Part shown: piece by piece, positions 1 to 32,588 of the stretch
Position numbering within the stretch: position 1 is the first letter of the stretch
Layout: every line of letters begins with the position of its first letter
Assembly (NCBI GenBank): GCA_024401305.1
Contig: JAKSLI010000039.1
Span: 1 to 32,588, forward strand
Origin: Bacteroidaceae bacterium
GTDB taxonomy: Bacteria; Bacteroidota; Bacteroidia; Bacteroidales; Bacteroidaceae
Direction: 5' to 3'
Length of the DNA: 32,588 bases
The notes under the pieces: model-generated
The model's database searches: none
What the model saw: only the letters and a program-made list of their open reading frames with translations
What the model was told of the DNA's origin: nothing
Program-made: the position numbers and the translations under genes

Positions 1-246
1 GAAATTCTTTGTTTTCCAGCTATTTTTTGTTTCACAAAATTGGTAAACAATCCTTCGGTAATCATCTTATATCATTCAAAAAAGTGTATAATCCCCTAAA
101 AATCCGGATGATTTCCTTTCATTTCGTTTATCTTTCTTAACTTTATGAGAGTTTTTGTTAATAAAATTAACTTTTTTATATTTTTTTTTGTTACTTTGCA
201 CGCAATAATATACTAACTCGTAACTAACAATAAACCAATATAACTT
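1..246 (+). promoter_or_regulatory. AT-rich leader and candidate promoter of the FAS1-SusCD operon
   Basis: This stretch holds no credible gene. It is very AT-rich and runs into the start of the first FAS1 lipoprotein. The sequence TTACTTTGCA at 191-200 matches the Bacteroides -7 element (TAnnTTTG) with one mismatch, and it would start transcription about 40 bases before the start codon. No clean TTTG lies the usual 19-21 bases upstream, so the -33 element is weak or the call is wrong. No sigma/anti-sigma or hybrid two-component regulator gene is visible; if the operon has one, it lies left of the window. Confidence 0.45.
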
Positions 247-2991
247 ATGAAGAAACTCTTTTTGTATGCAGCCGTCCTTTGTATGGGCTTTGCATCTTGC
301 TCGAAGGAATTCCTTGTTCCTGAGGGCGAACTGCCTTCTTGGCTAGGCGAGAGCATTTATGAGGAACTTCAGAATCCGAAGTCGCTGGACGGTACGTTCA
401 ACACGTATCTCAAGCTTATCGACGACCTTGGATATGCGGAAGTTCTTGGTAAGACCGGTAGTAAGACCATCTTTCCTGCAAACGACGAGGCTTTTGCCGA
501 GTTCTTTAAGGATGGTAACAACAAGTTCGGTAAGTCAAGCTATGACCAGTTGACAATCTCTGAGAAATCACAGATTCTCTTCTCAACAATGCTTGACAAC
601 GCTGTCCTCGTTGGCAACCTTTCATCTCAGCAGAACGGCTCTGGTGAAATGGCTCAGGGTAGAGTTATCAAGCACCCTACAAACGTGTCTCTGCTTCAGT
701 CGGTTGAACCACTCAACGCAAATGAAATGCCAGAGAACAACCCAAGCTTCTCTTGGTGGAAGTCACAGGGCAAATCAATCAACGCGCTCTATGACAACAC
801 AGAAGCTCCAATGGTACACTTCACTGGTGAGTACATGCTCAACAATGCAATGACAGTGACAGGTACTGACAACGACTTCTATGTACTTACTGGTCAGGAG
901 TATGAAGATGGCGATGCTTTCGTGTTCGACCGCAAGGTTATCAACAGTAACGTCACTTGCCAGAATGGTTACATCCATCAGCTTGACGGCGTTATGGTTA
1001 ACCCTGGCAACATGGCTCAGATGCTTCGTAGCAACAGCGACACAAAGCACATCTCACGCATGATGGACTACTTCGCTGTAGCATACCCCATGGGACTCCA
1101 GTTCGATCAGGAATACCAGCAGTACGCTAGTGGCTTTGCAACTCAGGATTCTGTTTTCGCTTTCCGCTATCTCTCACAGAACTCTCAGGGCAATTCGAAG
1201 CTTAACGCAAGAACAAAGGGTGGTTCTATCGTAAAAGATGCAGCTATCTTGAACTTCGACCCAGGATGGAACTATTTCTCACCTGCTTCTTCAAGCGACA
1301 ACCAGGCAGAAATCTCTGCTATCCTCGCTGCTACTGACGATGTTATTGAAGATTACTTCATGCACGATGGCTCTTATATCGTGAAGAACCTCGGTGCACC
1401 TGGCGTTCCTAACGACGCTGCACATATCAACGAACACCTCGACGCTATCTACAACAACGACCCAACAGTGTTCGCTACTATGCTCAACAACATCATGAAG
1501 CCATACCTCTCAAAGTCTGTTCCAAGCAAGTTTGCTACTGTTCAGAATGACGCTTTTGAGTTCCTCAACGTAAAGAGAGAGGACATTGCCCGCAAGGCAG
1601 ATGGCAAATTCAATGTTCAGATTGCAAACAACGGCGTAATCTACAAGATGAGCAAGTTCTTCGGTCCTGAGCTCTACAACTCAGTTCTCGGTCCTGCTTC
1701 AATCTACAAGGATATGCGCATCATGGGTGGTATGCTTAACGACCACCAGATTACTCCTGGTACAGCTTCTACACTCGAAGCAGACATGTACTACTACCTT
1801 CTCTCAATGAAGGCAAAGTATGCGCTCTTCGTACCTACAGACAACGACAATTTCTATTACATCGACCCTGCATACATCAACGATGTTGACAAGAGAGCCC
1901 TCAAGTTCATCTATGACCCAGCATCTACTACAAAGTTCAAGATTCTTGTTCAGGTATGCAGCTATGACCCTGCATCTCAGTCGTTTACACCACACCCAAG
2001 TTTCCCTTCTCCAGTAGCAATCGAAACAGGTGCGTTCAACACTCAGATCAAGGATATGCTCAACTACCACACAGTGGTACTTCCTTCTAGTCAGAGCTCT
2101 CTTGGCGGCAACCACTACTACCTCACAAAGCACGGTGGTGCAATCTATGTTGCAGACGAAAAGGGCAGCAATCTCGGCAGCAGTACTGTTGAGGGTGGTG
2201 CACAAATCTCAGGCAATGCCAAGAAGTCTGTTGTAACTGAAATATTCAGCCAAGACAGTCCTGACGCAAAGATCACAAACGGTACTGTTTACCGCTTGAA
2301 CAGCCCTATCCAGCCAACTGTCAAGACAGTGTTCAACACTCTCAAGGAGAAGTCTCAGTATAACGACTTCTTCGAGTTCATCCAGGGTCTTAACGACAAG
2401 GAACGCCTTGACAAGTGCGGCATCACAAACCTCGACAAGTATCTCGTATTCGACGAAAACGACATGATGGCAATGCTCGGCACATACAACTACACACTCT
2501 ATGTACCAAGAGACATGAAGGATGCTTATTCTCACGGTCTTCCTTCTTGGGAGGAAATCGACAACATCATTGCCGACCGCGACGCTGACGAAATCTCTGA
2601 TGATGAGCGAGCAGTGCTCAAGCAGAAGATTGAGAAGATACGTAACTTCGTGCTCTATCATATCCAGAACAACTCTGTATTTGACGACACAAACATCTCT
2701 TCAGCAAAGAACGAGACATTCTACACAAACGAACTCGGTATCGCAAAGACTCTCTCACTCTCTAAGAATGGTGGTTCTACAGTAGTCAACGATGCAACAA
2801 CAGCAAAGACATCAAAGATTATCGAATCAAACATCTTGGCAAGAGACTTCTCTACAAAGCTTGATCCAACAAAGCAATTCAAGGATATTGATGGACAGCA
2901 GTTCACTTACAAGAGAATTGTTTCTTCATCATTCGTTGTGATCCACGGTATCGACAAGCCTTTGTGCTACAATTCTAACTATCAGTATTAA
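247..2991 (+). CDS. Surface lipoprotein with about four divergent fasciclin (FAS1) domains
   Basis: This 914-residue protein is probably anchored by lipid at Cys18 (lipobox F-A-S-C), followed by S-K-E, which fits the acidic export signal of Bacteroidetes surface lipoproteins. FAS1 domains show a first motif like TVFAPTDEAF and a second like GVIHxIDxVLLP. Such pairs recur here: TIFPANDEAF (about residue 75) with GYIHQLDGVM (about 240); AILAATDDVIEDYF (about 355) with GVIYKMSKFF (about 463); YALFVPTDNDNF (about 525) with YRLNSPIQP (about 682); and YTLYVPRDMK (about 749) with VVIHGIDKPL (about 898). That gives four repeats, the second being the least certain. FAS1 domains mediate adhesion or ligand binding. 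As the first gene of an operon with two SusCD pairs, it probably acts as a cell-surface binding protein; the ligand is unknown. The SusC gene follows after about 50 bases. Confidence 0.85.
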   Translation: MKKLFLYAAVLCMGFASCSKEFLVPEGELPSWLGESIYEELQNPKSLDGTFNTYLKLIDDLGYAEVLGKTGSKTIFPANDEAFAEFFKDGNNKFGKSSYDQLTISEKSQILFSTMLDNAVLVGNLSSQQNGSGEMAQGRVIKHPTNVSLLQSVEPLNANEMPENNPSFSWWKSQGKSINALYDNTEAPMVHFTGEYMLNNAMTVTGTDNDFYVLTGQEYEDGDAFVFDRKVINSNVTCQNGYIHQLDGVMVNPGNMAQMLRSNSDTKHISRMMDYFAVAYPMGLQFDQEYQQYASGFATQDSVFAFRYLSQNSQGNSKLNARTKGGSIVKDAAILNFDPGWNYFSPASSSDNQAEISAILAATDDVIEDYFMHDGSYIVKNLGAPGVPNDAAHINEHLDAIYNNDPTVFATMLNNIMKPYLSKSVPSKFATVQNDAFEFLNVKREDIARKADGKFNVQIANNGVIYKMSKFFGPELYNSVLGPASIYKDMRIMGGMLNDHQITPGTASTLEADMYYYLLSMKAKYALFVPTDNDNFYYIDPAYINDVDKRALKFIYDPASTTKFKILVQVCSYDPASQSFTPHPSFPSPVAIETGAFNTQIKDMLNYHTVVLPSSQSSLGGNHYYLTKHGGAIYVADEKGSNLGSSTVEGGAQISGNAKKSVVTEIFSQDSPDAKITNGTVYRLNSPIQPTVKTVFNTLKEKSQYNDFFEFIQGLNDKERLDKCGITNLDKYLVFDENDMMAMLGTYNYTLYVPRDMKDAYSHGLPSWEEIDNIIADRDADEISDDERAVLKQKIEKIRNFVLYHIQNNSVFDDTNISSAKNETFYTNELGIAKTLSLSKNGGSTVVNDATTAKTSKIIESNILARDFSTKLDPTKQFKDIDGQQFTYKRIVSSSFVVIHGIDKPLCYNSNYQY

Positions 2992-3041
2992 AAACGGAGT
3001 TTGTGAGTTTTACCTCTTTAACTCCCCTAATAATAAACAAT

Positions 3042-6000
3042 ATGTCCAAATCAAAAGTTCTGTTGACCCTGCTGTTCTGCATCATCGCACAATTCGCGAT
3101 GGCGCAAGGTAAGGTCATATCAGGTGTCATCAATGATGACTTCGGACCAGTCGTCATGTGTAATGTGACTGAGCGAGACGGCAACAACCGTATCGTTTCG
3201 GCTGCACAGACAGATATGATGGGTAACTTCTCCATGAAGATCAAAAACCCAAAGAATAAGTTGGTCATCACTTATGTAGGTTGCAAAACAAAAGAAATCA
3301 AGATTGGTGACGAAACAACATTCAACATTACTCTTGAACCAGAGACTACTGCCCTCGCAACGGTGGAAGTTGTCAGCAAGCGAGGCAACTCTGGCGGTCT
3401 TAACATCGACCAGCGAGAAATAACTCGTTCTCAGCAGACATTCAACCTCTCTGAAGTAGAAGGTATGGCATTCACCGATGCTTCCGAAGCACTTCAGGGT
3501 GAAATTGCCGGTCTTGACATCGTGTCAAACTCAGGTAACCTCGGTTCAGGTTCTTCAATGAAACTTCGTGGTGCTACAGGCAATCCGCTCATCGTTGTTG
3601 ACGATAAGATCTTCGACTACAACCAGGATGACATTGACCTCGACAATGCCGACAACGAAGCTTTCTCTTCTTTGCTTTCCATCTCAGTTGATGATATCGC
3701 TTCCATCAACGTACTCAAGGATGCTGCCGCTACTGCTATCTGGGGTAACCGTGGTGCTGACGGTGTTATCGAAATCAAGACTAAGCGTGGTGCTCGTGGT
3801 AAACCAAAAGTACAGTTCTCTTACAAGTGGACAGGTGCTTGGCAGCCACAGGGTTACGATATGCTGAACGGTGACAACTACACAATGATGCTCAAGGAAG
3901 CTATCTACAACCGTACTCAGAGTGCAGACGCCACATCAAAGATCAACGAAATCAACTATGTTACTGGTTGGGGCGACCGTTGGAACTGGAGCAACAACAC
4001 TGACTGGGTTGACGCTGTAAAGCAGTTCTCTAACAAGCATGAAGCTAACGTGAACATCTCCGGTGGTGGTCAGAAGGCTCAGTTCCGTATTTCTGCTGGC
4101 TACAACAACCAGACAGGTACTATCATCCGTCAGAGATTGGATCGTTTCACAACTCGTCTTGTACTCGACTACAACGTGTCTGACCGTATCCGCTTCTCTA
4201 CAAACTTCGCGTTGACTTACACAGACAACCTCAAGAACTACACAATGGGTGCATACGGTGACGACAAGCACACCAACCACATCCTTGCAATGGCATTTGC
4301 CCAGGCTCCTAACGCCAGCATCTACCGCCGCAACCCAGATGGTTCTTATACTGACGAATACTTCCTCATGAACCGTGTAATCGGTACTCAGGAATCAGGC
4401 GACTATGCAAACATCACTTCTTACCAGCTCGCTTCAATCGCGCGTCTTGGTAACCCTGTAGCTTACGCAAACCAGGCTTGGATGAAGGAAACTACTTACA
4501 ACATCCTTCCTGACTTCGAGCTCAAGTATGAACTTCTCGGCACAGGTGTTGATGAGCACCGTTTGACTTTCAAGGGTCGCGTTTACTTCGATATCTACGC
4601 TAACTCAAAGCCAACTTATCTCCCTGCAAGCCTTTTCAACGGCTACTACTCTGACAAGTATAACAACTATACTACAAACACAGAGCAGAACACTTACAAG
4701 ATGGGTGCTCGTGCAGAACTCACTTACACTCCTCACTTCAACAACAAGGATTGGTTCATGACAATGCTTGCTCGCTACGAGTGTAACACAGGTAAATATA
4801 CTTATCAGTTCATTGAACAGAACCAGGTTCCTAACGGTATCGAATCATCTACCATTGCTGCAAACCCACTTGGCATGAGCAACCAGCCAGGTTCTACTCG
4901 TAGTGCAGACCACAACTGGATCTACAACCTCCACACATCTTACAAGTCTCGTTATAGCGTGGGCTTCTCTCTCCGTGCTGACGGTTCTTCTAAGTATGGT
5001 CCTAAGAATCCTTGGTTCTATTCTCCATCTGCATCTGTTCGTTGGAATCCAAGTGAAGAGTCATTCTTCAAGCCTCTCCGCAAGTATATCTCAATGCTCG
5101 GTATCCGTGGATCATGGGGTATCAATGGTAGCCAGAACGCATCTATCAGCAACTACTTCAACCAATATACTACTACAAGCACTCAATATGGTGCATGGGC
5201 AATGGCTACGATGAGCGGTCTTAAGCTCGACGACCTTCGTCCACAGAAGAAGATTGGTACAAACATCGGTGTAAACCTTGGTCTCTTCGACGATATGATT
5301 GAGTTCGACCTCAACCTCTATCAGAACAACACCAAGGATATGATCATGAAGGGTATTCCAATCCCTACATCTGCAACTTGGAACACTACTACACGCCTTG
5401 ATTATGGTAATGTCGGTGAGATGCGCAACAAGGGTTGGGAACTTAACGTAAAGGCTAACAAGTTCATCAAGATCAACAAGTTCAGTGCTTCTGCCACATT
5501 CAACTTCGGTCAGGACAACAACAAGCTTCTTGAGATGGACAAGCGCGTGCTTGAGAACATCAACAGTATTCCTGTATATAGCCAGCGTGGTTCTAACACA
5601 ATCTACACTCACGTAGCTGTAGGTCAGCCTCTTAACTCTATCTACGGTTTCCAGTACAAGGGCGTATTCCAATACACTTACGACTACCTCCAGAACTTCA
5701 ACACTAAGATGAAGCAGCAGAATCCTAACTGGACAAGTGCTGACTATGAGAACCAGATCAACACTTGGCTCGCTGAAGGCAAGACATTCCCTATCGTTGT
5801 TGACGCAAACGGCAAGGTTGTCATGAACGGTACAAACCCACAGCGCCTCACTTACTGGCATGGTGATACTGAATACAACTTCCAGGGTGGTGATGCCATC
5901 TACGAAGACACAAACAACGACGGTACAATCAACGACCTCGACCTCAAGTATCTTGGCAACTCTCGTCCAAAGCTTCAGGGTGGTTTCAGCTTTACATTCC

Positions 6001-6455
6001 AATATGGCAACTGGAAGCTCGTTTCTCGTTTCACTTACCGCTATGGTGTTGACATCATCAACGCTGCTCGTATGAACCTCGAAAGCATGTACGGCACAGA
6101 AAACCAGATTTCTACCGTAACTTACCGTTGGCGTAAGGATGGCGATGAGACAATGATTCCACGCGCTCTTTGGAACGCTGGTTACAACTATCAGATGTCT
6201 TCTCGTTATGTAGAGGATGGATCTTTCCTCCGTTTCCAGAACATTCAGGTTTCTTACAGCTTCCCTAAGAAGCAGCTTAAGAAATTCGGTTTGACTCAGC
6301 TTTCTGCTTATTTGACTATGAACCGTCTGTTCACTTTCACAAAGTATTCAGGTCTTGACCCAGAAAAGTCTTGCGGACAGTGGGCTCCAGCTATCGACTC
6401 AAACGGTACTCCTGTTGACCGTTCAGTCACAGCCAGCTTGACAATCGGTTTCTAA
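3042..6455 (+). CDS. SusC/RagA-type TonB-dependent outer-membrane transporter (first pair)
   Basis: This is a 1137-residue outer-membrane transporter that would move oligomers or other large ligands into the periplasm using TonB energy. It has a signal peptide ending near A-M-A-Q, a carboxypeptidase-regulatory-like domain (about residues 22-105), a plug domain (about 110-245) with the SusC hallmark VLKDAAATAIWGNRGADGV near residue 224, and a long beta-barrel ending in the outer-membrane C-terminal Phe (TIGF). A calcium-type loop DTNNDGTINDLD near residue 956 is typical of SusC barrels. The plug carries an unusual Asp-rich insertion (DYNQDDIDLDNADNEAF). The reading frame is open back to a GTG at 3003, but ATG 3042 gives a normal signal peptide directly, so I chose it. 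The SusD partner follows after 35 bases. Confidence 0.96.
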   Translation: MSKSKVLLTLLFCIIAQFAMAQGKVISGVINDDFGPVVMCNVTERDGNNRIVSAAQTDMMGNFSMKIKNPKNKLVITYVGCKTKEIKIGDETTFNITLEPETTALATVEVVSKRGNSGGLNIDQREITRSQQTFNLSEVEGMAFTDASEALQGEIAGLDIVSNSGNLGSGSSMKLRGATGNPLIVVDDKIFDYNQDDIDLDNADNEAFSSLLSISVDDIASINVLKDAAATAIWGNRGADGVIEIKTKRGARGKPKVQFSYKWTGAWQPQGYDMLNGDNYTMMLKEAIYNRTQSADATSKINEINYVTGWGDRWNWSNNTDWVDAVKQFSNKHEANVNISGGGQKAQFRISAGYNNQTGTIIRQRLDRFTTRLVLDYNVSDRIRFSTNFALTYTDNLKNYTMGAYGDDKHTNHILAMAFAQAPNASIYRRNPDGSYTDEYFLMNRVIGTQESGDYANITSYQLASIARLGNPVAYANQAWMKETTYNILPDFELKYELLGTGVDEHRLTFKGRVYFDIYANSKPTYLPASLFNGYYSDKYNNYTTNTEQNTYKMGARAELTYTPHFNNKDWFMTMLARYECNTGKYTYQFIEQNQVPNGIESSTIAANPLGMSNQPGSTRSADHNWIYNLHTSYKSRYSVGFSLRADGSSKYGPKNPWFYSPSASVRWNPSEESFFKPLRKYISMLGIRGSWGINGSQNASISNYFNQYTTTSTQYGAWAMATMSGLKLDDLRPQKKIGTNIGVNLGLFDDMIEFDLNLYQNNTKDMIMKGIPIPTSATWNTTTRLDYGNVGEMRNKGWELNVKANKFIKINKFSASATFNFGQDNNKLLEMDKRVLENINSIPVYSQRGSNTIYTHVAVGQPLNSIYGFQYKGVFQYTYDYLQNFNTKMKQQNPNWTSADYENQINTWLAEGKTFPIVVDANGKVVMNGTNPQRLTYWHGDTEYNFQGGDAIYEDTNNDGTINDLDLKYLGNSRPKLQGGFSFTFQYGNWKLVSRFTYRYGVDIINAARMNLESMYGTENQISTVTYRWRKDGDETMIPRALWNAGYNYQMSSRYVEDGSFLRFQNIQVSYSFPKKQLKKFGLTQLSAYLTMNRLFTFTKYSGLDPEKSCGQWAPAIDSNGTPVDRSVTASLTIGF

Positions 6456-6490
6456 TCTTATTCTTAGACACATTATATAATATTATATAT

Positions 6491-8233
6491 ATGAAAAAGA
6501 TATTTTCAATTATACTGGCAAGCGTAGCACTGTCATCTTGCGTTGACACTGTGATTCTTCCAGAAAACAAGACCCTTGACGAGGACTTCTGGAAGAAGAA
6601 GACCGAGGTGGAAGCCGTTGTTGCTACCGCTTACGCGCAACTTCGTGACGGAGCAACTGCTGCAGGAACAACATCGTTCCAGCGCAATGCCATCGTTTGG
6701 GGTAGTTTCCGTTCTGATGAAATGGTAGTATCTTCAGACTTCAAGTCTATCAATGCCGTTACAACAGGTCTTTCGGAAATCCACTCAATGAACATGAACC
6801 CAACAAATATGTTCACTCAGTGGTATCCTCTCTATTCTTGTATCAATTACTGTAACCTCGTTCTTGAGAAGGGTGAGGCTGTAATGATATCTGACCCTAA
6901 CTACACAATGGGTGACTGGCTAGCAAACAAGGCTCAGGTAACAGCACTCAAGGCTCTCTGCTACTTCTATCTCGTTCGCGTTTTCCGTGATGTTCCTGTA
7001 ACTCCACACGCATACGTGAACAGTAGTGACAACTTCCTCGAGCCACAGAAGGCACCTGCAGAGGTTCTCCAGATGTGTATCAACGACCTTGAGTCAGTTC
7101 TCAATGGTGCTCCTAACAATAACGCATACGGCGACTCTCGCGACCGTGGTCTCTTCAACAAGGATGGTATCAACGCCCTCCTCGCAGACATCTATCTCTG
7201 GCGTGCTTCCGTAAACCACAGTGCTGCTGATTACCAGAAGGCAGTAGAATGTTGCGATAAGGTAATCGCTGCCAAGAAGGCTGCACATCAGTTCAGAGGC
7301 TTCGGTAGCCAGAACAAGGAGGAAAAGGACTATTACCTCGCTGCTTACAACGAATACTATGATGACATCTGGGGACTTGGTTCAGGCTTCAACTCTAACG
7401 GTCAGAATGCTGAAGAAAGTATTTTCGAAATCCAGTACAAGGAGAATGGCATCACAAACACTGCCCTCTCTCAGATGTATTACGGCTATAACGCATACAC
7501 TTCAGGCTATGGTTATGTAAAGGCTACAAACATCTATGGTGACTACAGTGGTAGCGGTACAACTCCTAACGTGTTCAAGAATACTGTTGACCAGCGTCTT
7601 TTCGACTTCACTTACGGTGCTAACTCTGGTACAGAGCAGCACGCTATCCGTAAGTTTGTTGCAAAGTCAAAGGCTAACGATGCAACAGCATCTAATTTCA
7701 GCACAGAGCGTCGTGACTTCTCACAGAACTGGATTATCTACCGTCTAACAGATATTATGCTCATGAAGGCAGAAGCTCTCGTACAGCTTGCCGATGGTGA
7801 TGAGGAAAAGCTCATGGAAGCGTTCGACATCGTAAAGTATGTTAACGATCGTGCCCTCACAAACACTTCAGGCGCCCAGAACTTCAATGCCAACAAGGAC
7901 AAGATGGAAGAGTTCGTACTCATGGAGCGTGCTCGCGAACTTTGCTTCGAGGGTAAGCGTTGGTTTGACCTTATGCGTTACAACTACCGCCACATCAACG
8001 GCGTTCAGTATGACAAGACAATGGCACAGATCAGCGATGACCCATCTGCTTACCCAGCAAACTCAGCAGAGTTCTTCGAAATTGCTCACGCTAAGTACAC
8101 ATCAAAGTCTGCCATGAAGGCAAAGACTCCTACAGAGATTTATCTCTACATGCCTATCAACGAAGAGGAAGTGAAGATTAACACAGCACTTCACCACAAC
8201 CCAGCTTTCCCTTCAACAAAGAATAAAAAGTAA
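6491..8233 (+). CDS. SusD/RagB-family surface lipoprotein (first pair)
   Basis: This 580-residue protein is the lid-like ligand-binding partner of the SusC encoded immediately upstream. The lipobox L-S-S-C places the lipidated Cys at residue 17. The N-terminal region (LDEDFWKKKTEVEAVVATAYAQLR) has the SusD pattern with helical TPR-like packing, and the C-terminal region contains the signature ARELCFEGKRWFDLMRY near residue 480, which is highly characteristic of SusD/RagB. The length is typical of the family. Only 19 bases separate its stop from the next FAS1 gene, so it is clearly within the operon. The bound substrate cannot be read from the sequence. Confidence 0.96.
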   Translation: MKKIFSIILASVALSSCVDTVILPENKTLDEDFWKKKTEVEAVVATAYAQLRDGATAAGTTSFQRNAIVWGSFRSDEMVVSSDFKSINAVTTGLSEIHSMNMNPTNMFTQWYPLYSCINYCNLVLEKGEAVMISDPNYTMGDWLANKAQVTALKALCYFYLVRVFRDVPVTPHAYVNSSDNFLEPQKAPAEVLQMCINDLESVLNGAPNNNAYGDSRDRGLFNKDGINALLADIYLWRASVNHSAADYQKAVECCDKVIAAKKAAHQFRGFGSQNKEEKDYYLAAYNEYYDDIWGLGSGFNSNGQNAEESIFEIQYKENGITNTALSQMYYGYNAYTSGYGYVKATNIYGDYSGSGTTPNVFKNTVDQRLFDFTYGANSGTEQHAIRKFVAKSKANDATASNFSTERRDFSQNWIIYRLTDIMLMKAEALVQLADGDEEKLMEAFDIVKYVNDRALTNTSGAQNFNANKDKMEEFVLMERARELCFEGKRWFDLMRYNYRHINGVQYDKTMAQISDDPSAYPANSAEFFEIAHAKYTSKSAMKAKTPTEIYLYMPINEEEVKINTALHHNPAFPSTKNKK

Positions 8234-8252
8234 TTTCATACATTAATATATT

Positions 8253-10496
8253 ATGAATACCAAAATATTTAAGAAATTAGGCGCGTGTCTGGCTGTTGCT
8301 GTGATGGGAGCTATGTCTCTTACATCATGTTACGAAGAGCCTGACACTTCCCAAATCTTCGAGGCTGACCAGATGACTATCGGTGGTCTTATCTCGGAGC
8401 GCGAGGATCTCTCAGCATTCAATGCTTTGCTCGCCAAGTGCCGCTACGACAAGAAGATTTCAACATATCTTGAGTACACAGTCTTTGCACCTGTAAACGA
8501 CGGTGTCTCAGAATATCTTGACTCTCTATATAATGATGACAACAAGCGATTCCCACACAACGGTATCGCAGAAGCAGCAAACTTCACATCACTTCCAGTA
8601 TTGGACAAGGTTGCTCTCATGTCTGACTCTCTCTGCGAGGATATTGCCAAGTATCATTTCTCAGGCGAAATCTTCCAGCAGGTAAACATTGAAGGTGCTA
8701 CTACATGTAGTACACTCATCACAGGTCGTAGTGTTACTGCCAACACATTCGACTCAGGCAAATATGCAGGTAAGACTTCACTCAACGGTCGTGTTGCTAT
8801 CATCGAAGGCGATATTCAGGCTTCTAACGGTATGCTTCATGTATGTTCAGGCGTTATCCCACGCTCTGACCGTACTGTAAACGACCAGATGAATGTTGAC
8901 GGCCGCTTCAAGATCTTCTCAGAAGCTCTCCAGCGCACAGGTCTCGACAAGGTTGTTGTTCAGGAAAAGAAGGACACTACTTACACATTTGCAGAAACAG
9001 GTCCTACAAACCGTGACGGCCAGAAGCTCTACTGTCCTTCTGAATGTCTCGTTAAGTGGACAATCTTCGCTGAAACTGACGAAGTGTTCAAGTCAAAGGG
9101 CATCAACAACTTCGACGATCTCAAGAAGAAGTGTGCTGATTGGTACGGCAACTGTGGTGCTTGGTACGACTATATCAATGAAAAAGGTATCAAGATCAGC
9201 ACAGGCGATGACTATGAGAACGAGTTCAATGTTGTCCACATGTTCGTTGCTTACCACATTCTCCGTGCAGGTATGGCTATCGACCGTATCGTTTACGAGA
9301 AGACAGCAAGAACACAGGCTAACTGGAACTTCTGCTTCGGCTATGATCCACAGGAGTATTTCGAAACTCTCCTCCCTAACACTTTGATGAAGATTTGGCA
9401 GCTTAACTCAACTAGTACAAATGCCAACAACCGCACATTGCTCATCAACCGCTACCGTATGAACAACACTCTTACTGACCATATCGGTACTCGCGGTAGT
9501 GAAGCTACTCACCCTATCATCTTCCCTGGCGTTGAAATCGACCGTATTCCAAATGCTGACGGAACAATGAAGAGTGTGGAAACCCTCAACGGTTACATCC
9601 ACTGCTTGAAGGACATTCTCCTCTACGACCAGAATGCTGTCGATGCCCAGAAGGAGCGTATGCGTCTTGACTCTTCTACATTCCTCTATGAGATTATCAA
9701 CAACGGTATCCGTTTCATCACTGGTTCTGAAGCTTCTACACTTCTCGGTGGTGATGGCGATAACTCTCGTATGGCGTTCGACAATCAGTATTTCGACAAC
9801 ATCGTATGCTACAACCCAAGTACATACCTCGTATTCTGTTTGATGGGTGCATGGCGTGCAAACAACTCTGACCAGTTCCAGGGATGGGGTTCTTACGACT
9901 TCGCTATCAAGCTCCCACACGTTCCAACTGGTACATACGAACTTCGTCTCATCTACCCTCCAATGGCTCGAGGCGGTTTGATGCAGTTCTACCTTGGAAA
10001 CTCTTCAAACCAGTCAGACATGGTTGCTCAGGGCATCCCATTCGATGCTTGTGCAATGGCATCCGAGGGCAATGCTATGGGTTGGGAACCAATCCATGCA
10101 CGTACAGAAGAAGGCTACGAGGATTCTGACTATGGACTCTCTTCTGACCAGGTCATGAAGGTTCGTGGTTACATGCGTGCTCCAGCTTCTTTCTCTCGTG
10201 GTACTTACAACACAAACACTGACGATCTTGAGAAGTCATACGATCCAAACGACATCTATTCAGCAGCTGCCAATGTAGTTGGTTCTTCATCATGCCGCAC
10301 TGAAGGTGATGCTGCCGGAAACAATGTAATGCTCCGTTACATCATCTGTACTCAGAAGTTTGAGCAGGGCAAAGACTACTGGCTCCGAATCAAGAACCTC
10401 GTGAACGATGCTAACCTCGGTTGGTCATTCGACTTCATTGAGCTCTGTCCTGTAAGTGTTTCTACTAACCAGCAGATGTCTGAGGACTGGTATTAA
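8253..10496 (+). CDS. FAS1-domain surface lipoprotein with a C-terminal beta-sandwich-like domain
   Basis: This is a 747-residue lipoprotein (lipobox L-T-S-C, Cys26, followed by Y-E-E). Two FAS1 domains are visible: YTVFAPVNDGV (about residue 75) closing with GMLHVCSGVI (about 193), and WTIFAETDEVF (about 269) closing with GYIHCLKDIL (about 447). Residues from about 470 to the end form a different domain with alternating hydrophobic strands (for example IKLPHVPTGTYELRLIY) and a conserved-looking segment GIPFDACAM. I associate this C-terminal module with other Bacteroidetes FAS1 proteins, possibly a Pfam DUF, but I cannot confirm the family number. By position, next to SusCD, it is a likely surface glycan- or protein-binding component analogous to SusE/SusF. 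No catalytic motif is seen. Confidence 0.85.
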   Translation: MNTKIFKKLGACLAVAVMGAMSLTSCYEEPDTSQIFEADQMTIGGLISEREDLSAFNALLAKCRYDKKISTYLEYTVFAPVNDGVSEYLDSLYNDDNKRFPHNGIAEAANFTSLPVLDKVALMSDSLCEDIAKYHFSGEIFQQVNIEGATTCSTLITGRSVTANTFDSGKYAGKTSLNGRVAIIEGDIQASNGMLHVCSGVIPRSDRTVNDQMNVDGRFKIFSEALQRTGLDKVVVQEKKDTTYTFAETGPTNRDGQKLYCPSECLVKWTIFAETDEVFKSKGINNFDDLKKKCADWYGNCGAWYDYINEKGIKISTGDDYENEFNVVHMFVAYHILRAGMAIDRIVYEKTARTQANWNFCFGYDPQEYFETLLPNTLMKIWQLNSTSTNANNRTLLINRYRMNNTLTDHIGTRGSEATHPIIFPGVEIDRIPNADGTMKSVETLNGYIHCLKDILLYDQNAVDAQKERMRLDSSTFLYEIINNGIRFITGSEASTLLGGDGDNSRMAFDNQYFDNIVCYNPSTYLVFCLMGAWRANNSDQFQGWGSYDFAIKLPHVPTGTYELRLIYPPMARGGLMQFYLGNSSNQSDMVAQGIPFDACAMASEGNAMGWEPIHARTEEGYEDSDYGLSSDQVMKVRGYMRAPASFSRGTYNTNTDDLEKSYDPNDIYSAAANVVGSSSCRTEGDAAGNNVMLRYIICTQKFEQGKDYWLRIKNLVNDANLGWSFDFIELCPVSVSTNQQMSEDWY

Positions 10497-10513
10497 AAGC
10501 CACACCCCGAAAA

Positions 10514-10569
10514 ATCGAATCCTCGAATTATCGAATTATCGAACTATCGGATTATCGAAAAATCGAAAA
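10514..10569 (+). repeat. Tandem octamer array in the spacer between two FAS1 genes
   Basis: Seven consecutive, in-register 8-base units occupy this stretch. The consensus is ATCGAATT, with variants such as ATCGAACT, ATCGGATT and ATCGAAAA. TCG at positions 2-4 of the unit is invariant in all seven. The array ends nine bases before the start codon of the next FAS1 lipoprotein. Each unit contains the overlapping self-complementary words TCGA and AATT, so the RNA could form weak alternative hairpins. It has the form of a slippage-prone microsatellite within an operon leader. Confidence 0.9.
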
Positions 10570-10578
10570 GAACAAAAT

Positions 10579-12372
10579 ATGAAAAAAATAAATAAAATAG
10601 CAGCAATGGTAGTAGCAGGTCTTGCACTTGCTACCACCTCTTGTACCGACTATTCTGACTACAACACAGTTCCTGTTGATGCCAACCAGACGGCAAACAA
10701 GACTCTGTTTCAGAATATCTGCGACAACAATAAGCTCCAGGACTTTGCCGCTATCATAAAGAAGGCAAACTACGGATCAACCCTAAGCGCATCTCAGTGC
10801 TTCACTCTGTGGGCACCTATCGATGGCACTTACGATGCTAATGCCATCCTCGCCATGGATAGTGCAACAATCGTTGACCGCTTCATCAACATGCACATGA
10901 CTCAGTACTCACACCCTGTTTCAGGTAATGTCGATGAGCGCGTTATCACCATCAACTCAAAGCACCATAGCTTCACAAACACTACATTCGATGACTACCA
11001 GATCGTAGATGCTAACATCCCAGCAACTAACGGTCTTATCCACACTATCGATGGCGCTTCTGAATATCATCCAAACATCTATGAAGCACTTGATGAGATT
11101 GAAGGTTGCGATGAGTTCGTAAACTACCTCAAGTCATACGATGTTGAGTACATCGACACTCGTAAGTCTGTCGAAGGTCCACTCGTTAACGGACAGCAGT
11201 CATATCTCGATACTGTTTGGGCTAAGCGTAACAATGTTATAAGAAACATCCTTCGTGCTGACATCGAGGACGAGGACAGCTCATTCACTGTACTCTTCCC
11301 AACTGACAAGGCATGGAATGGCGCTATCCAGAGAATCAGCCCACTCTACAAGTACATCAGTACTGTTGACTACATGGATGTTTCAACATCTAACTTCACA
11401 AAGGCTGCTGCATCGGTTACAGCTACAGATGCCAAGGCAGCTAATCCAGTGAAGATTGATGGTGCGCTCTATACCGACTCTCTTCCAAAGTCACAGATTA
11501 CTCGCAACCTCGCGTTCTCTAACAGCTACCCTCAAAACAAGCCACTCCTTACAGGAACAGCTTCTGCAACTGACTCACTCTTCTCTGTAAGAGGAAACCG
11601 TCTCTCTAACACTCAGGAGGTTCTCGGCTACTGCGGTGACCTTCGCTCTATGAGTAACGGTTATGTTCGCACTCTCGATTCTCTCTGCTTCAAGCCATGG
11701 GAGACATACGAAACTGTTCGTTCATACCTTGCTCCAGAGCGTATTGTCGGTTTGAAGGCTGCGGCATCATATACTGTAAACACTTTCGGTCAGGACACAC
11801 TCGTTCGCAAGCATCCAGAGTTCTTCACAGAGCTTCCTGATTTCATTAAGTACATGATGTTCCCTGAGGGACAGGCTCACTTCCAGTACATCTCTACCGA
11901 CAGTATCAACATGTCTGGTGCTACAGCAAAGCCTGAACTCGACTTCGCTTTGAGAAATGTGCTCTCTACAAAGTATAAGATTTATGTAGTAATGGTTCCA
12001 TCACAGCTTAACGAGCCAGAGCGTCCTTTGTCAACAGACAAGACTGAAGTCAAGAACCTCTATCTTCGTTTCGACATGGCTTACACAGACGCCGACAACA
12101 AGCAGCAGTTCAAGCGCTTGAATGTGCCTGGTGCCAAGACCACAGCCGACATTGTTATCCAGAACGATGCCAAGTTCCATGTTGTGGAACTCGAATTCGA
12201 ATTCCCTATTTGCTACAGTGGTCTGGACGCATATCCTACATTGTTTATGTCAAACACTAAGTCATTCACTTCAAGTTCAAACCGTAACAAGTTTGAGCAG
12301 GAACTTCGCGTTGCAAGAATCTTCCTTGTTCCTGAAGGAGCTAACGACTATGTACAATCTTTGAAATTCTAA
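10579..12372 (+). CDS. FAS1-domain surface lipoprotein (third of the operon)
   Basis: Starting at ATG 10579 the product is 597 residues, with a lysine-rich start, a hydrophobic core and lipobox T-T-S-C (Cys22) followed by T-D. The frame is open further upstream to 10456, but that would overlap the previous gene and bury the signal peptide, so the internal ATG is chosen. Two FAS1-like units are visible: FTLWAPIDGTYD (about residue 75) closing with GLIHTIDGA (about 152), and FTVLFPTDKAW (about 236) closing with GYVRTLDSLCF (about 360). The remaining C-terminal part (about 375-597) is strand-rich and ends in RVARIFLVP, suggesting a beta-sandwich. The stop is separated by only three bases from the second SusC start, implying translational coupling. 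It is probably a surface ligand-binding accessory to that SusC/SusD pair. Confidence 0.83.
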   Translation: MKKINKIAAMVVAGLALATTSCTDYSDYNTVPVDANQTANKTLFQNICDNNKLQDFAAIIKKANYGSTLSASQCFTLWAPIDGTYDANAILAMDSATIVDRFINMHMTQYSHPVSGNVDERVITINSKHHSFTNTTFDDYQIVDANIPATNGLIHTIDGASEYHPNIYEALDEIEGCDEFVNYLKSYDVEYIDTRKSVEGPLVNGQQSYLDTVWAKRNNVIRNILRADIEDEDSSFTVLFPTDKAWNGAIQRISPLYKYISTVDYMDVSTSNFTKAAASVTATDAKAANPVKIDGALYTDSLPKSQITRNLAFSNSYPQNKPLLTGTASATDSLFSVRGNRLSNTQEVLGYCGDLRSMSNGYVRTLDSLCFKPWETYETVRSYLAPERIVGLKAAASYTVNTFGQDTLVRKHPEFFTELPDFIKYMMFPEGQAHFQYISTDSINMSGATAKPELDFALRNVLSTKYKIYVVMVPSQLNEPERPLSTDKTEVKNLYLRFDMAYTDADNKQQFKRLNVPGAKTTADIVIQNDAKFHVVELEFEFPICYSGLDAYPTLFMSNTKSFTSSSNRNKFEQELRVARIFLVPEGANDYVQSLKF

Positions 12373-12375
12373 CCT

Positions 12376-15300
12376 ATGAAGAGTAATATATTAAACTTCC
12401 TACAGAGCAAAGGGGTTGCAGTTGCTATGCTTTGTGCAATCTCGATGACATGCTCTACAGCAGCATACGCTCAGGATTTTGACGACGAGGCGAATGTCAC
12501 TGTCAAGAAAGCTCCTAAGCGTGTTGTTGACAATAACCCAACGCTTGAAGTTAAGGGTACTGTCATAGATCAGGCAACCAAAGCTCCTATTGCTGGTGTG
12601 CGTATTCAGACACTCAATGACGAGCGTTATGCTGCCATGACAGATGCCGAAGGTAAGTTCACTATCAAGGTGCCTACTTTTGCAACATCATTGTTCATTC
12701 AGGCTCCAAACTACCTTTCTCAGCAGGTTGCCATTCTCGCTAATGATGCAAGCCAGAAGATTGCTGTTCAAATGATTAGCGATGCTTTCGGCACAATGTA
12801 TGAGAACGGAACTACTTACACAGCAAAGAGCAGTTTCGTATCAAACGGCAAGGGCATCACTATCGACGAAGAAATCGGCTCTAAGCTCGGTGCTGATGTT
12901 CATACAGTAATGCATTCTGGAAATCTCGATCAGGGTGCTTCAATGTATATCCGCGGTATCAACTCCATCAACGCAAACTCACAGCCAATGATTATCGTTG
13001 ATGGTGTAGAGCTTGATATGCAGCGTGATCGTGGTTCGCTCCATGATGGCGACATCTTCAACATGCTTGGAACAATCTCTCCAGAAGATATTGACAAGGT
13101 CACTGTTCTCAAGAATGCTACAGCACTCTATGGTGCTCGCGGTGCAAATGGTGTTATCATCATTGAGACAAAGCGTGGTCATTCTATGGCTACTCGCATC
13201 GACCTCAAGCTCTCTACTGGTTTCACAAACATACCAAACTCTCCAACATTGATGAATGCCGACCAGTATCGTTCATTCGCTGTGGAGCAGCTCGGTACTA
13301 TTGCAAAGGTTCAGGAATCTCAGCTCAGTGCCAACACTATGCTCGATTTCAAGTTCCTTAACGACAACCCAAGCTCTTTCAGCTATCGCAAGTTCCATAA
13401 CGATACCGACTGGAAGGACTTCATCTATCGTAACGCCTTCACTCAGAACTACAGCATCAACGTTCAGGGTGGTGACGACATCGGTATGTACAACCTCTCT
13501 GTAGCATACGTTCAGACTTTGAAGAACATTAAGAACACTAAGTTCGACCGTATCAATGTTCGCTTCAACACAGACATCACTTTGCTTGACAATCTTATGA
13601 CAAAGTTCGATATGTCATTCTCAAAGTCTAACACTTCTCTCCTTGACGATGGTGTGCCAGCAGATCTTACTGCAAACCCTATCAACTCACCATCATTCCT
13701 CTCATACGTGAAGAGCCCATTGCTCAACCCATATCAGTACAACCACAACATTAAGGACTTCACAACTCTCCTTAGTGAGGCTGACGATCTCTATGAAGCT
13801 CTTGGCAGCGAGTATTCACTCTCTAACCCACTCGCTATTCTCCAGAACTCTAATGGCGACCGTAAGAACCGCAACGAGAACACTTTCTTCAATGTTACCA
13901 TCACACCTACTTGGCAGATCAACTCTCACTTGAAGGCAGCTTCTCACTTCAGCTACTACATCAACCGTAGCTCACAGGCTTACTATCGTCCAAACCTTGG
14001 TACAGCTTCATTCTTCATCCAGAACCTCGGTACTGTTTATTCTAAGGTTGCCTCTATCTTCAGCAAGGAGACAAACATCCTCAGCAATACTCATATCGAC
14101 TGGGCAAACAAGTATGGCGCTCATAACATCAATGTTACTGGTGGTTTCCGCTACAACTACTTCTACTATGACGGCAGCGACCTCAAGACGGAATATCAGG
14201 TACAGGGTAACGACGACAAGAACCCACAGCTTTCTGTAGGCACAAACGTTTACTCTAACATTGGTGGTATTGACGATGTATGGAAGAACATCCAGTGGTA
14301 TGCTAATGCAGACTATAGCTACATGAACCGTTACTTCGCTACAGTTTCTCTTGCTGCAGAAGCAAACAGCCGTTTCGGTAAGAAGGCTGCTGGCGGTCTT
14401 AAGGCATTCGGCACTAACTGGGCTATCTTCCCAAGCGTTCAGCTCGGTTGGGTGATGACTAACGAGAACTGGTTCCCTAAGACTCCTGCCATCAACTACC
14501 TCCGCATCAATGCTGGCGTTGATGTAAGCGGTAACGATGGTATCTCTAACTATGCTACATCTACAGCCTTCTCTGCAGTACGCTTCAACGGCACTCAGAT
14601 TGGTATGCAGCTCACAAACGTAGGTAACGATGAGGTTAAGTGGGAAACAACTAAAAAGTTCAACCTCGGCTTCCAGGCTTACCTCTTCAACAACCGTCTT
14701 GGTATTGATGCAAACTTCTTCATGCACAATACTAACGACCTCCTCTCTCTCAAGTCGTTCGACAACCCTATCGGTGGTATCAACAACTACTGGATCAACT
14801 CTGGTAAGATTCAGAACACTGGTTTCGAGGTTGGCATCAACGGCAAGCCTATCGCTACAAAAGACTGGCACCTTGAGATTGGCGCTACTGTAGGTCATTA
14901 CAAGAATGAAGTCAAGGAACTTGCTGATGGCGAATTCACTTCTTCTATCTATGGCAAGAACAACCTCCTCACTCGCGTTGGCGAATCAGTCGGCGTATTC
15001 TACGGATTTGAAACTCGCGACCATGTATTCAGCACAACCGCTGAAGCTGCTTCTGCAGGAAAGCCACACATCAACAGCAAGGGCATCGAGACAAACAATC
15101 TCTACTATGTTGACGAGTCAGGTGCAAAGGTTGACTATGAAGCTGGTGACACTTGGTTCGTAGATCAGAATGGTGACGGTTGCATTAGCGATGCCGACAA
15201 GGTTGTCATCGGTAACCCTAACCCTGATTTCTACGGAAACATCCATGCTTCACTCTCTTGGAAGCGCTTCAAGCTCAGCACTTCTTTCAACTATAGCCTT

Positions 15301-15720
15301 GGCAACGATATCTACAACTATCAGCGTTCTATCCTCAACTCTGGTTCTACACTCTACAACCAGCAGGTTGCTGAGGTTGGTCGTTGGCGTTACGAAGGTC
15401 AGATTACTGATCTCCCACGCGCTTACTATGGTGATCCTAAGGGCAACAACAACTTCTCTACTCGTTGGATTGAGGACGGCTCTTACATCCGTATGAAGAC
15501 TCTCACGCTCTCTTATCAGATTCCAATGCCTGAATCTTGGGAATCATGGCTTCAGGGTATCTCTATTTGGGGTGAAGCTCGCAACCTCTTCACGCTTACC
15601 AAGTATAAGGGCAACGATCCAGAGCTCAGCATTAGCAACAACCATTACTATCAGGGCATCGACGCAGGCTTCATGTCACAGGGTCGCCAGTTCGTAATTG
15701 GTCTCAATATTAATCTCTAA
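12376..15720 (+). CDS. SusC/RagA-type TonB-dependent outer-membrane transporter (second pair)
   Basis: This 1114-residue TonB-dependent transporter has a signal peptide ending near A-Y-A-Q. A charged linker leads to a carboxypeptidase-regulatory-like domain (about residues 55-140, GTVIDQATKAPIAGV). The plug follows with VLKNATALYGARGANGV near residue 244, a textbook SusC plug signature, and then a large beta-barrel. The calcium-like loop DQNGDGCISDAD lies near residue 930. The C terminus is NINL rather than a terminal aromatic residue, a minor variation. It differs considerably from the first SusC (for example in its longer N-terminal linker and lack of the Asp-rich plug insertion), so the two pairs probably handle different ligands rather than being a fresh duplication. 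It starts three bases after the preceding FAS1 stop. Confidence 0.96.
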   Translation: MKSNILNFLQSKGVAVAMLCAISMTCSTAAYAQDFDDEANVTVKKAPKRVVDNNPTLEVKGTVIDQATKAPIAGVRIQTLNDERYAAMTDAEGKFTIKVPTFATSLFIQAPNYLSQQVAILANDASQKIAVQMISDAFGTMYENGTTYTAKSSFVSNGKGITIDEEIGSKLGADVHTVMHSGNLDQGASMYIRGINSINANSQPMIIVDGVELDMQRDRGSLHDGDIFNMLGTISPEDIDKVTVLKNATALYGARGANGVIIIETKRGHSMATRIDLKLSTGFTNIPNSPTLMNADQYRSFAVEQLGTIAKVQESQLSANTMLDFKFLNDNPSSFSYRKFHNDTDWKDFIYRNAFTQNYSINVQGGDDIGMYNLSVAYVQTLKNIKNTKFDRINVRFNTDITLLDNLMTKFDMSFSKSNTSLLDDGVPADLTANPINSPSFLSYVKSPLLNPYQYNHNIKDFTTLLSEADDLYEALGSEYSLSNPLAILQNSNGDRKNRNENTFFNVTITPTWQINSHLKAASHFSYYINRSSQAYYRPNLGTASFFIQNLGTVYSKVASIFSKETNILSNTHIDWANKYGAHNINVTGGFRYNYFYYDGSDLKTEYQVQGNDDKNPQLSVGTNVYSNIGGIDDVWKNIQWYANADYSYMNRYFATVSLAAEANSRFGKKAAGGLKAFGTNWAIFPSVQLGWVMTNENWFPKTPAINYLRINAGVDVSGNDGISNYATSTAFSAVRFNGTQIGMQLTNVGNDEVKWETTKKFNLGFQAYLFNNRLGIDANFFMHNTNDLLSLKSFDNPIGGINNYWINSGKIQNTGFEVGINGKPIATKDWHLEIGATVGHYKNEVKELADGEFTSSIYGKNNLLTRVGESVGVFYGFETRDHVFSTTAEAASAGKPHINSKGIETNNLYYVDESGAKVDYEAGDTWFVDQNGDGCISDADKVVIGNPNPDFYGNIHASLSWKRFKLSTSFNYSLGNDIYNYQRSILNSGSTLYNQQVAEVGRWRYEGQITDLPRAYYGDPKGNNNFSTRWIEDGSYIRMKTLTLSYQIPMPESWESWLQGISIWGEARNLFTLTKYKGNDPELSISNNHYYQGIDAGFMSQGRQFVIGLNINL

Positions 15721-15765
15721 CGCAGATTATTCCCTCCAAATTACTCTCTAACGCAGATTATTCCC
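15714..15765 (+). repeat. 21-base direct repeat spanning the second susC stop codon
   Basis: A 21-base sequence beginning TCTCTAACGCAG occurs exactly at 15714-15734 and again at 15745-15765, a period of 31 bases. The first copy overlaps the last codons and the TAA stop of the second susC-like gene; the second lies in the spacer. The copy downstream therefore carries a duplicate of the gene's end. This points to a local tandem duplication that lengthened the susC-susD spacer. Confidence 0.9.
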
Positions 15766-15782
15766 CTCCGTTTTCGGAGGGG
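15763..15782 (+). promoter_or_regulatory. Intercistronic GC-rich stem-loop between the second susC and susD
   Basis: The arms CCCCTCCG (15763-15770) and CGGAGGGG (15775-15782) form a perfect 8-base-pair stem with a TTTT loop. No T-tract follows, so it is unlikely to be an ordinary intrinsic terminator. It sits 17 bases before the susD start codon. The CCCTCC at 15732-15737, produced by the neighbouring repeat, could compete for the same GGAGGG right arm. Likely roles are mRNA end protection or processing that sets susC to susD expression ratios; this is inference. Confidence 0.7.
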
Positions 15783-15799
15783 TCTAAAACCAAAAGAAT

Positions 15800-17758
15800 A
15801 TGAAACTAAAGAATTTATTCACAGCGATTGCAGTTGCTGCTCTTCCATTATCAGGAGCCCTTACCTCATGTTCCGATATGCTTGAGTCAGACAGTTCTCT
15901 GTTCGTTAGCGACCCTAACCTCAACCAGAAGAGCGACTCTGTATTCTATGCTTACGGCATCATGCAGGCTATGCAGCAGCTCGCCGACCAATATTATTTC
16001 CAGAACGAGATGCGTGGTGAGATTTCTGTGCCTACTGCAAAGGCTACAACACATCTCAAGAACCTCGCCAACTACTCGGCTGGTGCAGAATGTAAGTACG
16101 ACTCTGTTTACCTCTACTACAAGGTAATCAACAACTGTAACACTTACCTCCAGAAGCGCGACACAACGCTCATGTCTGGAACAACCAATGTCACTATCAA
16201 CGAGTATGTTGCCATTGCTGCTTTCCGTGCTTGGACTTACCTCCAGCTCACTAAGCAGTATGGTGATGTGCCTTATCTCACTACTCCTGTTCTTACAGTT
16301 TCTGAGATTAACGCAAAGACAGAGCACACACCTTACCGCACTATCCTTGCCGACCAGGCTCAGTATCTTCAGAATCTGAAGAACAGCTACAGCTACGAGT
16401 TCCTTCGCGTGCCTTACTATCAGGCATCAATCCTCATTGGCCACTTGAACTTCTCTAACTCTTTGACAAAGGTAATGTCGCCTTCAAAGTGCTTCTTCCC
16501 TATCAACATCGTTCTTGGCGACCTCTACCTTGAACTCGGCGAATATGAGAAGGCTGCTGAATGTTACCACGACTATCTCCTTACAGCTTCTAAGGAAGGT
16601 GGTATTCAGGCTATCAGAAACAACTACTGCAATATGCGTTACCCTCATGACGCAGACTACATGGAACTCCCAATGAACTACTATTCAGCAGAGAATACTG
16701 ATATTCGTGCAATTAACCAGTGGGACAATATCTTCTACCTAGGTGGTGAACCAGGCGATGAGGTTATCTCTTACATCCCAATGGCTGTAAACTACACTAT
16801 GGGACAGACTACTGATGTGCCTTACGCATTCGGTTACGACTACTATGCGAGCTCTTACAATCAGGTTTCTCGCTATACCATCTTCCGTTGTCCTGAGCAC
16901 AATGAGCCACAAATTCAGCCTTCTGCCGACTACATGAAGATGGTTAAGAATGCTCCTTTCTATTATGTAACAAACGAGAAAGACCCTCTGGTGCTTACTA
17001 CTCGCTACCTGACAAGCTCTACAAATGTAGGTGATGGTCGTGCTAACATGATTGTAAAGGGTGAAGGAAACGACTCTACAAAGCTCTTTGTTCAGAAGCC
17101 ATCAACAGGTTTCTTCTACATCTATCGTAACTCTACTGTCTATCTCCGTCTTGCAGAGTCACTCAACCGCATGGGCGAACCAGAACTTGCATTCGCTGTT
17201 CTCAAGAGCGGTATCAACTCAGAGCTCAAGCAGTATGTTGACACAGCATACGTAGAGGATTACAAGATTCCACAGGAGAACTACTATATTCCAAAGGCAT
17301 CTTACGACCGCATCTGTACTGGTAAGCTTGACTTCCTCTCTTCTGCAAATGTTTCTTATTTCACAAATGCAAACAAGGAAATCGTTGGTATCCATCAGCA
17401 TGGCGCAGGTATGGTAGCTGGTAAGGACGGTCTTCGTTCACAGTACAACTATGCAACTATCGTAGGCGCACGTATCGACAAGATCCGCAGCCAGTTCGCT
17501 CCAGAGAAGATTGGCGAGCCATACACTAAGGAAGAATACATCAATGCCGTTGAAGATCTCATTTGCGAGGAATACGCTCTTGAGTTTGCATTCGAAGGCA
17601 CTCGTTTCTCTGACCTCGTTCGTATAGCACGCCACAAGAACCTTGATAGCCCATACGGCGGTCAGTTCGGTTCTACATGGTTTGCTGACATCATGAAGGG
17701 CAACAACCCAGTGAAGTCGCTCACAGACGAGAACAACTGGTACCTCCCATTCAAGTAA
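15800..17758 (+). CDS. SusD/RagB-family surface lipoprotein (second pair)
   Basis: This 652-residue lipoprotein (lipobox L-T-S-C, Cys24, followed by S-D) pairs with the second SusC. The N-terminal half has the SusD helical pattern, including AFRAWTYLQLTKQYGDVPY (a hallmark helix with the G-D-V-P motif) at about residues 137-155. The C-terminal signature EEYALEFAFEGTRFSDLVRI lies near residue 590. It is somewhat longer than a typical SusD of about 500-600 residues. It is the last gene of the operon and is followed at once by a strong terminator. Its function is capture of the ligand over the SusC pore; the ligand is unknown. Confidence 0.95.
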   Translation: MKLKNLFTAIAVAALPLSGALTSCSDMLESDSSLFVSDPNLNQKSDSVFYAYGIMQAMQQLADQYYFQNEMRGEISVPTAKATTHLKNLANYSAGAECKYDSVYLYYKVINNCNTYLQKRDTTLMSGTTNVTINEYVAIAAFRAWTYLQLTKQYGDVPYLTTPVLTVSEINAKTEHTPYRTILADQAQYLQNLKNSYSYEFLRVPYYQASILIGHLNFSNSLTKVMSPSKCFFPINIVLGDLYLELGEYEKAAECYHDYLLTASKEGGIQAIRNNYCNMRYPHDADYMELPMNYYSAENTDIRAINQWDNIFYLGGEPGDEVISYIPMAVNYTMGQTTDVPYAFGYDYYASSYNQVSRYTIFRCPEHNEPQIQPSADYMKMVKNAPFYYVTNEKDPLVLTTRYLTSSTNVGDGRANMIVKGEGNDSTKLFVQKPSTGFFYIYRNSTVYLRLAESLNRMGEPELAFAVLKSGINSELKQYVDTAYVEDYKIPQENYYIPKASYDRICTGKLDFLSSANVSYFTNANKEIVGIHQHGAGMVAGKDGLRSQYNYATIVGARIDKIRSQFAPEKIGEPYTKEEYINAVEDLICEEYALEFAFEGTRFSDLVRIARHKNLDSPYGGQFGSTWFADIMKGNNPVKSLTDENNWYLPFK

Positions 17759-17776
17759 ACATTCCCTCTCATCAAT

Positions 17777-17816
17777 AAAAAAAGGAATCGGCTTTATAAA
17801 AGTCGGTTCCTTTTTT
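17777..17816. terminator. Bidirectional intrinsic terminator between susD and the kinase operon
   Basis: The arms GGAATCGGCTT (17784-17794) and AAGTCGGTTCC (17800-17810) form an 11-base-pair stem with two G-T wobbles and a five-base loop. Six T residues follow on the + strand and seven A residues precede it, so the same hairpin ends in a T-tract on either strand. It serves the FAS1-SusCD operon and the convergent deoxynucleoside kinase operon. Confidence 0.93.
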
Positions 17817-17879
17817 GTTAGTTAATTTCGTTAATTTCTTTAGTAACGTTCGTTACGTTAATATCGTTAATAACGTTAC
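17817..17879 (-). repeat. Tandem nonamer array, consensus NNAACGNNA on the - strand
   Basis: Read on the - strand from 17879, seven 9-base units follow each other, including GTAACGTTA, TTAACGATA, TTAACGTAA, CGAACGTTA and TTAACGAAA. The AACG core is kept in five of the seven. The array abuts the T-tract of the bidirectional terminator and lies in the 3' region of the first deoxynucleoside kinase gene, so here it is not in front of a start codon. The same unit family recurs at 26057-26128. Confidence 0.85.
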
Positions 17880-17894
17880 AAAATCCCCAAAACA

Positions 17895-18506
17895 TCAGAA
17901 TAATCCGAAGAGTTCAGCATCTATCATATCCGTAATGGTGCGGAAAGCTTCGGGATTCTGCTCAAACTTCTTGTTGTCGCCATCCACGATGATGAGTTTT
18001 CCCGGATAAGTTGCTATCCAGTTTTCGTAGCGTTCGTTGAGACCTTTGAGATAGTCAAGTCGCATTGTCTGCTCAAACTCACGGCCGCGCTTCTCGATAT
18101 GGTCGATAAGGTTAGGCACAGACGAGCGGATGTAAATCATCAGGTCAGGCAGTTTGATGAGCGAAACCATGAGGTCGAAAAGTTCCGTGTAAGTGTCGAA
18201 GTCACGATCGCTCATGAAACCCATGTCGTGAAGGTTTGGCGCAAAGATGCGAGCATCCTCAAAGATGGAACGGTCTTGTACTATTGTCTCCGCACTCTTC
18301 GATATTTCCACCACTTCCTGAAAACGCTTACTAAGGAAGTACACCTGCGTATTGAATGCCCAGCGCTTCATGTCAGCGTAGTAATCCGCAAGGTATGGGT
18401 TGTTATCGACTGGTTCAAAACGAGGTGTCCAGCCGTATCTTTTTGCGAGCATCTTGGCAAGTGTTGTCTTGCCTGCTCCTATGTTTCCTGCTATTGCTAT
18501 ATGCAC
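17895..18506 (-). CDS. Deoxynucleoside kinase (dNK family), distal copy
   Basis: This 203-residue cytosolic kinase would phosphorylate deoxynucleosides with ATP in the salvage pathway. It shows the P-loop GNIGAGKT (residues 7-14), the FEPVDNNPYL segment with the likely catalytic or substrate-binding Glu31, the D-R-S motif (residues 78-80) and an Arg-rich lid KRGREFE. Length and motifs fit the dCK/dGK/dAK family of Gram-positive and Bacteroidetes bacteria; the exact nucleoside is not readable. The start is GTG (18504-18506): no in-frame ATG lies between it and the upstream stop, and the P-loop begins seven codons in, as is usual. It is the last gene of the - strand operon and follows its paralogue after 51 bases. 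Tandem dNK genes whose products form heterodimers are known from Lactobacillus; the same could hold here. Confidence 0.93.
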   Translation of the reverse strand: MHIAIAGNIGAGKTTLAKMLAKRYGWTPRFEPVDNNPYLADYYADMKRWAFNTQVYFLSKRFQEVVEISKSAETIVQDRSIFEDARIFAPNLHDMGFMSDRDFDTYTELFDLMVSLIKLPDLMIYIRSSVPNLIDHIEKRGREFEQTMRLDYLKGLNERYENWIATYPGKLIIVDGDNKKFEQNPEAFRTITDMIDAELFGLF

Positions 18507-18508
18507 TT

Positions 18509-18557
18509 TTGTAAGAATTTTATTAATTATTAATTATATTTTCAATTTTCAATTGCA
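18509..18557 (-). repeat. Tandem heptamer array forming the spacer between the two kinase genes
   Basis: Read on the - strand from 18557, immediately after the upstream gene's TGA, the spacer divides into seven 7-base units. They include TGCAATT, GAAAATT, GAAAATA, TAATTAA (twice) and TAAAATT. Two extra bases then precede the GTG start. The first three units resemble each other and the next three resemble each other. The spacer consists almost wholly of the array. Confidence 0.8.
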
Positions 18558-19175
18558 TCATCCAAACAAGCCGAATATCTGACTGTCTATCTTATCGACG
18601 ATGGAAGCAAAGTCTGAAGGATTATGTTCGTAGTCGATATTGTCCACTTCTATCACAAGCACCTTACCTTCGTATTTGTTGAAGATGAAGTCCTCGTAAC
18701 GCTGGTTAATGCTCGTTAGATAATCAATCTGAATGGCTTGCTCGTAGTCGCGTCCACGCTTCTGGATGTTCGACACCAGATGCGGAACAGATGAGCGAAG
18801 GTAAATCATCAGGTCTGGGCATTTCACGACGCTTGTCATCTGGTTGAAGAGTTCCATGTATGTCGTGTAGTCACGCTCTTCCATGTTGCCCATTGCGTAG
18901 TTGGCAGCCGTAAACACATGCACGCCTTCATAGATTGTACGGTCCTGAACGACTGTCTCCTTTGCCCTCGCAATCTCAAGGACATCATTGAATCTATGCT
19001 TTAGGAAAAACACTTCAAGATTGAAGCACCAACGCTTTATATCCTTGTAGTAATCATCCAGATACGGATTGTTGTCAACAGCCTCGAAATGCGGTTTCCA
19101 TCCGTAATGCTTACAGAGCAGATTCGTCAGCGTCGTTTTTCCAGAGCCTATATTTCCTGCTATTGCTATATGCAC
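18558..19175 (-). CDS. Deoxynucleoside kinase (dNK family), proximal copy
   Basis: This 205-residue paralogue is roughly half identical to the following gene's product by eye. It has the P-loop GNIGSGKT (residues 7-14), FEAVDNNPYL with Glu31, the motif V-Q-D-R-T in place of D-R-S, and the lid KRGRDYE. The changed residues around the substrate pocket (A instead of P after Glu31, T for S after Asp-Arg) are consistent with a different nucleoside preference, such as one dAdo/dCyd and one dGuo enzyme, but this is inference. It also starts with GTG (19173-19175). The first coding bases are almost the same as in the paralogue: 25 consecutive bases are identical, including rare ATA isoleucine codons. 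It is downstream of the tRNA-deacylase gene with a 25-base spacer. Confidence 0.93.
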   Translation of the reverse strand: MHIAIAGNIGSGKTTLTNLLCKHYGWKPHFEAVDNNPYLDDYYKDIKRWCFNLEVFFLKHRFNDVLEIARAKETVVQDRTIYEGVHVFTAANYAMGNMEERDYTTYMELFNQMTSVVKCPDLMIYLRSSVPHLVSNIQKRGRDYEQAIQIDYLTSINQRYEDFIFNKYEGKVLVIEVDNIDYEHNPSDFASIVDKIDSQIFGLFG

Positions 19176-19179
19176 TTCT

Positions 19180-19200
19180 TCAATTATTAATTATAAGTTA
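19180..19200 (-). repeat. Short heptamer array before the proximal kinase gene
   Basis: On the - strand, directly after the stop codon of the tRNA-deacylase gene, three 7-base units (TAACTTA, TAATTAA, TAATTGA) and four more bases fill the spacer up to the GTG start. The TAATTAA unit is the same as in the next spacer of this operon. Three units is a short array, so the call leans on its similarity to the neighbouring spacer. Confidence 0.6.
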
Positions 19201-19791
19201 TTACAATGTCACGATTATTGGTTCATGATGAATTGCAGGCAGAACCTTTTCCGTGAGGTCCTTAACCTTCATTCGCAGACTTGAAGTGTTCATGCAAGGA
19301 TGGCAGCCCACATAATTGCTCTGAAGCACATCGCTGTCAATGAGCAGTTGTACGGTATTTTCTGCATCGTTCATCAATCCCATGACAGAGACGGAACCAG
19401 GCATCACATCAAGATATTTCTGCATAGCCTCGCCGTCAGCGAATGAGAGTCGCGCAGAGTTGATTTGTTGCGAGAGATCCTTTGTCAAGAACTTCTTGTC
19501 GCCTGGTATCATGAGTAAGTAGAATTTCGTCTTCTGCCTATTGCACAGAAAGAGATTCTTGCAGATTATGGCATGTTTTGCCTTATCGTCAGCCATATCC
19601 GACTTGAAGTTCTCAAGCGTGGTGCGCTCGAATGCGGTGTCAATCTCGGCACAAACCTCCATGGTCATTGCTGGTTCGTGGTCAAGTCGGTCGTATTCAA
19701 TGCCAAGACTGTCAAGCAAATCATACACTCGCACCTCGCGAGGTTCTCGATTGCTTACATCTTCTGGTCTTCCTTTATATATAGTGAGCAT
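19201..19791 (-). CDS. YbaK/ProX-type aminoacyl-tRNA deacylase (prolyl-tRNA editing family)
   Basis: This 196-residue protein matches the trans-editing family (YbaK, ProXp-ala, PrdX) that hydrolyses mischarged tRNA, typically Ala-tRNA(Pro) or Cys-tRNA(Pro). The visible signs are the N-terminal helix and strand with YDLLDSLGIEYDRLDHEPAMTMEVC, the central K-N-L-F-L-C-N-R segment with the conserved Lys, the strand YLLMIPGDKK, the G-S-V-S-V-M-G-L loop and the C-terminal VGCHPCMNTSSLRM. The closest pattern I recognise is PrdX/ProXp-ala; the substrate amino acid is not decided by sequence alone. It lies between the GH3 gene and the kinases with 44- and 25-base spacers and no terminator, so it is probably co-transcribed. 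It has no obvious functional link with them. Confidence 0.87.
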   Translation of the reverse strand: MLTIYKGRPEDVSNREPREVRVYDLLDSLGIEYDRLDHEPAMTMEVCAEIDTAFERTTLENFKSDMADDKAKHAIICKNLFLCNRQKTKFYLLMIPGDKKFLTKDLSQQINSARLSFADGEAMQKYLDVMPGSVSVMGLMNDAENTVQLLIDSDVLQSNYVGCHPCMNTSSLRMKVKDLTEKVLPAIHHEPIIVTL

Positions 19792-19800
19792 AGTTTAATT

Positions 19801-19835
19801 GAGTAATGACGAATGATGAATGTGTAATGACGACT
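19801..19835 (-). repeat. Tandem heptamer array between GH3 and the tRNA-deacylase gene
   Basis: Five 7-base units fill the spacer from the base after the GH3 stop codon. On the - strand they read AGTCGTC, ATTACAC, ATTCATC, ATTCGTC and ATTACTC. Nine bases remain before the ATG of the deacylase gene. The unit family (TCATTAC-like in another phase) matches the array at 25285-25333, and in both places it lies in the leader on the coding strand. Confidence 0.8.
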
Positions 19836-22157
19836 TTACTTCTTGTACTTCTGCACGCGAGAGTCATTGATCACACCGCCCCAGTTCAAGCCGAACGCAA
19901 AGTCGTAAGTGTTTCCATCAATATCCTTGTAGCACTTCATGTCGCGAGGAGTATCTTCCGCTTGCGCTTCCACCGTGAGCATGTCTGCAGGCATCTGGAA
20001 AGGCAACAAGGCAGAAGGTTCAATCTTGCCGCGAACGAGTTCAAGAACCACTTGGTTCTGTATATCAAAAGTACAGAATATAGCATCGGCGAATGGTTCT
20101 ATCTCACTCATTACCATCGGATTACTGATGTTCACGGATACGATTACCGGTTTGCTTCCCATGCGTGCTCTTGTGTCCTGGACAAGTTCCATGTCGCATC
20201 TGTTTATCGTCTTGATCGACTTGCCCTTGTAAGAGCGGTTCTTGGATGTCTCAAATGGGTCGCCTCCTGCTATGCTCACCTCGCGAGCAGTAGTTGCAGT
20301 ATAGTCGTTATATTGCAGACTTATAGGCACATATTCCTCATTCTTCTTGTCATAACCATAGCCGCTGTTTGGAGAATTTATGAACACGATGGCAAGGTCA
20401 GCCTCATCTTCCGAATATACGCGGTCGAAATATCTGTCAACAATCTCCTCCGATAGCGGATTAACATCGCGTGCTGCTATAGGATTATCCCAGAAACCTA
20501 CATACGCTGGTTCATGGCGCTTCGGTATGAACACCCTAAGTCGCTCCTTCATCGGAAGCACATTGTTATGGTTCTTGAGCATCACAACACTCTGCTGCTG
20601 AGCCTGATAGCCAGAAGCCATATAGTCGGCACAACCCACAATCTTTGAACTTTCGCGAGGATTGATATAAGGATTCTCGAACAAGCCTACGCGGAAGATG
20701 TTCATCAGCAAGCGATAGGCTGATTCTTGCATACGAGTGGTCATCTTCTTCAAGCCATGCTCCTTCACACCCATCTCAAAAGCGTCGAGGATTGGTTGCT
20801 TGTCGTTGTTGCCGCCAAACTGGTCAACGCCTGCCATGAGTGCCTTATAGTGGCGCTCTGCTATTGAAAGATTCTCAACGCCCCATGGTTTTCCGTCATG
20901 TTTTCCCGGATGAGTATAGACGCCCGTGATACCCCAGTCGGTGCAAATCACGCCTTCGTAGTTGTGGTCTTTGCGAAGTTGTCGAGTGAGCATATCACGA
21001 TTGAAGCCATTGGCGACATTCTCATTCGATTGATTCCAACTGATTGTGTAATAAGGCATTACGGCAGAAGCGCGTTCTGTTCCTGCAGTAAGTTTGAAAG
21101 CACCCTCGGTAAACGGAATCTTATGCAGTTTCAGATTGTTGTTTGGAAAGACTGAGAACTTTCCGAAACCATAGTGAGCGTCTCTGCCCGACTCGCAAGA
21201 ACCACCTCCGGGCCAGTGCTTTACCATGGCATTTACGCTGTATTCGCTCCATCCTTTTTTGATCAATGATGACTGGAAGCCGTCGCAATAGGCACGAGCC
21301 ATATCGGCAGCAAGCACAGGGTCTTCACCGAATGTTCCTGAGAAGCGCATCCAGCGTGGTTCTGTTGCTATGTCAACCTGTGGTGAGAGGGCTGTCGTAA
21401 AACCGAGCATTCTGTATTCATGTGAGGCTATTGCTCCATGCATGAACATAAGGTCAGGCGAGAAAGTGGCAGCCATGCCGAGAGAGCCCGGCCACATTGA
21501 TATCTCCCCTCCTCCACCAGCGTTGAACTCGCTGTCTGCACGAGCTGAATGACGAGGGTCGGAAGAGTTGTTCGTAGGAATGCCATGACCTATTCCTTCC
21601 ACAAAAGCCTGTATCGTATTGTTCCATCTTGCGGCAATCTCCGGACTTTCCACGGTTGTTATCAGCACATGTCGGAGGTTGTCTTCCACGAGGAATTGCT
21701 TCTGGTTGTCGCTCAAATCCCATGGCTTCGCGCCACTTGCCTTGAAGTCTATTCCATTGTATGTAGAAACGCCGAAGGTGCGGTCGGTAGCAGGAATAGA
21801 CTGATGCTTGCTATATAGCATCAAACCCGCTATTTCCTCTATCGAAAGCTGCTTTGCAAGGTCTTCTGCTCGCTTCTCGTAAGGCTGTCGCCAGTCTTCA
21901 TAGACATCCAGCTTTCCGTTTCTGTTGAGGTCCTTGAAGGCATAGCCGTCAGTAAGTATTATCTTAACGCCAGAATCGCGAGAGAAACCAATGGTCTTTC
22001 CGCCAATGTTATCAATGACGGAATATGTCTGGTAATCCCTTTGTTCCCATTTCTGCTGCTGGGAAACTTTCTTTTTCTGCGCGAAGGATGCTGTTGCCAC
22101 AAGCAACGATGCCGCTACTGTTATTGCGAGGCGGATGTGTCTTTCAGAGTTCTTCAT
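19836..22157 (-). CDS. Glycoside hydrolase family 3 (beta-glucosidase/beta-xylosidase-like)
   Basis: This 773-residue exported enzyme would release terminal sugars from beta-linked oligosaccharides, probably in the periplasm. A signal peptide ends at A-S-F-A-Q. A short calcium-loop-like segment DLNRNGKLDVYEDW (about residues 77-90) precedes the (alpha/beta)8 domain. The K-H-W-P-G-G-G motif and the nucleophile motif V-I-C-T-D-W-G (Asp407) are clear GH3 signatures. The alpha/beta sandwich domain follows (about 520-740). It ends without the fibronectin-III tail found in many beta-glucosidases. The nucleophile is further into the protein than in common beta-glucosidases, which suggests insertions in the catalytic domain. 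It is the first gene of a four-gene - strand operon and is divergent from the GH43 gene, with its own promoter. Confidence 0.93.
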   Translation of the reverse strand: MKNSERHIRLAITVAASLLVATASFAQKKKVSQQQKWEQRDYQTYSVIDNIGGKTIGFSRDSGVKIILTDGYAFKDLNRNGKLDVYEDWRQPYEKRAEDLAKQLSIEEIAGLMLYSKHQSIPATDRTFGVSTYNGIDFKASGAKPWDLSDNQKQFLVEDNLRHVLITTVESPEIAARWNNTIQAFVEGIGHGIPTNNSSDPRHSARADSEFNAGGGGEISMWPGSLGMAATFSPDLMFMHGAIASHEYRMLGFTTALSPQVDIATEPRWMRFSGTFGEDPVLAADMARAYCDGFQSSLIKKGWSEYSVNAMVKHWPGGGSCESGRDAHYGFGKFSVFPNNNLKLHKIPFTEGAFKLTAGTERASAVMPYYTISWNQSNENVANGFNRDMLTRQLRKDHNYEGVICTDWGITGVYTHPGKHDGKPWGVENLSIAERHYKALMAGVDQFGGNNDKQPILDAFEMGVKEHGLKKMTTRMQESAYRLLMNIFRVGLFENPYINPRESSKIVGCADYMASGYQAQQQSVVMLKNHNNVLPMKERLRVFIPKRHEPAYVGFWDNPIAARDVNPLSEEIVDRYFDRVYSEDEADLAIVFINSPNSGYGYDKKNEEYVPISLQYNDYTATTAREVSIAGGDPFETSKNRSYKGKSIKTINRCDMELVQDTRARMGSKPVIVSVNISNPMVMSEIEPFADAIFCTFDIQNQVVLELVRGKIEPSALLPFQMPADMLTVEAQAEDTPRDMKCYKDIDGNTYDFAFGLNWGGVINDSRVQKYKK

Positions 22158-22195
22158 TTGTTGTTTGAGGATATTTCTGTGATAGTTTTATTCCG

Positions 22196-22227
22196 CAAAA
22201 GTAAGTAATTTTTGATTCATGAGCAAA
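22196..22227 (-). promoter_or_regulatory. Bacteroides-type promoter of the GH3 operon
   Basis: On the - strand TTTG (22227-22224) is followed after exactly 20 bases by TACTTTTG (22203-22196). This matches the Bacteroides -33 (TTTG) and -7 (TAnnTTTG) elements perfectly. Transcription would start roughly 30 bases before the GH3 start codon at 22157. Confidence 0.85.
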
Positions 22228-22316
22228 TTTTCCACTATAAAAACATGGCTTTTGAACAATTTTCCATGCTTCAAAGTACATAAAATGCAGAAAATCGGCA
22301 ATAATACATCAAGGTT

Positions 22317-22348
22317 TTTGCATTATACCAAATAAGTTTGTATCTTTG
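22317..22348 (+). promoter_or_regulatory. Bacteroides-type promoter of the GH43 gene
   Basis: TTTG (22317-22320) is followed after 20 bases by TATCTTTG (22341-22348) and then CA, a perfect match to the -33/-7 consensus. The predicted start is about 25 bases before the GH43 ATG at 22378. With the GH3 promoter, this makes a divergent pair within 220 bases. The roughly 90 bases between them would hold any shared operator; I see no clear inverted repeat there. Confidence 0.88.
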
Positions 22349-22377
22349 CACAAACTATTAACCATAAAACCTAATCT

Positions 22378-24459
22378 ATGAATCTAAAGAAAACCCTTAT
22401 CAGTTCCGCTCTTGCTCTCTTCGTGGCAGGAGCCAACGCACAGAACCCTTACCTCCCTCTTTGGGAACACCTTCCTGATGGAGAGCCACGAGTATTCGAA
22501 GATCCAGACAATCCTGGCAAGCTTCGCGCCTATATCATCGGTTCTCACGATTTGAAGAACACTGACTACTGTGGTCCGGACATCCGCATGTGGTCTGCAC
22601 CGGTAGAAGACCTCAGCCAGTGGCGCGACGAAGGTTCACTCTTCAAGCACTATGTTGACGGACAGTGGGACACAATGTTCGCGCCAGACCTCGTTGAGGT
22701 TAAGGACAAGGTTACAGGCAAGAAGACTTACTATCTCTACCCTCACTCTCGCGGAAATCGCCGTGTGCCAACTGTTGCCAAGGGTGATCGTCCTAACGGA
22801 CCTTTCACTGCTATCAACCTCACTGAGGATGGACGCCAGTGTCTCCCTGGTTCTATGATTGACTTCGACCCATCAGTATTCATCGAGAATATCACGAACA
22901 AGAAGGACAAGGATTACGACAAGGGCTTCCGCGCTTATGTATTCTACGGTTTCCAGCACTCTACTGCTGCTGAGCTCGACCAGAACACTATGTACAGCGT
23001 TCGTCCTGGCACAGACATCCGCGACTACTTCATCCCTGCCTCTTCTCGCTATGGTGAGGTTCGCGACCCTAAGGGCACTGAATATCCTGCTCTCTACAAG
23101 GGACAGAACCCAGGCGAGTTCAACTTCTTCGAGGCTTCTTCCATCCGTCAGGTTGGCAATAAGTATGTGATGGTGTTCTCTGGTTACTCTGGTCCTGACT
23201 ATGGTCTTGGCTCTACAAACTCTGCCCTTCGCTATGCTTACGGCGACTCTCCACTCGGTCCTTGGCGTTCAGGTGGTGTACTCGTTGACTCTCGTGGCGT
23301 TGTGCTCAATGAGGACGGCTCTAAGCTTACTACCACAAACTTCGCCCACAACACTCACGGTTCTCTTCAGGAAATCAACGGACAGTGGTACGTGTTCTAC
23401 CATCGTCCACCACGCGGCTTCGGCAATGCTCGCCAGTCAATGGTTGCTCCTGTGAAGATTGTTTGGGACAAGAAGAAGGTTGCTGATGGCGGTAAGGTTA
23501 CCATCGTTGGCTACGACCCATACGCAAAGGATAATGTATGGACAGCTAAGGCTGCAAATGGCGACCACTACACAGGTGCAGAGGTAACTTCCGAAGGCTT
23601 CCAGATTTTCGGTCTCGATCCATACAAGTATTACTCTGCCGGTCTTGCTTGTTACATCAACGACAATAACGCTATGCAGGACAACTGGGATGTATGGAAC
23701 AACTCCATGGATCTCGCTGGCCTCAAGAACGGCGCTATCGTTGGCTTCAAGTACTTCGGTTTCGGCGGTCTTGCTCAGGACACAAAGGGTTGCAAGGCAT
23801 TTGAAGGCACAAAGCAGGGTGATGGAACAAAGATTAACATCGATGTTACTCCAAGCGCACAGGCTTGCAAGATTCATGTCATGCTCGACGGTCCTTACGC
23901 AAACTCTACTTGGAATGGCAAGGAGATAGCCGTTATTGATGTCCCTGCAGCAGAGGTTCCTGGTGGTGGCCGTAACCCATGGGCACGCGCTCAGGCAAAG
24001 CCTATCGTTGTTTCTGCTGATGTTCCTGCCGTAGAAGGTCTTGCTGGCAAGCACGCTATCTATCTCGTAGTGGAAGGTCCAGAAATCAAGGAGCCAGAGC
24101 AGCCTCGTTTCGGAGGTCGCAACCAAGGTCCACAGCGTCCACGCGGACTCGTTGACATCCACGGACTTGGTTTCTCAAAGAACGGCACAAAGTGCGAGCG
24201 TCCTGTAGTACCTACAGTGAACATCCTCGTTGACGGTCAGCCACTCGTTATGCCAACAGCTCCTATCTTCTCAACAAACCAGAACGGCTACACAATGGTC
24301 AACCACTATCAGGTTTACGGCAAGCTCAACGCTAATTCCGTAATCACAGTGAAGGCAAATGGCGGCGATGTAAAGGCAACAGTCGGCAAGATCTCAGACG
24401 GTCGTGCAAAAGTAACTTGCTCATACAACGGCGTAGAGAAAGTCTTCCTCATCAACTAA
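22378..24459 (+). CDS. Glycoside hydrolase family 43-like arabinofuranosidase/xylosidase with C-terminal accessory domains
   Basis: This 693-residue secreted protein has a signal peptide ending at A-N-A-Q. The N-terminal five-bladed propeller shows the GH43-style segments: FEDPDNPGK (Asp42 or Asp44 as candidate general base), MIDFDPSVF (Asp162/Asp164, candidate pKa modulator) and NFFEASSIRQVGNKYVMVFSG with Glu252 as candidate general acid. Residues from about 390 to 540 look like a carbohydrate-binding beta-sandwich of CBM6 type (YYSAGLACYINDNNAMQDNW, then NGAIVGFKYFGF). A Pro/Arg-rich linker (about 570-585) precedes a last small domain. Activity on arabinoxylan or arabinan side chains is the usual expectation, but the subfamily and linkage are not decided here. 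It is monocistronic with its own promoter and terminator. Confidence 0.87.
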   Translation: MNLKKTLISSALALFVAGANAQNPYLPLWEHLPDGEPRVFEDPDNPGKLRAYIIGSHDLKNTDYCGPDIRMWSAPVEDLSQWRDEGSLFKHYVDGQWDTMFAPDLVEVKDKVTGKKTYYLYPHSRGNRRVPTVAKGDRPNGPFTAINLTEDGRQCLPGSMIDFDPSVFIENITNKKDKDYDKGFRAYVFYGFQHSTAAELDQNTMYSVRPGTDIRDYFIPASSRYGEVRDPKGTEYPALYKGQNPGEFNFFEASSIRQVGNKYVMVFSGYSGPDYGLGSTNSALRYAYGDSPLGPWRSGGVLVDSRGVVLNEDGSKLTTTNFAHNTHGSLQEINGQWYVFYHRPPRGFGNARQSMVAPVKIVWDKKKVADGGKVTIVGYDPYAKDNVWTAKAANGDHYTGAEVTSEGFQIFGLDPYKYYSAGLACYINDNNAMQDNWDVWNNSMDLAGLKNGAIVGFKYFGFGGLAQDTKGCKAFEGTKQGDGTKINIDVTPSAQACKIHVMLDGPYANSTWNGKEIAVIDVPAAEVPGGGRNPWARAQAKPIVVSADVPAVEGLAGKHAIYLVVEGPEIKEPEQPRFGGRNQGPQRPRGLVDIHGLGFSKNGTKCERPVVPTVNILVDGQPLVMPTAPIFSTNQNGYTMVNHYQVYGKLNANSVITVKANGGDVKATVGKISDGRAKVTCSYNGVEKVFLIN

Positions 24460-24485
24460 TGCAAACTCCCCATCCATTTTACAAT

Positions 24486-24518
24486 AAGCGCAAGCACTTC
24501 ACAGTGCTTGCGCTTTTT
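24486..24518 (+). terminator. Intrinsic terminator of the GH43 gene
   Basis: The arms AAGCGCAAGCACT (24486-24498) and AGTGCTTGCGCTT (24503-24515) form a perfect 13-base-pair stem with a TCAC loop. A T-tract follows to 24518. It lies 26 bases after the GH43 stop codon. Confidence 0.95.
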
Positions 24519-24560
24519 ATAATTCTAACACACAATTTGAAATTGAAATTGTAATAAAGA

Positions 24561-24597
24561 AAATTGCACAAAAGGGTCAGACCCCTTTGTGCAATTT
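24561..24597. repeat. REP-like imperfect palindrome with a GGGTC/GACCC core
   Basis: The outer arms AAATTGCACAAA (24561-24572) and TTTGTGCAATTT (24586-24597) pair over 12 bases. After one A-C mismatch, GGG (with TC-A-GA at the tip) pairs with CCC. It has no T-tract beyond the stem ends and sits between two separate terminators, so it does not look like a terminator. Palindromes with a GGGTCAGACCC-like core resemble REP or miniature elements moved by REP-associated tyrosine transposases; that identification is inference. Confidence 0.6.
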
Positions 24598-24610
24598 CTA
24601 CTTGATCTTT

Positions 24611-24650
24611 AAAAAAATCCTATGAGTTATGATGCAAAACTCATAGGATT
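24611..24650 (-). terminator. Intrinsic terminator of the YqeY-domain gene
   Basis: The arms AATCCTATGAGTT (24616-24628) and AACTCATAGGATT (24638-24650) form a perfect 13-base-pair stem. On the - strand the stem runs into a T-tract given by the A run at 24611-24617. It lies 22 bases beyond the stop of the YqeY-domain gene. Confidence 0.92.
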
Positions 24651-24672
24651 ATGAATCTTTTCCCGTTATTTA

Positions 24673-25119
24673 TTATCCGAGGAGTTCCTTTACTATGCCA
24701 GAAATCACGCGGCCATCAGCCTTGCCTGCCAACTGCTTGCTGGCAACACCCATGACCTTGCCCATCTCCTTCATTGAAGTGGCACCTGTCTCTGCGATGA
24801 TTGCCTTCACAGCCTCCTTGATTTCCTCTTCCGAGAGCTGCTTAGGAAGGTATGATTCAATAACCTCCACCTGAGCAAGTTCTGCGTCGGCGAGATCCTG
24901 ACGGTTCTGCTGCACAAAGAGCTGGGCAGCATCCTTGCCCTGCTTTGCGAGCTTTGCTATAATCTTCAGCGCGTCGGCATCTTCGAGAGTGTCGTTTGCA
25001 CCTGGGGCTGTCTTTGCTTCAAGAAACACCTTCTTGATGTTACGGAGTGTTTCAAGACGCACTTTGTCACGAGCCTTCATGGCTTCCTTGATATCGTTTG
25101 TTATCTGATCAAAAAGCAT
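24673..25119 (-). CDS. yqeY: GatB/YqeY domain-containing protein
   Basis: This 148-residue soluble protein matches the stand-alone YqeY family, which shares its fold with the C-terminal tRNA-binding part of GatB of the amidotransferase. The visible hallmarks are the start LFDQITNDIKEAMKARDKVRLETLRNIKK, the charged helices that follow, V-I-E-S-Y-L-P-K-Q-L-S-E-E-E-I (about residues 86-100), and the C-terminal GATSMKEMGKVMGVASKQLAGKADG, all diagnostic. The length is the family norm. The molecular role of YqeY is not well defined; a link with tRNA or amidotransfer is assumed by homology. It is a single-gene unit with its own promoter and terminator. Confidence 0.95.
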   Translation of the reverse strand: MLFDQITNDIKEAMKARDKVRLETLRNIKKVFLEAKTAPGANDTLEDADALKIIAKLAKQGKDAAQLFVQQNRQDLADAELAQVEVIESYLPKQLSEEEIKEAVKAIIAETGATSMKEMGKVMGVASKQLAGKADGRVISGIVKELLG

Positions 25120-25152
25120 AATTTTACTGAGTTTTAGTTACATAATATCATG

Positions 25153-25160
25153 CAAAGTTA
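25153..25160 (-). promoter_or_regulatory. Candidate -7 element of the YqeY-domain gene
   Basis: On the - strand TAACTTTG followed by CA (25160-25151) matches the Bacteroides -7 consensus TAnnTTTG. It is 34 bases upstream of the start codon. The -33 element is poor: only ATTG, about 23 bases upstream, resembles TTTG. Confidence 0.6.
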
Positions 25161-25252
25161 AGCTTTTTTCCATAAATCGTAAGCAATTCCTGAAAAAACT
25201 TTGTTTTTTATCGCACTTTTCCCATTATAGTCTCCAAAACGGTGCTGTCAAA

Positions 25253-25284
25253 TTTGCCGTTATCCGACATTTTATGTAATTTTG
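25253..25284 (+). promoter_or_regulatory. Bacteroides-type promoter of the mgtC-like/transporter/nadD operon
   Basis: TTTG (25253-25256), a 20-base spacer and TAATTTTG (25277-25284) match the -33 and -7 elements perfectly. The heptamer array begins at the next base, so the transcript should start inside the array and its whole 5' leader is repeat sequence. Confidence 0.85.
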
Positions 25285-25333
25285 TCATCATTCATCACTC
25301 AATACTCATTACTCATTACTCAACGACCCATAC
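25285..25333 (+). repeat. Tandem heptamer array forming the 5' leader of the mgtC-like gene
   Basis: Seven 7-base units run from the base after the -7 element to the base before the ATG: TCATCAT, TCATCAC, TCAATAC, TCATTAC (twice), TCAACGA and a degenerate CCCATAC. The start codon at 25334 is in register with the units. The array is exactly 49 bases. Confidence 0.85.
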
Positions 25334-26056
25334 ATGGATTTCTCATACATCATCGACCAAATAAACAGTACGGAGGTGACTGCTATCGGCGCCTTCTTCA
25401 AACTTCTCCTTTCCGGCATTCTCGGCGCAGCCATCGGCGTGGAGCGAAAGCACAAGGGACAGCGTGCCGGCATGCGTACCATTGCACTGATTGCCATGGG
25501 TGCTACCCTCGCCATGCTCGTATCCATCTATATTCCACAGGTCTATATGGGCTTGAAGAACGGCGACCCAGGGCGTATAGCAGCACAGGTGGTCAGCGGT
25601 ATCGGTTTCCTTGGCGCGGGTGCCATCATACAGAGTAAGGGTAGCGTTCGCGGACTCACCACGGCTGCCGTTATCTGGATCACTGCCATGGTTGGTCTTG
25701 CCGTCGGTTCTGGTATGTATCTCATCTCAACGATCACGACGGTTCTTATCCTAATAATACTTACCATCCTCGACAAGTACGAGAAGCAGCTGCGACTGAA
25801 CTGGGAAAGCAAGTTCATTCGCCTGAAGCTTGGCAGTATAAACGACAACATTGAGCCTTATCTTGCGCTTTTCGAGAAGCATAGCGTTCACGTCAGCGAC
25901 ACCTACATCCGCTACGACTACACGCTCCCGGCAACAACCGTCAACTTCATGATTCGCACCAAAGGCAATACAAACTTCATAAAGCTCTTTGAGGAAATCC
26001 ACGCTCTCAACGACAAGACCCTCTCACTTACACTAACTGATGAGGTTAACAATTAA
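25334..26056 (+). CDS. MgtC/SapB-family inner-membrane protein
   Basis: This 240-residue membrane protein has about five N-terminal transmembrane segments, with the family motifs LGAAIGVERKHKGQRAGMRT (about residues 30-50), GIGFLGAGAIIQ (about 89-100) and GLTTAAVIWITAMVGLAVG (about 106-124). A soluble ACT-like C-terminal domain follows (about 155-240). The family is best known from Salmonella MgtC (adaptation to low magnesium, inhibition of ATP synthase) and from SapB, but most members have no assigned role. It is the first gene of a three-gene operon and is followed after 73 bases by a sodium symporter. A magnesium or acid-stress role is possible but not shown by this context. Confidence 0.94.
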   Translation: MDFSYIIDQINSTEVTAIGAFFKLLLSGILGAAIGVERKHKGQRAGMRTIALIAMGATLAMLVSIYIPQVYMGLKNGDPGRIAAQVVSGIGFLGAGAIIQSKGSVRGLTTAAVIWITAMVGLAVGSGMYLISTITTVLILIILTILDKYEKQLRLNWESKFIRLKLGSINDNIEPYLALFEKHSVHVSDTYIRYDYTLPATTVNFMIRTKGNTNFIKLFEEIHALNDKTLSLTLTDEVNN

Positions 26057-26128
26057 GTGATTGTTGTAACGGTAGGAACGAGAATAACGTTAGGAACGAT
26101 AACAAAAAACCAAACGAAAACTAGACAA
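26057..26128 (+). repeat. Tandem nonamer array between the mgtC-like gene and the transporter gene
   Basis: Starting at the base after the mgtC-like stop codon, eight 9-base units fill the spacer, leaving one base before the ATG at 26130. Units two to five (GTAACGGTA, GGAACGAGA, ATAACGTTA, GGAACGATA) and seven (CAAACGAAA) obey NNAACGNNA; units one, six and eight are degenerate. The consensus is the same as in the array at 17817-17879. Confidence 0.8.
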
Positions 26129-26129
26129 T

Positions 26130-27485
26130 ATGACACAGGAAAGAGTAAACTTCGGAAGCAAACTGGGCATCATACTTGCCACTGTCGGCAGTGCTGTTGG
26201 ACTTGGCAATGTGTGGCGATTCCCTTACATCACAGGCGAGAATGGCGGTGCAGCCTTCCTTATCATCTATGCGCTGTGCGTAGTGCTGCTTGGCATCCCT
26301 TGCATGGTGAGCGAATTCATCATCGGACGCTCTGCTCAGGCTAACACGGCTCGCGCTTTCACGAAGATGGCTGACGGCAGACCATGGAAATGGATTGGCT
26401 ATCTCAGCGTGTTCACAGGTTTCTCCATAACATGCTATTATGCCATCGTTTCGGGTTGGTGCTTCCACTACATCTTTGCACCGTTCACCACTGACCTCAG
26501 CACACCGGAACTCGTAGGAAAGCACTTCACGGAGTTCTCGAGCAATCCTATCACGCCATTGCTTTGGACTCTCGGACTTATCCTAATCTGCCATTTCATC
26601 ATCACTCGTGGCGTGCAGAAAGGCATTGAGAAGATGTCGAAGTATTTCATGCCATTGCTCTTCATCCTTCTGCTCATCATCGTCGTTGCTTCTTGCATGT
26701 TGCCTGGTGCGGTAAAAGGCTTGGAGTTTCTTTTCCTTCCTGACTTCTCTAAACTTACGCCTAACTCGGTGCTTGCTGCCATGGGACAGTCGTTCTACTC
26801 GCTTTCCATCGCCATGGGCTGCATCTGCACATACGCTTCATATTTCAGTCGCGAAACGAACCTCACTCGCACAGCCGTTCAGATTAGTCTGCTCGACAGC
26901 GTTGTGGCAATCCTTGCTGGTATGATGATTTTCCCTGCTGCCTTTGCCGTTGGCGTTAGTCCGGACTCTGGCGCTTCGCTTGTTTTCGTGACACTGCCTA
27001 ATGTGTTCAACCAGGCGTTCTCTGCGATGCCAGCAGTAGGTATGGTTGTTTCCGTAGCGTTCTATTCATTGCTCTCTCTCGCAGCACTCACATCGCTCAT
27101 GTCGCTCCATGAGGTTGCAACAGCCTTCGTACACGAGGAGTTCGATATGAGCAGAAAGAAAGCAGCAGCCATCGTGACAGGCATTGCCATGGTTATCGGT
27201 TCGTTCTGCTCACTTTCGCTCGGCGACTGGAGTTGGCTTCAGGTTGCAGGCATGTCGCTCTTCGACTTCTTCGACTACACTACAGGCCAGATTCTGCTGC
27301 CTGTCATCGGTTTCTTCACATGCATCTTCCTCGGTTGGTTTGGTCCACGTGACAGAATACGCGCTGAGTTCACTAACGACGGCACTTACAAGGGAAAACT
27401 CTTCAAGTGTTATCTCTTCCTCATCAAGTTCTTCTGTCCTATAGCCATCGCTCTCGTGTTCCTCAACCAGTTGGGTATAATTTAG
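26130..27485 (+). CDS. Sodium-dependent transporter of the NSS (SNF/LeuT-like) family
   Basis: This 451-residue inner-membrane symporter probably takes up an amino acid or similar small molecule with sodium. The first transmembrane segment carries the NSS signature GSAVGLGNVWRFPYI (about residues 20-34), followed by G-E-N-G-G-A-A-F, and the protein has about eleven hydrophobic segments with the LeuT-type arrangement. Position-specific signs include the TM6-like SFYSLSIAMGCICTYASYF (about 224-242) and the later conserved helices. The substrate cannot be inferred. It is the middle gene of the operon, with NadD starting 13 bases after its stop, so the two are surely co-transcribed. Confidence 0.95.
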   Translation: MTQERVNFGSKLGIILATVGSAVGLGNVWRFPYITGENGGAAFLIIYALCVVLLGIPCMVSEFIIGRSAQANTARAFTKMADGRPWKWIGYLSVFTGFSITCYYAIVSGWCFHYIFAPFTTDLSTPELVGKHFTEFSSNPITPLLWTLGLILICHFIITRGVQKGIEKMSKYFMPLLFILLLIIVVASCMLPGAVKGLEFLFLPDFSKLTPNSVLAAMGQSFYSLSIAMGCICTYASYFSRETNLTRTAVQISLLDSVVAILAGMMIFPAAFAVGVSPDSGASLVFVTLPNVFNQAFSAMPAVGMVVSVAFYSLLSLAALTSLMSLHEVATAFVHEEFDMSRKKAAAIVTGIAMVIGSFCSLSLGDWSWLQVAGMSLFDFFDYTTGQILLPVIGFFTCIFLGWFGPRDRIRAEFTNDGTYKGKLFKCYLFLIKFFCPIAIALVFLNQLGII

Positions 27486-27498
27486 AACAAATAACAAA

Positions 27499-28059
27499 AT
27501 GAGAATAGGTATTTTCGGCGGCTCGTTCAATCCCATCCACAACGGCCACATATCAATAGCAGAGGAACTGCTGCAGACGGAGTTTGTTGACGAGATATGG
27601 TTTGTTATCTCGCCACAGAATCCACTGAAGCAGAAGGCAGACCTATGGCCAGACGCATTGCGCTTCGAGATAGCAGGGAAGGCTCTTGAAAGTCACCCTC
27701 GCCTGAAGCCATGCGATGTGGAATATCATCTGCCGAAGCCTTCATACATGTGGACAACTCTCAACGAACTCAAGTCGCAGTATCCGGAGCATGAGTTTGT
27801 TCTTCTCATCGGCGCCGACAACTGGCTTCTCTTCTCGCGTTGGTATCGTAGCGAGGACATCCTGAACGACTTCGAACTCGGCATCTATCCGCGTCCAGGC
27901 TATATAATAAATGAAGAGGAACTCCCTGAAACCGTCCATTTCTTCAACACCGGTCTTTATGACATCAGCAGCACCGAAATCCGCCGCCGACTGAAAAACG
28001 GAGAATCCATCGAAGGCCTTGTGCCCAGCTCCGTCATAGACTTCCTTGAGCATAAGTAA
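27499..28059 (+). CDS. nadD: Nicotinate-nucleotide adenylyltransferase
   Basis: This 186-residue enzyme joins nicotinate mononucleotide and ATP to make deamido-NAD in NAD biosynthesis. The nucleotidyltransferase motif GGSFNPIHNGH (residues 8-18) contains the H-x-G-H-type signature, P-Q-N-P-L-K-Q forms the substrate loop, and ISSTEIRRRL (about residues 155-164) is the second ATP-binding motif. The length fits NadD rather than the longer NadM. The start ATG at 27499 places the motif a few residues in, as expected. It is the last gene of the operon and ends before a strong terminator. No metabolic link to the upstream transporter is obvious. Confidence 0.97.
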   Translation: MRIGIFGGSFNPIHNGHISIAEELLQTEFVDEIWFVISPQNPLKQKADLWPDALRFEIAGKALESHPRLKPCDVEYHLPKPSYMWTTLNELKSQYPEHEFVLLIGADNWLLFSRWYRSEDILNDFELGIYPRPGYIINEEELPETVHFFNTGLYDISSTEIRRRLKNGESIEGLVPSSVIDFLEHK

Positions 28060-28096
28060 TTCAAGGTCCACACACCAATATTTATATCAAAACAAT

Positions 28097-28130
28097 AATC
28101 CCTCACCGTGCAAACGATGAGGGATTTTTT
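28097..28130. terminator. Intrinsic terminator between nadD and the convergent OB-repeat lipoprotein gene
   Basis: The arms AATCCCTCA (28097-28105) and TGAGGGATT (28118-28126) form a 9-base-pair stem, with a possible inner CG/CG extension, and a T-tract follows to 28130. It is clearly oriented for the + strand nadD operon. On the - strand the following sequence is only partly T-rich, so it may also serve the convergent operon, less strongly. Confidence 0.9.
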
Positions 28131-28152
28131 GTCACATTATTGTTTGTGAGTA

Positions 28153-29976
28153 TTACTTGCGGCGACTTGAATTTGCTTTTGCATTTGCCTTTACATACTC
28201 GATGCCGATAGTCTTAATGCGGATCTGAGCAGCTGTACCTGTGCCTGTATGACCGTTCTTGATGGTAACAGTATTGCTATTGATGTCCTTGACAACGATG
28301 ACGTCACCGATAGTCGTTGCGTTACCAGGAGAAGCTTCGCCCTTACCTTCTGCCACACATACGATGTTCTGGTAAGTGTCGCAGTTGATGGCGATGTTTT
28401 TCACGTTCTTGCTGAAAGTGATGGTAACGGTGTTTGTAGGATACATGCGAATAGTGTTGAAGCCGTTGCTTGAGTAGAACTTAGGGGCATTTGTGTTTGT
28501 ACCCTTGTCGGCAGTGAAAGAGAGACCGCCAACAGATGTTCCGTTGATTTCCTTACCAGACTCAACAACGCCTACGAAACTTGCAACGTCGAAAGTCTCG
28601 TCAACATTGATGTTTGCGTCGCCTGTGTTGCCGCCAGGATTGTCGTTGCCGCCACCTGTGGTAGTGCCAAGCTCAGTCTTGCCGTTAACGAATACGAGAC
28701 AACCTGCACCCTTTCCTGTAGTCTCAGGAGTGTTGCCCTTGTAGTTTACGAGGTTGCCCTTGATGACGATGACATCACCCTTCTTGAGAGTACCTGCTGT
28801 AGCCGATGTGAACTTCTCGCCATTGAGAGAGTTGATTTGGTAAGCCTGGAATACCTCAGAAGAGCCTGCAACATCAACCATATTTATTGAGATGTTACCG
28901 TACTGGTCAACGCCTGATGTATTGATAGTCTCGATGATTCCCTGCACATAATACTGTTCAGCAGTAGCAGTTTCGCCTGTTTCCTTACACTTCTGAACGG
29001 CAGCAGCAACATTGAATGGAGTGTCGATAGTACCGTTACCTGAAGGAGTGCCTGGAGTTACTTCTGGAGTTGTGCCGCCACCTTCAACCTTGCCGTTGAG
29101 AGAGTAGATGTAAGCCTTGTTCTGAACAGTTTCAGGAGTATTGCCTTTGTAGTTTACAACCTTACCGCAAACAATAACTTCGTCGCCAACCATAAGAGCA
29201 TTAGGATCTTTACATTGCTTGTTGCCAAGGCCAAGAGCACGGAAACAGTAGAACTTATCAGCAGATTCGTTGCTGTCAGCAATGTAGAATGTAGCATTTC
29301 CATAGTCGCTGAAAGCTTCCTTAACTTCAACAACGATACCCTTTACATAAATGTCGTTAGCAGATTCAGTGTCAGCAGCAAGGGAAGTTGCATAAGCTAT
29401 TGCTGCAGTAGCGTTGTATGGATCTGCCTGAGTTCCTGTACCCTTAGGTTCGCCTTGGATAACAGGAGTGTCGTTACCGCCAACACCGTTTACCGAAACG
29501 AGTTGAGCAGCGCCTTTTCCTTCTGTTTCTGGGGTATTACCGCTATAATTATAGACTTTTCCCTTTACAACCACTACATCACCCTCTTTTATTTCACTTG
29601 CAGTGGCTTCAGTAAACTTCTTTCCATCAATTCCAAGAATTTGGAATGCCTTAAACACATCAGAACCACCTTCGTCAATCATATCGATTGAAATATTACC
29701 ATATTGAGCTGCACCTGAAGTGTCAACATTCTTTACTACACCCTGAATGTAATAAACATCTGCAGAAACTGTTGTGCCTACTTCTTTACATTTCTCAATA
29801 GCAGCAGCTACATTAAATGGGTCAGATGCTGTACCAGAACCCTTAGGTTCAATTGTCGTAGAATCGCCGCCACCGCCAAAGATAGGGAGGTCGTATGGCA
29901 TCGGTACGTCTTCACAACTGCTGAGAGCGAACATGGCTGTCAGCATTGCAAGAAATGAATAAAAATGTTTTTTCAT
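28153..29976 (-). CDS. Lipoprotein with three tandem OB-fold-like repeats
   Basis: Starting at ATG 29976 the product is 607 residues with lipobox L-S-S-C (Cys21) followed by E-D, a likely surface lipoprotein. The frame is open to 30039, but that start buries the signal peptide. Three repeats of about 130 residues lie at about 45-177, 177-312 and 312-440. Each opens with G-x-G-T-x-x-x-P-(F/Y)-N and holds a strand pair (YYIQGVVKNV-like), a G-D-x-V-x-V-x-G strand and the ending N-Y-x-G-N-T-P-E-T. This pattern resembles the OB-fold modules found beside extracellular nucleases and DUF5689 proteins in Bacteroidetes; OB folds often bind nucleic acids or sugars. Residues 450-607 form another strand-rich domain and the C terminus is basic (SSRRK). 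Binding function is inferred; no catalytic motif is seen. Confidence 0.82.
   Translation of the reverse strand: MKKHFYSFLAMLTAMFALSSCEDVPMPYDLPIFGGGGDSTTIEPKGSGTASDPFNVAAAIEKCKEVGTTVSADVYYIQGVVKNVDTSGAAQYGNISIDMIDEGGSDVFKAFQILGIDGKKFTEATASEIKEGDVVVVKGKVYNYSGNTPETEGKGAAQLVSVNGVGGNDTPVIQGEPKGTGTQADPYNATAAIAYATSLAADTESANDIYVKGIVVEVKEAFSDYGNATFYIADSNESADKFYCFRALGLGNKQCKDPNALMVGDEVIVCGKVVNYKGNTPETVQNKAYIYSLNGKVEGGGTTPEVTPGTPSGNGTIDTPFNVAAAVQKCKETGETATAEQYYVQGIIETINTSGVDQYGNISINMVDVAGSSEVFQAYQINSLNGEKFTSATAGTLKKGDVIVIKGNLVNYKGNTPETTGKGAGCLVFVNGKTELGTTTGGGNDNPGGNTGDANINVDETFDVASFVGVVESGKEINGTSVGGLSFTADKGTNTNAPKFYSSNGFNTIRMYPTNTVTITFSKNVKNIAINCDTYQNIVCVAEGKGEASPGNATTIGDVIVVKDINSNTVTIKNGHTGTGTAAQIRIKTIGIEYVKANAKANSSRRK
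28660..29842 (-). repeat. Three in-frame OB-like coding repeats of about 390-405 bases
   Basis: The repeats lie at about 29447-29842 (repeat 1), 29042-29446 (repeat 2) and 28660-29041 (repeat 3). At the protein level repeats 1 and 3 look about 60% identical and repeat 2 is more divergent, so the order of duplication is not simply stepwise. Boundaries are approximate to within some 15 bases. Confidence 0.75.
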
Positions 29977-30010
29977 ATTGTGTTTTGTTTTTAATCGGGG
30001 GTTGGTTGGG

Positions 30011-30030
30011 CCCAACGGATAACCGTTGGG
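30011..30030 (-). promoter_or_regulatory. Intercistronic GC-rich stem-loop before the OB-repeat gene
   Basis: The arms CCCAACGG (30011-30018) and CCGTTGGG (30023-30030) form a perfect 8-base-pair stem with a four-base loop. On the - strand the stem is followed by GCCCAACC rather than a T-tract, so it is not a standard terminator. It sits about 34 bases before the OB-repeat lipoprotein start. The adjoining TTGGG (30006-30010) could pair with CCCAA (30011-30015) instead, giving a competing structure. Confidence 0.65.
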
Positions 30031-30051
30031 AATAATCATGCATTACGAATT

Positions 30052-30924
30052 TTAATTTGCTGGCTTTACGTCGTTGAGGTCGCGGATGAGTACCTGCCAT
30101 GTGTCGTTGTAGCGAGTAAAGACGCCAGTGATGTTGAGCTTGCCTTCAGGGAGAGTCTCTGCTGCGAAGCGTGCGTAGGTGCTTGTGCGGATTTGGAGAG
30201 AAGCCTGCGCAATGTTCTTGCCGGCAGTCTCATCCTTGAGATAGCGTGGAACGCAGTTTGCAGCGTCCTTCTCAGCCTCAGGAGCGTAAGTGGCAAGACC
30301 AGCCTTCTGGAAGCTGACGTTCTTGAGAGTCATGAGCTTGCCGCTGTTTGATTCGAGGTAAGCCTGATCCTTGATTCTGCTAAGGTCAAAATCAGAAGCC
30401 TGTACATTATCCTTATAACCTACGCGCTTGTAGTGCTGCTGCCAGAGGCGAGCATTCATACGGCTGACGTATGTCTTTCCGTTTGCATTGGTATAAGGAG
30501 TACCGATTTCAGGCTGCTTGCCATAACCGCCAATGTAGAGGTCCTTGAGTTCAACAATGATCTCAGCACCAACAGGAAGTGCGCCATAAAGACCGCCCTG
30601 TGAGATGCAGATGAGAATGCCTTCGTCAGACTCGTCCTCGACAGATATTTCGCTGTAGATATTGCCCTGGATGTCATTGCCAGTCACCCAGCAACGAAGC
30701 TGCGTAGGCTCTGTGATCTGCTTGTAAGCATTGGCAGAGGCAAAGATGGTCGGAGAATATTTCGTCTTGAGGTCGGCAATGGTGATGCGGTTTGTCTCCT
30801 GCAAGTCCTTGTTGCCGTAAGCGTCATTCATCTGCTGCTCTGTGATTTCATCGTAGCCGCCGTCCATACATGATGTGAGGGCGAAGCTTGCAAGAATGCC
30901 TGCTATGAATAGTAGTTTTTTCAT
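30052..30924 (-). CDS. DUF5689-type lipoprotein
   Basis: This is a 290-residue lipoprotein with lipobox L-T-S-C (Cys19). It shows the pattern I associate with DUF5689: an N-terminal T-I-A-D-L-K-T-K-Y segment, a strand run RCWVTGNDIQGNIYSEISVEDE, GGLYGALPVGAEIIVELKDLYIGGYG, and a C-terminal half with KLMTLKNVSFQKAG and a final strand G-V-F-T-R-Y-N-D-T-W-Q-V-L-I-R. The repeated strand/turn layout suggests OB-like folds, which would match its neighbour. It lies 22 bases downstream of a TonB-dependent receptor gene, the usual arrangement in Bacteroidetes. Presumably it is a surface accessory of that receptor. The ligand is unknown and the family number is from memory. Confidence 0.78.
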   Translation of the reverse strand: MKKLLFIAGILASFALTSCMDGGYDEITEQQMNDAYGNKDLQETNRITIADLKTKYSPTIFASANAYKQITEPTQLRCWVTGNDIQGNIYSEISVEDESDEGILICISQGGLYGALPVGAEIIVELKDLYIGGYGKQPEIGTPYTNANGKTYVSRMNARLWQQHYKRVGYKDNVQASDFDLSRIKDQAYLESNSGKLMTLKNVSFQKAGLATYAPEAEKDAANCVPRYLKDETAGKNIAQASLQIRTSTYARFAAETLPEGKLNITGVFTRYNDTWQVLIRDLNDVKPAN

Positions 30925-30946
30925 AATCTTTCGTTTGTTTTGACAA

Positions 30947-32588
30947 TTAGAACTTGTAAGCGATGTTAAGCATTCCGTTCATGCCATAAGCGTAGAACTT
31001 CATAGGATTCTTTGAGAAGACGTATGTTCTGTTGCCGCCAGAAGCCTTGCGGTCGGAACGGCTCTGCTCGTAACCGCCAGTAACGAGGTTCTGGTTGTTG
31101 AGGAGGTTTGTGAGAGAGAGGTTGATGGAAACGGAACCTTTCTTCAAACGGATATTGCGACCGACAGAGGCATCAATCATCCAACCGCCATGTCCCTTAG
31201 ACTGAGCGTCGTAGATGTAGTTGCCTTCGTTGTCCTTGTTGTCACTCTCCTGTACAACCTTGTCGAAGCGGTTATAGCAAGAATATGAGAGGAAGATGCG
31301 GTCGTACCAGTTGGCGTTGAGATCGATGTACCAGCCTTGGTTAGCATAAGAAAGACCGATGCTTGTAGCTGTGAGAGGAGTTCCGCTTTCACGGATGTCC
31401 TTTGTATAGCAATGCATGCCTGTCTTGTTTCCGCTTGTTGACTGCATTGTTGTCACGGTAGCGTCGTTGAGATAGAGGGCATCAGAGATTGTGCCGAAGA
31501 GCTTGAGTGCAAGAGAGCTTGTAAGCTTGATGCGGGCAGCAGCCTCGATACCGTAATATTCCTTCTTGAGGTCTGTGAGGCTCACATACATGAAACCGCT
31601 GTAGTCAGCATTTGATGTTGCGTCATAGTAGAAGTTCTGCCATTCGGAAACGTTTGACAAGTGGCTGAAATAACCTGTAACATTGAACTTCACGTTTGAA
31701 TTCTGGTACTGAAGACCGAGCTCAGAGCTGAAGATTTTCTCGTTGTGGAGATTTGTCACGAAGTCGTTGCACATTTCAGGTGACATGAAAGCAACGGAAG
31801 CGAGAGGGGCCTTGATGTCATAGCCCGCGCCAAGAGTCAATGTAGCGCCACTGAAGATGCCGATGTTCGAGCCGAACTTAACACCACCGTCAAGGAAGTT
31901 TGCTGTCTCGCCTGTGCCGTAGGAATTGTCCTTGCAGATACCGTTCTGCATGTAACCTGTGCGATTCATGCCTGTATAGCCTACACGACCAGCAAGATTG
32001 AAGTTGATGCTGCGCATTGTGCGACTGTAGTTTGCCCAGAGATTGCCCTTTGTCACATTGAGAGCATAGTCATACTGCATCTTGTCGCCTTCCTTGACAA
32101 CGGCATTAGGGTTGCGAAGGTCGTACTGAACCTCGTCGGCAGTAGCACTATACTTACTCATTGCGTAAGTGTTGATATTGTGGAAAGTAGTGGCTCCGAG
32201 CATATCGCCCATAGTGAGGTAATGGCGGTTGCTGCTCTTTGCCGCGCTAAGACCAGCGTTGACAATATCCTTTGGCGTGAGCTGCCAGTTGAGCGCTGTA
32301 GAAAGCGAAGCCTGGAGCTGGTCGTTGTGCTTCTTCTGGAGGTAGTACATAGCGTCCTGACCTTGCTGACTCACACCACGGTTTGAAGCATAGAGCTGAT
32401 CCCAGTTGAGCTGACGGTTAGCCTTGTCGCCTGAAAGGAAGTCGTAAGCGAGCTGCCATTCAGCAAGCTGAAGCTCGTTGTACTCGCCACCCCAAACATT
32501 GTAGAAGTTGCTTGGAAGACGCTTGTAATAGTTTGGATGAGGATTGTCGGAGTTGTTGTAGTTGAGCTTTGTGCCAGAATACATCGAG
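30947..32588 (-). CDS. TonB-dependent outer-membrane receptor, C-terminal beta-barrel (partial at the window edge)
   Basis: The frame is open to the right edge, so the start, signal peptide and plug lie outside the window; about 546 residues are visible. They show alternating amphipathic strands with aromatic girdles (for example SIGLSYANQGWYIDLNANWYDRIF and SISINLSLTNLL-like strands), the segment LSLTNLLNNQNLVTGGYEQSR, typical of the last strands of TonB receptors, and a terminal NIAYKF ending in Phe. It is the first visible gene of a - strand operon with the DUF5689 and OB-repeat lipoproteins and has no SusD neighbour. It is therefore probably not a SusC-type glycan transporter. The transported ligand is unknown. 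Confidence 0.88.
   Translation of the reverse strand, partial: SMYSGTKLNYNNSDNPHPNYYKRLPSNFYNVWGGEYNELQLAEWQLAYDFLSGDKANRQLNWDQLYASNRGVSQQGQDAMYYLQKKHNDQLQASLSTALNWQLTPKDIVNAGLSAAKSSNRHYLTMGDMLGATTFHNINTYAMSKYSATADEVQYDLRNPNAVVKEGDKMQYDYALNVTKGNLWANYSRTMRSINFNLAGRVGYTGMNRTGYMQNGICKDNSYGTGETANFLDGGVKFGSNIGIFSGATLTLGAGYDIKAPLASVAFMSPEMCNDFVTNLHNEKIFSSELGLQYQNSNVKFNVTGYFSHLSNVSEWQNFYYDATSNADYSGFMYVSLTDLKKEYYGIEAAARIKLTSSLALKLFGTISDALYLNDATVTTMQSTSGNKTGMHCYTKDIRESGTPLTATSIGLSYANQGWYIDLNANWYDRIFLSYSCYNRFDKVVQESDNKDNEGNYIYDAQSKGHGGWMIDASVGRNIRLKKGSVSINLSLTNLLNNQNLVTGGYEQSRSDRKASGGNRTYVFSKNPMKFYAYGMNGMLNIAYKF

Follow-up and report, generated by a model that had tools for sequence, protein, structure and literature searches.

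A conserved seven-gene FAS1–SusCD array of Bacteroidota as a probable two-transporter apparatus for glycan capture and import

Introduction

SusCD systems, the TonB-powered lid-and-barrel importers, decide which glycans gut Bacteroidota eat, and the SusE/F-type binders that serve them are encoded after SusD. FAS1 domains, on the other hand, are best known as adhesion modules. The window analysed here, the whole 32,588-nt stretch of a Bacteroidaceae contig, combines the two: two SusC/SusD pairs are interleaved with three FAS1 proteins. What do these seven genes do together, and for which cargo? Enzyme-free SusCD loci are easily overlooked by predictors keyed to enzymes, and the locus makes two questions testable, namely why two transporters share one operon and what bacterial FAS1 domains bind. 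Below we argue that the seven genes probably form one operon for a predicted outer-membrane capture-and-import apparatus whose cargo is a glycan.

Results

Gene content of the array

All seven ORFs lie on the + strand, in the order FAS1-SusC-SusD-FAS1-FAS1-SusC-SusD, and were labelled A-C1-D1-B-Cf-C2-D2. They span 247-2991, 3003-6455, 6491-8233, 8253-10496, 10456-12372, 12376-15720 and 15800-17758, respectively. Judged by eye, translation of C1 and Cf probably begins at in-frame ATGs (3042 and 10579, respectively) that open the signal peptides; with the latter start the overlap of the B and Cf ORFs turns into an 82-nt gap. The features are as follows.

191..198, + strand: putative -7 promoter element TTACTTTG, one mismatch to the Bacteroidota TAnnTTTG box
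247..2991, + strand: gene A, FAS1 lipoprotein of 914 aa with several weak FAS1 stretches
3042..6455, + strand: gene C1, SusC-like TonB-dependent transporter; ORF open from GTG 3003
6491..8233, + strand: gene D1, SusD-like lipoprotein (94.3 bits, cut-off 23.1)
8253..10496, + strand: gene B, lipoprotein with two FAS1 domains and a predicted C-terminal beta-sandwich, carbohydrate-binding-module-like
10579..12372, + strand: gene Cf, lipoprotein laid out as gene B; ORF open from GTG 10456
12376..15720, + strand: gene C2, second SusC-like transporter, matching C2 and not C1 of other arrays
15800..17758, + strand: gene D2, second SusD-like lipoprotein (32.2 bits, cut-off 23.1)
17778..17816, + strand: intrinsic terminator, an 18-pair stem running into a T run

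The Pfam Fasciclin profile (PF02469) matched A, B and Cf at 41.6, 40.0 and 42.9 bits (cut-off 22). Two FAS1 stretches of gene A (850-999 and 2587-2838) each fall under the cut-off on their own, and such stretches also occur in the A proteins of eight relatives. Structures were modelled for B and Cf, gene A being assigned by the Pfam profile; both models are predicted to contain two FAS1 domains followed by a C-terminal sandwich that resembles carbohydrate-binding modules, the structure matches of this sandwich tying with unrelated folds. The FAS1 domains of TGFBIp and periostin were among the structure matches. A, B and Cf can therefore be assigned to the FAS1 family, all three by profile and B and Cf also by predicted fold.

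For the transporters, a TonB plug domain in C1 and C2 and a SusD_RagB domain in D1 and D2 scored above the Pfam cut-offs. C1 matched no barrel family in Pfam and its N-terminal carboxypeptidase-like domain fell slightly below the cut-off (30.6 versus 32.2); against the PDB, C1 matched a SusC homolog with an E value of 1e-84, C2 also matched SusC homologs, and RagA was among the matches of both. By these sequence comparisons each pair has the make-up of an importer pair, a predicted TonB-dependent SusC adjoining a SusD_RagB lipoprotein. Between the two SusCs of the window, identity is only 27% across one aligned part (504 columns) and 25% across the other (358 columns), in line with the earlier note, which had called them clearly different and no simple doubling.

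The window is an entire contig, both of its ends being contig ends, from a 3.2-Mb genome that is 86% complete. Neither the ORFs nor the Pfam matches of the window revealed an enzyme or regulator inside the seven-gene unit. To its left lies the contig end; to its right are opposite-strand genes, namely two adjacent deoxynucleoside kinase genes (17895-19175, minus strand) beside a tRNA-editing domain gene, and a GH3 gene, beyond which follows a + strand gene of 693 aa without a Pfam match. This right flank thus holds no co-directional carbohydrate-active enzyme adjoining the unit and no regulator. Over the array's four 4-kb windows the GC content is 0.446-0.461, against 0.448 for 16001-20000, a mixed window, and 0.468-0.484 further right, a composition that gives no support to recent foreign acquisition of the array.

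Signals of a single transcription unit

The hairpin at 17778-17816 has a folding energy of -21.1 kcal/mol and a z-score of -7.1, equalled by none of 200 shuffles; it was not listed by a consensus terminator scan of the window. The Bacteroidota -7 box has the consensus TAnnTTTG. Among the 67 of 69 distinct arrays (see below) with sufficient upstream sequence, 41 have an exact box no more than 200 nt ahead of A and 26 lack one, whereas exact boxes upstream of C1, B and C2 occur in 1, 2 and 2 of the 67, respectively. The window's own box is inexact and did not appear in the exact scan. Intergenic gaps within arrays (n=414) have a median of 21 nt, 411 of them being 150 nt or less. Short gaps and a promoter-like box at A fit a single transcription unit starting at A. 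Seven + strand genes with small spacers and a terminator, as described in the earlier note, are borne out by the coordinates, the Pfam families and the hairpin. Lipobox-like signals were found on most FAS1 and SusD proteins (117 of 129 for B and 89 of 90 for Cf).

Conservation and co-divergence

The window's own genome carries a second, diverged array of identical gene order on another contig (C44, 6791-23865; L001 / L136). Every protein of the window array pairs best with its positional counterpart there, the SusC pairs being 40% identical, whereas C1 against C2 reaches only 23-28%. A 1121-aa protein without a Pfam match flanks this second array upstream, and an opposite-strand GH2 gene downstream.

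A profile built from the two B sequences matched 14 of 60 genomes, own included: 14 of the 36 in the genus and none of the 24 outside it. Positional profiles were applied to the loci from these genome matches and to 80 named contigs that a second scan supplied; as all were found via gene B, arrays that lost B are not represented. The exact order A-C1-D1-B-Cf-C2-D2 was present in 74 loci, or 69 after removal of five duplicates, 26 of them from whole genomes of the window's genus (window included) and 43 in named contigs. Before duplicate removal, 48 of the 80 named contigs had the exact order; the other 32 loci comprise 16 lone B genes and 16 that are mostly cut by contig ends or carry two to three consecutive B genes. 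Exact arrays number one to four per genome across the 11 genomes that hold any. Among these 69, L045 has a split A, the edge of the fetched sequence truncates A of L001 (its remainder is in L136), and L063 has a truncated D2. Titles of the named records give Prevotella, Prevotellaceae, Bacteroidaceae, Bacteroidales, Paraprevotella and Candidatus Colivivens; the animals mentioned in them are herbivores, and the cultured Prevotella communis E15-14 is among the carriers.

Pairwise distances between the 69 loci (75 for a second set of values; J179 was left out) correlate for all 21 gene pairs, with r of 0.909-0.951 against a permutation maximum of 0.154 (200 permutations per gene pair). Mean identity among arrays is 32-41% for the FAS1 and SusD proteins and 51-54% for the SusCs, so that FAS1 and SusD diverge faster. 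The seven genes match position by position and diverge together, which points to one ancient co-inherited cassette, and the block appears to have been largely inherited as a whole. A chance neighbourhood of unrelated genes is ruled out by the 69 exact-order loci, their tight gaps and the co-divergence, the same evidence that upholds the earlier view of a single unit, and simple tandem doubling by the finding that C1 resembles the C1 of other arrays, and C2 their C2, far more than C1 resembles C2.

The order also extends well beyond the genus. In a phylum-wide search of 394 genomes drawn from a larger group, 116, own included, matched the B profile; the listed matches outside the own genome span at most the first half of this profile, and most may therefore be other FAS1 proteins. 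Of the ten top-scoring places, nine were examined across roughly 38 kb each, a second one in G312 being omitted. Seven of these nine distant Bacteroidota loci have the exact seven-gene order, and every gene in them obtains its highest score from the profile of its own position. The conservation of gene order proposed for checking in the earlier note is thereby found both in the 69 distinct loci and at this distance. The other two loci, in G328 and G061, have a six-gene version with one FAS1 fewer between the SusCD pairs; its first FAS1 scores best as B and its last SusD best as D1, which makes positional assignment less clear. In these six-gene relatives (L191-L194) the second SusC is short, about 920-930 aa, and the loci stand beside sialidase-like genes, one of which is closest in the PDB to extracellular sialidase/neuraminidase chains.

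Variant arrays were also seen within the closer set. A diverged copy in a genus mate (L031) keeps the layout with an unlabelled lipoprotein as its fifth gene. Gene B is tandemly duplicated or triplicated within arrays L061, L067, L073, L089 and L113; in L073, Cf was not called and lies under an opposite-strand ORF. SusC2 of L008, A of L045 and B of L053 are each split into two ORFs, through decay or assembly error. L097 (5013-20977) holds a partial array, B-B-Cf-C2-D2, in which a 1611-aa protein with an F5/8 type C domain takes the place of A-C1-D1, which shows that the seven-gene block can be broken. A lone B-type FAS1 gene, with no SusCD in the sequence fetched around it, occurs in L083-L086, L088, L092-L095, L099, L100, L103, L105 and L109-L111, and in some hindgut Bacteroidaceae such genes border an NAD synthase-like gene and have a ClpB-like gene after them. 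Ten proteins neighbouring lone B genes or the L097 array were scanned; the clear families (NAD synthase, ClpB-like, tRNA synthetase, poly(A) polymerase and dipeptidyl peptidase type) are no guide to function.

Neighbouring genes and the likely cargo

We then considered the genes around the arrays, with outer flanks of about 12-17 kb where contigs permitted and Pfam run on selected flank genes. In proximity tests, for which matches were merged into genes by hand and genome sizes rounded, 8 of 58 cases had PL11 rhamnogalacturonan lyase no more than 20 kb from an array, where 1.2 were expected (p 2e-5; 14 carrier genomes); counted by locus, the figure is 5 of 34 array pieces (p 0.005). GH97 (5 of 52, p 0.004) and GH115 (3 of 33, p 0.03) were also enriched near arrays; GH10 was at chance (1 of 45), and GH28 gave 3 of 63 (p 0.13). 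Forty of 53 downstream same-strand genes were scanned, and among the 25 of 51 families listed were GDSL esterase (4), amidase (4), GH43 (3), propeller sensors (3), PL11 (2), GH67 (2), GH115 (1) and GH28 (1).

A tree of C1 and C2 places the window array in the clade that holds most PL11-flanked arrays. Among loci with fetched flanks, PL11 flanks 4 of 7 in this clade versus 1 of 18 elsewhere (p 0.012, the grouping having been drawn after the tree was seen), and a pectinesterase protein lies near L004, a member of the clade. The own-genome copy on C44 belongs to another clade, and the five GH97-flanked arrays sit in two clades outside the window's. Two further loci have a lyase gene next to the array: in the distant locus of G066 a rhamnogalacturonan lyase gene shares 10 nt with D2, and GH2, GH115 and acetylesterase-type genes lie nearby; in L031 a pectate lyase gene lies 10 nt before A, with a hybrid sensor further upstream.

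By gene content, PL11 is present in 13 of 14 carriers versus 7 of 22 non-carriers (p 4e-4). GH10 separates the two groups similarly (14 of 14 versus 10 of 22, p 7e-4) and GH28 more weakly (14 of 14 versus 15 of 22, p 0.03), whereas GH97 does not (13 of 14 versus 20 of 22). The GH10 and, less so, GH28 patterns suggest that carriers are plant-wall degraders in general, and we did not accept pectin specificity from gene content for this reason. The proximity and clade tests back a pectic cargo only in part.

Hybrid sensors were found near L006, L026, L027, L028 and L031, and a propeller protein near L004. As a regular upstream gene the hybrid sensor was rejected: among the 38 of 47 same-strand upstream genes scanned, mostly truncated at the ends of the fetched sequence, 17 families were matched and none was a hybrid sensor. 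That the locus has no enzymes or regulators, as the earlier note had it, accordingly holds inside the unit; it does not hold for the surroundings of several relatives, which adjoin plant-wall enzymes or hybrid two-component sensors. Against a pectin reading stand array neighbours from families without an evident glycan role, the gene upstream of the array in L037, the window's closest relative, which looks GldN-like by eye, and the sialidase-like genes near the six-gene relatives. Specificity has probably diversified between clades. Many arrays are directly preceded by genes for large proteins of about 930-1300 aa, without a Pfam match in those scanned and forming homologous families (for example L117:9632-12463, L149:1251-4220, L155:678-3479 and L153:2184-5333; also L124, L126, L128 and L136). 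These proteins are candidate partners or enzymes, and several of them appear by eye to end in a type IX secretion-like C-terminal tail.

Discussion

The reading that we consider probable is a two-transporter apparatus for glycan capture and import, its enzymes supplied from elsewhere. As judged from the SusCD family, C1D1 and C2D2 would be two separate TonB-powered lid-and-barrel importers, and the FAS1 lipoproteins would take over the role of SusE/F-type surface glycan-binding proteins. A, B and Cf, anchored outside, would gather oligosaccharides through the sandwich and possibly through FAS1 surfaces and present them to the two SusDs, which would pass them to two barrels of different specificity. 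Enzymes encoded elsewhere (secreted, in other loci or in other microbes) would make and finish the oligosaccharides. The suggestion of the earlier note that FAS1 proteins are putative surface binders fits the lipobox-like signals and, in the predicted structures of B and Cf, the FAS1 pairs and carbohydrate-module-like sandwich. Plant cell-wall glycans are the most likely cargo; for the window's clade we tentatively propose pectic (rhamnogalacturonan-type) fragments, a choice to which we give somewhat less than an even chance.

A more ambitious proposal is that all seven proteins form one complex in which FAS1 proteins bridge two SusCDs of different specificity, so that chemically distinct portions of a single acidic plant-wall fragment, two in number, are imported together, and that FAS1 proteins would constitute a new surface glycan-binding or docking class across Bacteroidota. 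We regard this as rather unlikely.

Some SusCD pairs import peptides, RagAB for example. The cargo of the array might not be a plant glycan at all, and peptides, muropeptides or host glycoconjugates might be imported with FAS1 as protein- or host-binding docking parts, an explanation that we judge unlikely. It draws on such known peptide importers and on RagA among the PDB matches of C1 and C2, on the adhesion proteins TGFBIp and periostin as structure matches of the FAS1 domains, on the sialidase-like genes adjoining the six-gene relatives and on a cell-wall amidase family in 4 of 40 downstream genes scanned. It is countered by the enrichment of PL11, GH97 and GH115 near arrays, by the distant copy that adjoins rhamnogalacturonan lyase, GH115 and esterase genes and by the match of the B and Cf sandwich domains to carbohydrate-binding modules. 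The host glycoconjugate or peptide ligand once offered for this locus is less supported than plant-wall glycans.

It seems improbable that the FAS1 proteins are mainly adhesins or scaffolds to plant fibre or neighbours, beside ordinary co-inherited importers with no joint function. In favour of this view, 16 of 80 named loci have a B-type FAS1 gene with no SusCD in the sequence fetched, B is tandemly duplicated in some arrays, many arrays have large proteins upstream whose C-terminus is secretion-signal-like, and PMC2668756 interprets fasciclin domains as adhesion parts. Against it speak the strict order of the seven genes, the co-divergence of the FAS1 proteins with the SusC and SusD of either pair, and the position of B and Cf after D1, the place of SusE/F-type binders.

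A strict-order cassette in distant Bacteroidota, with up to four exact copies in one genome of the window's genus, suggests a widespread nutrient route, and it points to FAS1 proteins in place of surface glycan binders.

How does the array compare with known systems? SusCD loci, tandem SusCD pairs and a FAS1 protein in one PUL figure are already known. Passages of PMC7661554, PMC10199937, PMC4891872, PMC2668756, PMC1796856 and PMC6515357 do not describe the seven-gene arrangement, and among the hits opened from the open-licence PMC literature there was no account of FAS1 as regular SusCD partners or of the seven-gene order. A previously unknown PUL induced by rhamnogalacturonan, unk_2, is reported for X. 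ruminicola KHP1 (PMC11107044).

Like SusCDEF-type PULs, the array has putative surface lipoproteins after a SusC/SusD pair, where binders are encoded, and plant-wall enzymes and hybrid sensors occur close to some of its copies. Unlike them, its putative binders are FAS1 proteins, an extra FAS1 gene precedes the first SusC, and two different pairs share each operon in a conserved unit without enzyme or regulator. Xus-type loci have the directly tandem order C-D-C-D. With these xylan loci the array shares two different SusC/SusD pairs in one locus; in its 69 exact loci, however, the pairs are split by two FAS1 genes with one FAS1 ahead, so that it falls outside the Xus type, and GH10, at 1 of 45, is near arrays at chance. 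The xylan PUL of S. copri has tandem SusCD pairs (PMC11784079). A figure legend in PMC4891872 names a FAS1 domain protein in a SusD-bearing PUL of Gramella, which differs from the array in holding GH5, GH9 and GH26. Fasciclin domains were read as adhesion parts in a 2009 study of marine flavobacterial single cells (PMC2668756). Finally, TGFBIp and periostin are eukaryotic multi-domain FAS1 adhesion proteins, whereas the bacterial B and Cf carry lipobox-like signals and a predicted carbohydrate-module-like C-terminal sandwich.
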